A stretch of DNA of 64,000 nt. It comes from Clostridia bacterium (lineage in GTDB: Bacteria > Bacillota > Clostridia > Christensenellales > Aristaeellaceae). Every line of letters starts with the position of its first letter. The first letter of the stretch is position 1. Below the pieces are notes generated by a model. That model was not told where the DNA came from. It worked only from the letters and a program-made list of their open reading frames with translations, and made no database searches. Positions 1 to 64,000 of the stretch are shown here, one piece after another. Location of the stretch: assembly GCA_017550745.1 (NCBI GenBank), contig JAFZOG010000001.1:22016-86015 (forward strand), read 5' to 3'. A program made the position numbers and the translations under genes.

Positions 1-720
1 TACGGCAACACAACGGTGAAACCGAACTGGGAGCTGAATGAGGAAGCGCCTGCCGGTTATTCCCGCATCTATTATGTGGTCAGCGGGGACGTGACGTATG
101 CGTCCGCCGAAGAAAGGCGGGCTTTGAAGCCCGGCTGCCTGTACGTGCTGCCTTCCACGGAACCCTACCGCGTGCGGCGGAACCCGGCCCTGAATTTCGT
201 GTGCACCTATCTGCATGTGGTTTTCAGCCAATACCGGGTAAGCGGACTGATCGAGCTGGAGGTTCCCCCCGGCAGCTGCCTGAGCCAAATGATCCTGACC
301 GTGCAGAAAGCCATTTCCGAAATGCGCATCGAGCTGCTGGAGCAGCTGGCGGAAGCGATTGCCCTGTTTCTCAGGGGAAACGAGCGTTTCGTGCAGAATT
401 CCCGGATGCTGACGCAGGTGCAGCAGTACATCGTGGGCCATATTTCAGAGGAAATCACCATCGAGCAGCTGAGCCTGCTGTTCAACTACCACCCCAACTA
501 TTTTATCCGCCTGTTCAGGAGAGAAACGGGCTATACGCCTTACCAGTATATCATCCAGCAGCGGATGCAGTACGCCGTGACGCAGCTGAATGTGGGGATG
601 CCCAACGACGCGGTCTGCTATGCCTGCGGATATACGGATTCCAGCACATTTACGCGGGCTTTCCGCAAGTATTACGGGGTCGCTCCGCAAAAATACCGCA
701 AGGGGTTCCGCAAGCCCTGA
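1..720 (+). CDS. AraC-family transcriptional regulator, 5' partial
   Basis: The frame is open from the first base, so the N terminus lies outside the window. A GTG at 16 could start translation, but no ribosome site precedes it and the frame reads through. 239 residues are visible. The first ~130 look like the cupin-type ligand-sensing half of AraC regulators. The last ~100 hold the two helix-turn-helix units, with the typical YHPNYFIRLFRRETG and FRKYYGVAPQKYR segments. AraC proteins of this layout usually activate an adjacent sugar importer. The gene lies 149 bases upstream of an LplB/LplC-type ABC operon on the same strand, so it probably senses the imported oligosaccharide and switches that operon on. 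The family call is secure; the ligand is unknown. Confidence 0.9.
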   Translation, partial: YGNTTVKPNWELNEEAPAGYSRIYYVVSGDVTYASAEERRALKPGCLYVLPSTEPYRVRRNPALNFVCTYLHVVFSQYRVSGLIELEVPPGSCLSQMILTVQKAISEMRIELLEQLAEAIALFLRGNERFVQNSRMLTQVQQYIVGHISEEITIEQLSLLFNYHPNYFIRLFRRETGYTPYQYIIQQRMQYAVTQLNVGMPNDAVCYACGYTDSSTFTRAFRKYYGVAPQKYRKGFRKP

Positions 721-812
721 CGCGGGGCGGATTGCATTTTTATACTGAATCATAGTTAGTTTTTGCACATTATGTATTTGCCGCGGCACTTTTCGAAAAG
801 GACATTCATTGC

Positions 813-818
813 TACAAT
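813..818 (+). promoter_or_regulatory. possible -10 box (TACAAT) for the ABC operon
   Basis: TACAAT lies 52 bases before the chosen start of the first permease gene. The hexamer 17 bases upstream (TTTTCG) is a poor -35. That would suit a promoter that needs an activator such as the neighbouring AraC protein. A second TATACT at 741-746 is an alternative. Weak evidence. Confidence 0.3.
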
Positions 819-869
819 TGAGATGAATTGACGGGGGCAATATACATACAATACAGGGGAGGATTCACT

Positions 870-1820
870 GTGAAGGGACAAGGTGTGCGTTCCCTGCGGC
901 GTAACGGTTTTCTGTACGGTTTTGCGGGCTACAGGAAGCATTATGAGCTGGTTCTCATGTTCCTTCCCGTCATTGTTTATTTTGTGATTTTTAAGTATAT
1001 CCCCATGGCCGGGATCGTGATCGCCTTCAAAAACTACAAGATCAAGCAGGGCATGTTTGGAAGCGCGTGGTGCGGCCTGGATAATTTCACCAAGGTCTTT
1101 TCCACGTCCACCTTTGCCCGGTCTGTGACCAACACGCTGACCATCAGCGCCCTGAAGCTGCTGTTCGGCTTCCCCGCGCCCATCATCCTGGCGCTGATGC
1201 TGAACGAGGTCACCCACGCCCGCTTCAAAAAGACGGTGCAGACCGTCACCTACCTGCCCCATTTCCTCAGCTGGGTGGTGCTGGCCGGTATGTTCCAGCA
1301 GCTGCTTTCGCCCAACAACGGCGCGGTCAACGCGGTGCTCAGGGACGTGTTCGGCTTAAAGGACGCCATTTATTTCCTGGGGGACAACCGCTATTTCCGC
1401 GGAACGCTGATCGTGACGGATATCTGGAAAAACGTGGGCTGGTCCTCCATCCTCTATCTGGCCACCATCGCCGGCATAGACCCGGCGCTGTATGAGGCGG
1501 CGACGGTGGACGGCGCCACCCGATGGCAGTGCACCCGATACATCACCATCCCGTCCCTGGTCAGCACCATCGTGGTGATGCTGATCCTCAGCGTCGGCTC
1601 CATCATGGACGCGGGCTTTGACCAGGTGTTCAACCTGTATAACAGCGCCGTGTACCAGACCGGCGATATCATCGACACCTACGTGTACCGCTACGGCATC
1701 GGGGACATGAAGTATGCCCAGGCCACGGCGGTCGGCCTCTTCAAAAACGTGATCGCCTTTGTGCTGGTGGTGGGGACGAACCTGATCACCCGCCGCATCA
1801 GCGGCGAAGGCATCTGGTAA
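870..1820 (+). CDS. ABC sugar transporter permease, LplB/YteP type
   Basis: 316-residue inner-membrane permease of the MalF/UgpA class; the opening hydrophobic segment (MFLPVIVYFVIFKYIPMAG) is typical of the LplB/YteP subgroup that imports complex-polysaccharide fragments. The EAATVDGA segment (coding ~1493-1516) is the EAA loop that docks on the ATPase. I chose GTG at 870 because AGGGGAGG lies 6 bases upstream; an earlier in-frame ATG at 828 has no ribosome site. It is followed after 16 bases by its partner permease and then the binding protein. No ATPase gene is present, as in systems served by a shared MsmK-type ATPase. Confidence 0.92.
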   Translation: MKGQGVRSLRRNGFLYGFAGYRKHYELVLMFLPVIVYFVIFKYIPMAGIVIAFKNYKIKQGMFGSAWCGLDNFTKVFSTSTFARSVTNTLTISALKLLFGFPAPIILALMLNEVTHARFKKTVQTVTYLPHFLSWVVLAGMFQQLLSPNNGAVNAVLRDVFGLKDAIYFLGDNRYFRGTLIVTDIWKNVGWSSILYLATIAGIDPALYEAATVDGATRWQCTRYITIPSLVSTIVVMLILSVGSIMDAGFDQVFNLYNSAVYQTGDIIDTYVYRYGIGDMKYAQATAVGLFKNVIAFVLVVGTNLITRRISGEGIW

Positions 1821-1836
1821 GGGGGCGGCGTAAAGC

Positions 1837-2718
1837 ATGGCCAACAAAAAGTTTTCCGTGGGGAAGGCGTTCATTTATCTTTTGCTGACGCTGCTGAGCG
1901 CCTCCATCGTGATCGCCTTCTGGCACCTGCTGAACCTGAGCCTCTCCCCCAGCCATATCGCCACCAAGGGCGGCCTGCTGCTGTATCCGAAGGAAGCCAC
2001 GCTGGATAATTACGCCCGGGTGATCGACAACCGCTACATCTGGATGGGGTATAAAAACACGCTGATCAGAACGGTGGTGGGCACCGTGCTGCAGCTGTTT
2101 TTCACCGCCATGGGCGCGTATGTGCTCAGCAAGCGGTTCTTCCCTCACCGCACCTTCTGGACGCTTTTCATCGTGTTTACCATGTTCTTTTCCGGCGGCC
2201 TGATCCCCACGTATCTGGTGGTCAAAAACCTGGGCCTGCTCAATACCTACGCTTCCATGATCCTGCCCGGCTTTATCAGCGCGTACAACCTGGTCATCAT
2301 GCGGAACTATTTCCAGTCGCTGCCGGAAGAGATCGAGGAAAGCTGCCTGATCGACGGCGCGGGCCGGTTCCGGATTTTCCTGCAGATCATCCTGCCCCTG
2401 TCCAAGCCCATCCTGGCCACGGTAGCGCTGTGGCTGGTGGTCGGCCACTGGAACAGCTGGTTCGACGTGCTGATCTACATCGCGGACGATACGAAATTCA
2501 CCCTGCAGATCGTGCTTCGCCGGATCATCATCACCGGCAGCAAGGAGATCCTGGATACCAGCGCCGCGGCCAACGCGGCGGAAATGGAATCCGTCGTTTC
2601 TTCCGAGGGATTGAAGGCGGCCTGCATCTTTGTCACGTCGCTGCCCATCCTGTGCGCATACCCCTTCGTGCAGAAGTTCTTCGTCAAGGGGATCATGATC
2701 GGATCTTTGAAAGGATGA
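1837..2718 (+). CDS. ABC sugar transporter permease, LplC/YtcP type
   Basis: 293-residue membrane protein of the MalG/UgpE class, about six transmembrane segments. It has the EESCLIDGAGRFRIF EAA-type loop and the C-terminal KGIMIGSLKG found in LplC/YtcP proteins. It should pair with the preceding permease to form the translocation channel. The ATG is preceded by GGGGGCGG about 8 bases upstream. Co-transcribed with its neighbours (gaps of 16 and 32 bases). Confidence 0.92.
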   Translation: MANKKFSVGKAFIYLLLTLLSASIVIAFWHLLNLSLSPSHIATKGGLLLYPKEATLDNYARVIDNRYIWMGYKNTLIRTVVGTVLQLFFTAMGAYVLSKRFFPHRTFWTLFIVFTMFFSGGLIPTYLVVKNLGLLNTYASMILPGFISAYNLVIMRNYFQSLPEEIEESCLIDGAGRFRIFLQIILPLSKPILATVALWLVVGHWNSWFDVLIYIADDTKFTLQIVLRRIIITGSKEILDTSAAANAAEMESVVSSEGLKAACIFVTSLPILCAYPFVQKFFVKGIMIGSLKG

Positions 2719-2750
2719 AATCCTTTCAATAATAAAAAGGAGGTCATACT

Positions 2751-4370
2751 ATGAAAGGTACCCGTATTCTGGCGCTGGTGCTTGCCGCGATGCTCGTCAT
2801 CGGGCTGGTTCCCGCGGCACTGGCCGAGGATGAGCCTGTGAAAATCTCCGTGGCGAGCTACATGTTCGGCCCCATCGACAATGAGAAGGACGTCATTACG
2901 CCCCTGGTCGAGCAGCAGCTGAAGGAAAAGCACGGCATCAATGTGGACATCGAAGTGGTCTACATCGAGCAGGCGAACTATGCCGAGATCCTGAACACCC
3001 GCCTGACCGGCGGCACGGCTCCGGACGTGTTCCTGGCCCAGAGCGCCACCACCCTCAACACCTACTACGACCAGGGCCTCATCAAGACCTGGAGCAAGGA
3101 ATTCTTCCAGGAGAACGCCCCAGCCGTATATGACTTCATCACCACCGGCGCCGCTTACGGCGACCTGGCCGGCGATGTGGAAGCCTGGTGGAAAGCGGCC
3201 ATGAAGGACGGCGAAATGGTTGTGCTCCCCTCCTTCAAGCCCGACGGCTCCATGCCCTATAAGACCCTGATCTACCGCGGCGACTGGCTGGATAAGCTGG
3301 GCGTTGCCGAGGATCAGCTGCCCAAGACCGTGGATGATTTCGTGGCCCTGATGACCCGCTTCGCCACCGAAGATCCGGACGGCAACGGCAAGGACGACAC
3401 CTACGGCTGCTCCATCACCGCCATGAAGGCGCTGTTTGGCGCTTATGGCCTGGGCACCGGCTTCAGCGGCAGCACCTCCTACTGGGTCAACCGGGACGGC
3501 ACCCTGATCAACAGCGACGTGACCCCCGAAGCCAAGGAAGTGATCGGCATCCTGGCGAAGATGTACGCCGACAAGCTGATCGATCCCGAATTCGTGGCCG
3601 GTAAAGAATCCGTTGAAGGCAGCTACTGGGCCATCTCCCACGGCATGGTGACCGGCCTGTACGGCGTCAGCGCCAACGCCTCCATCGACCACTACCGCCT
3701 CAAGGAAGTCCTGGGCGACGACGGCGGACGCTGCGCGCAGGAATACTGGGCTGTGAACGGCGAAGGCTCCACCTTCGTATACGGCCCCTGGCCGGCCGGC
3801 CCGAGCGGCGATTACGGCTGGATGGTGGGCACCCCCGTTGCCGTCAGCGAGAGCGCGGTGTACAACGCCGATATGTCTGATGAGAAGCTGGCGCTGATCT
3901 TCAAGATCCTGGACGCCTTCGCCACGGACGATGAACTGTACATGACCGCTTTCGCCGGTATCGAAGGCACCCACTACGAGAAGAATGAGAACGGCACCAT
4001 CAAGCGCCTGATGGGCAACGAAGACCTGAACGCCGTCGGCGTGTGGGGCTGCCGCAGCCTCTACGGCGCGGACCGCGCCTTCTCCAAGCTGGGCTACGAC
4101 CTGGCCTTCTACAACGACGTGACCATCGCGAACCGCCTGAACTGGTTCAAGAAGGATCAGTACAACAGCTACATTCAGGACGCTGTGACCGTGACCCTGC
4201 CCAGCAACGACCTGTTCTCTGACCTGAATACCATCCGCGACGAGACCTGGGTGGCCATGATCCGCGGAGAAAAGCCGCTGGATGATTGGGACGCCTATGT
4301 GCAGGCCTGGCTGAACGCCGGCGGACAGACGCTGACCGACGAAGCCAACGCATGGTTTGCCGGAAACTAA
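2751..4370 (+). CDS. ABC transporter solute-binding protein, LplA/YtcQ type
   Basis: 539-residue extracellular binding protein, large like other LplA/YtcQ proteins that bind polysaccharide fragments. A signal peptide occupies residues 1-25, ending PAALA before EDEP. This is a type I (AxA) cleavage site; I see no lipobox cysteine, so it may be soluble or retained in another way. ATG with AAAGGAGG just upstream. It is the last gene of the importer operon and is followed by a strong terminator hairpin. The substrate is unknown; the glycosidase neighbours suggest an alpha-mannose- or rhamnose-containing oligosaccharide. Confidence 0.92.
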   Translation: MKGTRILALVLAAMLVIGLVPAALAEDEPVKISVASYMFGPIDNEKDVITPLVEQQLKEKHGINVDIEVVYIEQANYAEILNTRLTGGTAPDVFLAQSATTLNTYYDQGLIKTWSKEFFQENAPAVYDFITTGAAYGDLAGDVEAWWKAAMKDGEMVVLPSFKPDGSMPYKTLIYRGDWLDKLGVAEDQLPKTVDDFVALMTRFATEDPDGNGKDDTYGCSITAMKALFGAYGLGTGFSGSTSYWVNRDGTLINSDVTPEAKEVIGILAKMYADKLIDPEFVAGKESVEGSYWAISHGMVTGLYGVSANASIDHYRLKEVLGDDGGRCAQEYWAVNGEGSTFVYGPWPAGPSGDYGWMVGTPVAVSESAVYNADMSDEKLALIFKILDAFATDDELYMTAFAGIEGTHYEKNENGTIKRLMGNEDLNAVGVWGCRSLYGADRAFSKLGYDLAFYNDVTIANRLNWFKKDQYNSYIQDAVTVTLPSNDLFSDLNTIRDETWVAMIRGEKPLDDWDAYVQAWLNAGGQTLTDEANAWFAGN

Positions 4371-4387
4371 AAAACTCAGGATTGCCC

Positions 4388-4425
4388 AGGGGCTGCCGCG
4401 TAAGATACGGCAGCCCCTCTTCAAA
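4388..4425 (+). terminator. intrinsic terminator after the importer operon
   Basis: AGGGGCTGCCG (4388-4398) pairs perfectly with CGGCAGCCCCT (4408-4418) around a 9-base loop and is followed by CTTC. Strong 11-bp stem with only a short T run, 17 bases after the binding-protein stop codon. Confidence 0.8.
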
Positions 4426-4516
4426 GGGAAAAAGCGCCGGACATCGGCTTTTTCATACTGTATAATAGTATTCTCAAATCAAATAAGCAACAATAGCAAC
4501 ATCAATCAATCAATCA

Positions 4517-4647
4517 TGTCATCCCGAGCGAAGTGGAGCGAGAGCGAAACGGAGTCGAGGGATCTTTGAGCTGGTTGATCTCGTTGCTCAGGTCTCTCCA
4601 CTCCGCTGCGCTCCGCTCAGGATGGCATCGCTTCGGTCGGGATGACA
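4517..4647. repeat. palindromic intergenic repeat with inverted ends
   Basis: About 131 bases whose ends are inverted copies: TGTCATCCCGA at 4517-4527 and TCGGGATGACA at 4637-4647. The match extends inward with one mismatch through CGAAG/CTTCG. The body carries further GAGCGAAG- and CTCCGCT-type segments. This looks like a non-coding interspersed repeat (REP- or MITE-like) rather than a gene. Copies elsewhere could not be searched. Confidence 0.65.
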
Positions 4648-4668
4648 TTGTTTATACGTTATTCATTA

Positions 4669-4697
4669 TTGCTTATCTAACTTGAGAAAAGTATAAA
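4669..4697 (+). promoter_or_regulatory. sigma-A type promoter for the NifU-like gene and GH38 genes
   Basis: TTGCTT (4669-4674), a 17-base spacer, then TATAAA (4692-4697), 36 bases before the ATG at 4734. It lies just downstream of the palindromic repeat. Confidence 0.6.
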
Positions 4698-4733
4698 AGC
4701 TTCGATTTCCGATCCGGAAGAAAGAGGACGCCG

Positions 4734-4970
4734 ATGGATGTGAAAACCTGGTTTGACAACGAGATCGTTCCTTGCGTCAGGGCGGACGGCGGCTGGCTGG
4801 AATTGACGGAAGCCGACGGGGATACGGCGGCTGTGACCGCCATGGGCGAGTGCGCCCACTGCGCCGCGCTGGACGGATGCCTCCGGTGGGTGCGGGAAAA
4901 AGGAAATCGGGACCTGGGGCTGGACATACGCTTTGTAGCAAAGCGGGAGCCCTTCCTGTGGAGAAAGTGA
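4734..4970 (+). CDS. small NifU-like (NFU domain) protein
   Basis: 78 residues that resemble the C-terminal NFU domain of NifU: VPCVRADGGWLELTEADGD, then MGECAHCAALDGCL. In classical NFU domains the pattern is an R-P-x-L...DGG segment followed by C-x-x-C-P, with the two cysteines holding a transferable 4Fe-4S cluster. Here CAHC is kept but the usual S/T-T-L-K segment is changed and a third cysteine (DGC) is present. Start ATG with AAGAGGA 6 bases upstream. It ends 10 bases before a GH38 alpha-mannosidase gene and probably shares its transcript, an odd partnership. It could be an iron-sulfur carrier or a cysteine-rich protein of other function. Confidence 0.6.
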   Translation: MDVKTWFDNEIVPCVRADGGWLELTEADGDTAAVTAMGECAHCAALDGCLRWVREKGNRDLGLDIRFVAKREPFLWRK

Positions 4971-4980
4971 GCGGAAAAGT

Positions 4981-7956
4981 ATGGCGCATGTGAAGGTCAT
5001 CCGCCGGTCCATGCTCCCGGATGAATGGACCCGGGTACGCATCGGCTGGTTAAAAAAACGGCTGTTCGCCAGGGAAGCGGAAATCACCGGCTGGACGGTG
5101 CGCGAGGGGCGGCAGACGGGTGACAACAGTTATGTCATGTATGACCGGGAGCCCCGCGCGCTTCGGCGGGGAGACGAATACTTTACCCCGGACGGGACCG
5201 CTTTTCTCCACGCGGAGGCGGCGGTGCCAGACGCTTTGGCCGGAGCGGAAAACCTGCGCCTCAGGCTGACCACGGCGGGGGAAATGCTGGTCAGGGTCAA
5301 CGGACGCCTGCACGGCGGGATCGACCCCAACCGGGAAACCATGACCCTTCCCCCCGCGGCGGAGGGACGCTATGTTTTTGATATCGAGGGCTATAACCGC
5401 TCCAAGCCGGACGACGACCGGAATGAAGACACCATGCGCTTCAAGGGTTGCCGCCAGATGTTCCAGGGCGCCTTTTTTGTGGTTCCGGATGAGGACGCCT
5501 CCGCGCTGTATCAGGACGCGGCGCTTTTTTACAACATCCTGACGGGCGGCGAATTTGACGCGGATTACTGTGCGCTGGTGTCCGACCGGCTGTATCACGC
5601 CCTGAATCTGGTGGACTGGGACACCGGCGCGGGTATGCGGGAAGCCCGGGCATACATCGCCCGGGAGCTGTACGAAAACCATCTGTACCGCGGCTCGGGC
5701 GCCGTAGCCCTGGTGGCGCACAGCCATCTGGATATCGCCTATTACTGGCAGCGGAAGCACGCGGTGCAGAAAAACGCCCGGACCTGCCTGATCCAGCTGG
5801 AATTGATGGACCGGTTTCCGTCCCTTCAGTACACGCATACCCAGGCTTACCTGTATGAAACGCTGGAAAAGTATTATCCGGAATTGTTCCTTAGGCTCCG
5901 GGAAAAGGTGAAAAGCGGCCAGTTCGAGCCTGCGGGCGGCATGTACGTGGAATCGGACTGCAACATTCCCTCCGCCGAAAGCCTGACCCGGCAGTTCCTG
6001 TACGGACAAAGGTACTTTCGGGAGAAGTTCGGGAAAGCCTGCGGCAACTGCTGGCTGCCGGACGTATTCGGCACCAGCGCCATTCTGCCGCAGATCCTTT
6101 TGAAGAGCGGCATCCGCTACTACGTGTCCAACAAGATGTCCACCTGGAACGATACCAACCGATTCCCCCACAGCAGCTTTATCTGGCGGGGCCTGGACGG
6201 CAGCCAGGTGTACGCCTGCGTGCCGCCGACCCATTTCATCACGGCCGCCACGCCTACGGAAATCATGCAGAACTGGAACGCTTACCAGGATAAAAATACC
6301 GGCGCGGCCACCCTTTGCATGTACGGCTACGGGGACGGCGGCAGCGGCGTGACGGAGGATATGCTCCATTCCATTGAACGCCTTCCAAAGGTTTCCGCCA
6401 TGCCCCAGATCACCGTCACCGGCGGGCAGGCGTATCTGGAGGAAAACCTGAACGAAACCAAGCCCCTGAGCGTATGGGACGGGGAATTGTATCTGGAAAT
6501 GCACCGGGGCACCTTTACCACCAAGGCGGACCTGAAAAAAAACAACCGGCAGCTGGAAGCTTTGCTGCGGGACGCGGAGCTGGCTTGCGCCCTGCGCTGG
6601 CTGCAGGGCGCGTCTTATCCCGCCCAGACCCTGCGCGAAGCCTGGAAAAAGCTCCTGATCAATCAGTTCCACGATATCCTGCCGGGCAGCCATATCCGGC
6701 CCGTCTTTGAAGACGCCATGGCGGATTACGCGGATATCCGGAAAACCTGTGAAGGGCTGATCGGGCAGGATCCCGGCGTCCTGTACAACACGCTGAGCTT
6801 CCCCCGGACGCTGCCCGCTTTTGTCCGCGACGCGGCGGGCCCTGAACGGCGCCTGGGCGCTCCCGGCAGGTTTGTGCGGGGCAGCATGCCCGCCCTGTGC
6901 CGAATTACGGAACAGCCGTCCAGGACGGATACGGACTGGATATGTACGGAAGCGCTGCCCGGGGGAAGCATCGCCGTGCGCACGAACAGGCTGAGCGCGG
7001 TGATCGCCCCGGACGGCAGCATCGAAAGCCTGAAGGATGGGAAGGGCCGGGAATACACCCAGGGCGGCTTCAACCGCCTGCGCCTTTTCCGGGATGTGCC
7101 CGGCAACTACGACGCGTGGGATATCCTGCCCACCTATCGGGAAACGGAACTGCCGACGGCGGTGGAGCAGCCGGCTGCGGAAGCATTCCGGAACGGGGAG
7201 ACCGCGGCCTTTGTATGCACGCTGAAAACTGAAAAAAGCCGGTTTGTCCGCACCCTGCGTTTCTTCCGGGATCAAGGGATCATCGAAGCGGAATACCATG
7301 TGGACTGGCGGGAGGATCACGTGCTGGCCAAGGCGGAGTTTGCCTGCGCCGTGCGTTCGCCTTACGCGCAGTGCGATACCAGCGCGGGATACATCCTCCG
7401 GGAAACCGCCCGGAACACCTCCTGGCAGCAGGCCCGGTATGAAGTATGCCAGCACAAATGGTGCGACCTGAGCGAAACAGGCGGGGGCGTGGCGATCATC
7501 AACGACGGGAAATACGGCGTGGGCCTGTGGGAAAACGTGATTTCCCTCAGCCTGCTCAGGGCCACCAGCCGCCCGGATCTTCTTTCCGACCGGGGAGCGC
7601 ATGATTTCGCTTATCTGATCGTTCCCCACGAAAATACCGCGCAGCAGGACGGGATCAACCGGATGGCGCTGGAATACAACACGCCGCTGCTGAAGGCGGA
7701 CCTGCCTTCGCTCCAGCTGCCTCAGCTTGGGTCCCTGTTCCTGCAGGGCTTCAAGCAGTCCGAGGACGGAAAAAAGCTCGTCTTCCGGCTGACCGAGCAG
7801 GACGGCCGCCGGGGCGAAATCCATCTTCCCTTTCCGGTCAGGCCGTCCAATCTGCTGGAGGACGAAGGGGAGGAAACCGACACGGTGGCCTACGGCCCCT
7901 TTGCCATGCTGACGCTGTGCGCGGAGCCCGCGGCTGTTCGCGCCTGGCTGAAATAA
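4981..7956 (+). CDS. GH38 alpha-mannosidase
   Basis: 991-residue retaining exo-alpha-mannosidase without signal peptide, so cytoplasmic. The catalytic domain starts near residue 240 with AHSHLDIAYYW (zinc ligands H249 and D251 in the H-x-D pair). It continues through GGMYVESDCNIPSAESL (about 319-335) to WLPDVFGTSAILPQI, where D361 is the expected nucleophile. An N-terminal ~200-residue beta domain and C-terminal beta domains complete the usual family length. It should remove terminal alpha-mannose from imported oligosaccharides. The gene follows the NifU-like gene closely and is followed after 25 bases by a GH38-like gene. The ribosome site is weak, so translation may depend on the upstream gene. 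Confidence 0.9.
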   Translation: MAHVKVIRRSMLPDEWTRVRIGWLKKRLFAREAEITGWTVREGRQTGDNSYVMYDREPRALRRGDEYFTPDGTAFLHAEAAVPDALAGAENLRLRLTTAGEMLVRVNGRLHGGIDPNRETMTLPPAAEGRYVFDIEGYNRSKPDDDRNEDTMRFKGCRQMFQGAFFVVPDEDASALYQDAALFYNILTGGEFDADYCALVSDRLYHALNLVDWDTGAGMREARAYIARELYENHLYRGSGAVALVAHSHLDIAYYWQRKHAVQKNARTCLIQLELMDRFPSLQYTHTQAYLYETLEKYYPELFLRLREKVKSGQFEPAGGMYVESDCNIPSAESLTRQFLYGQRYFREKFGKACGNCWLPDVFGTSAILPQILLKSGIRYYVSNKMSTWNDTNRFPHSSFIWRGLDGSQVYACVPPTHFITAATPTEIMQNWNAYQDKNTGAATLCMYGYGDGGSGVTEDMLHSIERLPKVSAMPQITVTGGQAYLEENLNETKPLSVWDGELYLEMHRGTFTTKADLKKNNRQLEALLRDAELACALRWLQGASYPAQTLREAWKKLLINQFHDILPGSHIRPVFEDAMADYADIRKTCEGLIGQDPGVLYNTLSFPRTLPAFVRDAAGPERRLGAPGRFVRGSMPALCRITEQPSRTDTDWICTEALPGGSIAVRTNRLSAVIAPDGSIESLKDGKGREYTQGGFNRLRLFRDVPGNYDAWDILPTYRETELPTAVEQPAAEAFRNGETAAFVCTLKTEKSRFVRTLRFFRDQGIIEAEYHVDWREDHVLAKAEFACAVRSPYAQCDTSAGYILRETARNTSWQQARYEVCQHKWCDLSETGGGVAIINDGKYGVGLWENVISLSLLRATSRPDLLSDRGAHDFAYLIVPHENTAQQDGINRMALEYNTPLLKADLPSLQLPQLGSLFLQGFKQSEDGKKLVFRLTEQDGRRGEIHLPFPVRPSNLLEDEGEETDTVAYGPFAMLTLCAEPAAVRAWLK

Positions 7957-7981
7957 CAGGATCACAAGGAGAGAAAACGGC

Positions 7982-10438
7982 ATGCAGAGGCTGCAAAAAA
8001 AGTGGCGCATCCAGGTGCTGCACCATTCCCATACGGATATCGGCTACACGGACAGGCAGGAATTGATCTGCCGGCAGCACGCGGATTTTCTGCGGCAGGC
8101 GCTGGATATCCTGCGCCGGATCGAAGGGGGGGCAGCCGAGGAGCAGCGCGGTTTCCGCTGGCAGTGCGAAAACTATTGGCAGGTGGAGAACTTTTTGCGT
8201 TTCGCGTCAGACGAGGACAGGGCGGACCTGATTCGTTTTATCCGTGCCGGGCGCATCGGCCTGTCCGCCTCCTTCCTGAACCTGACGGACCTGATCGATG
8301 ATACGGTGCTGAAAGAGCACCTGCAGGCGGCCCGGGACTGGGCGGACGGCATCGGGGCGCCGCTGAAAAGCGCCATGACGGCGGATGTGAACGGTTATTC
8401 CCCCGCCCTGCCCGACGCCCTGTCCGCCATCGGCGTGCGGTATTTTTACTCGGCGCTGCATACGCACCACGGCATGTACCCCCTGCACCGCAATCCGGCG
8501 TTTTTCCGCTGGCGCGGCCCGGGGGGAGGCAGCGTGCTGACCTTTGTGGGCGAGCACTACCACTGGGGGCATGTGCTGGGGCTGTGCCCCCACGGCACGT
8601 CCTCCTTCATGCTCAACGACGACCTGCTTTGGGAAATCGAGAGCGGCAAGCGCTTTTCCACCGACGCCGAGACCACCGAGCGGGAAGAATTGGATCTGGC
8701 GGCAAAGCGGATCACCCGGTATCTGGCCGGGCTGGAAGCAGCAGGCTGGCCGCTGGATTACATCCCGGTGTTCGTCAGCGGCATCCTTTCGGACAATTCC
8801 CCGCCTAACGGCCGGGTGGCGGAACGGGTGAACCGGCTGAACGCGCTCTTTGGCGGCCAGGTCACCCTGGAAATGGCGACGCTGGACACGTTTTTTGAGA
8901 TGCTGGAGGCTTCGGGCGCGGACATCCCGGAGTACAGCGGCGATTTTACGGACTGGTGGGCGGACGGGATCGGCTCCACGCCGGAGGCGGTGAAAATCTA
9001 CCGGGAGGCCCAGCGGAAGAGAAACCTGGCCGCGGCCCTGGATCCTGAAAAAAAGTATACGGATAAGGCCCTGTGGCGTACGTCCTCCCGGAATATGATG
9101 CTCTACGCCGAACACACCTGGGGCCACTCCGCCTCCGTATCCGATCCCTGCAAATCCCTGGTGGCAGAGATGCACTGCAAAAAAACCTCTTACGCGGTGA
9201 ACGCGAACACCGAGGCGGGAGAGCTGCTGGACGGCGTTCTGGCGGGCCTGGGCAGCCGGGCGATCTATCCGGACCGATCCCTGCGCTTCCGGGTGCTGAA
9301 TCCGTATCCCTTCCCAATCACAGCCCCGGCCGCCGTGCCGCTGCTGGGCTGGGAATACCCCCTGGGCTGCGCCCAGAAGGAGCTTCCGCTCTCCCTTTCG
9401 GACGCGGTGACGGGGGAAATCTTCCCCACCCAGACCGGGCCGGGCCCCCGGGGACGCCTGGCGGAAACGGTGCTGACGCTGGCCCCGGGAGAAAGCCGGG
9501 ACCTTCAGCTGTCCTACCGGGAAGCGGGCGGGGAAATGCCGCCGCATACGGCCTGGATGTGCGCGGACGCGGTGAGGGACCTGGCGGAAATCCCGGGCCT
9601 GGCAGCGCCCTCGTATATCGAAAGCCGGTTCTTCACCCTCCGCACGGACCCGCAGAAGGGGATCAGCTCCATCGTTTACAGGGAAACAGGCACAGAGCTC
9701 CTGGACACGGCCAGCCCCTACGGCGCTTTTGCATGCGTTTACGAAGTGACGCCCGCCTCCGGCCCGCAGACGGCTTCCCGGCGGCGCATGGGCCGCAGCC
9801 GCCAGACCGTGAATACCCGGCAGTATCCGGCCCGCCCCGCGCGCTTTGCCGTGACCGGCCAGGGCGAAGCGTCCGTGACGCTGCGTCTCGCTTTCAGCCT
9901 GGAAGGCACGGATGAATGCTCCCTTGATTTCAGGGTATGGAACCTGCTGCCGCGCATCGACGCCGTGCTCCGGGTCAGGAAGAAAAGCTGCCCCGACGCC
10001 GAGGCCCTTCAGGCCATGCTGCCCTTCGTGACGGACAGCGGCAATGAAACCTGGATCGACAAAACCGGCTGCGTCATGCGCCCCGGGATCGATCAGCTGC
10101 CGGGCACCTGCAAGGAATTCTGGTGCCTGCAAAACGGGCTCCTCCGCCGCGGCCAAAAGTTCGACCTGGTCATCGGCTCTCCCGACGTGCCCCTGGTTTC
10201 TTTTGGCGAAGGAAACAAAGGGCCCGTCACACTGTGTGACGGGCACGATACGGACCTGAACCGGGCGGTGATCTGCAGCCGGATCATGAACAATTTCTGG
10301 GAAACAAACTTTGCCGCCGATCTGGGGGGCTGGCACGAATTCCGCTATTTCCTCACGGTATCGCCGCCGGACGATCCCGAAATACAGCTGCGAAAATGCG
10401 CCGCCGCCTGTGCCGGGCTGCCGGTGCTGTGCCTGTAA
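7982..10438 (+). CDS. divergent GH38-like glycosidase
   Basis: 818 residues, cytoplasmic (no signal peptide). The N terminus goes straight into the catalytic fold with VLHHSHTDIGYTDRQ (H17 and D19 equivalent to the zinc pair). Around residue 133 it has MTADVNGYSPALP, where D135 sits at the place of the GH38 nucleophile. The fully conserved LPD-x-FG and GGMYVE-type motifs of true alpha-mannosidases are not recognisable, and the long N-terminal domain is missing. I therefore call it a relative, not a proven mannosidase. Ribosome site AAGGAGAG is 9 bases before the ATG. It ends only 7 bases from the convergent GH106-like gene; both stops lie in a shared palindrome (TGTAAAAC/GTTTTACA, 10434-10450). 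Confidence 0.7.
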   Translation: MQRLQKKWRIQVLHHSHTDIGYTDRQELICRQHADFLRQALDILRRIEGGAAEEQRGFRWQCENYWQVENFLRFASDEDRADLIRFIRAGRIGLSASFLNLTDLIDDTVLKEHLQAARDWADGIGAPLKSAMTADVNGYSPALPDALSAIGVRYFYSALHTHHGMYPLHRNPAFFRWRGPGGGSVLTFVGEHYHWGHVLGLCPHGTSSFMLNDDLLWEIESGKRFSTDAETTEREELDLAAKRITRYLAGLEAAGWPLDYIPVFVSGILSDNSPPNGRVAERVNRLNALFGGQVTLEMATLDTFFEMLEASGADIPEYSGDFTDWWADGIGSTPEAVKIYREAQRKRNLAAALDPEKKYTDKALWRTSSRNMMLYAEHTWGHSASVSDPCKSLVAEMHCKKTSYAVNANTEAGELLDGVLAGLGSRAIYPDRSLRFRVLNPYPFPITAPAAVPLLGWEYPLGCAQKELPLSLSDAVTGEIFPTQTGPGPRGRLAETVLTLAPGESRDLQLSYREAGGEMPPHTAWMCADAVRDLAEIPGLAAPSYIESRFFTLRTDPQKGISSIVYRETGTELLDTASPYGAFACVYEVTPASGPQTASRRRMGRSRQTVNTRQYPARPARFAVTGQGEASVTLRLAFSLEGTDECSLDFRVWNLLPRIDAVLRVRKKSCPDAEALQAMLPFVTDSGNETWIDKTGCVMRPGIDQLPGTCKEFWCLQNGLLRRGQKFDLVIGSPDVPLVSFGEGNKGPVTLCDGHDTDLNRAVICSRIMNNFWETNFAADLGGWHEFRYFLTVSPPDDPEIQLRKCAAACAGLPVLCL

Positions 10439-10445
10439 AACGGTT

Positions 10446-13400
10446 TTACAAACCGTCCTCAAACAGGTGGGGTTCGCTCAGCAGGCCCGAGGGCGTGAGC
10501 ATATAGCAGCGGGTCCAGCGCATGCCGGCGCTGCGCCAGGCCGCGGGGCCGAACCAGATGACGGATGGGTCGTTGAGGTGCAGCGCGCCGAAGGAATTGA
10601 TGCGGCTGGCATAAACGGAAATCTCCAGGGTATGCTCCCCCTCCGGCAGGAAGCCGAGGTCGGCCTCCGACGGGGACAGGGACAGGTTGGCGACGCGCTT
10701 TCCGTCCAGCTCCGCCGTCACGCAAGGCGCGGAAAACCGGCCGAGCCGCAGGCGCAGCCTGCGTCCGCCCTTCAGATGCCAGCGGTAGACCATTGTACCG
10801 GAATAAAAAGGGAAGCCCTGATAGGTCCAGTCGCCGTAGGCAAGCGTCCGCGGCGCGGGAATGATCCGCTTGTCCGCACCGGCGACCCGGACGCCAAAGT
10901 CCCCCAGCAGGAAGACGTTCTCAACGGATACGGAAGCGGCGATGGGCTTGGTGATTTCCACGGTGTTTTCCCCGGCGCGGACGGGCCCCGCCCGGAAGCA
11001 GGCGATGGCCTGGTCGGTGAAATAACCCGCGGGCGTCCTGTCCATAGGCACGCCGTTCAGCAGAATGACGGACTGGTCGGCGTCCTCCAGCGCCAGGCGC
11101 GCGTTTGGCAGGTCAATGTCCGAATGGAAAGAAATGAGAAGGGACAGCGTGTGCTCCGCCTTTTCCGGCGGCAGCGCCCAGGGCTGGGCACCCGACACCG
11201 AAGCGGTGGAGATGCCCAGCTTTTCTTTTGCCATAACGCCGATCCTGAGCATGTCCTCTTCGTCCTGCCACGCTCCATCGTCCGTGCGCCACCTGGCGGT
11301 ATCCAGCACCAGCACGTTGTCCTCCGCCGGAATGACCTCCTCCGGCGGCGGCAGAAAAGATTCATTGGCCGGTTCGCGCACAGGGGACAGTTCCTCCGCC
11401 ATCCGGATGCCGTAGCTGCCGTTCAGGGCGCTTTCCCGGGCGGAAGCAGGCGCGGAGGCGGCATCTGCGGGGGAGAAGCGCAGCAGCAGGCTGTCCTGTC
11501 CCCAGCAGGTCCAGGCCAGCACGGTGCCGCTTACGCCGCGTTCCGCCGGATAGGGACGGATTTCCCCCGTCAGGGTATCATAGACCGTCACATCCCAGCA
11601 GCCCTTCATTTCCACCAGGTATTCCTCGCTGACGTCAGGCGCGCCGTGGACGGCGGGACGGGTATGGGCGATGAACGCGTTGCGGCAGTCTCCGTCCCGG
11701 CGCAAGGCGCAGACCAGCCCTTCCGCCGGGGCGCCGCGCCGGTCCAGGATGCGGATTTCCCGCGTCGGCAGCAGGCTTTGGTTCAGCGCTTCCCGATCCC
11801 AGGGAAGGCATGCGCATTCCTTGGCGAAAACCTGCGCGTCACCGGAGGGGACCGCGTCCACATATTTTGGCGCGCTGCCCAGGAAGATGACCTGCCCGCC
11901 CGTTTCCCGAAAAGCCCGCAGCCTGTCCAGGGTGGTGCGCCGCAGCGTATCGCAGGCGGGCACGATCACCGCGTCATAGGCCATTTCACCCACCCGGAAC
12001 AAAGCGCCCGGCTGATACAGACTTGGCAGCGTGGATTCGCAGATGTAGTCAAAATCCAGCGTATCGTTCAGCAGCCAGTCCGTCAGCTCCGCAAAGCGCC
12101 GGTCCATTTCAGCGCGCCTGCGCCCGGTTTGGTCGTTGGGGCCAAAGGCGATCCAGCAGGATTCAACGGGATGGATCACGCCGATGCGGATGAGCGGCCT
12201 GCCGCGGGTCATCAGGGTGTTGACGCGGGCAAAGTGATCCTCGATGAAGGGGTATTCCTTCCACCATGCGCTTTGATGGCCGATGGAGGCGGGATAATCG
12301 CGCTTGGATTCCCCGTGCATGGAGCACCAGTACAGGTGATGGACGCGGACGGTAACGCCCAGCGCCGCCTGCCAGTCCCCCTGCAGCTTGTGCCCTTTGA
12401 AATCAAAATCCCAATTGGTGACGCCGTACAGCTCGCTGGTCACGCCCGGGCAGCCCTGCTGGTGCGCCGCGGAAGCGGCCTGCTTGACCGTCACGAACTC
12501 GCGGCCGTCGCACAATTGGTCCACGCCGGGCAGCGTGAAGGCGCGGTAAGCGCGCATGACTTCGCCCACGGACCGGGTCTGGCTGTCCAGGGTGCCCTCG
12601 TTCATCATGTGGCCCGTCATCAGGATCCCGTGGTTTTTGCACCATAAGCCGATCTGGTCGCAGTAAGCGGATACGAAGCGTTCCGTGGTATGGTCGTGGA
12701 AGCGGTAGCGGGTGCGGGAGATCCCCTCCGGCAATTCCCAGACCACCTCCGGAAGCCGGTCCAGCAGGCTTTCGCCAAAGGCGCGCTGATAGCTTTCCTC
12801 CAGGTCCCCCGTCCAGGGAAGCAAGATGTCCTGCAGGTCAAAGGAGCGGGAAAGCGTGGTCTTTTTGGGCATCTGGGGCTCATCGGTAAAGATGGCCGGG
12901 CAGAGGGCGCCGATATCGCTGCCCAGCGCTTCCTGGTAGCGGCCGTGGGTGATGCGGATGAAATCCCGGATGGCGGAGGGGTTCATGGTATCCACATAGC
13001 CGTGAAAATGGAACCAGGGGCTGGGTTTGGCCCGCTGCTCCGATGCGTACCAGATACCTTGGCCGCCCTCTTCCTTTTCCCCCAGCCGCCGGTAGGAGGA
13101 CAGGCATCCCCGGCTGTCCAGAGATACCTGATACCGGGCCAGCAGGCGGCTGTCCTCCCCGGGCCTGCGGGGCGAAAACACAAGAAAGCGCTGCCGGTTT
13201 TCTTCCTTTTCCGTCACATACCCGCCGGCAAACCCAGAGGGCCACTTGTCCTCGTCGTACAGCCAGGCCAGCATCCCGCGTTTCCGGGCTTCCTCCGCGC
13301 AGAGGCGGATCTTGTCCATGAAGGCGTCGGACAGGTATTTAACGCTCATGCCGCTGCGGGTGTGCATATGGAACCCGCCCATGCCCATCTGCTGCATCAC

Positions 13401-13535
13401 GGCGATTTCCATGCGGAGCAGGTCCTCCGGCAAATCGCAGTTCCAGGCCCAGAAAGGAGCGCCGCGGTATTCCGCGGTGGGATGCCGGAACAAAGCCGGA
13501 TCAGGCGATTTTTCACTGCTGCGGGGATAGAGCAT
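10446..13535 (-). CDS. GH106-like glycosidase (alpha-L-rhamnosidase superfamily)
   Basis: 1029-residue cytoplasmic protein. The N-terminal motifs PFWAWNCDLPEDLL, MGMGGFHMHTRSGM (about residues 49-63) and WLYDEDKWPSGFAGG are typical of GH106-type (beta/alpha)8 enzymes and their uncharacterised relatives. The C-terminal half is beta-rich, with a galactose-binding-like domain. The start ATG follows AAAGGAGG. It is the last gene of a three-gene minus-strand operon behind a GH38 enzyme and an oxidoreductase, so it probably trims rhamnose or a similar 6-deoxy sugar from the same glycan. Substrate specificity is inferred from family only. Confidence 0.75.
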   Translation of the reverse strand: MLYPRSSEKSPDPALFRHPTAEYRGAPFWAWNCDLPEDLLRMEIAVMQQMGMGGFHMHTRSGMSVKYLSDAFMDKIRLCAEEARKRGMLAWLYDEDKWPSGFAGGYVTEKEENRQRFLVFSPRRPGEDSRLLARYQVSLDSRGCLSSYRRLGEKEEGGQGIWYASEQRAKPSPWFHFHGYVDTMNPSAIRDFIRITHGRYQEALGSDIGALCPAIFTDEPQMPKKTTLSRSFDLQDILLPWTGDLEESYQRAFGESLLDRLPEVVWELPEGISRTRYRFHDHTTERFVSAYCDQIGLWCKNHGILMTGHMMNEGTLDSQTRSVGEVMRAYRAFTLPGVDQLCDGREFVTVKQAASAAHQQGCPGVTSELYGVTNWDFDFKGHKLQGDWQAALGVTVRVHHLYWCSMHGESKRDYPASIGHQSAWWKEYPFIEDHFARVNTLMTRGRPLIRIGVIHPVESCWIAFGPNDQTGRRRAEMDRRFAELTDWLLNDTLDFDYICESTLPSLYQPGALFRVGEMAYDAVIVPACDTLRRTTLDRLRAFRETGGQVIFLGSAPKYVDAVPSGDAQVFAKECACLPWDREALNQSLLPTREIRILDRRGAPAEGLVCALRRDGDCRNAFIAHTRPAVHGAPDVSEEYLVEMKGCWDVTVYDTLTGEIRPYPAERGVSGTVLAWTCWGQDSLLLRFSPADAASAPASARESALNGSYGIRMAEELSPVREPANESFLPPPEEVIPAEDNVLVLDTARWRTDDGAWQDEEDMLRIGVMAKEKLGISTASVSGAQPWALPPEKAEHTLSLLISFHSDIDLPNARLALEDADQSVILLNGVPMDRTPAGYFTDQAIACFRAGPVRAGENTVEITKPIAASVSVENVFLLGDFGVRVAGADKRIIPAPRTLAYGDWTYQGFPFYSGTMVYRWHLKGGRRLRLRLGRFSAPCVTAELDGKRVANLSLSPSEADLGFLPEGEHTLEISVYASRINSFGALHLNDPSVIWFGPAAWRSAGMRWTRCYMLTPSGLLSEPHLFEDGL

Positions 13536-13592
13536 GGGGGTTCCTCCTTTGGCGCGGCAAACACAGCCGCGCTTTTTCTGGCAATCAGCGGG

Positions 13593-16500
13593 TTATTTTT
13601 TGAGGCGCAGCGTCACGATTTCAAAAGGCCGGAAGGAAAGGCTGAAGGCACGGTCCTTGACGGGCAGCGCTTCCCCGTCTTCCTCCGCCAGGGAGCACAG
13701 CCGGGCGGAAGCAAAGGGAACCCGGGGACGGCATACCGCCTGCCGGGCGCCGCCCATGCTTTCATACAGCCGGATCACCATGTCGCCGGAGCCGTCCTCC
13801 GCCAGCTTGACGCTTTCCACCGCAACGGAGGGGCAGTCCACCTCCAGGATGCGCAGCGGGTCGCAGGCGCCGGGCGCCGTGATCAGCGGATCATTCAGCG
13901 CGTCGGCGGCATTCTGGACGCCGCCTTCCTCCAGCGGGCCGTTCCAGGCGCGGTAAACGTAGATGAAGCTGTGATGCCCCCGGTCGGCTTCGGGATCCGG
14001 ATATACCGGGGCGCGCAGGAGGCTTAAGCCAATCACGCCGTCGTTTACGGAGACGCCGTATTTACAGTCGTTGAGCAGCGCCGCGCCGCGGGAGGCGTCC
14101 GTCAGGGCAGTCCAGGCGTGGGCACAGACCTCGAACCGATCCGCGTCATAATGGCGGGAGCGATGGGCCGGGCGGGAAAGATAGCCAAACTGGATCTGGT
14201 GGGCCGCGGTGTCCGCGTCGATGCCGGTATCAAAGGACACCTTCAGCAGGCGGTGCCGCTCATGCCAGTCCGCTTCGGTGATGAATTCAAGCTGGTCTTC
14301 CTCAGCCGTGAGGCGGATGCGCTGCTCGATCACGGAGGATGAGAACCGGAGGGTCACCTTCAGCTCCGCGTACAGGCCGCCGGGGCAGGCGATTTCCGTT
14401 TCACATACCGCTTGCAGCGGCACCTCCCGGCGCTCTGTCTGGCTGTCGATATCCCAGGCGTCAAAGCGGCGGGGCAGGTCGCGGTACAGGTGGAACACGT
14501 TGGACGCGGACCGCACCCGTTCCTGTCCGTCCGCGCGGGTGACCATGGAAAGCAGTTCCCCGCGCTCATTGATTACCGCCCGGACAGCGTTGTTTTCAAA
14601 CACATAATTGCCGCCCTGCTTTTGCAGCGTGACATGCTTTCCGGCGGGCACGGCGGCGGGATACAGGGTGACGGCGGACATCGGTTCAAGACTAACCAGC
14701 ACCAGCGCCCCGTCCCCGTCCGGGCACGCCTCGAAGCGCGTCCCGTCCCCGGCGGCAGCGCCCTTCGCAAAGCGGCTGTCCGCGCGGATCATCCGCGTGA
14801 CCCGGTGGGACGAGGGATGAAAGACCGTAAGGCTGTCTCCTTCTCCCAGGAAAGCACCCAGCGCTTCCTTTGCGCCGTTTATAGCTTTTTCCTGAATCTG
14901 CGCCAATTCCTTCCGTGCCCGGTCGTAGACCTCGGCGATAGAGGAGCCGGGCAGAATGTCGTGGAACTGGTTTGTGAGCAGCAGCTTCCAGGTTTCTTCC
15001 AGGGCAGCGGCGGGGTATGACCCCCGGCCTGTGAAGGAGGCAAAAGCCGCCAGCATCTCCCAGGCGCGCAGCGCGTGCTCGGCCCGGCGGTTGCCTTTTT
15101 TGACAGCCGCCTGGGTGGTATAGGTGCCCCGGTGGCAGGGCACGTACAGCTCGCCCCGGTAGATGGGGAGGTTTCCGGTGTTCCGTTTTTTCAGGTAGTC
15201 GTCCGGGGCCATCCAGTACAGCTTGGGCGCCCCCTGCAAATCCCGCTGGCGGCGCACCTGCTCCATATCGTCGCGGGTGGGGCCGCCGCCGCCGTCGCCG
15301 TAGCCGAAGGGCAGGTAAAAATCGCAGCTTCCATCCGTCTCCAGCCGGTTCTCCCAGCGCTTGTGCACGGTGGCCGCGTCCACCTGGGTCTCATAGAACA
15401 TGTGCAGGAAGCTGGGGATGGCCGTGCCGTCCAGGCCGCGCCACAGAAAAGCGTGGTGCGGGAAGGGTTCCGCGTCGTTATAGGACCAGAAGATCTTCTG
15501 GGTGGTCAGGCCGGTCATGCCGAAGCCCTTGATGATCTGGGGCAGGGCGGCGCTGTAGCCGAATGTGTCCGGCAGCCAGGCCACCCGGCTGTCCACGCCC
15601 AGCACCTCCCGGAAATACCGCCTCCCATACAGGAATTGGCGCACCAGCGCTTCGCCCCCCGCCATATTGGTGTCCGGCTCCACCCACATGCCGCCGTCGG
15701 CGATCCAGCGCCCCTCCGCGATGGCGGCCTTCACTTCCTCGAACAGGTCCGGGTAATACCGCCGGCACAGCTCGTATTCCGCGCACTGGCTGGCGAGAAA
15801 CACCGCCTCCGGGTATTCTTTCAGCAGGCGCAGCTGGGCGGCAAAGGTGCGGGCCGTTTTGCGCCGGGTTTCCCCGATGGGCCACAGCCAGGCGAAATCC
15901 AGGTGAGAATTGGCCACGACCCCCATGGAAGCGGCAAACGTGCCGTTATGCGCGTTCCGAAGCGGGGCGATCAGCTCCCGGGCCGCAAGGCAGGCCCGCC
16001 GCCGCTCCGGCAGGGGCTGTTCCAGATCCAGCATATCCAAAAGCCTGGCAAACCCGTCCTCCAGCGCTTCCCGGAAACCGTCGTTCCGGTCCAGATAGTC
16101 ATGCACGTCCCGAAGAACGGTCAGGTCAAGCCACAGCTGATACGCTTCCTCATTCCAGAACCCGAAGGTGCTGCGGCCGACGGCCGCCGGTTCCGTGCGC
16201 GTGAACGTGACGCCCTCCTCCGGGAAGACGGGGCGGCTGGGGTGCGCGGGCAGCGGCGTGCCTCCGTACACTTCCATGGCGACGGAAAAGGTTTCCCCGC
16301 CGGAAGCCCGGTACGCCACGGTCTGGTCCACGATATAATGGTGGGGATGATCCAGGCGGTCAGCCCGGCGCGCGCCGAAGGGGCGGCCGTTGACGAACAG
16401 GGTGGCCTCCCCCCCGGGATTCAGGTCCATCACGATCCGCTCACCCCGGGCCTCCTGGGGCACCGAAAAACGGGAAAACATCCAGGCGTATTCCCTGGGC

Positions 16501-16676
16501 CGGCCCCACACGGTGCCTTCAGGCCAGGGAGCCCGGGGCAGGCGTTCCGCTTCCGCCAGGCTGAGCTCCTCTTCTGTTTTGAAGCCCTCCAGGAGCATTT
16601 CCCCCAGGGGGTGGTACAGATCCGCTGCCAGGGCGTCGATGACATGCTGCAGCTGTTCCTTCAGCTCGTTGACCAT
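13593..16676 (-). CDS. GH38 alpha-mannosidase
   Basis: 1027 residues, no signal peptide. The catalytic domain has VVANSHLDFAWLWP (zinc ligands H258 and D260; the first position of the usual H-x-H-x-D is Asn, but that residue is not a zinc ligand). It also has GGMWVEPDTNMAGGE (about 328-342) and WLPDTFGYSAALPQI with nucleophile D370. I start at ATG 16676 because GAGGAGG sits 6 bases upstream; an earlier in-frame TTG lies inside that site. It begins 11 bases after the oxidoreductase stop. Together with the plus-strand GH38 genes this makes three GH38-family members in 12 kb, suggesting different alpha-mannose linkages. Confidence 0.92.
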   Translation of the reverse strand: MVNELKEQLQHVIDALAADLYHPLGEMLLEGFKTEEELSLAEAERLPRAPWPEGTVWGRPREYAWMFSRFSVPQEARGERIVMDLNPGGEATLFVNGRPFGARRADRLDHPHHYIVDQTVAYRASGGETFSVAMEVYGGTPLPAHPSRPVFPEEGVTFTRTEPAAVGRSTFGFWNEEAYQLWLDLTVLRDVHDYLDRNDGFREALEDGFARLLDMLDLEQPLPERRRACLAARELIAPLRNAHNGTFAASMGVVANSHLDFAWLWPIGETRRKTARTFAAQLRLLKEYPEAVFLASQCAEYELCRRYYPDLFEEVKAAIAEGRWIADGGMWVEPDTNMAGGEALVRQFLYGRRYFREVLGVDSRVAWLPDTFGYSAALPQIIKGFGMTGLTTQKIFWSYNDAEPFPHHAFLWRGLDGTAIPSFLHMFYETQVDAATVHKRWENRLETDGSCDFYLPFGYGDGGGGPTRDDMEQVRRQRDLQGAPKLYWMAPDDYLKKRNTGNLPIYRGELYVPCHRGTYTTQAAVKKGNRRAEHALRAWEMLAAFASFTGRGSYPAAALEETWKLLLTNQFHDILPGSSIAEVYDRARKELAQIQEKAINGAKEALGAFLGEGDSLTVFHPSSHRVTRMIRADSRFAKGAAAGDGTRFEACPDGDGALVLVSLEPMSAVTLYPAAVPAGKHVTLQKQGGNYVFENNAVRAVINERGELLSMVTRADGQERVRSASNVFHLYRDLPRRFDAWDIDSQTERREVPLQAVCETEIACPGGLYAELKVTLRFSSSVIEQRIRLTAEEDQLEFITEADWHERHRLLKVSFDTGIDADTAAHQIQFGYLSRPAHRSRHYDADRFEVCAHAWTALTDASRGAALLNDCKYGVSVNDGVIGLSLLRAPVYPDPEADRGHHSFIYVYRAWNGPLEEGGVQNAADALNDPLITAPGACDPLRILEVDCPSVAVESVKLAEDGSGDMVIRLYESMGGARQAVCRPRVPFASARLCSLAEEDGEALPVKDRAFSLSFRPFEIVTLRLKK

Positions 16677-16687
16677 ACGTTCCCTCC

Positions 16688-17842
16688 TCAATAGGTCCCT
16701 TCGGTTGAAAAGGTGATGTCCATTTCCTCCTTGCGGCGCGAATGGCGGCTGCGCTCCAGGAGCATTTCTTTGAAGGCCGCTTCGTCAAACGGAAGATCCA
16801 CGGGCCTGCCCAGCCAGGAGGACAGGTGCATGGCGTTGGACAGCATCAGGCCGCGGATCCCCTCCCGGCCGTCCGCCACCAGCGGCTCCCCCCGGAGGAT
16901 ATGGGCCGCAAAAGCGTTGATGACGGCAGGATGCTGGGGATTTAGGCCGTCGGTTTCCACCTGGAAGGTTTCACAGGCCGGCTTTTGAAACCCTTCGGGA
17001 CAGGAGGCGCACCAGGAGCGCTCATCCACCGCCAGCCGGGAGAACGTAAGGACGTCTCCCTCGCATACGACCTTACCCCGGGTGCCGGTGATCTCCAGGC
17101 GGTTGGTGCCGGGCGCGTCGCCTGTGGTGGTGACGAATACGCCGGTGGCTCCGTTTTCAAATTCCAGATACGCGGTCACGTCATCCTCCACCTCGATATC
17201 GTGCCATTTTCCTTCATGGCAGAAAGCGCGCACCCGCACCGGAAGCCCGCAGAGCCACTGCAGCAAGTCCAGCTGGTGGGGGCACTGGTTCAGCAGCACG
17301 CCGCCGCCTTCCCCGCTCCAGGTGGCGCGCCAGGCGCCAGAATCATAGTACATCTGCGTGCGGTACCAGTCGGTGATCAGCCAGGACACCCGCTTCAATT
17401 CTCCCAGCTCTCCGCTTTGGACCATCTCTTTCAGCTTGCGGTACACGCAGTTCGTCCGCTGGTTGAACATCATGGCGAAGGCCAGCTCCGGGTGCCGGTC
17501 CGCTTCCTCGTTCATTTCCCGCACCTGCAGCGTGTAAACGCCCGCGGGCTTTTCCACCATCGTGTGCAGTCCGTGCCGCATGGCCTCGATGGCCAGGGGC
17601 GGATGCTGATAATGCGGAACGCAGATGATGACCGCATCGCAATCTCCGGAGGCAATCAGCTCGCTGCCCTCCGTAAACACCGGGATCTGCGGCAGCTTTT
17701 CCCGGATCCATTCCCGCCGGGACGCGCGCCGGTCCGCCGCGGCGGTGATTTCCACCTCCGGGCTCAGCCCCGCCAGAATATTGCCCACATGCCCGGATCC
17801 GATATTGCCGGCGCCAATGATCCCCAAACGAATTTTGTCCAT
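16688..17842 (-). CDS. Gfo/Idh/MocA-family oxidoreductase
   Basis: 384 residues. An N-terminal Rossmann fold has GIIGAGNIGSGH near residue 6, and the conserved EKPAGV lysine segment lies near residue 93; the C-terminal GFO_IDH_MocA domain carries FENGATGVFVTT. Such enzymes oxidise or epimerise sugars and inositols with NAD(P); some are NAD-dependent glycosidases. The start ATG 17842 has AGGAGA 8 bases upstream and directly precedes the Rossmann motif; an upstream in-frame ATG would add an unconserved tail. First gene of the operon with a GH38 and a GH106-like enzyme, so it probably handles a released or modified sugar. Confidence 0.88.
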   Translation of the reverse strand: MDKIRLGIIGAGNIGSGHVGNILAGLSPEVEITAAADRRASRREWIREKLPQIPVFTEGSELIASGDCDAVIICVPHYQHPPLAIEAMRHGLHTMVEKPAGVYTLQVREMNEEADRHPELAFAMMFNQRTNCVYRKLKEMVQSGELGELKRVSWLITDWYRTQMYYDSGAWRATWSGEGGGVLLNQCPHQLDLLQWLCGLPVRVRAFCHEGKWHDIEVEDDVTAYLEFENGATGVFVTTTGDAPGTNRLEITGTRGKVVCEGDVLTFSRLAVDERSWCASCPEGFQKPACETFQVETDGLNPQHPAVINAFAAHILRGEPLVADGREGIRGLMLSNAMHLSSWLGRPVDLPFDEAAFKEMLLERSRHSRRKEEMDITFSTEGTY

Positions 17843-17953
17843 ATTTTGCTTCTCCTGTCTGCCCGTCCGCTGAACGGCCCCATCCGAAAAAAGATTCAAT
17901 ATGTGCTCCGATCCACTTTTTTATCCTTTATCCCAGCTGATAATCCTGATGAT

Positions 17954-17982
17954 ATCATACCTGCCCGGAGAAAATCTTGCAA
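17954..17982 (-). promoter_or_regulatory. sigma-A promoter of the oxidoreductase-GH38-GH106 operon
   Basis: On the minus strand TTGCAA (17982-17977), a 17-base spacer and TATGAT (17959-17954), about 110 bases before the oxidoreductase ATG. Good match in both boxes and spacing. Confidence 0.7.
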
Positions 17983-18076
17983 GGAAAAAAACGACTAAAA
18001 ATGTGCAGGAATTCACCCGGACATGTTTCATGCGCTATTTTGGGGGATCGTGACGCTTTTTCTTTTCCTCCCGTTC

Positions 18077-18085
18077 TGGTATAAT
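18077..18085 (+). promoter_or_regulatory. extended -10 promoter of the GH13 gene
   Basis: TGGTATAAT is a full extended -10 element, 61 bases before the GH13 start. No clear -35 box is present, which is usual for extended -10 promoters. It diverges from the oxidoreductase promoter in the same 303-base gap. Confidence 0.6.
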
Positions 18086-18145
18086 TGGATGGATGAACCG
18101 GCGCCTGTGCCGGGTTCGAAGGAAACATAAGGGGAGGAAAGCGTG

Positions 18146-19744
18146 ATGCTGTGCAAAAAATATCGGGATGGTCTGCGCTGGGTGGTCTATCAGATTTACC
18201 CCCGCAGCTTCATGGACAGCAACGGAGACGGCATCGGTGACTTAAGGGGCATCATACAGAAACTGGACTACCTGAAGGAACTGGGCGTCAACGCGGTCTG
18301 GCTTTGCCCCTGTTATCAAAGCCCCAATGATGACAACGGATATGATATTTCGGACTATCGAAGCATCAATGATGAATTCGGCACCATGGCGGATATGGAC
18401 GATCTGATCCGGCGCCTCCATGCGCTGGATATGAAGCTGATCATGGATTTTGTGCCCAACCACACGTCCACTGCCCACCGTTGGTTCCAGGAATCCAGAA
18501 AGGGGAAAAACAATCCGTACAGTGATTTTTACTACTGGTTTGACGAAATCCCCAATGACTGGAAGTCCGTTTTCCGGGGAAGCGCCTGGGAATATGATGC
18601 CATGCGCGGCCAGTATTATCTGCATTCCTTCGCTGTCAGCCAGGCGGATTTGAATTGGAGCAATCCCGCTGTGGCGAGCGCCATGAAGGATACGCTGGAT
18701 TTCTGGATCGACAAGGGCGTCGACGGCTTCCGGGTGGACGTGATCGACAGGATCGCAAAGGATTTTCCTGCGGGGCGCAACGGCTTCGGCCCGCATCTCC
18801 ATGAATATATCCACGATTTGTTTGGCCGGGGAAAAGCCGCCGCGCTTTTTACCGTCGGGGAAAGCGGCGTGACGGATACTGACGAATTGATCCGGCATTG
18901 CGCCGCCGGGCGGGAGGAGCTGAGCACGCTGTTCCTGTTTGACCACATGAATTGCGGGCGGTATAACAAGTTTACCCCAAAGCAGGACAGCTTGAAAACC
19001 CTGCGGGACCATCTGATCCATTGGCAGCGGGAAACGGCAAAGTATGATCTGCTCCACAGCCTGTTTGTGGACAACCACGATCAGCCGCCCATGATCTCCC
19101 GGATTGCCGACGACCGGGAAAAGCGGTATGAATCCGCTGCCTGCATGGCCGCAATGCTGTATCTGCTCAAAGGCGTTCCGTTTATTTATCAGGGCCAGGA
19201 AATCGGCGGAGCGAGTGCGCATTATGACAGCATCGGCTGCTTTAACGATATCGAAACCATCCAAGCTTACCGGGAATTCTGCCAAACGATGCCGAAGGAT
19301 CAGGCGCTTGAAAAAATTAACTTCGGCAGCCGGGACAACGCCCGCCATCCCATGGCATGGAACGGCGGCGAAAACGGCGGCTTCTCCGCAGGCAAGCCTT
19401 GGATCGCGCTCCATTCCCGGTATCGGGACATCAACGTCCAAAAGGATTTGGCCGCGGAACGCTCGGTTTACCGCTTCTATCAGGCATTGCTCAAGCTGCG
19501 CCGTTCAAACGCGGTTTTCCTGGACGGCGACGTGCAGGTCGTCTCTTCCGCCGAGGACCCCTTCTTCATCTTCACCCGTTCGCTGAACGGCGAAAAATGG
19601 GCGGTGATCTGCAATTTTGAAAGCGAACAGCAGATTGCGCTGCCTTTCCGGTGCGAAGCCCCCGCGCTTGCCAGCCTGGACAGGGCATCGGCGGACGGGG
19701 CATACGCGCCGTATGAATGCGCCGTTGCGAAAATCAAGGATTGA
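18146..19744 (+). CDS. GH13 alpha-glucosidase (oligo-1,6-glucosidase type)
   Basis: 532-residue cytoplasmic enzyme of the GH13 oligo-1,6-glucosidase / alpha-glucosidase group. Conserved regions in order: DFVPNHTS (about 101), GFRVDVIDRI with nucleophile D198, FTVGESG with acid/base E239, and VDNHDQ with D312 as transition-state stabiliser. It hydrolyses short alpha-glucosides; whether it acts on isomaltose, maltose or trehalose 6-phosphate cannot be told. Start ATG 18146 lies 8 bases after GGGGAGG; an adjacent GTG at 18143 is also possible. It is a single gene with its own promoter. Confidence 0.9.
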   Translation: MLCKKYRDGLRWVVYQIYPRSFMDSNGDGIGDLRGIIQKLDYLKELGVNAVWLCPCYQSPNDDNGYDISDYRSINDEFGTMADMDDLIRRLHALDMKLIMDFVPNHTSTAHRWFQESRKGKNNPYSDFYYWFDEIPNDWKSVFRGSAWEYDAMRGQYYLHSFAVSQADLNWSNPAVASAMKDTLDFWIDKGVDGFRVDVIDRIAKDFPAGRNGFGPHLHEYIHDLFGRGKAAALFTVGESGVTDTDELIRHCAAGREELSTLFLFDHMNCGRYNKFTPKQDSLKTLRDHLIHWQRETAKYDLLHSLFVDNHDQPPMISRIADDREKRYESAACMAAMLYLLKGVPFIYQGQEIGGASAHYDSIGCFNDIETIQAYREFCQTMPKDQALEKINFGSRDNARHPMAWNGGENGGFSAGKPWIALHSRYRDINVQKDLAAERSVYRFYQALLKLRRSNAVFLDGDVQVVSSAEDPFFIFTRSLNGEKWAVICNFESEQQIALPFRCEAPALASLDRASADGAYAPYECAVAKIKD

Positions 19745-19770
19745 TCTTTATCTTTCCAAAAAAGATGCGC

Positions 19771-19799
19771 ATGACAAGTCCTGAAAAAGATGATATACT
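19771..19799 (+). promoter_or_regulatory. promoter of the radical SAM gene
   Basis: ATGACA (19771-19776), 17-base spacer, TATACT (19794-19799). It leaves a leader of about 180 bases that contains GCCGGATGATCCGGC followed by AAAGGAGG but no start codon behind that ribosome-site-like sequence. Confidence 0.55.
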
Positions 19800-19988
19800 G
19801 AGTTTAGACAGGACGGTTCCGCCGGATGATCCGGCAAAGGAGGAAAGAACCGAACCTATCACGCATTCCAACAGAAAAGGCAATTGATATCCGTTCATCC
19901 GCGGGATCATTTCCCGGGCGTTTCGATCCCTGCCGATTTCTCATTTGACCCATGCTGCATTTTACAGAGCAGCAGAGAGGATACACCC

Positions 19989-21113
19989 ATGAAAATATCA
20001 AAGAAGGACGCCCTTACCTGGTTCGAATTTTTTGCCTCCCTGCCGGAGGAGGAAGACCTCATGCCGGGGCAGACGGAGATCGCCCTGTCCGTGTTCGCCC
20101 AGATCGAAAATGCGGTGAACGCGCGCCACAGGGAACTGATGGCGAAAATCCCGCATCTGAAAACGCTGGGGGGACGCACGTATTTTGTGGGCGACGAAAG
20201 CAAATTCCCCGGCGGGTGCCGCTCCTGCCTGATGGGAACGGGGCTTTCCGCCGTGCGGAAAACCAACAAATGCGACGCCGCCTGCAAATTCTGCTATGAC
20301 TTTGGCCATCTGGACAGCCAGCCGCCTGTGGGCGAGGGCATGTGGGAAATCGGCGGAACCAAGTTTTACGAGGAGGATCTTGACCTGCTCCTGTCCATCC
20401 AAAAAAAACCCACCGGGATTTCCTATGTGTATCTTGAGCCCTTCATGGAAATCGAAAAATACTTCGGCGTGGTGCGCAAATTCCATGAAGCGGGCATTCA
20501 TCAGCACCTGTATACCAACGGCATCCACGCTGACCGTGAAAGCCTTAAGGCGCTTGCCGAAGCCGGGCTGGACGAGATCCGCTTTAACCTGGGCGCCTCC
20601 CACTGCTCCGGCAAGGTGATCGAGCATATGGCCGCCGCAAGGGAATTCTTTCCCCGCGTCGGTATTGAAACCCCCATGACGCCGGAGTTTTATCGGGAAT
20701 TCATGGAGAAGAAATACCCCATCTTTGCCACGGGCGCGGACTTCATCAACTGCGCCGAGCTGCACCTGAATGAAAACAACATCGGCAATTACGCGGGAGA
20801 AAACCTGTATCTGTGCCGCCAGGGCTACGTTTCCCCCATTTTCAGCCGGAATCTGACCCTGCAATTCATGGCCGCTGCCGACGAGGAACAGTGGCCGCTG
20901 CTGGTGCACGACTGCTCCAACCGCACCAAGCTTGCCCGCGGCCTGAACCTGAGCGCCAAGGAGGGCGGCTGGTTTGGCCAAAGCGGCTACGGCTGCGAGT
21001 TCACCCGCCTCCCCTACGCCTATTTCCTGCCCGTGCTGCGGGACGGCAGCTTCCTTTTCCTGGAGGAAGAGCCCATGCCCGCGGGGTTTGGCATGGGAGA
21101 CATCATTTTGTGA
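19989..21113 (+). CDS. radical SAM protein of unknown function
   Basis: 374 residues. A C-x3-C-x2-C cluster motif (C95, C99, C102 in NKCDAACKFCYDFG) binds the radical SAM 4Fe-4S cluster. A nearby CRSC pair (C77, C80) could hold further metal. The remaining barrel includes EPFMEIEKYFGVVRKFHEAG and YTNGIHADRESLKALAEAGL, typical of SAM barrels. Start ATG 19989 has GAGAGGA 7 bases upstream; the frame extends further upstream but that part overlaps the leader. No substrate can be named; it stands alone between a GH13 gene and an ABC operon. Confidence 0.85.
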   Translation: MKISKKDALTWFEFFASLPEEEDLMPGQTEIALSVFAQIENAVNARHRELMAKIPHLKTLGGRTYFVGDESKFPGGCRSCLMGTGLSAVRKTNKCDAACKFCYDFGHLDSQPPVGEGMWEIGGTKFYEEDLDLLLSIQKKPTGISYVYLEPFMEIEKYFGVVRKFHEAGIHQHLYTNGIHADRESLKALAEAGLDEIRFNLGASHCSGKVIEHMAAAREFFPRVGIETPMTPEFYREFMEKKYPIFATGADFINCAELHLNENNIGNYAGENLYLCRQGYVSPIFSRNLTLQFMAAADEEQWPLLVHDCSNRTKLARGLNLSAKEGGWFGQSGYGCEFTRLPYAYFLPVLRDGSFLFLEEEPMPAGFGMGDIIL

Positions 21114-21168
21114 AAACGTTACCATTCACCTATTTGGAAGAGACTAAGCAGCATTTCCTGCGGGGGGT

Positions 21169-21283
21169 GTCGGGGGAACTCCCCCGACTGTAATCCGCAG
21201 ACGGCGGCGTGTACGTCGCCGGGGCCCGAAGCGCCCGGAAAACCTGCCCTTAGCTGAATGGTAGCGTGAAAACGCCGCCATTC
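21169..21283 (+). repeat. multi-hairpin element, copy 1
   Basis: Four successive hairpins. A: GTCGGGGG/CCCCCGAC (21169-21188). B: 21200-21220, with loop GCGTGTA. C: GGGC/GCCC (21222-21236). D: GAATGG-GCG/CGC-CCATTC (21256-21283). A second copy after the binding-protein gene has the same order, the same AATCCGCAG linker and the same loop in B, while the stem bases differ. The element lies between the radical SAM stop and the consensus promoter at 21307. Confidence 0.65.
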
Positions 21284-21306
21284 CCCCTGCGCGTATCGGA
21301 AAGGTA

Positions 21307-21335
21307 TTGACAAGAAATTATTCAAAATGTATAAT
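21307..21335 (+). promoter_or_regulatory. consensus sigma-A promoter of the FbpA-type operon
   Basis: TTGACA (21307-21312), 17-base spacer, TATAAT (21330-21335): a perfect match to the consensus, 42 bases before the binding-protein ATG. Confidence 0.9.
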
Positions 21336-21377
21336 TATATCAGTAATTCAACCAAATTTAAAAGGAGGCATATCCCG

Positions 21378-22373
21378 ATGAAGAAAACAATTGCTCTGTT
21401 GTTGGCCATGATCATGGTGCTGTCCGTGTGCGCCGTGGCGGCTGCGGAAGCGCCCAAGGGCAAAGTGATGCTGTATTCCTCCATGCAGGAAGCGCAGCTG
21501 CAGGCCATTGAGCAGGCGTTTGAGGCGAAATATCCCGGCGTGGATATGGAATACTACTACGCGGGCGGCGGCAAGCTGGTCACCAAGATGACCACCGAAG
21601 CCCAGGACGGCGGCCAGATCGCCAGCGACCTGGTGTGGCTGGGCGACCCCTCCGACTACGAGGTGTTCAAGGCCAACGGATGGCTGGAGCCCTACGTTTC
21701 TCCCGAAACCGAGCACATCGCCAAGGCGTATATGGATCCTGACGGCTACTACACCGCCGGCCGTCTGGTGACCATGGGCATCGCCTGGTTCATCGGCGTG
21801 GACGAAGCGGACGCGCCCAAGACCTGGAACGATCTGCTGGATCCCAAGTGGCAGGGCCAGATCATCATGACCGACCCCGCCCAGGCTTCCACCACCAAGT
21901 ATTGGATGGCCGCCATGATGCAGTCTCCCAAGTACGGCCCCGCCTACTTTGAAAAGCTGCGGGACAACGGCGTGGAGCTGGAAAGCGGCACCACCGCCAC
22001 CCATAACCGCGTGGCCGACGCCTCCTACCAGGTGGGCATCTGCCTGGACTACGTGTCCGCCAACCTGATCGCCGAGGGATCCCCCATGGCGTTCCATTAC
22101 ACCACCGAGGACGTCATCACCATGACCAGCCCCGTGGCCATCATCAAGGGCTGCGCCAATCTGGACAATGCCAAGCTGCTCATGGACTTCATCCTCTCCA
22201 AGGATGGCCAGGAGGTGCTGGTGGCCAACAACCTGGTGTCTGTGCGCGACGACGTGGAAATGAAGGTGGATACCTCCGCCATTGCCGCCATCAACATGGA
22301 AGTGGACTACACCGGGCTGGGCGAAAACCTGCAGAATTACCTGAACGAATTCAACAAGATCTTCGGCAAATAA
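21378..22373 (+). CDS. ABC transporter substrate-binding protein, FbpA/AfuA type
   Basis: 331 residues. A signal peptide (1-23, ending AVAAAE with a type I site) is followed by VMLYSSMQEAQLQAIEQAFE and WNDLLDPKWQGQI, characteristic of the ferric-iron / phosphonate / sugar-phosphate binding group typified by FbpA and AfuA. No lipobox. ATG 21378 has AAAGGAGG 9 bases upstream. It is followed by an ATPase, a fused permease and a second ATPase. Family members bind Fe(III), phosphonates or phosphorylated sugars; the presence of a GH51 gene downstream makes an organic ligand as likely as iron. Confidence 0.85.
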   Translation: MKKTIALLLAMIMVLSVCAVAAAEAPKGKVMLYSSMQEAQLQAIEQAFEAKYPGVDMEYYYAGGGKLVTKMTTEAQDGGQIASDLVWLGDPSDYEVFKANGWLEPYVSPETEHIAKAYMDPDGYYTAGRLVTMGIAWFIGVDEADAPKTWNDLLDPKWQGQIIMTDPAQASTTKYWMAAMMQSPKYGPAYFEKLRDNGVELESGTTATHNRVADASYQVGICLDYVSANLIAEGSPMAFHYTTEDVITMTSPVAIIKGCANLDNAKLLMDFILSKDGQEVLVANNLVSVRDDVEMKVDTSAIAAINMEVDYTGLGENLQNYLNEFNKIFGK

Positions 22374-22450
22374 GCTTCCCCCAGCGGCGGGCATGCCCGT
22401 TTTCAGAACGGACATGCCCGTTTCAGATTATTGAAAAACCTTTGGGATGC

Positions 22451-22531
22451 ATCGAAGGGTCGCAGCCCTTCGATTTTCAATCCGCAGGCAACGGCGTGTA
22501 CGTTGCCGAGGAGCAGCTGAAAGCTGCTTCC
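22451..22531 (+). repeat. multi-hairpin element, copy 2
   Basis: Hairpin A: ATCGAAGGG/CCCTTCGAT (22451-22474). Linker with AATCCGCA. Hairpin B: GGCAACG/CGTTGCC around loop GCGTGTA (22487-22507). Hairpin C: GGAGCAGC/GCTGCTTCC (22510-22531). Compared with copy 1, stem B shows paired changes (A-T to G-C, A-T to G-T) while loop and linker are unchanged. The larger palindrome at 22535-22609 follows at once. Confidence 0.65.
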
Positions 22532-22534
22532 TTT

Positions 22535-22609
22535 ATCCATTTCCGGCCGCAAAAATAGGGTTTTGGGCCTCCTTTGGAGGTCGAAAACCCATTTTTGCAG
22601 GAAATGGAT
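22535..22609 (+). repeat. 75-base near-perfect hairpin before the ATPase gene
   Basis: Nested arms: ATCCATTTCC (22535-22544) with GGAAATGGAT (22600-22609). GCAAAAAT-A-GGGTTTT (22549-22564) with AAAACCCATTTTTGC (22584-22598) and one bulged A. CCTCC/GGAGG (22568-22580) around a TTT loop. It lies 25 bases before the ATPase start, inside the operon. It could act as a processing or attenuation signal that lowers expression of the downstream genes, or be a transposable palindrome. Confidence 0.7.
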
Positions 22610-22634
22610 GGATCAACCGTAAGGAGAATGATCT

Positions 22635-23720
22635 ATGGCCAATGTGAAATTTGACGACATCACCTTCCGTTACGGGACCAACACGGTGCTGGAGCATTTT
22701 TCGCTGGAAGTGGAAAGCGGAACGATCGTGTGCCTGGTAGGGCCCAGCGGATGCGGCAAAACCACGCTGGTGCGCGCGCTGCTGGGGCTGATCAAGCCGG
22801 AGACGGGCTCCATTACCGTGGGAGACCGGGTGCTGTTCGACGCGAAAAAGCGGGTGAACACCCCCGCCGAAAAGCGGAACATCGGCATCGTGTTCCAGGA
22901 CTACGCCGTGTGGCCCCACATGACCGTGCTGGAAAACGTGAGCTATCCCCTGAAAAAACAGCGCAGGCCCAAGGATGAAATCAGGCAGCGCGCCCTGCGC
23001 GCCCTGGAGCAGGTGCACATGACGGAATACGCCAACCACCTGCCCAACCAGCTTTCCGGCGGCCAGCAGCAGCGCGTAGCCATCGCCCGGGCCCTGGTTG
23101 TGGACAGCGACGTGCTGGTGATGGACGAACCCATTACCAACCTGGACGCCAAACTGCGGGAGGAAATGCTGCTGGAGATCCGCATGATCCAAAAGCGCCT
23201 GGGCGCCACCATCCTCTATATCACCCACGACCAGCAGTCCGCCCTGCAGCTGTGCGACAAAATGGCCATCATGCAGCAGGACGGCACCCTGTGCCAGTAC
23301 GGAACCGACGAGGAAATCATCCTCCACCCCGCCAACCGGTTCACCTTTGAGTTCATCGGCGTGTCCAATTTCCTCCCGCTGGAAAAGGATGGAGGGGGCC
23401 TGGCGCTCAACTGCGGGGTGAAAATCCCTTATCCCGATCAGGTGCCCCGGGAAGCGCAGAACGGGGGCTACGACCTGGGCGTGCGGCCCAACGACATCGT
23501 ATTCGACACCGCCTCGCCCCTCAAGGCGAAGGTGGATTCCCGGGTGTTCCTGGGCAGCGAATACAACTATTTCCTGTCCCTGGGGGAAAAGCAGATCCGC
23601 GTGCAGCAATCCATGCTGGACGCCCGCACCAAGGGCGTTGCCAACGAGGGGGAAACCGTGGGCATCCGTTTTTTGAACACCCGGTTTTACCCCACCGGGA
23701 AAGGAGTTGAAACGGCATGA
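22635..23720 (+). CDS. ABC transporter ATP-binding protein, FbpC/PotA type
   Basis: 361 residues. Walker A GPSGCGKTT near residue 37, signature LSGGQQQRVAIARAL near 135, Walker B VLVMDEP, H-loop THDQ, then a C-terminal TOBE-type domain. It energises import with the fused permease encoded next. Ribosome site AAGGAG lies 8-9 bases before the ATG. The stop overlaps the permease start by four bases (ATGA), so translation is coupled. It shares the operon with a second, different ATPase (25445-26557). Confidence 0.93.
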   Translation: MANVKFDDITFRYGTNTVLEHFSLEVESGTIVCLVGPSGCGKTTLVRALLGLIKPETGSITVGDRVLFDAKKRVNTPAEKRNIGIVFQDYAVWPHMTVLENVSYPLKKQRRPKDEIRQRALRALEQVHMTEYANHLPNQLSGGQQQRVAIARALVVDSDVLVMDEPITNLDAKLREEMLLEIRMIQKRLGATILYITHDQQSALQLCDKMAIMQQDGTLCQYGTDEEIILHPANRFTFEFIGVSNFLPLEKDGGGLALNCGVKIPYPDQVPREAQNGGYDLGVRPNDIVFDTASPLKAKVDSRVFLGSEYNYFLSLGEKQIRVQQSMLDARTKGVANEGETVGIRFLNTRFYPTGKGVETA

Positions 23721-25441
23721 AAAAAAACGGCATCGTCAGCGCCGAATTGGCGGCTGTGGATGGGCGCAAGCGCTTGAACATGGACAAAGTGATGACGGCA
23801 GTGTGCTTCATCCTGCTGCTGATCATCGTGGTGATCCCCATTTTCATGATCGTCTACAACGCTTTCTTCTACCAGGGAAAGCTGGAAGTGAATATGTTCG
23901 TGGAGCAGCTCACCGAGCCCAACAACCTGGGGGCCATGTGGAACACCCTGAAAATCGCCGTGTTCACCACCATCCTGGGTACGGTCATGGGCGTATTCTA
24001 CGCCTGGCTGCTGGGCCGAAGCGACATTCCCGCCAAGGGATTGATGCGGGCCCTGTTCAACATCCCTTACATGTTCCCGCCCTTCCTGGGGGCCATGGCC
24101 TGGGATATGATGTTCAACGGCCGGTCGGGCTACATCAACAAATGGCTGCGTGACCTGTTCCATCTGAGCGCCATGCCCATCAACATCAACTCCGTCTGGG
24201 GCATCGTGTTTGTGGAGGTCAGCTACTACTTCCCCTTTGTGTTCATGCAGGTGGTGTCCGCCCTGGAGCGTATGGACCCGACCCTGGAGGAATCCGCCCG
24301 CATCGCCGGGGCGAGGCAGCGGCAGGTCATCTGGAAGATCACGCTGCCGCTGGTGAAGCCCGCCATCTCCGCCGGCGCGCTGCTGATTCTCACCACCTCC
24401 CTGGCCCACTTCGGCGTTCCCGCCATCCTGGGCTATGCCAAGCGCATCTATACCCTGCCCACCCGCATCTATGAAGTCATCTACAACTCCGGCGGCTCCT
24501 TTGACGGCATCCGCCAGGGCGCGGCCATATCTGTCATGCTGGTGGTGGTGGTGGCGCTGGCTTTGATCCTGCAAAACCGCATCCTGTCCGCGGGCAGCTA
24601 CGATATCATCAAGGGCAAATCCATGCGTCCCACGCTGATCAAGCTGCGCGGGGCGAAGATCCCCCTGTTCCTGCTGGCCATCCTGACGCTGGTGATGATC
24701 GTGATCGTGCCGCTGGTGATGATCGTGCTCATCTCCTTCCTCAAGGCGTACGGCCTGCCCCTGGAATTCAAGAACTTCACCTTCGCCCAGTATGAGAAGG
24801 TGTTCGCCGCCAACGGCACCATCGCATCCATCCGCAACTCCCTGTTCGTGTCCATCACTGCCGGCATTATCTGCATGTTCCTGGGCACGCTGGTGGCCTA
24901 CGTGGTGCAGAAAATCCGGCCCCGGGGCAAGGGCGTGCTGGAGGTCATTTCCATGCTGCCCTACGCCATCCCCGGCACGGTGCTGTCCATCGGCGTGATC
25001 CTGGCCTGGAGCGGGCGGATCGCGGGCATCAACCTGTACAACACCATCTGGATCATCCTGGTGGCGTACCTGGCCCGCTACCTGAGCTTCAGCATGAAGA
25101 CCTCCTCGGCGGCACTCTTGCAGGTGCACTCTTCCCTGGAGGAGGCGGCCCGGGTCTGCGGCGCCAGCCACACGGAAAGCCTGGCGGACGTGACGCTGCC
25201 CCTGATCCGCCCCGCCATGGTGAGCGGCTTCTTCCTGATCTTCCTCCCCGCCATGCGCGAGGTGACCACCTCCATCCTGCTGTACGGCCCCTACACCCGC
25301 ACCCTGGGCGTGCAGATTTACTCCCTGCGCGACGCGGGCATGATCCCGCAGGCGGCAGCGCTGGCAACGGTGGCCATCGGCATCATCATCATTCTCAACA
25401 CCATCGTCACCAAGCTGACCAAAGACAGGAAGGGGGTATGA
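23717..25441 (+). CDS. ABC transporter permease with two fused transmembrane domains, FbpB type
   Basis: 574 residues, about twelve transmembrane segments. Two EAA-type loops, EESARIAGARQRQVIWKITL in the first half and EEAARVCGASHTES in the second, show two permease domains in one chain, as in FbpB/AfuB. Such a chain forms a whole channel by itself and normally pairs with two copies of one ATPase. Translation is coupled to the upstream ATPase, and the second ATPase starts 3 bases after its stop. Confidence 0.92.
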   Translation: MKKNGIVSAELAAVDGRKRLNMDKVMTAVCFILLLIIVVIPIFMIVYNAFFYQGKLEVNMFVEQLTEPNNLGAMWNTLKIAVFTTILGTVMGVFYAWLLGRSDIPAKGLMRALFNIPYMFPPFLGAMAWDMMFNGRSGYINKWLRDLFHLSAMPININSVWGIVFVEVSYYFPFVFMQVVSALERMDPTLEESARIAGARQRQVIWKITLPLVKPAISAGALLILTTSLAHFGVPAILGYAKRIYTLPTRIYEVIYNSGGSFDGIRQGAAISVMLVVVVALALILQNRILSAGSYDIIKGKSMRPTLIKLRGAKIPLFLLAILTLVMIVIVPLVMIVLISFLKAYGLPLEFKNFTFAQYEKVFAANGTIASIRNSLFVSITAGIICMFLGTLVAYVVQKIRPRGKGVLEVISMLPYAIPGTVLSIGVILAWSGRIAGINLYNTIWIILVAYLARYLSFSMKTSSAALLQVHSSLEEAARVCGASHTESLADVTLPLIRPAMVSGFFLIFLPAMREVTTSILLYGPYTRTLGVQIYSLRDAGMIPQAAALATVAIGIIIILNTIVTKLTKDRKGV

Positions 25442-25444
25442 TCC

Positions 25445-26557
25445 ATGGCGGACCAGATCGTGCTGAACCATGTGACCAAACGGTTTACCACCAAAACTTT
25501 GGGCGACATCGTGGCCGTGGACGACTTCAACCTCAGCGTGCATGAGGGCGAATGCTTTTCCTTCCTGGGCCCCTCCGGCTGCGGCAAATCCACCACCCTG
25601 CGCATGATCGCGGGCTTTGAGGATTTAACGGAAGGCGAAATCGAGCTGTGCGGAAAGCTGGTGTCCAGCCGGAAAAAGAACCTGTATGTGCCGCCGGAGG
25701 AGCGCGGCCTGGGCATGGTGTTCCAAGCGTTCGCCGTGTGGCCCCACATGAACGTGTTTGAAAACGTGGCCTTTCCCCTGCGCATCCAGAAGGTCAACAA
25801 GACGGATATCGTCAGGCGCGTGAACGAGGCGCTTCACCACACCAGCCTGACCGGCCTGGAGAAGGTATTTCCCGGCGACCTGTCCGGCGGCCAGCAGCAG
25901 CGCATCGCCCTGGCCCGCGCCATCGTGACCAACCCCAAGGTGATGCTGCTGGACGAGCCCCTGTCCAACCTGGACCCCAAGCTGCGTGAGACCATGCGCT
26001 TCGAAATCAAGGCGCTGCAAAGGAAATTCAACTTCACCATCATTTTCGTGACCCACGACCAATCCGAAGCCATGGCCATCTCCGACCGGATGATGGTGTG
26101 CGACATGGGCAAGATCATGCAGATCGACACCCCGGAAAACCTGTACAACAAGCCCTGCAACCGCTTTGTGCACAACTTCCTGGGCGAGAGCACCTTTATC
26201 AACGTGGTCATCAAGGACGGCAAAGCCTATCCCAAGGGCCGCGAGGAACAGGCACTTGACCTGCCCGTGCCCGCCGGCGCCGCGGCGGAAATGGTGGTGG
26301 CCACCCGGCCCAATGAAATCGCCCTCACCGGCCCCGGGGAAGGCGGATTCGCCACCCACGTGGAAAAGCGCATCTTCCTCACCGACCGCACGGAATACCT
26401 GGTGCCCGTGGGCGAGCAGCTCTTAAAGGTGCAGACCCCCCACCGCGTCACCTTCTCCCAGGGCGAGGCCTGCGCCGTCCACCTTGTGGAGCCCATGTGG
26501 TATCCGGCCGACGACGAAGCCGCAGACAAAGAACGCGCCCGCCGCCAGCTGGTATGA
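25445..26557 (+). CDS. second ABC transporter ATP-binding protein, FbpC type
   Basis: 370 residues. Walker A GPSGCGKST, signature LSGGQQQRIALARAI, Walker B VMLLDEP, H-loop THDQ, C-terminal regulatory domain. It is clearly different from the first ATPase over its whole length, so this is not a recent tandem duplicate. Two ATPases around one two-domain permease suggest a heterodimeric motor, or that one ATPase serves another permease. It is followed by a strong terminator. Confidence 0.92.
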   Translation: MADQIVLNHVTKRFTTKTLGDIVAVDDFNLSVHEGECFSFLGPSGCGKSTTLRMIAGFEDLTEGEIELCGKLVSSRKKNLYVPPEERGLGMVFQAFAVWPHMNVFENVAFPLRIQKVNKTDIVRRVNEALHHTSLTGLEKVFPGDLSGGQQQRIALARAIVTNPKVMLLDEPLSNLDPKLRETMRFEIKALQRKFNFTIIFVTHDQSEAMAISDRMMVCDMGKIMQIDTPENLYNKPCNRFVHNFLGESTFINVVIKDGKAYPKGREEQALDLPVPAGAAAEMVVATRPNEIALTGPGEGGFATHVEKRIFLTDRTEYLVPVGEQLLKVQTPHRVTFSQGEACAVHLVEPMWYPADDEAADKERARRQLV

Positions 26558-26619
26558 GCTGCGCATTCTCCACCCTTTGGGAAATGCCATGTCTTCCCTG
26601 CGGTTTGTCTGCAATCCGC

Positions 26620-26645
26620 GGCTCCCGCTTCGGCGGGGGCCTTTT
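26620..26645 (+). terminator. intrinsic terminator after the FbpA-type operon
   Basis: GGCTCCCGC (26620-26628), TTCG tetraloop, GCGGGGGCC (26633-26641), then TTTT. Nine-base stem with one wobble pair and a stable UUCG loop. Confidence 0.9.
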
Positions 26646-26686
26646 CCGATGGCAGCATACCCGTGCCGGAAATAACCGGATGATAA

Positions 26687-28222
<1,536 letters not shown>

Positions 28223-28239
28223 TTGATACTTCTCAGAGT

Positions 28240-28282
28240 TATGCTGTAAAGGGTGATTTTTGTATCACCTGATTACAGCATA
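28240..28282 (+). terminator. hairpin after the GH51 gene
   Basis: TATGCTGTAA (28240-28249) pairs with TTACAGCATA (28273-28282), with an inner GGTGAT/ATCACC stem. There is no T run after it, so it may protect the mRNA end or terminate weakly. It also lies close to the left edge of the mobile-gene region. Confidence 0.45.
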
Positions 28283-28331
28283 GCTGGCGGCTCATCTGTG
28301 GCAGGAAAGGGTTGCGGCTATGCCGATCCCA

Positions 28332-28360
28332 TTACAAAGCCTTGTTTGGCAAATTATACC
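28332..28360 (+). promoter_or_regulatory. possible promoter of the TnpV-like gene
   Basis: TTACAA (28332-28337), 17-base spacer, TATACC (28355-28360), 17 bases before the ATG; the short leader still contains AGAAGGAG. Confidence 0.4.
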
Positions 28361-28376
28361 ACAGAAGGAGCGAAAC

Positions 28377-28748
28377 ATGAATACGATCTTTGAACAAAAC
28401 GGCGGTACATATGTGCAAAAGGATGGATACTTGTATCCAAACATTACGATCCCGGAGGAGGATATGCAGCCCATCGAGAAGTACGGTTGGATGCGGAAAC
28501 GGTATCTGAAAGAGCATCGGCCAATTGTCTATAATCAACTGGTTTTGTCCGGGAAGCTGTTCTCCCATATCCGGGAGATTGACAAAAGCTGTCATGATCA
28601 GATGGAGATGATGGTTGCACAAATGGCAAAGGCCGAAGGAGTGACTGAAAAGCTGAAAGCGGAGAATCAAATGGAATGGGTGAGGCGGATGAACAACATC
28701 CGAAACCGCGTCGATGAACTTGTTCTGAATGAGTTGATTTACAACTAA
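28377..28748 (+). CDS. tnpV: transposon-encoded protein TnpV-like
   Basis: 123 residues. MRKRYLKEHRPIVYNQLVLS, AEGVTEKLKAENQMEWVRRM and VDELVLNELIY match the TnpV family of small proteins carried by Tn4451-type and other Clostridia transposons. The function is unknown. Start ATG 28377 with AGAAGGAG upstream. It marks one edge of a block of mobile-element genes reaching to 31792 whose base composition is more AT-rich than the flanks. Confidence 0.85.
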   Translation: MNTIFEQNGGTYVQKDGYLYPNITIPEEDMQPIEKYGWMRKRYLKEHRPIVYNQLVLSGKLFSHIREIDKSCHDQMEMMVAQMAKAEGVTEKLKAENQMEWVRRMNNIRNRVDELVLNELIYN

Positions 28749-28761
28749 ACAAAAAACTATG

Positions 28762-28800
28762 CCTGGCTGTTATTGTTCATAAGATACAGCCAGGTATTTT
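28762..28800. terminator. bidirectional terminator between tnpV and the XRE gene
   Basis: CCTGGCTGT (28762-28770) with ACAGCCAGG (28786-28794), followed on the plus strand by TATTTT. On the minus strand the stem is followed by the complement of an A-rich run (28750-28757). It sits between two convergent genes. Confidence 0.75.
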
Positions 28801-28811
28801 CTATTTTTGTT

Positions 28812-29069
28812 TTATTTCTCGATTCTGAATTTGAGCAGCATATAGGGTTCGATTTCCAAAATGGTTGCGATATTGAATAACAGTTCCAAGGATAATCCAC
28901 GATCCATTCCGGGTGCTTCAACGGAGGCAAGATGCTGTCGGCTGATTCCCAGTTTTTCGGCCATCTGCTCCTGTGAGTACCCTTTCTTTTTGCGATAATA
29001 ACCGATTGCATAGGAAAGGTTTTCCATGCGTTCCCTGTTGTCAAACTCCCATTCCAAATCAGTCACCAT
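28812..29069 (-). CDS. XRE-family helix-turn-helix protein
   Basis: 85 residues with a Cro/CI-type HTH (YRKKKGYSQEQMAEKLGISR, about residues 25-44) and a short dimerisation tail. It is probably the repressor of the mobile block. It is transcribed away from the SLOG gene, and the 137-base gap holds a promoter overlaid by palindromes. The start is uncertain: ATG 29069 has AAAGG directly against it, while Met at 29027 (MENLSYAIGYY) has AGGGA at a better distance. Confidence 0.8.
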   Translation of the reverse strand: MVTDLEWEFDNRERMENLSYAIGYYRKKKGYSQEQMAEKLGISRQHLASVEAPGMDRGLSLELLFNIATILEIEPYMLLKFRIEK

Positions 29070-29118
29070 CCTTTGAAAATAGTCTATCCAATGGTGAAAG
29101 AATTGAAAATAATTCTTA

Positions 29119-29155
29119 ACACGTTATTGACGTGTAAAAAGCGTCATTATATAAT
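29119..29155 (+). promoter_or_regulatory. promoter with overlapping operator-like palindromes, SLOG gene
   Basis: TTGACG (29127-29132), 17-base spacer, TATAAT (29150-29155). ACACGT-tattg-ACGTGT (29119-29135) is a perfect inverted repeat across the -35 box, and TGACG (29128-29132) is repeated inverted as CGTCA (29142-29146) in the spacer. This is a natural site for the divergent XRE repressor. Confidence 0.7.
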
Positions 29156-29206
29156 TTGATCACGCTAATGAAATGGATAGATTGACAGATTAAGGGAGTT
29201 GAACAT

Positions 29207-29704
29207 ATGAAAACCTGCTTTTTCATCGGGCATAGAGACGCCAGTGATGAGATTCTTCCATATATAAGGGATGCAGCAGAGAAACTGATCGTTCAGGAGG
29301 AAGTAACACAGTTTTATGTTGGCGGGTATGGGAAATTTGACCGGTTGGCTGGGCAGGCGATTACTGATTTGAAAGCAATCTACTCTCATATTCATCTGTA
29401 TCGAGTCATCCCATATCATCCGGCAGACAGAAAAATAGAACTGCCTCAGGGATATGATGGTATGTATTACCCGGATGAGATGGAATATGTGCCTCGGATG
29501 TACGCCATATCCAAAGCCAACCGCATGATGATCGACACAAGTGATTTCCTGATTGCCTATGTTTGGTATACGGCAAGCAACGCCAGCAAGTTGCTGGAAT
29601 ATGCGAGAAAGCGCGAAAAGAAAGGACTTCTCCGAATCATCCATTTGGACTGTCGAGGAATGTCGAACGATTCTTTTGAGCACCCTATGGACAAGCCCAT
29701 ATAA
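29207..29704 (+). CDS. SLOG-family (YpsA/DUF1273-like) protein
   Basis: 165 residues with CFFIGHRDASDEI at the N terminus and YVGGYGKFDRLAGQAI, the pattern of SLOG / YpsA-like Rossmann proteins that bind nucleotides or nucleotide-derived signals. Such genes are common in mobile and defence islands, but the biochemical role of most is unknown. The start has AGGGAG upstream. It is driven by the promoter at 29127-29155 and is probably controlled by the divergent XRE protein. Confidence 0.75.
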   Translation: MKTCFFIGHRDASDEILPYIRDAAEKLIVQEEVTQFYVGGYGKFDRLAGQAITDLKAIYSHIHLYRVIPYHPADRKIELPQGYDGMYYPDEMEYVPRMYAISKANRMMIDTSDFLIAYVWYTASNASKLLEYARKREKKGLLRIIHLDCRGMSNDSFEHPMDKPI

Positions 29705-29861
29705 TTCTGGTATGATTTTTCCTGAGAGAAAGAAAAAGCCTGTCTCAAAAAAATTTTAAAAAGTTTTGAAAACCTGGAAAAAAAGCGGCAGTCTCGTGCC
29801 CATATATAATAGAGGGGTACCTCAAATACAAAAAGATGAGCATGGGAGACGAGGAAAGATC

Positions 29862-30920
29862 ATGGACGGATACGAAAACAACAGCGCTTACGCTGATAAA
29901 GATAGAAGCTTTGTACACCTGGGTGAGGATGAATTTGAACTGCGGGACGCGGAGGAACAGCCTGAACGGAAAAGCGGAAAGAAAAAGAGTGTCCCAGATG
30001 AGGAGGAGAAACCGGATATCGAGTACATCCCGGAAGGAAGGGGCGGGTATATCCGCATATCACCCACCAGCAACTTCCGGCTCCTGCCGCTGTTTTTTGC
30101 TTTGCCTAAGCATATGGTGCGAGAACGGGCCGCCTATTTGACGCTTCCACGGAATACGAAAAGGATCGTGGAAAGCCAGAAATACTTTGATATGGTCCGG
30201 GACGATGCTTTCCTGGAGTTGGTGATGGACTGTTACGCCTGGGCCATCTGGCAGTTTTTGAAGGTGCCTGGGAAAGACGGAGAATACAAGAGCATTCCGG
30301 GCGGATGGGAAAACTACTCTGGCTACTTCCCTCTGTGGCAGATGAGCTATATGATTATCGGCGGATTCGTGGATGGACTCGCCAAAGAATTGGGCTGGAG
30401 CGTTCAATATGTATTCAGCCAGCCCTATGCGGTGGATTTTCCCTGGCTGACGCAAAAGCAGTTCATGAACCTGGCCGGGAACATGACCGACAAGATCGTG
30501 GCGGAATTGAACCTGCAGCCGACAATTGACATGGTATGGCGGCAGCGGCAGCCGGAAGATTACAACGGAAAGAATGCTGCTGCCCGTGACCATATGCGTT
30601 CCTGGTATCATACCCGCGCCTTTGATCATGTTTCTTTGGATAGTATGATGGAAGGAGCCAAGGAGGGACAGGACAACCCTGCGAAAGATATTCCCGATCC
30701 AAAAGCTGAATTTGAACAGCGGGTGATCGATCAGGAGCAGGTGAACGAGTTTCAATCGGGATTATCGGAAACCGATATGACCATCCTGAAAATGCGGATG
30801 GAAGGATGCAAATTAGAGGACATCGCCAAAGCCACAGAATATAAAACGGCAAGCGCGGTCAAGAAACGGATTGACAAAATCGCCGCGCAATATGAACAGT
30901 TTTCAAATGAGTCAGCATAA
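29862..30920 (+). CDS. mobile-element protein with sigma-70 region 4-like C terminus
   Basis: 352 residues. The last ~50 (SETDMTILKMRMEGCKLEDI, then KTASAVKKRIDKI) form a helix-turn-helix like sigma factor region 4. The middle (DMVRDDAFLELVMDCYAWAI) is helical, and the N-terminal ~60 residues are charged and disordered. It may act as an alternative sigma-like regulator within the transposon; the catalytic-type regions 2 and 3 are not recognised. I chose ATG 29862 (GAGGAAAG upstream) over an upstream in-frame ATG whose tail crosses the leader. Confidence 0.55.
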   Translation: MDGYENNSAYADKDRSFVHLGEDEFELRDAEEQPERKSGKKKSVPDEEEKPDIEYIPEGRGGYIRISPTSNFRLLPLFFALPKHMVRERAAYLTLPRNTKRIVESQKYFDMVRDDAFLELVMDCYAWAIWQFLKVPGKDGEYKSIPGGWENYSGYFPLWQMSYMIIGGFVDGLAKELGWSVQYVFSQPYAVDFPWLTQKQFMNLAGNMTDKIVAELNLQPTIDMVWRQRQPEDYNGKNAAARDHMRSWYHTRAFDHVSLDSMMEGAKEGQDNPAKDIPDPKAEFEQRVIDQEQVNEFQSGLSETDMTILKMRMEGCKLEDIAKATEYKTASAVKKRIDKIAAQYEQFSNESA

Positions 30921-30946
30921 GCAGGTCATCCTCCTTATGCTTCAAG

Positions 30947-30974
30947 CAGTCATGAGCGTTCATGGCTGTTTTTT
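30947..30974 (+). terminator. intrinsic terminator after the sigma-like gene
   Basis: CAGTCATG (30947-30954), 6-base loop, CATGGCTG (30961-30968) with one wobble pair, then TTTTTT. Confidence 0.75.
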
Positions 30975-31087
30975 ATATACACGGTCATCGGTTCATCCTG
31001 TTTTGCCGATGATCTTGCCCCATATGGAAAATAACAGCACGTCGGACAAAAATGTCCGGTGTGTACACGGAAAGGAGAATGAAAAGA

Positions 31088-31303
31088 ATGCCAAAGGAAC
31101 CCTTTGAAGCCTTGCCGGATGTGCTGAATGCCAGCCACCTGGCGGAGATTCTGCATCTGTCCCGCAGCGGCGCGTACAATCTGCTGAACCAGGCGGATTT
31201 CCCCACGCTGCATGTAGGCGGCAAAAAGCTGGTCATGAAGCAGGCACTGATTGACTGGATGCAAAGGCACACCAATGCTTCGATGAACGGAAGGGAGCAA
31301 TGA
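31088..31303 (+). CDS. excisionase-like helix-turn-helix protein
   Basis: 71 residues. NASHLAEILHLSRSGAYNLL followed by FPTLHVGGKKLVMKQALIDW is the MerR/excisionase-type DNA-binding layout used by Xis proteins of conjugative transposons. Two ATGs follow AAAGGAG; the second (31088) has the better distance. It precedes tnpW and the recombinase stub, the normal order near the end of a Tn4451-like element. Confidence 0.75.
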   Translation: MPKEPFEALPDVLNASHLAEILHLSRSGAYNLLNQADFPTLHVGGKKLVMKQALIDWMQRHTNASMNGREQ

Positions 31304-31383
31304 TTTATGGATCTGCCACAAAAGCCAAAGCACAGGAATCATCATAAAGCAAATATAAACGACGGAAGGAGGCTTTATTTATT

Positions 31384-31611
31384 ATGCAAAAAACCTATCA
31401 GAGCGCCGGCGAGATCACCCGGCGTATTGGCGGAACCAACTATCGCGTGAGAATACATTATCAAGCTGACGCGGATGAAGATATGCAGGAAAAGGTACTG
31501 CGGCTGATTCAGAACGATCTGCATTTTTCTGAAGAAAACAAGGAAATCAGCTTCCCAAAAGGGGAAGACTATGGTACAATGAATCTGCCACAGGTGAGCC
31601 GTCCAGCCTGA
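31384..31611 (+). CDS. tnpW: transposon-encoded protein TnpW-like
   Basis: 75 residues. ITRRIGGTNYRVRIHY at the start and a MNLPQVSR-type tail match TnpW, a short protein of unknown role encoded just before the large serine recombinase in Tn4451-type elements. ATG with AAGGAGG upstream; 13 bases to the recombinase fragment. Confidence 0.75.
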   Translation: MQKTYQSAGEITRRIGGTNYRVRIHYQADADEDMQEKVLRLIQNDLHFSEENKEISFPKGEDYGTMNLPQVSRPA

Positions 31612-31624
31612 AAGGAGTTCCAAC

Positions 31625-31792
31625 ATGAACAGCAGGCAGACGGAAAATAAAGCAACCGCGCTTTACGAGCGCCTTTCTTGTGATGACGACCTCGCCGGGG
31701 ACAGCAATTCCATCACCAACCAGAAAAAGTATCTGGAATTGTATGCCGCCGAGCACGGCTTTTTGAATTGCATCCATTATACGGATGTGTAG
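31625..31792 (+). pseudogene. N-terminal stub of a TnpX-type large serine recombinase
   Basis: 55 codons. ALYERLSCDDDLAGDSNSI (with the catalytic serine of the resolvase domain) and QKKYLELYAAEHGF match the start of TnpX-like recombinases. The frame then ends at YTDV-stop, where the family continues with D-D-G-x-S-G. The whole remainder (normally several hundred residues) is missing, so the element cannot excise with this gene. AAAGGAG precedes the ATG. Confidence 0.85.
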
Positions 31793-31829
31793 TATCGCAT
31801 TTTGATACAATTTAACAGATGAAAAGGCA

Positions 31830-31863
31830 GGGGTATTCAAAAAAAGAGGGGTTTGAATACCCC
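31830..31863. terminator. hairpin between the transposon remnant and the mannan operon
   Basis: GGGGTATTCAAA (31830-31841) pairs with TTTGAATACCCC (31852-31863). It lies 90 bases past the stop of the minus-strand GH130 gene and probably ends the mannan operon; the T run on the minus strand is short (CCTTTTC). Confidence 0.55.
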
Positions 31864-31953
31864 CCTGTTTACACGGAAATTCAGATAATGTAGGAGTTTT
31901 GTTGCAATAGGCATCTATGCAGCATGCAGCCTTTTGCAAGGCATGTGGAAATA

Positions 31954-33120
31954 CTACTGCTGCGAAAAATAATTCAAATTCTTCTGGATAAAGCCGATTC
32001 GCTGCCGTACACATTCCACACTTCTTCCGGGATCACGGGGTGTGCTGAATACATAATCGGTCAGGCGGTCAATATCGGTAGTTGCCACGTGCAGCCGGGT
32101 GTCGCTGGACGCGTAATAGATGTACACCTTGCCGTCCGGCGCGGCGATAGCCCCGTTGGTGAAGCACACGTTGCCGACATCGCCGAGCCGTTCAATGCCC
32201 ACGGGGCCGATCAGGAAACCGCCGGGCTCGGCGATGACCCGGGAAGGATCGTCCAGGGCGGTGGCGAAGCAATAGATCACATAGCGCAGTCCAGCCGCGG
32301 TGTTGCGCACGCCGTGGGCAATGTGAATCCATCCTTTATCGGTCTTGATGGGCACGGCCCCCGCGCCGTTCTTGCTTTCGGTGATGGTATGGTACTTGCG
32401 GACGGAGGTCATTTTTTCCTCGTCGATCACGGCGTGGGTGATATCTTCGCACAGGCCGAAACCGATGCCCCCGCCGGAGCCCGTTTCAATGAAATCGTCC
32501 ATGGGGCGGGTATAGAAGGCATATTTGCCGTTCACAAATTCGGGATGCAGGCACACGTTCCGCTGCTGGGGTGAGCGCAGGGTGACGAGGTTCGGCAACC
32601 TCTCCCAGGTTTTCAGGTCTTTTGTGCGCACGATGCCAGCGGCTGCCGTGGCGGCGGAGAGATCGGGATTGGTATTGTCCTTGCTTTCGGAGCAGAACAC
32701 GCCGTAGATCCAGCCGTCCTCGTGCCGGGTCAGACGCATATCGTACACGTTGGTTTCCTCGGGGCAGGTATCGGGTAGCAGCACCGGCTCGTCCCAGAAG
32801 CGGAAACCGTCCACTCCGCTGTCTGACTGGGCCACGGCGAAAAAGCTCTTACGGTCGCTGCCCTCCACTCGGGCCACCAGGGTGAATTTCCCGTCCAGCA
32901 GGATGGCCCCGCTATTGAACACTGCATTGACGCCTAAGCGCTGCATCATAAAGGGATTGGTTTCCGGGTTCGGGTCGTACATCCAGAAGGGCGGGATGTG
33001 ATTGCGGGTCAGCACCGCATGGTTCCAGCGCTCGTAAATGCCGTTGTATCGGTCATAATTGACGGTGTTTTTCCGGTTCACTAAGATTTCATACCGAGCC
33101 TGCAATTCCTGATAGGTCAT
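31954..33120 (-). CDS. GH130 4-O-beta-D-mannosyl-D-glucose phosphorylase
   Basis: 388 residues. [46 protein letters not shown] and [15 protein letters not shown] (D127, the proton donor in GH130) place it in subfamily GH130_1, whose members split mannosyl-glucose with phosphate into mannose 1-phosphate and glucose. Cytoplasmic. Start ATG 33120 with AGGAGGA upstream; its ATG overlaps the stop of the epimerase gene (ATGA). The frame is open further upstream but that part lies within the epimerase gene. Last gene of the mannan operon. Confidence 0.92.
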
Positions 33121-34298
33121 TTTGCTTCCTCCTTCATGCCGCGGCGCAGCACCTCGATGCACATGCGCCCGTTGTGATAGGGACATTTCCAGGGCTCCAC
33201 GATGGGTTCGTCGCTGCCGGGCGTGCCGTCTTCGTTGACGTACCAGAACCATTCGCTGTTGGTGCGCTTGTCGGTCATCACGTCCCGGATGTAGTTCCAT
33301 TGGGACAGCATCGCGTCCCAGTATCGGGTTTCGCCCGTCTTTTCCCAGGCGTTCAGGAAACCCATCAGCGCCTCCGCCTGTACCCACCAGATGCGCTTCT
33401 GATTGACCACGCCCCGTTCACATTCGTTGGCGAAGCCGTGATCCGTGAAAGCGGCGTGCCAGGTATGATCCGCCATCTCCAAAAGCCGTGGCCGGATGCG
33501 GGCGGTCAGGGCCGGGTCGTCCAGGGCTTCCAGCGTCTTTTCCGTCAGCCAGCTGGTTTCGATGTCGTGGCCGAATGAGTGCAGGTCGATGAGGGAATGG
33601 TATTCATGATCGAAGAACACTTCCTGGCGGCGTTTTTCTTTGTTGTAGATTTTCGATTCCCAAATATCCAATATTTCATAGAGCCGGGCTTTCAGCTCCG
33701 GGTCGGACCAGACTTGATAGAGCCCCGTGTACCCCTCCATTACGTGGAGCAGGGTGTTCATAGTGCGGGTGGCCATCACGCCGTTTTCGGAGAGCTTTTC
33801 GTTGCTTTCGGGCCGCCAGTCCGCGGTAAACGCTTCCAGATAGCCCCCGGCGTCCCGGCATTTATCCTCGATCATGCGGAATAGCACCTTGGCCCGCTCC
33901 AGGGCATAGGGATTTTTCCCGGCGCGGAAGTAGGCAGAAAGGGCATAAATGGCAAACGCCTGGTTGTAGGTGTGCTTGGTGGCGTCCGCCACCGTGCCGT
34001 CCGCGTGCAGGGACCAGTACACCCCGCCGTTTTGCTGATCCGTCATCCGTTTCAGCATTTCATAGGCGTGACGCGCTTCTCCCAGCAGGGCTTCGTCCTT
34101 CAGCAGCAGATACGCTTCCGAAAAGAACCAGAGAATACGGCTGTTGAGGATGCAGCCTTTGTCCGCTTCCGGATGCCGGATCAAATCATAATCCACCTTC
34201 CCCACGTATCCGCCCCGGACATCGTCCCGCAGACCGCTCCAAAAAGGCAAGATTCGCCTCGTCAGTTCCTGATGAACTTCCGCAAAGAAACGTGTCAT
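33117..34298 (-). CDS. cellobiose/mannobiose 2-epimerase (AGE superfamily)
   Basis: 393 residues of the N-acetylglucosamine 2-epimerase fold. H244 in [10 protein letters not shown] and H375 in [10 protein letters not shown] correspond to the catalytic histidines of characterised cellobiose 2-epimerases. The [13 protein letters not shown] segment is also typical. In mannan users it turns beta-1,4-mannobiose into mannosyl-glucose, the substrate of the GH130 enzyme encoded next with overlapping stop/start. ATG with GGAGGGG upstream. Confidence 0.92.
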
Positions 34299-34312
34299 AC
34301 TCCCCTCCGATT

Positions 34313-35293
34313 TCAGTACAAGACGGGCAGCCGATCCTTCGTGATGGCGTAAGGATGGCTGTACATTTTTTTCAGCGTCTCAAAATCCGTATACTTTTCT
34401 TCCAGGCAAAACGCGCCAGACCAGGTCATAAAGCTGACCCACGGGCTTTTCTCCTCGCACAGCGCGTCAATATCGGGAATGGGGCCGATCTCGCCGATCA
34501 GGGTGATCTTGTCAGCGCCTGTGATCGCCTTCAGTTCCCGCAATTCTTCCCGATGGCTGGTATGCGTATGGGGTTCCGGGTACAGATCCCGAGAGATGAT
34601 ATCCACCACATCGTCTCCCGGATAGCAGGCGGGGATCGGGGAATTCCACACCCAGATCAGGTTGTTCAAATGATGCAGCCGGGTAAAGCGATGGTGCATG
34701 ATCCGATAGAGAGCTTTCACGGTCTCCGGCCCCTTGCTGCCCCACCAGAACCAATCCCCGTCCCCTTCGTGGAAGGGCCGCCACAGGATCGGAACTCCCT
34801 GATCGCAAAAGGGCCGAAGCAGCCCCGCCATCACGTCCAGATCGGAAAGCAGCGCCCGGTTTTCTTCTGTTCCGTCGATGACCGCCCGTCTGGCGTCAAA
34901 AGGGGTGTTTTCCGCAAAAAAAGATTTCCCGTGACCGTAAAGTGGGGAGAACCAATGCCAAGTAAAGGTGATCAGGCCCTTTTGCCGCGCCCATTCCCAG
35001 GCCCGGCTCAGCGTGCCGTAATTCCTTCTAATTTCTTCCTGGCATACGTCGTCTGTATCCAGATAGTTGATATTCGGAGAGTAGGAAAGCAATTCAAAGC
35101 CCACCAGCGCGGGCAGGGTGCCCGTCAGGCTTTGAATACGGCGCAGTTCTTCCTGTTCCATGGTCTGGGTGTGCTGCCCCGTCAGAATGCCCTTCCCCGA
35201 CAGGTCTTTCAGATAACGCAAGACCGTGTGAACGCAGGGAAGGGCATCTGGCTGGCCCTCGTATGGATGGTCGGTCGTCATTGCATATTTCAT
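34313..35293 (-). CDS. GH26 beta-mannanase, intracellular
   Basis: 326 residues. The acid/base is E176 in WRPFHEGDGDWFWWG and the nucleophile E268 in TLIGEIG; TGQHTQTM and TFTWHWFSP are further GH26 landmarks. There is no signal peptide or binding module, so it works on oligosaccharides already imported, probably as a mannobiose-releasing enzyme. Start ATG 35293 overlaps the LacI stop (ATGA), which suggests coupled translation; Met at 35281 is an alternative with better spacing from AGGAAGG. Confidence 0.9.
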   Translation of the reverse strand: MKYAMTTDHPYEGQPDALPCVHTVLRYLKDLSGKGILTGQHTQTMEQEELRRIQSLTGTLPALVGFELLSYSPNINYLDTDDVCQEEIRRNYGTLSRAWEWARQKGLITFTWHWFSPLYGHGKSFFAENTPFDARRAVIDGTEENRALLSDLDVMAGLLRPFCDQGVPILWRPFHEGDGDWFWWGSKGPETVKALYRIMHHRFTRLHHLNNLIWVWNSPIPACYPGDDVVDIISRDLYPEPHTHTSHREELRELKAITGADKITLIGEIGPIPDIDALCEEKSPWVSFMTWSGAFCLEEKYTDFETLKKMYSHPYAITKDRLPVLY

Positions 35294-36300
35294 CCTTCCT
35301 GATGCTCGCAAATTCCCTCAGAGCCCCGATATACGGGCTGACCGCTGACCACCACACGGCCATAGGGCTTGGTGGAGCCCGCGCACCTCTCCTCGATGGC
35401 CTGGACCGCCAGTTCGATCATGCTGTCCGTGTCCACCCGGAAGGTGCTTAACGAAATATCTGAAGATGCGTCCATCACAAAATCGTCAAACCCAGTAACG
35501 GAGATATCCTCCGGCACGCGCAAGCCCCTGCCGCGCAGCGCGGCGATCAGCCTGCCGGCCACCACGTCGCAATTGCAGACAAAGGCTGTGGGCAGATCGC
35601 GGGGCAGCTTGATGGGCGTCAGGTTGCTGTGGTCGTCCCGATCCCGCAGAATCCATTTTTCCTGGATGGGGAGGCCATGCAGCAGCATAGCCCGGTAATA
35701 GCCCAAATACCTGTCCATGATGCTGCTGGTAGCGTGTACGTTGCCCACAAAGCCGATTTTGGTGTGGCCGTTTTTAATGAGATGGCTGGTCAGCCGGTAG
35801 CAGCCATAGGTGTTATCTCCTACCACGGAATCGGCGTTGCCTTGCTCGTCGTAAAAATCCAGAAACACCGTGGGAATCCCGGAAGCGGCGATCATGCGGT
35901 AATAGGGCTTGGCAGGCTGCCCTAACATGATGATGCCGTCCACGTGCCGGGACCGCATAATTTGAGGAGGCTGCAGCGCTTCCTCCGCCTGGCCGTTCAC
36001 GATCTCCAGCAGGCCGAAATGCCCTTCCTGCGTAAGACGCCCCGCCAGCTTTTTATACATCGAGGAATAGAAAGAAGCAGATTCAAAGTATTGCTCGGGC
36101 ACCAGGATGCCGATGTCCAGGCTCGTCCGTTCCTCCGTCTTTTCGGGAGCGGGATACTGATAATCCGTCTCCTTGGCGATTTGGAGGATTCGCTTTCGCA
36201 TCTCCTCGCTCATACCGGGCTTCCCTGCCAGCGCCTTGGAAACTGTAACGGCGCTGACACCGGCCATCTTCCCAATATCCCGCATGGTTACTTTTTTCAT
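35290..36300 (-). CDS. LacI-family transcriptional regulator
   Basis: 336 residues. The N-terminal LacI HTH (MRDIGKMAGVSAVTVSKAL, residues 6-24) is followed by a periplasmic-binding-protein-like effector domain (GNVHATSSIMDRYLGYYRAM; VTGFDDF). Encoded inside the mannan operon between transporter and enzymes, so it probably represses this operon and is relieved by a manno-oligosaccharide. The palindrome at 39642-39664 below the operon promoter is a candidate operator. ATG with GGAGGAG upstream. Confidence 0.9.
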   Translation of the reverse strand: MKKVTMRDIGKMAGVSAVTVSKALAGKPGMSEEMRKRILQIAKETDYQYPAPEKTEERTSLDIGILVPEQYFESASFYSSMYKKLAGRLTQEGHFGLLEIVNGQAEEALQPPQIMRSRHVDGIIMLGQPAKPYYRMIAASGIPTVFLDFYDEQGNADSVVGDNTYGCYRLTSHLIKNGHTKIGFVGNVHATSSIMDRYLGYYRAMLLHGLPIQEKWILRDRDDHSNLTPIKLPRDLPTAFVCNCDVVAGRLIAALRGRGLRVPEDISVTGFDDFVMDASSDISLSTFRVDTDSMIELAVQAIEERCAGSTKPYGRVVVSGQPVYRGSEGICEHQEG

Positions 36301-36343
36301 CCGTTTCTCCTCCCTGCCTTCATTTATTCGACACGGCAGGGCG

Positions 36344-37243
36344 TTATCCCTTCACGGAGCCGCTGGCTAATCCGGCATATACCTGCTTCTGGAACACCAG
36401 GAACGCGATCAGGGGCGGCAGCAGCGTCAGCAGCACCCCGGCGCAGATGATGTTGAACTGGGATTTGTAGGGACCGGAGAAGGAATACAAGGCGGTGGAA
36501 ACCGTGTAATACTTGCCGGAATTCAGGTACAGGTTGGCGTTGTAGTATTCGTTGTACACCCCCACGCCCTTGAGCACGGCCACGGTAATGATGGCGGGCT
36601 TGGTGAGCGGCAGAAGGATTTTGAAGAACACGCCGAAATAGGTGCAGCCCTCCAGCACGGCGGATTCATCCAGCGCCACGTCTAAGTTTTCAAAGTATTG
36701 CAGGAAGATATAGATGGAAATCACGTCCGTGCCGGACATGAGGATGATGTAGCCCGTCAGGGTATTGACCAGCCCCAGGTCGGTCATGATCTGGTAGGTG
36801 GTCACCTGCATGGCGATGCCAGGGATCAGCGTGGCCACCAGGAACAGGTTGCGGATCAGGCCGTTGCCGGGGAAGGAAAAGCGATTCAGCACATAGCCCA
36901 GCATGGAACCCATCATCACCGATACCGCCACCACGATCACCACGACCAATCCGGAAGTGGCAAAGGCGCGAAGCAGGCTCTGGCTGGGCTGATTGCCCTC
37001 CCAAACCTGTTTGTAATTGGAGAAATTCAGCCAGTTTTGCGGCAGGGCCATGGCGTTGGTGGTGCTGTATTCCTCCGCGGTCTTGAAGGACACCGTAAAG
37101 GCGGATACGATGGGCAGCAGGGCGATAAAGCAGGCCAGCAGCAGGCAGAAATAGGCCAGCGTGCGCAAAACTACCTTTTTCGTTAATGCGCTGTTGTTTT
37201 CCCGCGTATTGCCTCGAGGGAGGGCAGATTGCTTCACAGACAT
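36344..37243 (-). CDS. ABC sugar transporter permease, MalG type
   Basis: 299 residues, six predicted transmembrane segments, EAA-type loop DESAVLEGCTYFGVFFKILL and C terminus VYAGLASGSVKG as in MalG-class permeases. It pairs with the MalF-type permease encoded 15 bases upstream. ATG with AGGAGG upstream. Part of the manno-oligosaccharide importer. Confidence 0.92.
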   Translation of the reverse strand: MSVKQSALPRGNTRENNSALTKKVVLRTLAYFCLLLACFIALLPIVSAFTVSFKTAEEYSTTNAMALPQNWLNFSNYKQVWEGNQPSQSLLRAFATSGLVVVIVVAVSVMMGSMLGYVLNRFSFPGNGLIRNLFLVATLIPGIAMQVTTYQIMTDLGLVNTLTGYIILMSGTDVISIYIFLQYFENLDVALDESAVLEGCTYFGVFFKILLPLTKPAIITVAVLKGVGVYNEYYNANLYLNSGKYYTVSTALYSFSGPYKSQFNIICAGVLLTLLPPLIAFLVFQKQVYAGLASGSVKG

Positions 37244-37258
37244 TTTTCCAATCCTCCT

Positions 37259-38215
37259 TTACCACAGCGTCTTGGCCTTGTTGGCCTTGCTGTTGAAGGT
37301 GTTGTCCGCATCCTTCATCACATAGCGGAAGAAGAGCCGCTGGGCAATTGTGAACACAATGATCAGCGCCATCAGCACCATCGCCATGGCGCAGGCCATG
37401 CCCACCTTGTTGTTCACGTGCGCCATCTGGTGGATCTTGATAAAGAAGGTGGCGGTGCCGTTGGCCCCCATGCTGCCCACCACGTAAGCCGGTTCAAAGG
37501 CGGAAAGGGAGCCGGTGATGGACAGGATCAGGTTCAGCATGAACACGGTCTTGATACCGGGCAGGATAATCGCCTTGAACTGCTGCCATTTGTTCGCCCC
37601 GTCGATGGTAGCCGCCTCATAAAGCGTGGGATCAATGGAAGCGATGGCGCCAATGAAAAGCACCATGTTCTGTCCGCAATACTTCCATACGGAGGTGAAC
37701 ACCAGCGACCAGTTGTTGATGCTCTGATCCCGGAGCCAGTACGGCAGCTTTTCCAGGGGAATCCCCAGGGATTGCAATACCGTATCCAGCACGAAGCCGC
37801 GGGTATAGAAGAATTTGAAAATGTACCCGATGGCGATGCCGTTCACCAGGAACGGGAAAAAGATAATACCCTTGAACAGGCCGCCGCCCTTGATGCCGTT
37901 GGACAGGAGCGTGGCGAAGAACAGCGCCAGCGCCAGCTGCACCACCGCGCCTGCCATGTAATACAGGCTCAGCAGCATCGCGCCCACATACTCGCTTTTG
38001 TTGAACACCTTGAGATAATTGTTGATGCCCACATACCCTTTGTTTTTCGTATAGCTCATATCAAAGAAGCTGAACTTGATCATCTTGATGAAGGGCACGT
38101 AGGTAAACAGCGCCAGCAGAAACAGCGGCAGTGCGGAAAAGGTAACGATCAGCAGGATCTTTTGACAGTTGATTTTTTTTCTTCTTCGCAGATCAGGCGC
38201 GGCAGCGGTGGTCAC
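37259..38215 (-). CDS. ABC sugar transporter permease, MalF type
   Basis: 318 residues. A basic N terminus (RRRKKINCQK) precedes six transmembrane segments and the loop YEAATIDGANKWQQF. I chose GTG 38215, 7 bases after GGAGGT; a GTG at 38224 lies inside that ribosome site. A GC-rich hairpin at 38251-38279 separates it from the binding-protein gene, probably reducing permease relative to binding protein. Confidence 0.9.
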   Translation of the reverse strand: MTTAAAPDLRRRKKINCQKILLIVTFSALPLFLLALFTYVPFIKMIKFSFFDMSYTKNKGYVGINNYLKVFNKSEYVGAMLLSLYYMAGAVVQLALALFFATLLSNGIKGGGLFKGIIFFPFLVNGIAIGYIFKFFYTRGFVLDTVLQSLGIPLEKLPYWLRDQSINNWSLVFTSVWKYCGQNMVLFIGAIASIDPTLYEAATIDGANKWQQFKAIILPGIKTVFMLNLILSITGSLSAFEPAYVVGSMGANGTATFFIKIHQMAHVNNKVGMACAMAMVLMALIIVFTIAQRLFFRYVMKDADNTFNSKANKAKTLW

Positions 38216-38250
38216 GAATGTCACCTCCAGAATCGGCAGGGGAATGAAAA

Positions 38251-38279
38251 GGGGGCCACGGGTAAAACCTGTGGCCCCC
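38251..38279 (-). terminator. attenuator-like hairpin between binding protein and permease genes
   Basis: GGGGGCCAC (38251-38259) pairs with GTGGCCCCC (38271-38279), and GGT/ACC continue the stem around an AAA loop. It lies inside the mannan operon, 14 bases past the binding-protein stop. There is no T run, so it probably acts as an mRNA stabiliser or partial stop that sets subunit ratios. Confidence 0.7.
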
Positions 38280-38293
38280 GGAGGATGGATAAA

Positions 38294-39619
38294 TTACTTG
38301 ATTTCCACGTTCAGGGCAGCCTGCGCGTCGGACCAGGCTTCGTTCCAATCCGCCATGATATCGTCGAAGTCCTTATCGCCGTTGAAGGCATGTTCGATGA
38401 TCTCCTGGATCTTGGTGTTGCCGCCGGCGTTGATGGCCAGCAGGGATTCGGAGTTCAGGTCGTTGAGCAGGGTTTCTTCGCCGGGCAGGGCGGGCGTATC
38501 GGCCACCATATCGATGCCGGCAAAGGCAGCGTACAGGTCGGGATATTCGCCGTTCTTATCGATGGGCACGCCGCCCTCGCTGTAAGCAAAGCCGCTCTTT
38601 TCGGTGAGCCACTTGATGTAGTACATGGCGGCCAGCTTCTGATCGTCGGAGGCCTTCACGTTGATGCCGAAGCAGTAGTCGGCGCCGGCGGAAGCGTACT
38701 GCTTGCCGTTCACGGTGATGGGGAAGCTCATGTAGCCGATGTCGTCGCCGTTGGGGCCGGCTTCCACCATCTGGCTGTAAGCCCAGGAGCCCAGCACCAT
38801 GCAGCCGATTTCGCCGCGGTTGATCATGCCCTTGCAGCCTTCCCAGTCGGTGGTGGTGTAATCTTCTTCGATCAGGCCTTCCTTCACGGCGTCGTAGAGG
38901 ATCTTGTACACGGCGTAGGGGCCGGTGCCATCGCCGTTATCGGAGAAGGGATTGGCCTTGTGCAGCAGCACCTGATTCATGTAATTGGCATCACCGGTAG
39001 CGGAACCGCCGATATAAGCGTCCCAGGCGCCCATGGTCCAGCCAGCGGCATAGTTGGTGTACAGCGGGATAGCGTCGGTGTTTTCCTTGATCAGCTTCAG
39101 AGCGGCGATGAAGGCGTCGGGGGTCTTGGGCAGCTCGGTCACGCCTGCTTTTTCAAACACGGCTTTGTTGTACACGATGCCCTGGGCATTGCCGGTGGAG
39201 GGCACGCCGTAGGCCAGGCCGTCAAAGGCCCACGCGTCGATGAAGTTGTACTTTTCAGCCAGTGTTTCCACGGTGCCGAAGGGCACGAAATAGGTGGGCA
39301 GCTCATCCTTGGCAACGGTGGGGATGCCCATGATGGTCCAGTTGTCGGTGCCGACGCGCAGCAGGGCGTTTTCGGCATAGTCGGTAATCAGGTCATAGGT
39401 GATATTGACGTTGGGATAGATTTCCTGGAACTGCTTCACATAGCCTTCCAGCACTTCCCGGCGGTCCGTGCGGTGATAAGCGAAAACCAGATCGGCGGCC
39501 AGGTCGGCATTGTCGCCCAGGTTTAGCTGATCCAGCGTGGGCAGCGTTTCGGCGGAAGCAAAGGAAGCCAGGCCCAGCAGCATGCAGGCAACCAGCACCA
39601 GAGACAGGAACTTTTTCAT
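38294..39619 (-). CDS. ABC sugar transporter solute-binding protein (manno-oligosaccharide candidate)
   Basis: 441 residues, MalE/UgpB class. The signal peptide (1-23) ends SFASA before ETLP. A cysteine at residue 12 is too early and too deep in the hydrophobic stretch to be a normal lipobox. WLTEKSGFAYSEGGVPIDKN is a typical C-terminal region of oligosaccharide binders. First gene of the mannan operon, so the likely ligand is a beta-manno-oligosaccharide. ATG with GGAGGGTAAC upstream. Confidence 0.9.
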   Translation of the reverse strand: MKKFLSLVLVACMLLGLASFASAETLPTLDQLNLGDNADLAADLVFAYHRTDRREVLEGYVKQFQEIYPNVNITYDLITDYAENALLRVGTDNWTIMGIPTVAKDELPTYFVPFGTVETLAEKYNFIDAWAFDGLAYGVPSTGNAQGIVYNKAVFEKAGVTELPKTPDAFIAALKLIKENTDAIPLYTNYAAGWTMGAWDAYIGGSATGDANYMNQVLLHKANPFSDNGDGTGPYAVYKILYDAVKEGLIEEDYTTTDWEGCKGMINRGEIGCMVLGSWAYSQMVEAGPNGDDIGYMSFPITVNGKQYASAGADYCFGINVKASDDQKLAAMYYIKWLTEKSGFAYSEGGVPIDKNGEYPDLYAAFAGIDMVADTPALPGEETLLNDLNSESLLAINAGGNTKIQEIIEHAFNGDKDFDDIMADWNEAWSDAQAALNVEIK

Positions 39620-39641
39620 CGTGTTACCCTCCTTAAGATTT

Positions 39642-39664
39642 TGTTAAGTATTTTGTGAACTTAA
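39642..39664. promoter_or_regulatory. candidate operator in the mannan operon leader
   Basis: GTTAAGT (39642-39648) is repeated inverted as ACTTAAC (39658-39664) across 9 bases, between the -10 box and the ribosome site of the binding-protein gene. Position fits repression by the operon's LacI protein. It could equally be an mRNA hairpin. Confidence 0.5.
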
Positions 39665-39674
39665 CTTTAATCTG

Positions 39675-39703
39675 ATTATAAATCGCTTTTTAATTCTTGT
39701 CAA
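39675..39703 (-). promoter_or_regulatory. consensus sigma-A promoter of the mannan operon
   Basis: On the minus strand TTGACA (39703-39698), 17-base spacer, TATAAT (39680-39675): perfect consensus, 56 bases before the ATG. Confidence 0.9.
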
Positions 39704-39947
39704 TACTTTTTTGGAAAAAGATTTTCCACATTGTGTTTGCGACCTGATCGACGCTATCAGCAAGAAGCAGCGGGTAATCCTTTTTAGTCTTTTTCATACA
39801 GGAAGATAAATCAAATGAAATCAACCTGACGGAAGATCAATTTCTTCAGCTTCAGATACTGCTCAATCGGAGAAACAGAAAGCGCCACATGTTGATACAG
39901 ACCGCTTAGAATTGAAAATTAAATCTTCAAAAAAAGAAATTAATGTA
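39704..39947. other. intergenic stretch with possible decayed coding sequence
   Basis: No intact gene. Between 39738 and 39909 two overlapping plus-strand frames read like coding sequence (CDLIDAISKKQRVILFSLF, then EDKSNEINLTEDQFLQLQIL) and each ends at a stop. They could be remains of a gene broken by a frameshift, but the match to any family is not recognised. The rest is AT-rich spacer between the two divergent promoters. Confidence 0.3.
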
Positions 39948-39976
39948 TTGACAAATGCGGCAGGAAGAAATATAAT
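39948..39976 (+). promoter_or_regulatory. consensus sigma-A promoter of the transketolase operon
   Basis: TTGACA (39948-39953), 17-base spacer, TATAAT (39971-39976): perfect consensus. Confidence 0.92.
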
Positions 39977-39985
39977 TCAATCATA

Positions 39986-39999
39986 ACCGGTATACCGGT
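39986..39999. promoter_or_regulatory. operator-like palindrome, probable GntR/FCD site
   Basis: ACCGGTATACCGGT is a perfect 14-base palindrome starting 9 bases after the -10 box, across the expected transcription start; a further CCGGTT half-site follows at 40003-40008. FCD-type GntR regulators such as UxuR/ExuR bind sites built on GGTATACC. The operon ends with a GntR/FCD gene (50149-50847), its likely reader. I saw no second copy in the window. Confidence 0.75.
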
Positions 40000-40064
40000 A
40001 TTCCGGTTAGGAACAGTGATTACATACCACGTGTCAGGTGAAGACGCCACGGAAGATCGCAGCA

Positions 40065-40109
40065 ATGGTTGAAGGGAAACATGATTGTGAAAGAGGGCGA
40101 ATTTGGTGA
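40065..40109 (+). CDS. possible 14-codon leader peptide
   Basis: ATG at 40065, 14 codons, stop TGA at 40107-40109 that overlaps the GTG start of the SDR gene (GTGA). The ribosome site (CGGAAGA) is modest. The SDR start has no ATG and only a fair ribosome site, so coupled translation through this short frame is plausible. No recognised peptide. Confidence 0.35.
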   Translation: MVEGKHDCERGRIW

Positions 40110-40858
40110 ACGTGAAAGACAAGGTCATAATCATTACTGGCGCTGGCGGTGGATTGGGAAGTGAAATGGCCAAGCTGCTATCCCAACAGGGAGCACGAGT
40201 TTGGCTGCTTGATCTCGATGAAGAAAAAGGCCAGAAAGAAACAGACAAGATCAGGGCCGCCGGTGGAAACGCCTGGTTTCTGAAAATGGACGTCACCAGT
40301 GAGGAGGATTGGCGCAACGCTGTCAACGCCGCGGTGGAAACATGCGGACGGCTGGATGTGCTGGTCAATAACGCCGCGATCAATATCCGAAAGCCGGTAG
40401 AAGAAATGAGTATGGATGAATGGTGCGCCATGATGAAAGTCAATACCGGCTCCGCGTTTCTGGGATGCAAATACGCGATTCCTGTTATGCGGAAACAGGG
40501 TGGCGGCGCGATCATCAATACGTCCTCCGTATGCGGTCTCATAGGCCACAAATATACGCCTGAAGCTTATACCGCCTCCAAGGGAGCGGTCACAATGCTC
40601 ACAAAAGCCATTGCCTCACGCTATGGCAAAGACGGTATCCGCTGCAACTCGATCCACCCGAGCACGGTGGATACGCCATTCGTTCAGGTTTTATTCCAGG
40701 ACCCGCAGCGAAAGGCGGAACGGCTTGGCGAGGTGCCGCTTGGCAGGCTGGCGACAGCCGCTGATGTGGCAAACGCGGTACTGTATCTGGCAAGCGAAGA
40801 AGCCAGTTTCATCAACGGCGTTGCCCTGCCGATCGACGGCGGCGTGACGTGCTATTGA
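40106..40858 (+). CDS. short-chain dehydrogenase/reductase
   Basis: 250 residues, classical SDR. Cofactor motif TGAGGGLG (11-18), NNAA at 88-91, catalytic S140, Y155 and K159 (YTASK), C-terminal GVALPIDGGVTCY. It resembles gluconate 5-dehydrogenase / sugar-acid SDRs in general shape, but the substrate cannot be read from sequence. First enzyme of the operon, 16 bases before the transketolase genes, so it probably creates or reduces the keto-sugar (acid) that the transketolase uses. GTG 40106 is chosen over TTG 40103; both follow AAAGAGGG. Confidence 0.88.
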   Translation: MNVKDKVIIITGAGGGLGSEMAKLLSQQGARVWLLDLDEEKGQKETDKIRAAGGNAWFLKMDVTSEEDWRNAVNAAVETCGRLDVLVNNAAINIRKPVEEMSMDEWCAMMKVNTGSAFLGCKYAIPVMRKQGGGAIINTSSVCGLIGHKYTPEAYTASKGAVTMLTKAIASRYGKDGIRCNSIHPSTVDTPFVQVLFQDPQRKAERLGEVPLGRLATAADVANAVLYLASEEASFINGVALPIDGGVTCY

Positions 40859-40874
40859 TAGAGGAGGGAGAATC

Positions 40875-41714
40875 ATGCCTTATACCGATCAGGAAATCCA
40901 TGAATTGAAAAGAATCGCTGTCAACCTGCGGGCCAATTTGATCGAAATGATCCCGGCTGGAAAGGTGGGCCATCTGGGAGGCAGCAGTTCGATCATGGAT
41001 GTCGTTGCTGCCTTGTATTTCAAGCATATGCGGGTTTTCCCCGATCCGAAAGACCCTCGCCGCGACCGTTGCGTTTTCTCCAAAGGCCACGCGGTATTGG
41101 CGCAGTACGCCGCGTTTGCCGAATTGGGATATGTCAGCCGGGAGGATTTGAAAAAAGTAAAAACCCTGGACGGCACCTTGCAGGGGCATCCCGACATGGA
41201 TCACACACCGGGCATTGAAGCCGTAACCGGCTCCCTGGGGCAAGGGCTGTCCGTGTCTCTCGGAATGGCGCTTGGTCTCCGTTTGGAAAACAGCGACAGC
41301 CGTGTTTACTGCGTTGTTGGCGACGGTGAAATGGATGAAGGCCAGATTTGGGAAGCCGCTATGGCAGGCGCGGCTTACAAACTGGATAATCTGGTGGCGA
41401 TCATTGACAGGAATGGTGTTCAGGCTACGGATACGATACCGAACGTGCTGCCAAATGAAAAGATAAAAGAAAAATGGGAAGCATTCGGTTGGAATACGCT
41501 GGAGATCGACGGTCACGATATGAAGCAGATTCTTGAAGCGCTGGACGCTTCCAGGGTGTGCAAAGAAAAGCCTACAGCCATCATTGCCCATACAGTGAAA
41601 GGGAAGGGATTTGCCTTTGCGGAAGGCAAGGCCGCCTATCATAACGCCGCGATGACGCAGGATGAATATCAGCAGGCTTTATCGACCATCGAAAAAATGC
41701 GGAAGGAGGCTTAA
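40875..41714 (+). CDS. transketolase, N-terminal subunit
   Basis: 279 residues, the thiamine-diphosphate-binding half of a split transketolase. GHLGGSSSIMDVVAALYF, SKGHAVLAQYA, TGSLGQGLSVSLGMALG and GDGEMDEGQIWEAAM (the thiamine motif) are all present. It joins the C-terminal subunit encoded 2 bases later to make an enzyme that moves two-carbon ketol units. It lies in an operon without other pentose-phosphate genes, so it is probably pathway-specific. GAGGAGGGAG ribosome site. Confidence 0.94.
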   Translation: MPYTDQEIHELKRIAVNLRANLIEMIPAGKVGHLGGSSSIMDVVAALYFKHMRVFPDPKDPRRDRCVFSKGHAVLAQYAAFAELGYVSREDLKKVKTLDGTLQGHPDMDHTPGIEAVTGSLGQGLSVSLGMALGLRLENSDSRVYCVVGDGEMDEGQIWEAAMAGAAYKLDNLVAIIDRNGVQATDTIPNVLPNEKIKEKWEAFGWNTLEIDGHDMKQILEALDASRVCKEKPTAIIAHTVKGKGFAFAEGKAAYHNAAMTQDEYQQALSTIEKMRKEA

Positions 41715-41716
41715 CC

Positions 41717-42658
41717 ATGAATAAGATGGATATGCGGAAGGCATATGGCGAAGCCCTTGTGGAATTGGGGCACAGCAAGAAAAATGTGGTCGCCCTGGAA
41801 GCTGATCTTGGTAAATCCACCATGTCCAATATGTTTGGCAGCGCGTTTCCGGAGCGTTATTTTCAAATGGGGATTGCGGAAGCCAATATGATTTCTTCCG
41901 CCGCCGGATTGGCGTTGACAGGGCATGTTGCTTTCGCAAGCAGCTTTGCCGTATTCGCCAGCGGCCGCCCATACGATCAAATTCGTTCTTCTGTCGCTAT
42001 TCCCCGGCTGAATGTGAAAATCTGCGGGTCTTCTGCCGGACTTTCCGACTTTGGCGACGGTAAAACACATCAATCCGTTGACGATATCGCGCTGATGCGT
42101 GTGCTTCCGAATATGAAAGTCTTTTCCCCCGCCGATTACGCTGAAACAAAGAAAATCGTGAAAGCCATGGCCGATTTGGACGGCCCCTGCTACATCCGGC
42201 TGAATCGCAACCCGATCCCCCAGGTGACAGACGAAAACGCGCCGTTTGAGTACGGGAAAGTGACTCAGCTGCGCGATGGAAGCGATGCTGTCGTCTTTGC
42301 CACGGGATATATGGTTTATCAGGCATTGGAAGCCGCGAAAACGCTTGAGGCGGATGGGATTTCTGTTCGCGTCATCAACATCCACACGATCAAACCGATG
42401 GACGTCGAGGGCGTACAGGCAGCGGCGAAAGGAATGAAAGGCGCTGTGACGGTCGAAGAAGCCAGTGTGATCGGCGGCCTGGGGTCGGCTGTGTGCGAAA
42501 CATTGGCGGAAGGCCCCGCGGAAAGCAGAATCAGGGTCCTGCGGATGGGTATTCCGGATTGCTTCGGGACATCCGCGCAGACTTATGACGAGCTGCTGGC
42601 GGCATATCATCTGACCCCAGAGGACATCGTGCGGAATGTAAAAGCCGCTATGATCTGA
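41717..42658 (+). CDS. transketolase, C-terminal subunit
   Basis: 313 residues: pyrimidine-binding domain (ALEADLGKSTMSNMFG; FQMGIAEANMISSAAGLAL) and the C-terminal domain (INIHTIKPMDVEGV; TVEEASVIGGLGSAV). E in GIAEANM is the conserved glutamate that activates thiamine. Starts 2 bases after the partner gene, giving equal amounts of both chains. Split enzymes of this kind include the apulose-4-phosphate transketolase and the sulfoglycolytic transketolase, so a non-standard substrate is credible here. Confidence 0.94.
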   Translation: MNKMDMRKAYGEALVELGHSKKNVVALEADLGKSTMSNMFGSAFPERYFQMGIAEANMISSAAGLALTGHVAFASSFAVFASGRPYDQIRSSVAIPRLNVKICGSSAGLSDFGDGKTHQSVDDIALMRVLPNMKVFSPADYAETKKIVKAMADLDGPCYIRLNRNPIPQVTDENAPFEYGKVTQLRDGSDAVVFATGYMVYQALEAAKTLEADGISVRVINIHTIKPMDVEGVQAAAKGMKGAVTVEEASVIGGLGSAVCETLAEGPAESRIRVLRMGIPDCFGTSAQTYDELLAAYHLTPEDIVRNVKAAMI

Positions 42659-42681
42659 TCTTTTGAAAGGAGCGGGAGACC

Positions 42682-43569
42682 ATGAAAATCGGATTCATTG
42701 GATTGGGGATTATGGGTAAACCGATGGCAAAAAACCTGGTTAAAGCCGGTTATGAAGTCATTGTCGCTGACAAATTTGCGCCTGGTGCTGTGGAAGAATT
42801 GGTATCTTGCGGCGCTTCCGCCGGAAAATCCAATATGGATGTCGGGGCTCAGGCGGACATTGTAATCACCATGGTGCCCAATTCCCCTCATGTGAAGGAA
42901 GCGCTGTTTGGTGAGGACGGCGCGGCGAAAACCATGAAAAAAGGAAGCATCGTCCTGGATTGCTCCTCCATCAACCCCATTGCTTCCCGTGAAATCAGCG
43001 GCGAATTGGAAAAGCTGGGAATCGAAATGCTGGATGCGCCCGTTTCCGGGGGCGAGCCTAAGGCAATTGACGGAACCCTTGCTTTCATGGTTGGAGGTAA
43101 GCAGGAAGTTTTCGATCAGTGCAAAGACATTCTGGCGAAAATGGGTTCATCTGTCGTCCGCTGCGGCGAGATCGGCGCGGGCAATGTGACGAAGCTGTGC
43201 AATCAGACAATTGTCGCTGTGAATATCGCGGCGCTGGCGGAAGCGATGCAGCTGGGCCAGATGTGCGGCGTTGAACCGCAGAAAATATTTGAAGCCATAA
43301 AAGGCGGACTAGCCGGTTCAACTGTCATGAACGCCAAAGCGCCCATGATGATGGATCAAAACTTCAAGCCCGGTTTCCGGATCGACCTTCATATCAAGGA
43401 TTTAAATAACGTGGTGGATGCCGCCAAGACCGTGGATGCTCCGATTCCGCTGGCGCAGACTGTTCTGGAAATGATGAAAATCCTGCATCATGACGGTGAC
43501 GGAAGCTGCGACCACAGCGCATTGCTCAAATACTATCAGAAGCTGTCAGGCGAAGTCCTGCATCACTGA
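42682..43569 (+). CDS. garR: 2-hydroxy-3-oxopropionate (tartronate semialdehyde) reductase, GarR-like
   Basis: 295 residues of the beta-hydroxyacid dehydrogenase family. GFIGLGIMGKPMAKNL at the N terminus, VSGGEPKAIDGTL (S122), GAGNVTKLCNQ with catalytic K171, and the GarR-specific NFKPGFRIDLHIKDL and DHSALLKYY near the C terminus. GarR reduces tartronate semialdehyde to D-glycerate with NAD(P)H. The glycerate 2-kinase later in the operon would take the product. AAAGGAGCGG ribosome site. A role in reducing a related short semialdehyde is the main alternative. Confidence 0.88.
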   Translation: MKIGFIGLGIMGKPMAKNLVKAGYEVIVADKFAPGAVEELVSCGASAGKSNMDVGAQADIVITMVPNSPHVKEALFGEDGAAKTMKKGSIVLDCSSINPIASREISGELEKLGIEMLDAPVSGGEPKAIDGTLAFMVGGKQEVFDQCKDILAKMGSSVVRCGEIGAGNVTKLCNQTIVAVNIAALAEAMQLGQMCGVEPQKIFEAIKGGLAGSTVMNAKAPMMMDQNFKPGFRIDLHIKDLNNVVDAAKTVDAPIPLAQTVLEMMKILHHDGDGSCDHSALLKYYQKLSGEVLHH

Positions 43570-43662
43570 TCGAAGAACCGTTCCTAAATATGGCGGAACC
43601 CGCTGTATTTAAATAAATGGTTTCCCAAAGGGAAATCGGAAAAAAGAAAGGAAGGAAATCCC

Positions 43663-44925
43663 ATGAAGAAACTCGCACTGTTCCTGGCCCTGGTGATGAT
43701 CGCCTGCACTTGCCTGACCGGCGCGCTGGCGGAAGAGGACATCCTGATTACCTGGTGGGGCAACCAGACCCGCAATGAACGTACCCATAACGCCTTGATG
43801 CTCTTCGCCTCTGAACACGAAGGAGTCACCTTCACCGAAGTACCCAATTCCTGGGCGGACTATTGGAAAAAGGTCGCCGCTGACGCTCAGGGCGACACCC
43901 TGGATGTCATCCAGATGGACTATCAGTACCTCAACCAGTATGCCGGAAGCGGACTGCTGCTGGATCTGACCCCCTATGTGGAAAGCGGCGCGCTGAACAT
44001 CAGCGGGATCAACGATGGAATCATCAATGCCGGTAAGGTAGATGGCAAGCTGTACGCCGTCTGCATCGGCGTGAACGCTCCCGCCCTGCTGTACAACAAA
44101 ACCGTGCTGGATGCGGCCGGTATCGCCGTAAAAGACAACATGACCCTGGATGAATTCCTGGATCTGTGCCGTGAGATTTACGAGAAAACCGGGTACAAGA
44201 CCAATATTGGCTACGGCACGGACATGGTGTTCGGCTACATCCTGCGCGGCTATGGCATCAACCTGTTTGAGAACGGCAAGCTGAACATTACCAAGGAAGA
44301 CGCTGAAAAGTTCCTGTCCCTGTATGAAACCGGCATCAAGGAAGGCTGGCTCCTGGGCAGCGAAGTGTTCGCGGAAACCGCTGTTGGCACCGTGGAACAG
44401 GATCCCATGGTTTACGGTTCTGATCCCGCTTACATGAGCTGGTGCGCCTTCTTCTGGTCCAACCAGGTGACCGCTATGCAGAACGCCGCTCCCGAAGGCG
44501 TCGAAATCGGCCTCACCACCTGGCCCTCTCCCGATCCCGTGAAGTCCAACTACTTAAAGCCCAGCCAGTTCTTCTCTGTGGCAGCCAAGACGAAGCACGC
44601 TGATACCGCCGTTGCCGTGGTGGATTTCTGGACGAACTCTGTGGAAGCCAACAAGATCCTGCTGGGCGAGCGCGGCATTCCCGCGGCCGCCGCTACTGCG
44701 GACGGTATCGCTGAATTGCTGGATGCCAGCAACCAGAAGGTAGTCGCCTATATCAACAATGTGGTAAGCCCCAACTGCTCCAATGTGCCTGCCGCTGATC
44801 CCGCTGGCGCAAGCGAGTTCTATAACCTGGTGGACGAATTGCAGGAAGCGATCTGCTATGGCGCTATGAGCGCTTCTGACGCCGCCGCTCAGCTGATTGC
44901 GGAATGCCCCGCCAATCTGAAATAA
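43663..44925 (+). CDS. ABC transporter solute-binding protein
   Basis: 420 residues, UgpB/MalE class. Signal peptide residues 1-24 ending TGALA before EEDI (type I site, no lipobox in the usual place). ILITWWGNQTRNERTHNALM and WWG are typical of this binding-protein group. It feeds the two permeases encoded downstream; the ligand is presumably the uronide or sugar acid handled by the operon. AAAGGAAGG upstream; a small TTTCCC/GGGAAA hairpin (43620-43634) lies in the leader. Confidence 0.9.
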   Translation: MKKLALFLALVMIACTCLTGALAEEDILITWWGNQTRNERTHNALMLFASEHEGVTFTEVPNSWADYWKKVAADAQGDTLDVIQMDYQYLNQYAGSGLLLDLTPYVESGALNISGINDGIINAGKVDGKLYAVCIGVNAPALLYNKTVLDAAGIAVKDNMTLDEFLDLCREIYEKTGYKTNIGYGTDMVFGYILRGYGINLFENGKLNITKEDAEKFLSLYETGIKEGWLLGSEVFAETAVGTVEQDPMVYGSDPAYMSWCAFFWSNQVTAMQNAAPEGVEIGLTTWPSPDPVKSNYLKPSQFFSVAAKTKHADTAVAVVDFWTNSVEANKILLGERGIPAAAATADGIAELLDASNQKVVAYINNVVSPNCSNVPAADPAGASEFYNLVDELQEAICYGAMSASDAAAQLIAECPANLK

Positions 44926-44936
44926 CGATCTGAACA

Positions 44937-44979
44937 TCGGGGAGGGGAGCGGAGCCTGAAAACTTCGCCCCCCTCTTGA
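44937..44979 (+). terminator. weak hairpin between binding-protein and permease genes
   Basis: GAGGGG-GCG pairs with CGC-CCCCTC across about 43 bases, followed by TT. A partial stop or mRNA-stabilising hairpin, as in the mannan operon. The 187-base gap (44926-45112) holds nothing else I can name. Confidence 0.35.
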
Positions 44980-45112
44980 CGCTCAAAGCCAGCCTGTAAA
45001 CCTGCTGTGTAATGTGGCCTCCCGCTGCAATGACACAGGCCAATGCGCTCTGAAAGACACCGTGTCCCAACAATTGTGAAGCACGGACAACCCATGAAGG
45101 GGAGGAACCGCC

Positions 45113-46027
45113 ATGACACAAATCGCTGTGAAAAAGCACAAAAAAACCTTCCGGCAGAAAATCAACGAAGAACACATCGCGGGCATGATTTGCACGGCGC
45201 CGTTCACCATCGGTTTCTTTCTGTTTATGATCGTGCCGATGCTGATTTCCGCCTACTATGCCTTCTGCGATTTCAATATCCTCCAGCCCGCTAATTTTAC
45301 CGGCCTCAGTAACTTCAATGTCATGTTCGCAGATTCAAAATTCTGGAAGTCACTGGGCGTCACGTTCTATTTCGCATTTGTCTCCGTGCCGCTCAGATTG
45401 GTGTTCGCGCTGATCGTCGCGCTGATTCTTTTGAAAACCAGCAAGGCCACAGCCTTTTACAGGGCGGCTTATTACCTGCCGTCCATTATCGGCGGCTCGG
45501 TAGCCGTCGCCATTCTGTGGAAGCGTATGTTCGCCATCGACGGAACCATCAACGTTCTGCTGCGCGGCATCGGCGTTGATTCCAGGATCGCCTGGCTGGG
45601 CCGCACGGATACCGCCATCTGGACGCTCATCGTTCTTTCTATCTGGCAATTCGGTTCATCCATGCTTATTTTCCTTTCCTCATTAAAACAGATTCCCACA
45701 ACCCTGTATGAAGCGGGGCAAATCGACGGCGCGAATGCGGGAAAGCGATTCTTCAGGATTACGCTTCCGCTGCTGACGCCCACAATTTTCTTCAACCTTG
45801 TTATGCAGATGATCAACGGGTTCCTTGCTTTTACCCAATGCTACATCATTACACAGGGAAAGCCCATGAACTCAACGCTGTTCTATACTGTTTATATGTA
45901 TCAGCAATCCTTTGAATACTACAAAGCGGGCTATGGCGCAGCGCTGGCCTGGGTCATGCTGGTCATCATCGGCATGTTCACCGGACTGCTCTTTGCCACA
46001 AAACGCTTCTGGGTCTATGAGGAGTGA
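45113..46027 (+). CDS. ABC sugar transporter permease, UgpA/MalF type
   Basis: 304 residues, basic N terminus (KKHKKTFRQK), six transmembrane segments and loop YEAGQIDGANAGKRFFRITL. Pairs with the next permease, whose start lies 5 bases after this stop. AGGGGAGGA upstream of the ATG. Confidence 0.93.
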   Translation: MTQIAVKKHKKTFRQKINEEHIAGMICTAPFTIGFFLFMIVPMLISAYYAFCDFNILQPANFTGLSNFNVMFADSKFWKSLGVTFYFAFVSVPLRLVFALIVALILLKTSKATAFYRAAYYLPSIIGGSVAVAILWKRMFAIDGTINVLLRGIGVDSRIAWLGRTDTAIWTLIVLSIWQFGSSMLIFLSSLKQIPTTLYEAGQIDGANAGKRFFRITLPLLTPTIFFNLVMQMINGFLAFTQCYIITQGKPMNSTLFYTVYMYQQSFEYYKAGYGAALAWVMLVIIGMFTGLLFATKRFWVYEE

Positions 46028-46032
46028 CGGAT

Positions 46033-46884
46033 ATGAGGAGAAGAAAACAAAAGATCGCAGGACGCTGTATCTACCATATTCTTGTATGCGGCTTTGCGTT
46101 TGTGATGATTTATCCCCTGCTCTGGATGGTGCTGAGTTCGTTTAAGCCAACAAATACCGTTTTCACTACTGCTCAGGAACTGTTTCCACGCTCCTGGACG
46201 CTGGAAAACTATTCCAACGGCTGGAAAGGATTTGCCAATGTGAGCTTCGGCAGATTCTTTCTCAACTCCCTGTTTATTTCCGTGATGGCGACGATGGGTA
46301 CCCTCGCTTCCTCATCCATCGTAGCTTATGGCTTTGCGCGTCTCAGGTTCAAGGGTCGGGGCGTACTGTTCTCCGCAATGCTGGTGACCATGATGCTGCC
46401 TGCCCAGGTGCTGATGATTCCGCAATATATCTGGTATCAAAAGCTGGGCTGGGTAGGCAATTATCTGCCGCTGATCGTTCCTTACTGGTTTGCCATTCAG
46501 GGCTTCTTCGTCTATCTGATGACCAATTTCATCAGCGGTATCCCCAAGGATCTGGACGAAGCCGCAAAAATTGACGGCTGCTCTACCTATGGAATCTTCT
46601 TCTGGATCATTCTTCCCCTGATTGTTCCCGCCTTGATCACAGGCGGTATCTTCTCCTTCATCTGGCGCTGGGACGACTTCCTGTCCGCCCTCCTGTACGT
46701 CAGCAAAACAGAAACCTATCCCGTCAGCCTTGCGCTGAAGCTGTTCAGCGATCCAAGTTCTTCTTCTGACTATGGCGCAATGTTCGCTATGTCCACCTTG
46801 TCCATTCTGCCTGTGGTGCTGATTTTCATCACACTGCAAAAGTATTTGGTGGAAGGAATTGCGACATCCGGTTTGAAGGGATAA
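46033..46884 (+). CDS. ABC sugar transporter permease, UgpE/MalG type
   Basis: 283 residues, six transmembrane segments, loop DEAAKIDGCSTYGIFFWII and C terminus LVEGIATSGLKG. ATG 46033 follows GAGGAG by 8 bases; an in-frame GTG at 46024 overlaps the upstream stop and is less likely. No ATPase gene follows, as with the other sugar importers here. Confidence 0.92.
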   Translation: MRRRKQKIAGRCIYHILVCGFAFVMIYPLLWMVLSSFKPTNTVFTTAQELFPRSWTLENYSNGWKGFANVSFGRFFLNSLFISVMATMGTLASSSIVAYGFARLRFKGRGVLFSAMLVTMMLPAQVLMIPQYIWYQKLGWVGNYLPLIVPYWFAIQGFFVYLMTNFISGIPKDLDEAAKIDGCSTYGIFFWIILPLIVPALITGGIFSFIWRWDDFLSALLYVSKTETYPVSLALKLFSDPSSSSDYGAMFAMSTLSILPVVLIFITLQKYLVEGIATSGLKG

Positions 46885-46940
46885 TTCTGGCAGCGGAGAA
46901 TGAATATATCGGATTTCAATCATAAATGGAGGGAAAAACC

Positions 46941-48338
46941 ATGATTTGTGAAAAGAACCCGCGGGCAAAGGAATTGAATGTGGCGTACATTGGCGGCGGC
47001 TCCCGCGGCTGGGCCTGGGGATTTATGATGGATCTGGCCATGGACGAAGCCATGTGCGGCACGGTGCGGCTCTATGACATTGACCGTCCGGCTGCGGAAC
47101 GCAATAAAATCATCGGCAATAAAATCAGCGCTCATCCGGACGCCGTTTCCCGATGGGAATACGAAGTGAGCGATTCTTTGAAGGACGCGCTGACTGGGGC
47201 GGACTTTGTGGTGATCTCCATTCTTCCCGGCACCTTTGAAGAGATGCGGTCAGACGTACACCTGCCGGAGCGGGTTGGCGTTTACCAGCCGGTGGGCGAT
47301 ACGGTGGGTGCTGGTGGTTTTATGCGCGCCATGCGCACCATTCCCATGTATGTCACCATAGCGGAAGCGATCCGCGATTATGCTCCCGAAGCCTGGGTCA
47401 TCAATTATACAAATCCCATGTCTTTGTGCGTTCGGACGCTGTATGAAGTTTTTCCCAAAATCAAAGCGTTCGGCTGCTGCCACGAAGTATTTGGAGCGCA
47501 GCGGCTCATGTGCGCTATGCTGAAAACCGAAGAAGGTATTGAGGGCGTAACGCGGCATGATTTATATACAACCGTTACCGGGATCAATCATTTCACCTGG
47601 CTCACGCGCGCAAGCTACAAGGGGATCGACTTGATGCCCATGTATGCCCGTCTTGCCGATAAGTACTATGAAACCGGCTACGATGAGGGCGGCGACAGGA
47701 ACTGGATGAATTCGCATTTCAACTGCGCCCAGCGGGTGAAGTTTGATCTCTTCCGCCGTTATGGGGTCATTGCGGCCGCCGGAGACCGGCATTTGGCGGA
47801 ATTTACAGCGCCGTGGTATACTTTGAACCCCGATGTGGTCAGGGAATGGAAGTACAGCCTGACAACTGTGGACTGGCGCGTGAAGGATCTGCATGACCGA
47901 CTGCAGCGATCCGATGATCTGATCAGCGGCAAGGAAAAATTGGTGCTGAAGCCTTCCGGCGAAGAGGGCCATCTGCTTTTGAAAGCCGTGCTTGGCCTGG
48001 GTGATCTGGTATCCAACGTCAACATTCCCAATCGCGGTCAGATTCCCAACCTGCCGCTGGGTTCTGTGGTAGAAACGAACGCGCTGTTCGGCAGGGATCG
48101 GATCGAACCCATTTACGCGGGTACGATGCCGTCCAATATCCTTCCGCTGGTGGCCAGACATATCTACAATCAGGAAAACACATTGACTGCCGCGCTGCGG
48201 TGCGACCGAAAGCTGGGCTTCTCCACATTCATGAACGATCCTCAGATGTCCGCGGTCACTGTGGCGGATGGGCAAAAGCTGTTTGACGACATGCTGGAAA
48301 ACCAGCGCGCCTATCTTCCCAAAGCATGGTTCAAATAA
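46941..48338 (+). CDS. GH4 family glycosidase, LplD-like (alpha-galacturonidase candidate)
   Basis: 465 residues. NAD-binding VAYIGGGSRGWAWGFMMDLA and GVYQPVGDTVGAGGFMRAMR resemble LplD of Bacillus subtilis, a GH4 alpha-galacturonidase. Metal-site residues are visible as Cys in FGCCHEVFG and His in TGINHFTWL. GH4 enzymes need NAD and a divalent metal and cut by transient oxidation at C3. This enzyme would release a uronic acid (or another sugar) from the imported glycoside. ATG 46941 has GGAGGG 7 bases upstream. Sits between the importer and the glycerate kinase. Confidence 0.85.
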   Translation: MICEKNPRAKELNVAYIGGGSRGWAWGFMMDLAMDEAMCGTVRLYDIDRPAAERNKIIGNKISAHPDAVSRWEYEVSDSLKDALTGADFVVISILPGTFEEMRSDVHLPERVGVYQPVGDTVGAGGFMRAMRTIPMYVTIAEAIRDYAPEAWVINYTNPMSLCVRTLYEVFPKIKAFGCCHEVFGAQRLMCAMLKTEEGIEGVTRHDLYTTVTGINHFTWLTRASYKGIDLMPMYARLADKYYETGYDEGGDRNWMNSHFNCAQRVKFDLFRRYGVIAAAGDRHLAEFTAPWYTLNPDVVREWKYSLTTVDWRVKDLHDRLQRSDDLISGKEKLVLKPSGEEGHLLLKAVLGLGDLVSNVNIPNRGQIPNLPLGSVVETNALFGRDRIEPIYAGTMPSNILPLVARHIYNQENTLTAALRCDRKLGFSTFMNDPQMSAVTVADGQKLFDDMLENQRAYLPKAWFK

Positions 48339-48351
48339 CCACGTAAACAGT

Positions 48352-48390
48352 AAGCTGGGCACGAGGGTTCTCGTTCCCAGCTTATATTTC
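48352..48390 (+). terminator. hairpin between the GH4 and glycerate kinase genes
   Basis: AAGCTGGG (48352-48359) pairs with CCCAGCTT (48376-48383), extended by ACGA/TCGT, followed by ATATTTCTT. Likely a terminator or attenuator, so the glycerate kinase may be less expressed or have its own promoter. Confidence 0.65.
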
Positions 48391-48429
48391 TTACAAAAAT
48401 GATGTCTACGGGCAGCGCGGAGGGAAGGT

Positions 48430-49590
48430 ATGAAATTTCTGTTTGCGTCAGATTCATTCAAGGGCAGCCTGACAAGCGCTCAAACAGCTTTACTGTTGAC
48501 ACGAGCCGCAAAGCATGTTTTTCAGTCATGCGACGTTTCAGATGTACCTGTTGCGGATGGTGGGGAAGGAACAGTTGACGCCGTATTATTGGCCGAAAAC
48601 GGAGAGAAAGTCAGTGTATGCGTTCACGACCCGCTGATGAGGCCGATCCATGCCGTTTATGGACGCTTTGACCACGATAAAGCGATCATTGAAATGTCGG
48701 CGGCGTCTGGGCTTCCATTAATAGAAGAAAACCTTCGCGATCCTCGAAAGACGACCACCTATGGAACCGGTGAATTGATACTTCATGCGTTATCCCACGG
48801 AGCAAGCGAATTGTATATTGCTATCGGAGGATCTGCCACGAACGATGGTGGGATGGGATGTATGCAGGCATTGGGGGCTCGCTTCCTGGACGCGGATGGA
48901 AAGCCTGTAGAAGGCGTCGGCGAAAACCTCGAAAAAGTATGCCGCATAGATTTGAGCGGCTTGGATCATCGTATTCATAGAGCATCCGTTACTGTATTAT
49001 GTGATGTTAAAAATCCACTTTGCGGATCAAATGGCGCAACATATACCTATGGCCCGCAGAAAGGCGGCACACAGGAAACGCTTGCTTTCCTGGAAGCGGG
49101 GATGATGAATTACCGTCAGGTCATTCTGCGTGAATTTGGACAGGATTGCAATAAGATAGAAGGGGCTGGAGCAGCGGGGGGCCTTGGCGCGGCATTGAAG
49201 GTGTTTTGCCACGGGAAAATGAAATCGGGCATAGAAACAGTACTTGATCTGATTCACTTTGACGAACGGCTTGAAGGCGTAGATTTGGTGATTACGGGCG
49301 AAGGAAGGACGGATTACCAGAGCTGCCTTGGAAAGGTGATGCAGGGTATCGGATTAAGAGCGAAGAAAAAAGGGATCCCCGTTGTCGGGCTGTCCGGGTC
49401 CCTTGGAGAAGGGGCTATGAAAATATTTGATGATGGCGTTTCCTCCCTGATGACAAGCATAAACGCTCCCATGACACTTAGGGAGGCAATGGAACGTTCC
49501 GAAGAATTGTATTTGAACGCCGCCGTTCGCATGTTCAGAATGATTCAGGTCGGCATGGATATTCAGGAAAAGCGGGCATGTCAGTCATAA
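48430..49590 (+). CDS. glycerate 2-kinase (GarK/GlxK family)
   Basis: 386 residues. FASDSFKGSLTSAQTA at the N terminus, PVADGGEGTVDAVL, IGGSATNDGGMGCMQALG and TGEGRTDYQS are signature segments of this family, which makes 2-phosphoglycerate from D-glycerate and ATP. It completes the route from tartronate semialdehyde through the GarR-like reductase to glycolysis. Codon use is slightly more AT-rich than the upstream genes. Ribosome site GGAGGGAAGG. Confidence 0.93.
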   Translation: MKFLFASDSFKGSLTSAQTALLLTRAAKHVFQSCDVSDVPVADGGEGTVDAVLLAENGEKVSVCVHDPLMRPIHAVYGRFDHDKAIIEMSAASGLPLIEENLRDPRKTTTYGTGELILHALSHGASELYIAIGGSATNDGGMGCMQALGARFLDADGKPVEGVGENLEKVCRIDLSGLDHRIHRASVTVLCDVKNPLCGSNGATYTYGPQKGGTQETLAFLEAGMMNYRQVILREFGQDCNKIEGAGAAGGLGAALKVFCHGKMKSGIETVLDLIHFDERLEGVDLVITGEGRTDYQSCLGKVMQGIGLRAKKKGIPVVGLSGSLGEGAMKIFDDGVSSLMTSINAPMTLREAMERSEELYLNAAVRMFRMIQVGMDIQEKRACQS

Positions 49591-49644
49591 AGAATTCTTT
49601 CACAAAATTGTTTTCCCTATTCGGCTCATATGGAGGGCACAAAA

Positions 49645-50076
49645 ATGAGCGCGTTATTTGAAATCGTAAACTATGTCAATGCGAACAATATAGCCAAATG
49701 TACATGCTATGAGGATCGGCTCGTGCTTGAAACGATCCATCTGGGCGGTTTTCATTTGTTTGAATATTACACCTATCAAAATAAGAAAAAGACAATTATG
49801 CTCGACGATATTAAAGAAATCGTTATTTCTGGAAGCCCAGCTTCTCCATCAACGTCCGGGAACAGCGACAGGCGATACATTCAGATTTTGACAGTTCATG
49901 ATGATTATAAACCCTTCAGGGATGTCAGCGCTGTATATACGATGATGGCCATCCATCTTTCCCTGATTCATAACGCCATCTATCTATCAGATTTCAAAAA
50001 AAACGACCTGGAAGCAACTTACAAGACAGCACGGGCAATGAAGGCATTCTTTGATAAGAAATTGAAACAACTCTGA
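49645..50076 (+). CDS. hypothetical protein, 143 residues
   Basis: Not recognised. Predicted soluble, with alternating strands in the first ~90 residues (CTCYEDRLVLETI; TIMLDDIKEIVIS), a polar linker (SPASPSTSGNSD) and a helical C terminus (ATYKTARAMKAFFDKKLKQL). The strand pattern recalls small PH-like folds but that is only a guess. Real-gene evidence: TGGAGG 8 bases before the ATG, position between the kinase and regulator genes of one operon, and a promoter for the next gene just after it. Confidence 0.6.
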   Translation: MSALFEIVNYVNANNIAKCTCYEDRLVLETIHLGGFHLFEYYTYQNKKKTIMLDDIKEIVISGSPASPSTSGNSDRRYIQILTVHDDYKPFRDVSAVYTMMAIHLSLIHNAIYLSDFKKNDLEATYKTARAMKAFFDKKLKQL

Positions 50077-50080
50077 ACAA

Positions 50081-50109
50081 TTGAAAGCAGTGCAAAAACG
50101 TGGTATAAT
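50081..50109 (+). promoter_or_regulatory. promoter of the GntR-family gene
   Basis: TTGAAA (50081-50086), 17-base spacer, TATAAT (50104-50109) with an extended -10 TGG. It starts within a few bases of the previous stop and allows independent expression of the regulator. Confidence 0.75.
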
Positions 50110-50148
50110 CTTTTTGAGGATGAAGAATCACTGAAGTGGGGTATAAGA

Positions 50149-50847
50149 ATGACAGACTATAAAGCGCTCAACAATATAGCTTATGATTTCCTTCGAAACA
50201 TGATATATAACTGCGAATTAGAGTATGATAAAATCTATAGCGAAACGAAACTTGCCGCGCAAATAAGCATATCACGGACACCTATGCGGGATGCGCTTAA
50301 CCGTCTGGCGCATGAAAGGTATATCGATATCCTTCCAAATCGCGGTTTTGTACTTCATGCCCCAACAGAAAGTGACATTATTGAAGCTTTTCATGTCCGT
50401 ATGATGACCGAAGGATATTGCGCTAAAGTCGTGTCAAACGAATATCCTGAACCATTAGCGAAAGAAACAATTGCCAAAATGGAAGAAGCGTTGCAGCAGC
50501 AATCACGCCTGTTGGAGCATGATGAAGAATATAGTCTCAGCCAGTTCTGGCTCGATGACCTTAGATTCCACAAAGCATTATTAGCGCACTTGAGTATTCC
50601 TTCTATAATACAGCAGTATGAAAGTGTTATGCATATTTTTATGCCTCATCATCTTATCAGAGATTTTAAAACTCATGGTAAGGATGAGAAAGTATTGCTT
50701 CGCCATCGAAGCACGATCATTGAGCATACAGAAATCATTGATGCTCTGAAATCAAAAGATAAAACTCGTGTCTATTCTGCTATCAACGCTCATATCGCTT
50801 CCAGTATGAATGCACTTCGAGAACGAATGAATGCCGCTGATAAATGA
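50149..50847 (+). CDS. GntR-family regulator with FCD domain
   Basis: 232 residues. The winged HTH (YSETKLAAQISISRTPMRDA, about residues 27-46) is followed by an all-helical FCD effector domain (IIEAFHVRMMTEGY; FHKALL; HRSTIIEHTEIIDAL), the subgroup that includes UxuR, ExuR and LldR and senses sugar acids or carboxylates. The perfect GGTATACC-centred palindrome at the start of the operon is its probable site, which supports a sugar-acid inducer for the whole module. Confidence 0.9.
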   Translation: MTDYKALNNIAYDFLRNMIYNCELEYDKIYSETKLAAQISISRTPMRDALNRLAHERYIDILPNRGFVLHAPTESDIIEAFHVRMMTEGYCAKVVSNEYPEPLAKETIAKMEEALQQQSRLLEHDEEYSLSQFWLDDLRFHKALLAHLSIPSIIQQYESVMHIFMPHHLIRDFKTHGKDEKVLLRHRSTIIEHTEIIDALKSKDKTRVYSAINAHIASSMNALRERMNAADK

Positions 50848-50945
50848 AAAGACGGTTCTTGCTTTTTGTTATTCAGATGCCGCACTTGAACGGACTTGAA
50901 ACTACATAGATAGAAACAGCATAATGTCGAGCATAACCAACTCCA

Positions 50946-52505
50946 TTAAACCTCCACTTCCGTCCCATCCCGGAAGGTAAATACCAGCTTATCCCCAACA
51001 GTCACATAATCCAACAGACCACACCAGAGTTCGGGATTGAATTCTTCCACTCTACCGTCCTGTTTCTTCAGCAGCCGGATGTATTCTTCAATCTCACCCA
51101 GCCGCGCTTTTTTATCGCTGATCTGTTTTTCTGTCTCTGTCTTTTTTACTTTTGCCTGTTCAAAGCGGTCGCTCATAGCCTGGAACTTTTTCTGGTATTC
51201 TTCCTGGTCAAGGGCGACCGTTGCGTTTTCCCTGATAAGAGCCTGCATTTTATCTGACAACACCTGCATTTCTGTTTCCAGGGAAGCCAGTTCAATTTCC
51301 AATGCTGTAGTGTCGAAAACAGTCCTCTTTGCGGCTTCAAAGGCGGCAATGGCTTTCTTCCTCCCATTGAGCACCTCGTTCACGGCGGCCAGGAAAGCCG
51401 TTTCTATCTGTTCTTCCCTCAGATGGGGCGTAGTACATCTCTTCCCATCAAACTTATGATTGCATTGCCAAATGACCCGCCTGTATTTATCATTGCTGTG
51501 CCAGACCTTGGAACCAAACCAGGAGCCGCATTCCGCGCAGCGAATCTTCCCGCTGAATATCCTCACCCCGCTGTGGGCGCCATTCCGGCGCTCAATCTCC
51601 CTTTGCACCTGTTCGTGGACAGCAGGATCAATAATGGCGGTGTGATTGTTTTCCACGTAGTATTGGGGAATCTCGCCTTCATTAACCTTCTTTTTCTTTG
51701 TCAGGTAATCCGTGGTGTAGGTTTTTTGCAGCAGCGCGTCCCCGCGGTATTTTTCGTTCATCAAAATGTGCCGGACGGTAGTGCCGCCCCACACATCTTT
51801 CCCGCCGGGTGATTTGATTCCTTCCGCAGTGAGGGTCTTGGCGATTCCATAAGGCGTCATGCCCTGGAGGAACATGCTGTAAATGCGGCGGACGATCACG
51901 GCCTGTTCCTCGTTCACTTCCAGCGTTCCGGTTTCGCCTTTGTCGTATCCCAGGAAGCGGCCATACGGCACAGCGACCTTTCCATCCGCCATCCGTTTCC
52001 TGTGCCCCCAGGTCACGTTCAGGGAAATGGAACGGCTTTCTTCCTGGCTGAGGCTGGACATGATGCTGATCAGCAATTCTCCCTTGCTGTCGAAAGTCCA
52101 GATGTTCTCCTTCTCGAAGAAAACCTCGGTGCCATGCTCCTTCAGCGCCCGAATGTTGGAAAGGCTGTCCACAGTGTTCCGGGCAAACCTGCTCACGCTC
52201 TTTGTCACGATCAGATCGATGCGTCCGGCCAGCGCGTCAGAAATCATCTGCTGGAACCCTTTTCGTTTGGTGGTGGAGGTTCCGCTCACGCCGTCGTCGG
52301 TATACACGGAAACAAACTCCCAGTCAGCCCGTGACTTGATGTAGTTGGTGTAGTAATCCACCTGCGCCTCATAGGAATTCTGCTGATCCTCGTTCCCCGT
52401 GCTGACGCGGGCGTACCCGGCCACCCTCCGCTTCTTTTGCGCCGACAGCGGAGCGGCGGTGTGCAGCGCGAGCGTCGCCGGTATCGTCCTTACGTTTTTT
52501 GCCAT
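50946..52505 (-). CDS. large serine recombinase
   Basis: 519 residues. Resolvase domain with catalytic S35 in YARVSTG, then SVSRFARNT, then the recombinase domain (GTTVRHILMNEKYRGD), a zinc ribbon (IRCAECGSWFGSKVW) and a coiled coil (about residues 405-480). Such enzymes integrate prophages or transposons. Start ATG with GGAGGAAAG upstream; its first codons overlap the end of the truncated recombinase gene in another frame, so the two formed a tandem pair. No intact cargo is visible next to it. Confidence 0.93.
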   Translation of the reverse strand: MAKNVRTIPATLALHTAAPLSAQKKRRVAGYARVSTGNEDQQNSYEAQVDYYTNYIKSRADWEFVSVYTDDGVSGTSTTKRKGFQQMISDALAGRIDLIVTKSVSRFARNTVDSLSNIRALKEHGTEVFFEKENIWTFDSKGELLISIMSSLSQEESRSISLNVTWGHRKRMADGKVAVPYGRFLGYDKGETGTLEVNEEQAVIVRRIYSMFLQGMTPYGIAKTLTAEGIKSPGGKDVWGGTTVRHILMNEKYRGDALLQKTYTTDYLTKKKKVNEGEIPQYYVENNHTAIIDPAVHEQVQREIERRNGAHSGVRIFSGKIRCAECGSWFGSKVWHSNDKYRRVIWQCNHKFDGKRCTTPHLREEQIETAFLAAVNEVLNGRKKAIAAFEAAKRTVFDTTALEIELASLETEMQVLSDKMQALIRENATVALDQEEYQKKFQAMSDRFEQAKVKKTETEKQISDKKARLGEIEEYIRLLKKQDGRVEEFNPELWCGLLDYVTVGDKLVFTFRDGTEVEV

Positions 52506-53197
52506 TGTGCTTTCCTCCCATCGGTAAAATGGTACTCCATGCTGCCGTCCGGCTGGACTGTGATCCTTTCAACCTGAGCCTTGAAACCTTCATCGTTCAG
52601 TTCTTCGGCCCCCATCATGTACGCGCTGATGCGCCGCAGATGGGAATCAGGAATGTTTGGGCCATGGTGGGAAGGATCTTGATCCGCTCCCGTCCGTTTC
52701 TTTCCGATGCAGTACCAGTAAATCCACTTTTTCGCGCATTTCACCCGGTGGTAGGGTTTCCCGCAGGCGGCGCAGAAAACTTTGTCCTGGAAAGCGTCGG
52801 TGACGGTGGTGGTATGGCGGTATCTCGACAAGTGGAGGTTTTCCCATTCCCTGGTCCCGCCGCCCGCCATCGTGAATAGCAGATTGCCGTTCTGCTCGAC
52901 CGTTATGGTGGCGACCTGCGCCATGAAAATATCTTCCTGAAAGGAAGGAAGCCCAAGAACCTGGGCGCAAATTGCTTCCAGGGTGTCCTCGCTGAAGTTT
53001 ACGCTGCTGCAATGCATTCCAAGTTCTTTTTTCGCTCTGCATACCCATTGGATATACCGCCGCCCTTTCGATATGCGCGTGTTCCGGCTGAACGGCATCC
53101 CGCAGCAGCCGCAGGTGATTTTGCCTGTAAAGCAGTAGGTGGGATTCAGCATGGCGTTTCTCCGCGCCATTTCTGCCTTAACCCTTTCATAAAGCAA
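52490..53197 (-). pseudogene. 5'-truncated serine recombinase
   Basis: 235 codons of the C-terminal part of a recombinase: two zinc-ribbon units (KITCGCCGMPFS and VFCAACGKPYHRV) and a tail. The catalytic resolvase domain is gone. The frame begins right after two in-frame stop codons (53203-53198), and the LysR stop is only 26 bases away, so the N-terminal half was deleted and joined to the LysR locus. Probably non-functional, though the DNA-binding zinc ribbons remain readable. Confidence 0.85.
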
Positions 53198-53223
53198 TTA
53201 TTATTCAAAGATTGGAAGTGGCA

Positions 53224-54084
53224 TTATGAATCCTGGATTGCTTCTTTCAGTATATCAACCAGCTGAACAATTGAAGGATTTGATTGCGGATTCTTTCGGC
53301 AGACAAACAGGATCTCTGTTTCCAGCCCGCTTTCAGCGACTGTTCGGCACCACACATTCTGGACAAGCGGTGCCATGGAACTTGGAAGAAGCGCAAGGCC
53401 GATCCCAGACTGCGCCATGGACAGCGCTGTTCTGGCATCGTCACAAACGGCCTGAATGGAAGGGAATACACCCCGTTCGTGAAAAGCGTTTTGAATAAAT
53501 GTTTCATATCTCCGATAAATGATCAGGGGAAAAGCTGATAATTCTTGGATCGTGATCTTCCTGCCATCGTTGAAACCATCTGTGTCTCCAACTGCAATAA
53601 AAGGTTCCTTCCGGAGCAGACGGGCATCCAACCCATCCAGGCGGATAGGGCTCCTCAGCAGCGTACAGTCCAGCATTCCTTTCTCAAGCATTTCCCGCAG
53701 AGAGAACGAAATACCATCGAACACTTCAAAAACCAGATTCTTTTCCATCTGATGAATCTTTGTCAGAACAGGAATCAGAAGAGGTGATGTTGTAGGTGTT
53801 ACGCCGATACGCAATGTTTTTTTCGTTCCTTCCTCTGACACCTCTCTGGAGACAGCGCTCTCCAGTGACAACATAGTTTCAGCACGCTCATAAAGCAGCT
53901 TTCCGGCAGATGTCAGTTCGATATTCTTCTTTCCCCGGTGAAAGAGCGTCACGCCAAGTTCCTGTTCCAACATTTTCATATGGTAGCTCAATGGTGGCTG
54001 AGACAGATTCATTCGCCTTGCTGCTTCGCTGATGCTCCCCGCATCAACCACTTCCCGGAACATACGCAGCTGCCGGATCTCCAT
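53224..54084 (-). CDS. LysR-family transcriptional regulator
   Basis: 286 residues. N-terminal HTH (MFREVVDAGSISEAARRMNL, SQPPLSYHMKMLEQELG), then a substrate-binding-like effector domain (LRIGVTPTTSPLLIPVL; GIGLALLPSSM). ATG 54084 has GGAGGT about 10 bases upstream; the longer open frame crosses the promoter region. Divergent from a small membrane protein gene with back-to-back promoters, the classic LysR arrangement, so that gene is its likely target. Confidence 0.9.
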   Translation of the reverse strand: MEIRQLRMFREVVDAGSISEAARRMNLSQPPLSYHMKMLEQELGVTLFHRGKKNIELTSAGKLLYERAETMLSLESAVSREVSEEGTKKTLRIGVTPTTSPLLIPVLTKIHQMEKNLVFEVFDGISFSLREMLEKGMLDCTLLRSPIRLDGLDARLLRKEPFIAVGDTDGFNDGRKITIQELSAFPLIIYRRYETFIQNAFHERGVFPSIQAVCDDARTALSMAQSGIGLALLPSSMAPLVQNVWCRTVAESGLETEILFVCRKNPQSNPSIVQLVDILKEAIQDS

Positions 54085-54115
54085 CGCATTTTCACCTCCA
54101 GAATTATTCCATATA

Positions 54116-54144
54116 AATATACTATAGTTAATCAATAAAATCAA
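54116..54144 (-). promoter_or_regulatory. promoter of the LysR gene
   Basis: On the minus strand TTGATT (54144-54139), 17-base spacer, TATATT (54121-54116). It faces away from the promoter at 54148-54176. Confidence 0.55.
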
Positions 54145-54147
54145 TAT

Positions 54148-54176
54148 TTTACATATAGATTGCTCTTTGGTATAAT
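54148..54176 (+). promoter_or_regulatory. promoter of the small membrane protein gene
   Basis: TTTACA (54148-54153), 17-base spacer, TATAAT (54171-54176) with an extended -10 TGG. The space between this and the LysR promoter is AT-rich and short, suited to LysR control of both. Confidence 0.7.
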
Positions 54177-54285
54177 GCAAGTGAAAGGAGCGGTAGATAA
54201 GCCGGAAACGCCGGAACAGTGCTGAGAATTCAATGTATCGCTGCTTTTCTACAGAGTATTTGTTCAGGTAAGGGAGGAAACGAAA

Positions 54286-54495
54286 ATGAAAAAGAATCTT
54301 GAATTCGCTGTAATGAACTTCTTCGAAATCATTGTGCTGGTCGGACTGCTCGATCTGCTTGCCGCCCGCTTCAGCTTTGACGTCTTCACACAGACTATCG
54401 GCAGGCCAGGCCACATCACCTTTGTCATCGTATTGGGACTGATTCTGGCTGTCGGCGCTTTTGTCCAGCCTCACAGTAAAGAGCAGAATGCCTGA
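54286..54495 (+). CDS. small two-helix membrane protein
   Basis: 69 residues, not recognised. Two hydrophobic segments, about residues 11-27 (NFFEIIVLVGLLDLLAA) and 43-60 (HITFVIVLGLILAVGAF), joined by a polar loop, with a charged C terminus. AGGGAGGAAAC precedes the ATG. Divergent from and probably controlled by the LysR gene. Followed by a strong terminator, so it is a single-gene transcript. Confidence 0.7.
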   Translation: MKKNLEFAVMNFFEIIVLVGLLDLLAARFSFDVFTQTIGRPGHITFVIVLGLILAVGAFVQPHSKEQNA

Positions 54496-54516
54496 CGGTG
54501 TCTGCCATCATTCATC

Positions 54517-54552
54517 AACATGGCCGGGATGCTTTCCCGGTCATGTTTGATT
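54517..54552 (+). terminator. intrinsic terminator after the small membrane protein gene
   Basis: AACATGGCCGGG (54517-54528) pairs with CCCGGTCATGTT (54536-54547), one wobble pair, followed by TGATT. The rest of the gap to 54713 is AT-rich with nothing I can identify. Confidence 0.7.
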
Positions 54553-54713
54553 CTGATCAATTGTAGCCACCAGGCATCAGATACCTTAGTATAATTTCCT
54601 GAAGCCTTAAAACAATTTGGAAAATAGATAAGAACTGCAACCCTCAAATCCCGTTTTTTACAAGAGCGGAATACCAGTGATAGTGTACCATATTTCGCTT
54701 TTTTTCAACATCA

Positions 54714-55530
54714 TCATTCCTTGAGCAGCTCGCAGTCATAGGTGGCGCTGAAGAGCACGTCCCTGGTGGTCAGCACAATGCTTTTCATGCCGGTGTGGGC
54801 GGCGTTCCACAGCGCGTCCGCCGTGCTGTCAGCGGATTTGCGCTTCCACTGAAACCGGGAAGCGGGCAGGCTGGCTGTCACGTTCTGGCTCCCATGCCAT
54901 ACACGGGCAGTCAGCGTGGTATTCTGAATGTCTTCCGACAGGATATCCGATGTGGAAATGATCTCGATCCGGAAGCCTACCAGGTCGTCCATATCCGAAT
55001 AGACCCGCTCCACCCGCTGATTGATTCCGGTATTGCTGGACAGGTCGAGAGTCTGCCCGAAATCAGAGGACACATGGCTGGTGGTAATGGCACCGGCCTT
55101 GATATTGGAGCCTTCGATGGTTGCGGCAGCAATCTTGTCGCCTGTGATCGTCCCGGAAAGAATCTCATTCGCTGTAATCGTCGCGGCGGCAATCTGCTCC
55201 GCTGTCACCGACCGGGCCACCAGTACTGTGCCACTCAGCTGCTGCCGGTACTTTTCCTGCTTCAATTCCTGAACGGAGAGACCGGAAGCCTGAGCGTTGA
55301 TCTCATAGATCAGGCCGTCGTCCCCTCGGATGATCAGGCGTTCTGTCGCCAGGGTACCGGAGGTGATGACGTCCGCGTTCAGGGATACCACTTTCGCGTC
55401 CGTGATACTGGCGTCCGCGATTTGGGCCGTCCCAACCGCGCCGTTAGCTATCAAGGCGGCGGTAATGGCACCCAAGGCGATCTGCGCTGTGTCTATGTAT
55501 TCCGCGGACTTGGCTGTTTCAGCAGGGCGC
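54714..55530 (-). pseudogene. phage tail/minor structural protein, 5'-truncated fragment
   Basis: About 270 codons. Repeated short units of the type TAQIADASITDAKV, TAEQIAAATITANEI, GDKIAAATIEGSNIKAGAIT are typical of the shaft region of phage tail and tail-spike proteins, and the C terminus (FQWKRKSADSTADALW; SATYDCELL) is an Ig-like tail domain. The N-terminal part is missing: near 55530 the sequence passes directly into an unrelated helicase gene on the other strand. No other phage gene is nearby. Confidence 0.75.
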
Positions 55531-57340
55531 CGCAAATCATCACGGATGACGACTATAAATCCAGGCAGCTATCCGCCTTTGAATCTGACATTCGCATCTT
55601 CGTATATAACATCGACAAGTTCAACAAGGAAGACGCCAATATGAAAAAAGTCAATGAGATCATTGGCGATTCTTTCTATCAATACCTTTCTTCGCTGCCC
55701 GATTTGGTGCTCATCATGGATGAATCGCACCACTATCGGGCGGAGCGCGGCGCTGCCGCCCTGAATGAACTGCATCCGTTGTTGGGACTGGAGCTTACAG
55801 CTACACCGCTTGTTACAAAAGGCAGTAAGCAGGAGCCGTTCAAGAATGTTGTATATGAGTATCCGCTCTCAAAAGCAATTGAAGATGGTTATACCCGCAC
55901 ACCCTTTGCTGTGACTCGTACCGATATAGATTTTTATAATTTCGGCGACGAGCAGTTGGATAAGATGATGCTGACGGATGGCATTGCCTGCCATGAACGA
56001 ACAAAGACAAAGCTGGAGGTTTATGCCGCTAATCACGGAAAACCTGTCGTAAAGCCCTTTATGCTGGTGGTTTGCAAAGATACCGATCACGCCGTGTGGG
56101 TGGAAAACTACATACGCTCCGATGAATTCCGGGAAGGCGCGTACCGGGAGAAAACGATTATCGTTCATTCCAAGCAAAAGGGGTCTGAGACGGAAGCCAA
56201 TACCCGGCTGCTGCTTGGTGTGGAGAACCCGGGGAATCCGGTGGAGATTGTTATTCACGTCAATATGCTCAAAGAGGGCTGGGACGTCAATAATCTATAC
56301 ACAATCGTCCCACTCCGTACTGCGGCATCCAAAATACTGCGCGAACAAATGGTAGGCCGAGGACTGCGTTTGCCTTATGGTGAACGTACCAATGATCCGG
56401 ATGTGGATGCGGTCATGCTCACGGCCCATGATAAATTTCAAGATATTCTCGACGAGGCTCAGCGGGGCGATTCCATTTTTAAAGCTGGAAATGTTATTAA
56501 AGCTGAAGACATAGTACCCGAGCAGATTTCTTTTACACAGTTATCGATTCCCCAGCCGCCAGGCGAAATGCGTGATGGCGCGTATGCCTATACCAATATT
56601 CCTCGCTCTGAACAGACCGATGCTGTGATTGACAGAGCAAGTGATATGATCCAGCAAGAAGTATCCCGGACAATACAGAATACGCCGGAACATACGGTTA
56701 CACCTCAGGCTGCACAACGAATTGCGGAGACTGTTGCCGCGCAGATTTCTGAAAACAGGGATTTGGGAGATATTTTTCGAGAAAATGAAATGCCGCTTAC
56801 CGCATGGCTACTGTATCAGACAGAACAAGCGCATGTGGCGGCTAAAGCGAAATTCATCCCGATCCCGCGTATCAAAATCACTGACACCGGTGTAGAGGAA
56901 TATGTTTTTCTGGATTTTGACCTCGATCTGGCTGATTTCACGCACATTCCGATTCGCAATGAGCTTCTTATACAAAATTTGGAGGACATGAATGATCGAA
57001 AGCGCATCAAGGGAGATGCGATTGATTTTGAGGGATACAACCCGAAAAAGGTCATTGTAGAGGAACTGCGCAAAAAGCCGGAGATCGATTACGAAAAATG
57101 CTCTGCCCTTTTGTTCAAACTGATCACGCAGCTTTGTGATCATTACGTTGCCCAACATGGAGAAAACGGCATGCGCAACATCGTGATGATGTATAAGCGC
57201 GATATTGGAAACAAGATTTATGCACAAATGCTCCATCACTTCTATTGCAAGAATGGATTCCTTCAGGAAGAAGTCATTGGAACACGCAGTTACAATCTAC
57301 AACAATCCTATAGCTACAAAGAAAAAGTTGGTTTGTATTC
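55530..57340 (+). pseudogene. type III restriction enzyme helicase subunit (Res), fragment cut at both ends
   Basis: About 600 codons without stop. Helicase features: LVLIMDESHHYRAERGAAAL (DEAD/DEsH box, motif II), LELTATPLV (motif III), NMLKEGWDVNNLYTIVPLRT and REQMVGRGLRLP (motifs V and VI). The Walker A region and N terminus are absent at the left junction near 55530, and the endonuclease end is lost near 57340, where the frame runs into a secreted-protein gene read backwards. No Mod (methylase) gene is present. Slightly AT-rich compared with its right neighbour. The open frame continues past both junctions by chance. Confidence 0.8.
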
Positions 57341-58727
57341 CTTCCAGCGCAGTACTGTTCACATACAGGATGTAACCGTTCCCGATCACATGGCTGGCGT
57401 CGCCATCAAAAGAGGAAACGTAGGTATCCGCTGTCAGTGTCCAGGTACTGGTATCGTCCAGGATGACGGATACTGTGCCTACTTCCGTGGAAACCTGCGT
57501 TCCCTTTGCATTGGTGATCTCGCCGCTGAAGGTTCCTTCAAACGCGGAACCGTTGGAAAGGGTCAGGGTCAGGGTGGAATTATCGCCCACCAGGATCGTG
57601 CCGTTCAGCTCCTGCGCGTCCGCGATCAGCTTCGCCGTGTTGGAAGCGCCGCTCCAGCCATCGTCACACACGGACAGCAGGATGTTGCTTCCCTCGTTGA
57701 CTAAAGTCACGCCGCTCAGGGTGATCACCGCGTGGGTGTTGGTCACATGGAACATATGACCGTTCAGGCTGGTCAGGCTGCCGCCTGTCATGGTGAAGGC
57801 GGAGGTGCCGCTGTCCGCGTCGCCGGACATGGACTGGTAGATCATGATGGTGTCATAGAAGGTTGCGTTGCCGTTGCACTGGGTGTTGTTGGCGGTCATA
57901 TCGCAGTTTTCCAGGGCGATGGAGTTCATGCCCTCGATGCACACGCCCTCGGAAAGATTGGATACCAGCGTGGCATTCTTCACGGTAATGTCAGCGGTGG
58001 AATAAATGGCGGGAGAACCAAGACCGTTAGAGGTGTAGGTGCCCCCATCTACCACGACTGTACCGCCTCCCCGGTCGGTGCGGATTGGCGCGGAGGAGCC
58101 ACCGCTGGTGGTAACGGTCAGGTTGCTGGCGTAGGTGATCCCGCCACCCGTGGTCATGATGCCGCCGGAACCCTGGCCGGTGGTGGTGATGGTAGTATCG
58201 GAAATATACACGGTGGTGCCGTCTCCGTCCGCGCCGTTGGACGCCCCGTTGCCGCCATAGCAGAAGACGCCATTCGCCCCGGAAGCGGAGGATTCGATGG
58301 TGCCGCCCGTGATGGTGGTGGTGGAGCCGCCCATGACCAGCACCGCCGCGTTCAGGCCATAGAAGTTGCAGTTGTCCCCGCCATTGGAATCGCCCGTCTT
58401 GGTAACGGTGGGATTGGTGATCGTCACCTCATCTGCGGTATTGACGATCAACGCGCTTTCATCCACGGTTTCGGAAGCATAGGTTTGATCTTCCTGGGTG
58501 TCCGCAGAGGTGATTTCTGTCGCGGCAGTATATTCAAAGGAAGACGTGCTGCCGCCGGGAGGGGTGCCACCGCCAAACCCGCCATTCCCGTCGGGAGGCG
58601 TGCCCATTTCCCCGCTGGGCGGATCGCCGGGAGGATTGCCGCCGGGGCCTTCCGCCAATGCGCCGAAGGGCAGGGAAACGGCCAACAACAGGGCCAGGAG
58701 CAGAGAAACTATGCGATGCTTTTTCAT
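57297..58727 (-). CDS. secreted beta-helix-like protein, C terminus altered
   Basis: 476 codons. Signal peptide 1-25 (LLLALLLAVSLPFGALAE), then a Gly/Pro-rich linker (GPGGNPPGDPPSGEMG...), then repeats such as TTITGGTIESSASGANGVFC and APIRTDRGGGTVVVDGG that suggest a right-handed beta-helix. Closely parallels the next upstream gene (58765-59925) through the end of the helix (IGNGYILYV against ESNGYHLYV). The last ~15-20 residues correspond to helicase-side DNA and do not look native, so the true 3' end is lost. ATG 58727 with AAAAAGGAGG upstream. Probably surface-attached or secreted; ligand unknown. Confidence 0.75.
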   Translation of the reverse strand: MKKHRIVSLLLALLLAVSLPFGALAEGPGGNPPGDPPSGEMGTPPDGNGGFGGGTPPGGSTSSFEYTAATEITSADTQEDQTYASETVDESALIVNTADEVTITNPTVTKTGDSNGGDNCNFYGLNAAVLVMGGSTTTITGGTIESSASGANGVFCYGGNGASNGADGDGTTVYISDTTITTTGQGSGGIMTTGGGITYASNLTVTTSGGSSAPIRTDRGGGTVVVDGGTYTSNGLGSPAIYSTADITVKNATLVSNLSEGVCIEGMNSIALENCDMTANNTQCNGNATFYDTIMIYQSMSGDADSGTSAFTMTGGSLTSLNGHMFHVTNTHAVITLSGVTLVNEGSNILLSVCDDGWSGASNTAKLIADAQELNGTILVGDNSTLTLTLSNGSAFEGTFSGEITNAKGTQVSTEVGTVSVILDDTSTWTLTADTYVSSFDGDASHVIGNGYILYVNSTALEGIQTNFFFVAIGLL

Positions 58728-58764
58728 GGGGATACCTCCTTTTTTGATTCTGGTTGAGGAATGT

Positions 58765-59925
58765 TTACAACATGGCCTCGCCGTCCACATACAGGTGATA
58801 GCCGTTGCTTTCGATCTGATCCAAGTTGCCCTCCAACGAAGTAATGTAGCTGTCGCCGGTGAGGGCCCAGGTGCTGCTTTCGTCCAGCGTCACGGCCACT
58901 TTTCCCGCCGCGCCGTTTTCGTTGATCGCGCCGGTATAGGCGGAACTGCGCAGGTTCATTTCCAGCGAGGAAATCTCGTCCACGGTGATGACGCCTTCCA
59001 GGGTTTGATCCTGGGCGTTCAGCACGCAGTCCCCGCCGTTGCGCCCGTCCTTGCCCCAGCGTCCGGTGGAAACGATCAAAAGCGTCCTATCCTCCGAAAG
59101 GTTCAGCGCGGCACCATTCAGGTTGATGACGCTGTCAGTGTTGGTGCAGTAAAACATGGCGCCGCTTAAGCAGGTCATTTCCCCGCCCGTCATGGTGAAC
59201 ACGCTGGTGCCCACGCTGGCGTCGCCGGAGGCGCTCTGATAGAGGAGCACGTTAGCCCGGACGCTGCCTTCCTTGGTGGACTGGCCATTGCCGGAAAGGA
59301 TCACGTTTTCCAGGGTGACGGTATTCTTCCCTTCGATGATCACGGCCCGGGACTGCTCAGAAACACAGAGGGCGTTTTTCACCGTAATATCCGCTGTGGA
59401 GTAAATAGCGGGGCAGCCGTTTTTGCCGGTGGAGGTGTAACTGCCCCCATCCAAGATCATCGTGCCGCCGCCCCGGTCGGAGCGGATGGCAGCTTTGCTG
59501 GCGCTGGTTACGGTCAAATTGCTGCCAATCAGGGTGCCTCCCCCCGCCACTTGCACGCCACCTGCGCCGCCGCCCGTGACGGTAACGGCGCAGTCAGAAA
59601 TGTAGATCATGCCGTGATCGTAGGCGAACACGCCGGTGGCGTTTTGCGCCGTGGCCTCAATGACCGAATCGGTGACGGTCAGCACGGCGCTGTCATACAC
59701 CCGGATCGCGGAATTGACGCCCCGAAAGCTGGCCGCGTCCGCGCTGGAGGCATTGCCGCCCGTCTTTTGTACTGTCACACCGGACAGCGTCACCTGCTCC
59801 GTGCCGGATACGTCCACGGCGCTTTCGTCGTCTTGTGTAGCGGTATAAACGACGGTTTCCGCCAATGCGCCGCAGGACAGGAGGAGCATAACACCTGCCA
59901 TCAGGATAGAAAGAATCTTCTTCAT
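58765..59925 (-). CDS. secreted beta-helix-like protein, paralog
   Basis: 386 residues. Signal peptide 1-22 ending SCGALAE; no Pro/Gly linker. The body repeats short strands (VTLSGVTVQKTGGNAS; AAIRSDRGGGTMILDGGSYT; PAIYSTADITVKNA) as in right-handed beta-helix proteins. The segments DRGGGT, AIYSTADITVKNA and LYQSASGDASVGTSVFTMTGG are nearly identical in the neighbouring paralog, so the pair arose by duplication. Polysaccharide lyases, adhesins and pectate-lyase-like proteins share this fold; no catalytic residues are evident. Lies downstream of a two-component system on the same strand. Confidence 0.8.
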   Translation of the reverse strand: MKKILSILMAGVMLLLSCGALAETVVYTATQDDESAVDVSGTEQVTLSGVTVQKTGGNASSADAASFRGVNSAIRVYDSAVLTVTDSVIEATAQNATGVFAYDHGMIYISDCAVTVTGGGAGGVQVAGGGTLIGSNLTVTSASKAAIRSDRGGGTMILDGGSYTSTGKNGCPAIYSTADITVKNALCVSEQSRAVIIEGKNTVTLENVILSGNGQSTKEGSVRANVLLYQSASGDASVGTSVFTMTGGEMTCLSGAMFYCTNTDSVINLNGAALNLSEDRTLLIVSTGRWGKDGRNGGDCVLNAQDQTLEGVITVDEISSLEMNLRSSAYTGAINENGAAGKVAVTLDESSTWALTGDSYITSLEGNLDQIESNGYHLYVDGEAML

Positions 59926-60045
59926 GATAATCTCTCCCTTTTTGTTGGGATCTGTGATCAGTGTGCGGAAGGGATGAAACAGCCTCCCTCACATCTGACA
60001 AGGTCATTGTAAGGGAGGTTGATTGAAAATACATTGAAGATTTCT

Positions 60046-61410
60046 TTATTTTTTGATCGGGATGGAGGCTGTGAATCGCACCTTTCCGCCTTGGCAGGAA
60101 ACATCAATGCTGCCGCCATGCTTTGCAACAACTGCCTTTGCGATGGAAAGGCCCAGGCCGTAATGCTGACCTTCGCTGTTCCGGGCCTCATCCACCCGGT
60201 AGAACCGGTCGAAGAGATGCGCCAGTTTTTCCGGCGAAATTTCGTCGCCCTCGTTGACAACCATCAGGACGGCCTGATGTCCCTGCCGTTTCAGCGTCAG
60301 TTCGATTTTGCTGCCTGTGGAGTGCCGAATGGCGTTGTCCATCAGGATGGATGTGAGCTGGGTTAGCTGCGTCCGATTCCCCGTCAGCAGGAGCCCTTCT
60401 TCAATATCGCTTTGGATTTCTTTCCCCTGGTCGAAGGCCAGGTTTTCAAAGGCCAGCGTTTCCCCGGTCACGATGCGCGAATAATCGATTTCTTCCATGA
60501 GCACGTCCGCGTTTTCCGCGCGGGACAAATCCAGAAGCTGCGTGACCAGCCCGCCCATGCGCTCGTTTTCATACTGGATGTTGGCCAGCCATTCGTTTTC
60601 GCCGATCTCTCTGGACAGCATTTCGGCGTTGGTGTCGATCACGGCCACGGGCGTTTTCAGTTCGTGGCTTGCGTCTGAGACAAACTGCCTTTGCTGCCGG
60701 TCGTTTTCTTCCAGCGGCCGGATGATCCGTTTGGAGAGAAACAGAGAGATGAAGAATAAGACGACAATCGCGGCTCCGCCGACGATCAGCACATTGCGCA
60801 GCAGCGTCTGCATGCTGCCTTCGGTGACTGTATTATCCATGAACGCCACCAGCGTATATTCCGGCCTGGCAGACACCAGATAGGTCAGATGCCCGATTCT
60901 GCCGGAAGAGCGATTTCCGGCCAGGATCTCCCTGGCGATGCCGATCAGGTCCTCCTCGCTGTACACCGTTCTTTCGCCATTATCAACCGAAAGAACCGAT
61001 CCATCTTCCGCAAGCGCCACCGAATAGAAGGTAGAAAGTTGATAATCCGGCCCGCCATCCAGCGGAGGTTTTTCAAGCGGTGGTTCCTGTCCCGGATCAT
61101 CCGACGAAGGCTTTTCCGGGGGCGTTTCCATTCCCGGGTCATCGGAGGAAGGCTTCTCCGGAGGCGGCTCCATTCCCGGGTCATCCGACGAGGGTTTTCC
61201 CGGCGGTTCCTGTCCCTGGGCTGGATCATCCTGTCTCTCCGGCTGGTTTTCCAGGGCATAGAGCGCCACGTAACGCTCCAGCATATCCGCGTTTTTCTGC
61301 TGGATTTCCCGGTAGCTTGCCAGCAGGATCACGGACAGCGTCACTACGAACAGCAGGATCAGCGACCCCATGATGGACAGGATGATTTTCCTTCTGGATC
61401 GGTTAAACAT
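60046..61410 (-). CDS. sensor histidine kinase
   Basis: 454 residues. First transmembrane helix 9-31, external domain 32-205 with three 14-residue repeats (KPSSDDPGMEPPPE type, residues 72-113), second helix about 206-225. HisKA domain with H249 in DASHELKTPVAV, then N box (MDNAIRHS) and G box (GLGLSIAKAVVAKHGG). The linker after helix 2 is very short, so a full HAMP domain may be missing. Its start overlaps the response regulator gene by 8 bases. It probably senses an envelope signal and controls the secreted beta-helix genes that follow. Confidence 0.92.
   Translation of the reverse strand: MFNRSRRKIILSIMGSLILLFVVTLSVILLASYREIQQKNADMLERYVALYALENQPERQDDPAQGQEPPGKPSSDDPGMEPPPEKPSSDDPGMETPPEKPSSDDPGQEPPLEKPPLDGGPDYQLSTFYSVALAEDGSVLSVDNGERTVYSEEDLIGIAREILAGNRSSGRIGHLTYLVSARPEYTLVAFMDNTVTEGSMQTLLRNVLIVGGAAIVVLFFISLFLSKRIIRPLEENDRQQRQFVSDASHELKTPVAVIDTNAEMLSREIGENEWLANIQYENERMGGLVTQLLDLSRAENADVLMEEIDYSRIVTGETLAFENLAFDQGKEIQSDIEEGLLLTGNRTQLTQLTSILMDNAIRHSTGSKIELTLKRQGHQAVLMVVNEGDEISPEKLAHLFDRFYRVDEARNSEGQHYGLGLSIAKAVVAKHGGSIDVSCQGGKVRFTASIPIKK
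61072..61197 (-). repeat. 42-base tandem repeat inside the histidine kinase gene
   Basis: Three units of 42 bases encode KPSSDDPGMEPPPE, KPSSDDPGMETPPE and KPSSDDPGQEPPLE in the extracellular region, with a partial fourth unit (KPPLDGG). In-frame units of this length can expand or contract by slippage without breaking the gene. Confidence 0.8.
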
Positions 61411-62086
61411 CTTTCTCCCTCAATTCATAGCCCAGCCCGCGGATCGCCTTGATCTCCACCTTTGACCCGACGAAAACCAGCTTTTTCCGCGTGAAGGACA
61501 TATAGACCTCCACGTTGTTGTATTCGGCCTCGTTCTCAAAGCCCCAGATTTTCATGGCCAGCTGTTCCCGGGTCATGATCTGGCCCTGGTTACTGAGCAT
61601 ATATTCCAGGATGCGCAGTTCCTTTTCACCCAGCCGCACGCTTTGCCCGGTTGTCTCGCAAGTCAGGGTAGCGGTAGAGGTATTCAAAGACAAATCGCCG
61701 TAACGCAGGCTTCCGTCCTGAAAGCTGGCGCTGCGTCGCCCCAGAGCCCGCAGCCGGGCCAGCAGTTCTTTTGTCTGAAAGGGCTTCGTCAGATAATCGT
61801 CCGCGCCGCTGTCCAGGCCGGTGATTTTATCGTCCAGCTGGCTCTTTGCCGTCAGCATCAGGATTGGCGTTTTGACGCCGCTGCTCCTTGCCTGCCGGGC
61901 GACCTCAAAGCCGTTCATTTCCGGCATCATCACGTCCAGCACCGCCATGTCGTACACGCTGCTTTCCAGCGCCGTCAGCGCGGACGCCCCGTCCGCCACG
62001 TGATCCACGTCGTATTTTTCCTGCCTGAGCATGGCGACCAGGGCCGCAGCCATGCGTTTTTCATCTTCGGCCAGGAGGATTCGCAT
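61403..62086 (-). CDS. OmpR/PhoB-family response regulator
   Basis: 227 residues. Receiver domain with acidic E7/D8, phosphorylated D51 in LDVMMPEMNGF, T in MLTAKS and K in DYLTKPF. C-terminal winged-helix Trans_reg_C domain (GEKELRILEYMLSNQG; NVEVYMSFTRKKL). ATG 62086 starts directly at MRILLAEDE; an earlier in-frame ATG at 62113 adds an unconserved stretch. Overlaps the kinase gene, so the pair is co-translated. Confidence 0.93.
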   Translation of the reverse strand: MRILLAEDEKRMAAALVAMLRQEKYDVDHVADGASALTALESSVYDMAVLDVMMPEMNGFEVARQARSSGVKTPILMLTAKSQLDDKITGLDSGADDYLTKPFQTKELLARLRALGRRSASFQDGSLRYGDLSLNTSTATLTCETTGQSVRLGEKELRILEYMLSNQGQIMTREQLAMKIWGFENEAEYNNVEVYMSFTRKKLVFVGSKVEIKAIRGLGYELREKDV

Positions 62087-62207
62087 TCTATCACCGCCTT
62101 CCACAGGGATCATACGGCTGAAAAATTGAAAAAAGATTGAACGAATGATTCTCGACCCTGCATGGCTTGTAAAATGCTCAGGGCATAGGTTCCCATATTT
62201 TTACGTC

Positions 62208-63350
62208 TTATCCGATCTTCTCCACAAAATCTGTCATGAAATCGGAAATGTGGATCTGCTGCGGGCAAACCTGCTCACAGCTTTGGCAATGCAGGCAGGA
62301 AACGGGACGCTTTTCTTCGGGAATCGCCATCAGGGCCATAGGCGCGATAAAGGCCATGCCGCCATCCTCCACGGTCAGCAGATGTTCGTTATACAGAGCG
62401 ATCAACCGGGGAATATCCAGCCCCTGGGGGCAATGGCTGACGCAGTAATGACAGGCGGTGCAGGGGATGGATTTCCGCGCCATCATTTTTTCCGCAATCC
62501 CGGAAAGGGCATCGCTTTCCGCTTCCGTCAGGGGCTTATCCTTTTCAAAGGTCGCGATATTGGCTTTCAGCTGCTCCATGCTGGACATGCCGGAGAGGAT
62601 CATGGTCACGCCGGGAATGGATTGCAGGAAGCGGAACGCCCAGGCCGGGATTTCTTCGTAGGGCCGGAGCGCTTTCAGCGTTTCTTCGCTTGCCGCGTCC
62701 AGCTTGGCCAACTTGCCGCCCCGCAGGGGCTCCATCACCCAAATGGGGATGTTCCATTCATTCAGCAGGGCTACTTTTTCTTTCCCGTGTTGGAACTCCC
62801 AATCCAAATAATTCAACTGAATCTGGCAAAACTCCATATGGTTCCCGTAAGCGTCCAGGAAGCGACGCAGCACGTCCATTTCTCCGTGACAGGAGAAGCC
62901 CAGGTGCCGAATGCGGCCGTTCTTCTTCTGCTCCAGCAAATAATCCAGGATGCCGAACTTCGGGTCAAGATACTCGTTGATGTTCATCTCGCACACGTTG
63001 TGGAACAGGTAGAAATCAAAGTATTCCATGCCGGTCTTTTTGAGCTGCTCCTCAAAGATTTCCCGTACCTTCGGCATGTTGCGCACGTCATAGCCGGGGA
63101 ATTTGGTGGCGATGCAATAGCTGTCCCGGGGATACCGCCGCAGCGCTTCGCCCATGACGATTTCGGAGTTGCCGCCATGATAGCCCCAGGCCGTGTCATA
63201 ATAGTTAATGCCTTTCGACATGGCCTCATCCACCATGCGGAAGGCTGCTTCCCGGTCGATCCTGTTGTCGTCGCCGCCCAGAACAGGCAGCCGCATGGCC
63301 CCGAACCCCAGGGCGGACAGCTTCAAATTCTGGAAATTTCTTGTAATCAT
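62208..63350 (-). CDS. aldo/keto reductase with C-terminal 4Fe-4S domain
   Basis: 380 residues. Aldo/keto reductase barrel (GFGAMRLPVLGG; NYYDTAWGYHGG with the catalytic Asp/Tyr; ATKFPGYDV) followed by two cluster motifs, CTACHYCVSHCP and CLHCQSCEQVCP. Enzymes of this fused type are common in anaerobes and are thought to couple substrate reduction to a ferredoxin-like partner; substrates are mostly unknown. Start ATG 63350 has AGGAGGA 6 bases upstream. Forms an operon with the CMD-family gene (gap 10 bases). Confidence 0.92.
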   Translation of the reverse strand: MITRNFQNLKLSALGFGAMRLPVLGGDDNRIDREAAFRMVDEAMSKGINYYDTAWGYHGGNSEIVMGEALRRYPRDSYCIATKFPGYDVRNMPKVREIFEEQLKKTGMEYFDFYLFHNVCEMNINEYLDPKFGILDYLLEQKKNGRIRHLGFSCHGEMDVLRRFLDAYGNHMEFCQIQLNYLDWEFQHGKEKVALLNEWNIPIWVMEPLRGGKLAKLDAASEETLKALRPYEEIPAWAFRFLQSIPGVTMILSGMSSMEQLKANIATFEKDKPLTEAESDALSGIAEKMMARKSIPCTACHYCVSHCPQGLDIPRLIALYNEHLLTVEDGGMAFIAPMALMAIPEEKRPVSCLHCQSCEQVCPQQIHISDFMTDFVEKIG

Positions 63351-63360
63351 GACGATCCTC

Positions 63361-63690
63361 CTATTCTTCTGTCCAGATTTCTTTCGCCAGCCGGAACACT
63401 GCCCAACCCTTGGGCCAGCCGCAGTACATGGTGGCGTGGGTGATGATAGCCGCGATTTCCGCTTTGGTAACACCGCTGTTTTTCGCGTTCATCAGGTGAT
63501 ATTTGAGGGAGGCATCCATGATCCCGGAGGCCATCAGGGAAACCACGGTGACGATGCACTTGGTTTTGAGGTCGATGGCCTCTTCGTTCCAGACCTCCCC
63601 GAACAGCACATCGTCGTTGAGGTGCGCGAACATGGGAGCAAAGTCGCCCAGTTGGTCGCGGCCTGCCGTTTGCTTGATTTTTCCGCTCAT
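63361..63690 (-). CDS. carboxymuconolactone decarboxylase (CMD) family protein
   Basis: 109 residues with the CMD helical fold: DLKTKCIVTVVSLMASG, LKYHLMNAKNSGVTKAEI, THATMYCGWPKGW. The CxxC pair of the AhpD peroxidase branch is absent, so it belongs to the non-redox branch, whose roles vary. ATG with AAGGAAGGG upstream. Middle gene of the cyclophilin-like, CMD, aldo/keto reductase operon. Confidence 0.88.
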   Translation of the reverse strand: MSGKIKQTAGRDQLGDFAPMFAHLNDDVLFGEVWNEEAIDLKTKCIVTVVSLMASGIMDASLKYHLMNAKNSGVTKAEIAAIITHATMYCGWPKGWAVFRLAKEIWTEE

Positions 63691-63705
63691 GATGGTTCCC
63701 TTCCT

Positions 63706-64000
63706 TTATTCTTTTAGTGACAGAACGACCGTCACATCGCCTTCTCCCAGGATCGCTTTCAGCTCCGCCTGTGTCACATCGCTGATTTTTCCCAGCCTTG
63801 TGAAGTCCCAGCTATTGTGATCGTAGTAAATCACGAACCGATGCCCCAGATACAGGATCAGATCGCCTGCCTCGGTTGAAATATCCTCATCGTTGGCGGG
63901 CAGGGTGATTGGCAATTCACCCACCTTTTCAAAATTGCCGTAGTCGTGCATATCAATGGTCACATCCCCCTGCCGGAGCAGATCCACAAGGGCTGCGGTG
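63706..64000 (-). CDS. cyclophilin-like fold protein, 5' partial
   Basis: 98 codons up to the window edge; the frame stays open, so the N terminus lies beyond 64000. GDVTIDMHDYGNFEKVGEL, GDLILYLGHRFVIYYDHNSW and TRLGKISDVTQAELKAIL match the small cyclophilin-like (Cyclophil_like2) proteins, which often appear as secreted or lipoprotein domains next to reductases of this type. Function unknown. A GTG at 63987 is in frame but the match continues upstream of it. Confidence 0.85.
   Translation of the reverse strand, partial: TAALVDLLRQGDVTIDMHDYGNFEKVGELPITLPANDEDISTEAGDLILYLGHRFVIYYDHNSWDFTRLGKISDVTQAELKAILGEGDVTVVLSLKE

Follow-up and report, generated by a model that had tools for sequence, protein, structure and literature searches.

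Split transketolases (TKs) serve apiose pathways, and the E. coli TK has its donor-phosphate site at R358-S385-H461-R520, where R358, S385 and R520 assist donor phosphate binding. In the galactarate/glucarate pathway, tartronate semialdehyde is produced by the aldolase GarL. The available portion of one report describes the E. coli TktA mutant R358I/H461S/R520Q, which gained activity on 5-ketogluconate and gives tartaric semialdehyde (PMC12016104). According to the accessible part of another, the SF transketolases alter the same head-group residues differently (RAFDR versus RSFHR; PMC11659671). As far as our literature searches reach, no description of an aldonate TK route was found.

The window considered here, the whole stretch of 64,000 nucleotides that was analysed, comes from a gut-type bacterium and carries a set of putative genes for use of a plant-derived sugar acid, all on the + strand and all found where the earlier note had placed its co-directional module (Table 1). 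The SDR, split TK, GarR, importer, GH4, glycerate kinase and GntR/FCD genes are a single operon, whose left edge, as given by that note, is the first base of a sigma-70 promoter. A Pfam scan of the 148-aa ORF near its end matched no family. We rate as roughly even the chance that the operon encodes a locally regulated, redox-neutral catabolism of aldonates, built on a dedicated TK and leading from a pentonate to xylulose 5-phosphate (Xu5P) and phosphoglycerate, with the chemistry read from the protein families.

Table 1. Features of the operon and its control region (window coordinates).
Feature	Coordinates	Strand	Evidence
sigma-70 promoter TTGACA-17-TATAAT	39948-39976	+	12/12 consensus
palindromic operator region (predicted)	39986-40007	.	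ACCGGTATACCGGT + overlapping one-mismatch copy
SDR dehydrogenase	40103-40858	+	PF13561, NF005559 subfamily
transketolase N (ThDP) half, TKN	40875-41714	+	PF00456; best PDB match 6yak
transketolase C half, TKC	41717-42658	+	SSxGLSD[FY]GDG motif; 81-row clade
GarR-type tartronate semialdehyde (2-hydroxy-3-oxopropionate) reductase (predicted)	42682-43569	+	NF008592; best PDB match 1vpd
ABC importer solute-binding protein (SBP), CUT1 type	43663-44925	+	PF13416/PF01547
ABC importer permease 1	45113-46027	+	NCBIfam permease matches
ABC importer permease 2	46024-46884	+	NCBIfam permease matches
LplD-like GH4 glycosidase (alpha-galacturonidase type)	46926-48338	+	PF02056+PF11975; 3fef
glycerate kinase, GlxK/GarK family	48430-49590	+	TIGR00045, PF02595 (447 bits)
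148-aa ORF	49630-50076	+	homologue in L045, 45% identical
GntR/FCD regulator	50149-50847	+	PF00392+PF07729

The two TK genes have the organization of the split-type superfamily, with domains PF00456, PF02779 and PF02780 and the ThDP half adjoining the PYR/C half; the structure closest to TKN is the N chain of the Carboxydothermus split TK. In TKC (E. coli numbering), H461 is replaced by a serine (S106 in TKC), with R358, S385, D469, H473 and R520 retained. The TKC tree puts it in a single clade (support 100/99) whose 81 rows come from seven phyla, and R358, S385, S461, D469 and R520 are present in 81/81 aligned clade TKs, the constancy of S385 being partly forced by its position in a search pattern, outside of which the 461 loop lies. 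The pentose-phosphate site is thus altered throughout the clade at its histidine, the other three residues being kept. Neither does the window TK have the RAFDR of the sulfo-TKs: S385 is kept and residue 461 is Ser, instead of Ala and Asp. Serine at 461 also occurs in three of ten control TKs, one of them the apiosidase-linked TK of the same genome, and H461S alone therefore marks an altered phosphate site and not a sugar acid. This shared serine, together with the role of split TKs in apiose pathways, favors a TK for apulose or apulose 4-phosphate (apiose use), but the operon has no apiosidase, isomerase or sugar kinase, and the genome has another split TK, 40% identical to that of the window, at C155 (L034), two genes from an apiosidase-like gene. 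The apulose idea of the earlier note fits that locus better, and for the window we regard it as very remote.

Conservation was followed in 81 loci with a related TK, with ten loci of other split TKs as controls. In the nearest relatives (L045-L060), those of the SDR, TKN, TKC and GarR genes that lie on the contig keep the same order and have identities of 66-94%. By tblastn, TKN is present in all 81 loci and GarR in 62 (61 of them at least 50% identical) versus none of the ten controls; a GarR match is missing in 19 loci, 11 of which have stretches of more than 13 kb, and in three of six further order-level loci. An SDR or Zn-dehydrogenase lies within 5 kb in 64/81 loci as judged from gene clusters (that of the SDR being broad, and the TK lying close to the end of several contigs), while SDR homologues at least 50% identical are found in 38/81. 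Acid transporters (TctA, DctM or GntP) occur in 31 of the related loci versus one control, and in near relatives the same core is accompanied by TctABC or a GH120 gene. Other pentose-linked glycosidases are also found nearby: GH51 (L064, L066, L075, L102), GH10 (L083) and, for GH120, L051, L056 and L057. In L065, L079, L097 and L105 LarA-type relatives are at most 6 kb away, which likewise fits a sugar-acid route. The earlier note had taken a break-up of the module in related genomes as counting against it; the core holds together, but the GH4, importer and glycerate kinase genes are not conserved with it. These data also bear on whether the enzyme could be an ordinary split pentose-phosphate TK, located by chance in a sugar operon and topping up central metabolism. 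It has its fold family in common with the Carboxydothermus split TK and keeps R358, S385 and R520; nevertheless, the separate clade with its invariant Ser461 and reshaped GLSD[FY]GDG loop, the full-length TK at C16 of the same genome, and a linkage to GarR that the controls lack make this quite improbable.

The aldonate pathway that we propose would begin with the ABC importer taking up a glycoside that bears or yields the acid, to be opened by GH4; in relatives the acid may enter by TctABC, TRAP or GntP. The SDR, proposed to be a penultimate-carbon (omega-1) aldonate dehydrogenase, would oxidise the carbon beside the CH2OH end with NAD+ to a terminal hydroxyketone; other genomes have at this gene position a Zn-dependent dehydrogenase, which could do so. 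For the last three steps the enzyme families are clear: the TK would move C2 from a presumably non-phosphorylated keto-acid to glyceraldehyde 3-phosphate (GAP), giving Xu5P; GarR would reduce the left-over tartronate semialdehyde to glycerate, regenerating NAD+; and glycerate kinase would form 2- (or 3-) phosphoglycerate. The sum, with its elements balanced by hand, would be pentonate + GAP + ATP -> Xu5P + phosphoglycerate + ADP. If the left-over is indeed tartronate semialdehyde, the acid must be a pentonate such as xylonate or arabinonate, in its 4-keto form. At the gene-family level this agrees with the TK route envisaged earlier for a sugar acid, in which GarR takes a semialdehyde to glycerate before phosphorylation. 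Tagaturonate, fructuronate and 5-ketogluconate, three of the donors then suggested for assay, would by carbon count leave a C4 acid in place of tartronate semialdehyde; for glycerate, a C5 keto-acid is needed.

The window reductase, the only such match at E <= 0.001 in its genome, scores 442 bits against the curated equivalog NF008592 (cut-off 397) and is a predicted tartronate semialdehyde reductase. The kinase scores 436 bits with TIGR00045 (cut-off 168), but only 314 and 324 bits with the glycerate 2-kinase and 3-kinase equivalogs, below their cut-offs of 686 and 625. Glycerate kinases of two unrelated families lie by the core, GlxK (window, L045, L114, L138) and GlyK/MOFRL (L048, L059, L061, the last on the opposite strand). 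Against the pathway, however, such kinases are near the core in few loci, six of the 81 with the window included and L138 coming on top of these, and a GlxK homologue is also present in one of the ten control loci (L036).

A C6 substrate has to be considered as well, either a hexonate or a 5-keto-hexonate derived from a uronate (5-ketogluconate or tagaturonate, for instance), from which the TK would leave 2,3-dihydroxy-4-oxobutanoate for reduction by the GarR-like enzyme to threonate/erythronate. Such a reading draws on the activity of the engineered, H461S-bearing TktA on 5-ketogluconate (accessible part of PMC12016104) and on the GntP permeases and LarA-type relatives near some cores. Some LarA homologues are D-gluconate 2-epimerases, according to the portions available of PMC7583248 and PMC11770544. 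Moreover, the PfkB and 6-phosphogluconate dehydrogenase genes added in L048, L050-L052 and L065 speak of hexonates, and in L050, L052 and L059, with TKC 80-81% identical to the window's, a transaldolase-family gene directly follows the same operator. In loci with a transaldolase the products would be tartronate semialdehyde and F6P; since this enzyme acting on a 5-keto-hexonate also gives tartronate semialdehyde, C6 acids may serve too. Against threonate/erythronate as the outcome, however, all 56 reductases scanned score about at the curated cut-off of NF008592 or better (E <= 1e-119), the window's reaches only 213 bits with the threonate dehydrogenase model (cut-off 350), and threonate or tartrate genes were absent among 50 neighbor proteins scanned, a subset of the neighbors. 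The window's SDR is likewise below the gluconate 5-dehydrogenase cut-off (NF006070, 177 versus 279 bits), a separate protein at C64 exceeding such a cut-off, and a search of the window's genome, run with no positive control, gave no match to the L050/L052/L059-type transaldolase. For the window, we consider a C6 substrate unlikely, if worth keeping in mind. We would put at slightly under even the prospect that there is a natural, widespread aldonate TK pathway composed of an omega-1 dehydrogenase, an H461S split TK, GarR and glycerate kinase, with a transaldolase variant for hexonates.

The GH4 gene had led the earlier note to a different source for the keto-acid: a uronic acid freed by GH4, the keto form of which donates C2 to the TK. 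The isomerisation would have to take place elsewhere. The GH4 domains have LplD, annotated as alpha-galacturonidase, as their best PDB match (3fef; 500 bits over 443 residues, with the CCHEVFG stretch common to both), which suggests a uronide, unneeded in the pentonate scheme, and the two UxaC genes of the genome could produce the keto-acid. Yet GH4 is matched in only two of the 81 related loci (L045, 95% identical; L108, partial, 40% and 9 kb off), and the gene is a lineage-specific addition. The scheme also leaves a C4 rather than a C3 product and gives the SDR no role. As that note had observed, uronate isomerase, KDG kinase and KDPG aldolase are lacking in the operon, as is the rest of the canonical hexuronate set (reductase and dehydratase). 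Such genes lie elsewhere in the genome, with canonical ones at C64 and C72. Beside its two UxaC genes the genome has tagaturonate reductase, KDPG aldolase, KduI, UxuA pieces and proteins resembling KDG kinase and altronate/galactarate dehydratase. Feeding of the TK by GH4-released uronic acid is accordingly weakly supported, and we think it improbable. In favor of the aldonate pathway, glyoxylate carboligase had no match in the genome, but related ThDP enzymes were unmatched too, though matched in 14/14 control genomes; the one strong HpcH/HpaI protein has CitE as its nearest match, at 363 bits against a cut-off of 443, and a second match, at C149, is weak (29.9 bits). Absences from this genome are soft, since it is a MAG with a completeness of 88.8% and a contamination of 7.45%.

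Downstream of the promoter, ACCGGTATACCGGT forms an exact palindrome (39986-39999), overlapped by a one-mismatch copy at 39994-40007. These are its two matches with at most two mismatches in the 64-kb window, a number reached in 0/100 shuffles (mean 0.03), and the exact copy is the single one in the 3.75 Mb genome. Exact copies occur once per genome in seven of 15 relatives searched (zero in the remaining eight), each preceding the module (L045, L046, L047, L050, L052, L053, L059); read by eye, promoter-like sequence stands ahead of the operator in these seven loci and in L060. The GntR/FCD gene has its own promoter-like site (50081-50109), and its homologue immediately follows GarR in L046, L047, L058 and L060. 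The predicted operator is a probable target of this protein, which probably regulates its own operon through it.

If the proposed pathway is correct, pentonic acids would have an additional outlet, distinct from the routes of the dehydratase (Weimberg and Dahms) type. As no electron acceptor is required, this outlet would suit bacteria that ferment in the gut or in sediments. The pathway would also provide a natural enzyme family for keto-aldonate splitting, a reaction so far engineered into E. coli TK for tartrate production, and the signature SSxGLSD[FY]GDG could re-annotate genes now labelled merely transketolase.

Each of the known systems shares some part of this locus. The Carboxydothermus hydrogenoformans split TK (6yaj/6yak) is the closest solved relative and likewise two-chained, but has the usual His in its phosphate site (THAGLTVGEDG). 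LplD (3fef) differs in context, the window operon being devoid of uronate isomerase or KDG genes. With the galactarate/glucarate pathway the locus has in common tartronate semialdehyde reductase and glycerate kinase of the same families (the GarR, GarK/GlxK end), but its operon is missing a GarL-type aldolase. The engineered TktA, in the available part of PMC12016104, splits a keto-aldonate beside the hydroxyketone, as is proposed for the window TK, and has H461S, but gives a C4 product, whereas the window TK is natural, split, associated with GarR and retains R358 and R520. Finally, the proposed pathway resembles the logic of the sulfo-TK (SqwGH) pathway, of which it may be a new variant. In the accessible parts of PMC11659671 and PMC12890257, a split TK with altered head-group residues makes Xu5P from GAP and the C2 unit of an acid-bearing ketose that is not phosphorylated, and one variant reduces the short acid aldehyde. 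SQ isomerase, SEu isomerase, RAFDR and the product sulfoacetaldehyde belong to the sulfo-TK side, and neither isomerase is in the gene set of the window operon; on the window side stand a ketone proposed to be made by a dehydrogenase, R358/S385/S461/R520, and glycerate as the predicted product.

The core of the operon, a short-chain dehydrogenase (SDR) or Zn-dependent dehydrogenase with a split transketolase and a GarR-like reductase, is real and conserved. All of the genes named in the earlier note, which was made from the sequence alone, are indeed present on one strand, and the left edge it gave is the first base of a sigma-70 promoter. The genome_contigs collection, which covers 84,980 species, was scanned for relatives, the query being the C half of the window transketolase aligned to one relative (A1); the best 80 of the 192 relatives were kept and, together with an order relative (L033), make up the 81 loci compared. 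Gene calls came from a heuristic amino-acid-composition scorer, with key presences recounted by tblastn; in the resulting table the window replaces L123, a locus whose transketolase C half the gene finder missed. Among these best 80 of 192 relatives plus the order relative, tblastn places the transketolase N half in 81/81 loci, GarR in 62 (at 50% identity or more in 61) and the SDR, at 50% identity or more, in 38, and the gene clusters have an SDR or Zn-dependent dehydrogenase at most 5 kb from the transketolase in 64 of the 81; these counts are not independent, given contig ends near the transketolase, three loci on one chromosome (Petroclostridium X23) and near-copy pairs. By comparison, GarR was found in none of the 10 control loci, which carry other split transketolases of order relatives (38-44% identical), so that the co-occurrence search proposed in the earlier note bears out the core. 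Six further order-level loci have GarR in three cases and the transketolase motif, or a near form of it, in five.

The distribution of the module within the order is patchy: the transketolase is matched at E <= 1e-85 in 8 of 396 genomes, the window's own among them, and the 28 same-genus genomes have no close match (best, 41% identity). In a midpoint-rooted tree that carries a long-branch warning for the ten control transketolases, the 81 sequences form one side of a single branch (support 100/99). This clade includes Bacillota, Spirochaetota, Bacteroidota, Pseudomonadota, Elusimicrobiota, Synergistota and Acidobacteriota, GarR not being found in the 8-kb stretch of the Acidobacteriota locus (L118).

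The window lies at C57:22016-86015 of a metagenome-assembled genome of 3.75 Mb (88.78% complete, 7.45% contaminated). Compared with the copy of the operon in locus L045, the identity is 94-95% for GarR, importer and GH4, 84-88% for SDR and transketolase, 69% for the regulator, 63-66% for the glycerate kinase and 45% for a 148-aa protein, an uneven divergence that suggests patchwork exchange. The recombinase pair behind the operon may mark a mobile-element boundary. The divergent gene set on its other side looks like one for mannan use.

Coordinates of the operon, its control sites and other features (window positions unless a locus is named)
Feature	Position	Strand	Remarks
Genes named in the earlier note	40103-50847	+	
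Sigma-70 promoter	39948-39976	+	12/12 consensus
Operator palindrome ACCGGTATACCGGT	39986-39999		follows promoter; one-mismatch copy overlaps it
148-aa protein	49630-50076		no Pfam match; between glycerate kinase and regulator, likewise in L045
Large serine recombinase and recombinase zinc-ribbon protein	50946-53017	opposite to operon	directly 3' of operon
Divergent gene set	31954-39619		GH130-like, cellobiose-2-epimerase-like, GH26, LacI-type regulator (by sequence), ABC importer
Promoter of divergent gene set	39703-39675	-	12/12
GH51 arabinofuranosidase	26693-28222		NF051901, 786 bits; ~12 kb upstream of operon
Locus of second split transketolase and its neighbours	L034 4637-10914		own genome C155; transketolase has Ser461, loop ISGGVSYGALG
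Divergent transaldolase-family gene	L050 3692-4750		near transketolase core; also in L052, L054, L059, L063, L065, L086

Transketolase residues were read from an alignment to a solved split transketolase and across 81 transketolases (79 from the 80 scan loci, one from L033 and the window's own); the E. coli TktA numbers are those that we take to belong to the donor-phosphate site, and they agree with the alignment. The donor-phosphate residues R358, S385 and R520 are retained across the set, the constancy of S385 being partly forced, since the scan used two peptide patterns and this residue falls within one of them. Position 461, in a loop outside both patterns (SSxGLSD[FY]GDG, with single-letter variants in L092, L094/L099 and L120), is Ser in place of His in 81/81. 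The engineered TktA R358I/H461S/R520Q was reportedly first described by Wang et al. in 2022. This enzyme, which shares H461S with the clade, has raised 5-ketogluconate activity with tartaric semialdehyde as product (excerpted text of PMC12016104), and SF transketolases have RAFDR where others have RSFHR (excerpted text of PMC11659671). These parallels, with the three retained residues and Ser461, make the donor site look rebuilt for an anionic donor other than a phosphate ester. Ser461 alone cannot name that donor, because three of the ten control transketolases, including one that lies close to an apiosidase-like gene, have Ser too (His in four, Asp in three). The split transketolases of order relatives L038, L041 and L042 have Asp461, that of L038 also Ala385, resembling the signature reported for SF transketolases in the same excerpt of PMC11659671.

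As for the product, the window GarR, with 442 bits, exceeds the NF008592 cut-off of 397 and is the sole such match in its genome, and all 56 module reductases from clade members whose called gene encodes 280-312 aa pass the same model at E <= 1e-119. Because of this family match and the glycerate kinase in the operon, our best guess is that the transketolase would leave tartronate semialdehyde, then reduced to glycerate. The glycerate kinases near the core belong to two unrelated families, one in L045, L114 and L138 and the other in L048, L059 and L061; such separate origins suggest that the link to glycerate reflects function and not shared ancestry, though the loci concerned are few among many. 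Glyoxylate carboligase (TIGR01504) has no match in the window's genome, a soft absence, as related ThDP enzymes found in all 14 control genomes are missed there too; the one strong HpcH/HpaI protein most resembles CitE, whose cut-off it does not reach, and a second match (C149) is weak.

The family-level logic of such a pathway is well supported by these comparisons; the substrate acid of this operon is one that we infer. Acting on a 4-keto-pentonate, the transketolase would leave tartronate semialdehyde, and on a 5-keto-hexonate a C4 acid. Since a transaldolase acting on the 5-keto-hexonate would also yield tartronate semialdehyde, a pentonate route (by transketolase) and a hexonate route (by transaldolase) may both feed one GarR. 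A divergent transaldolase-family protein (~45 bits to solved transaldolases) is encoded near some cores and keeps the stretch around what we take to be the catalytic Lys; in L050, L052 and L059 its gene stands immediately after the same operator as the window's. Together with the PfkB and 6-phosphogluconate dehydrogenase genes that adjoin some cores, it speaks for C6 acids in these three loci and others; a search of the window's genome, run without a positive control, gave no match to it. Pentose-linked GH51, GH120 and GH10 genes near some cores favour a C5 acid; GH31 (L104) and GH3 (L124) neighbours have no bearing on the choice. Acid transporters (TctA in 12, DctM in 14 and GntP in 6 loci) occur near 31 of the 81 cores and in 1 of the 10 control loci, and LarA relatives near four (L065, L079, L097, L105); the LarA family includes D-gluconate 2-epimerases (excerpts of PMC7583248 and PMC11770544), and these neighbours fit aldonates.

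In the earlier note it was a uronic acid or other sugar acid freed by the LplD-like GH4 that fed the transketolase, a proposal that fares poorly in its uronic-acid form. In the window and in L045, GH4 (95% identical between the two) and a CUT1 importer belong to the same gene run as the core, and the Spirochaete locus L108 has a 40% identical GH4 fragment ~9 kb from the transketolase, a CUT1 importer lying between. Any galacturonate that GH4 releases would probably enter the canonical pathway, because the genes of that pathway stand elsewhere in the same genome: contigs C64 and C72 carry two UxaC, tagaturonate reductase, a galactarate/altronate-dehydratase-like protein, KduI, gluconate 5-dehydrogenase, KDPG aldolase and a KDG-kinase-like protein, with UxuA pieces on C2 and C128. 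Hexuronate-only use of the operon is disfavoured on the same grounds; the transketolase core may handle the other half of the GH4 substrate, or GH4 may cleave another glycoside.

The apulose or apiose option of that note is likewise disfavoured, the apiosidase-linked split transketolase of this genome lying at a separate locus (C155). There a distant SQ-isomerase-like protein is encoded before it, and a GlpK-like kinase and an apiosidase-like protein (PF13204) after it; the locus looks, by gene content, like an apiose operon, its kinase perhaps a dihydroxyacetone kinase and not an apulose kinase.

The window's genome contains a single exact copy of the operator, as do 7 of the 15 relatives' genomes searched (zero in the other 8), and these seven copies all precede the module, each after a TTGACA/TATAAT-like promoter; the form in L060 has two changes. 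No wider regulon was found in the window's genome, where the sole extra site with at most one mismatch (C75) is inside an open frame; one-mismatch sites also occur away from the module in relatives' genomes. A single copy per genome, before the module and behind a promoter, points to a local regulator, the candidate probably being the operon's own GntR/FCD protein.

Among the open-licence full texts listed by literature searches, a body that leaves subscription papers mostly outside, no title or abstract opening describes a natural bacterial pathway that uses a transketolase to break down aldonates (pentonates or hexonates) or hexuronates. The sulfo-transketolase pathway itself was rejected as a reading, its donor-site residues being different and its isomerases missing here. 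The operon works like that pathway, yet is no member of it.
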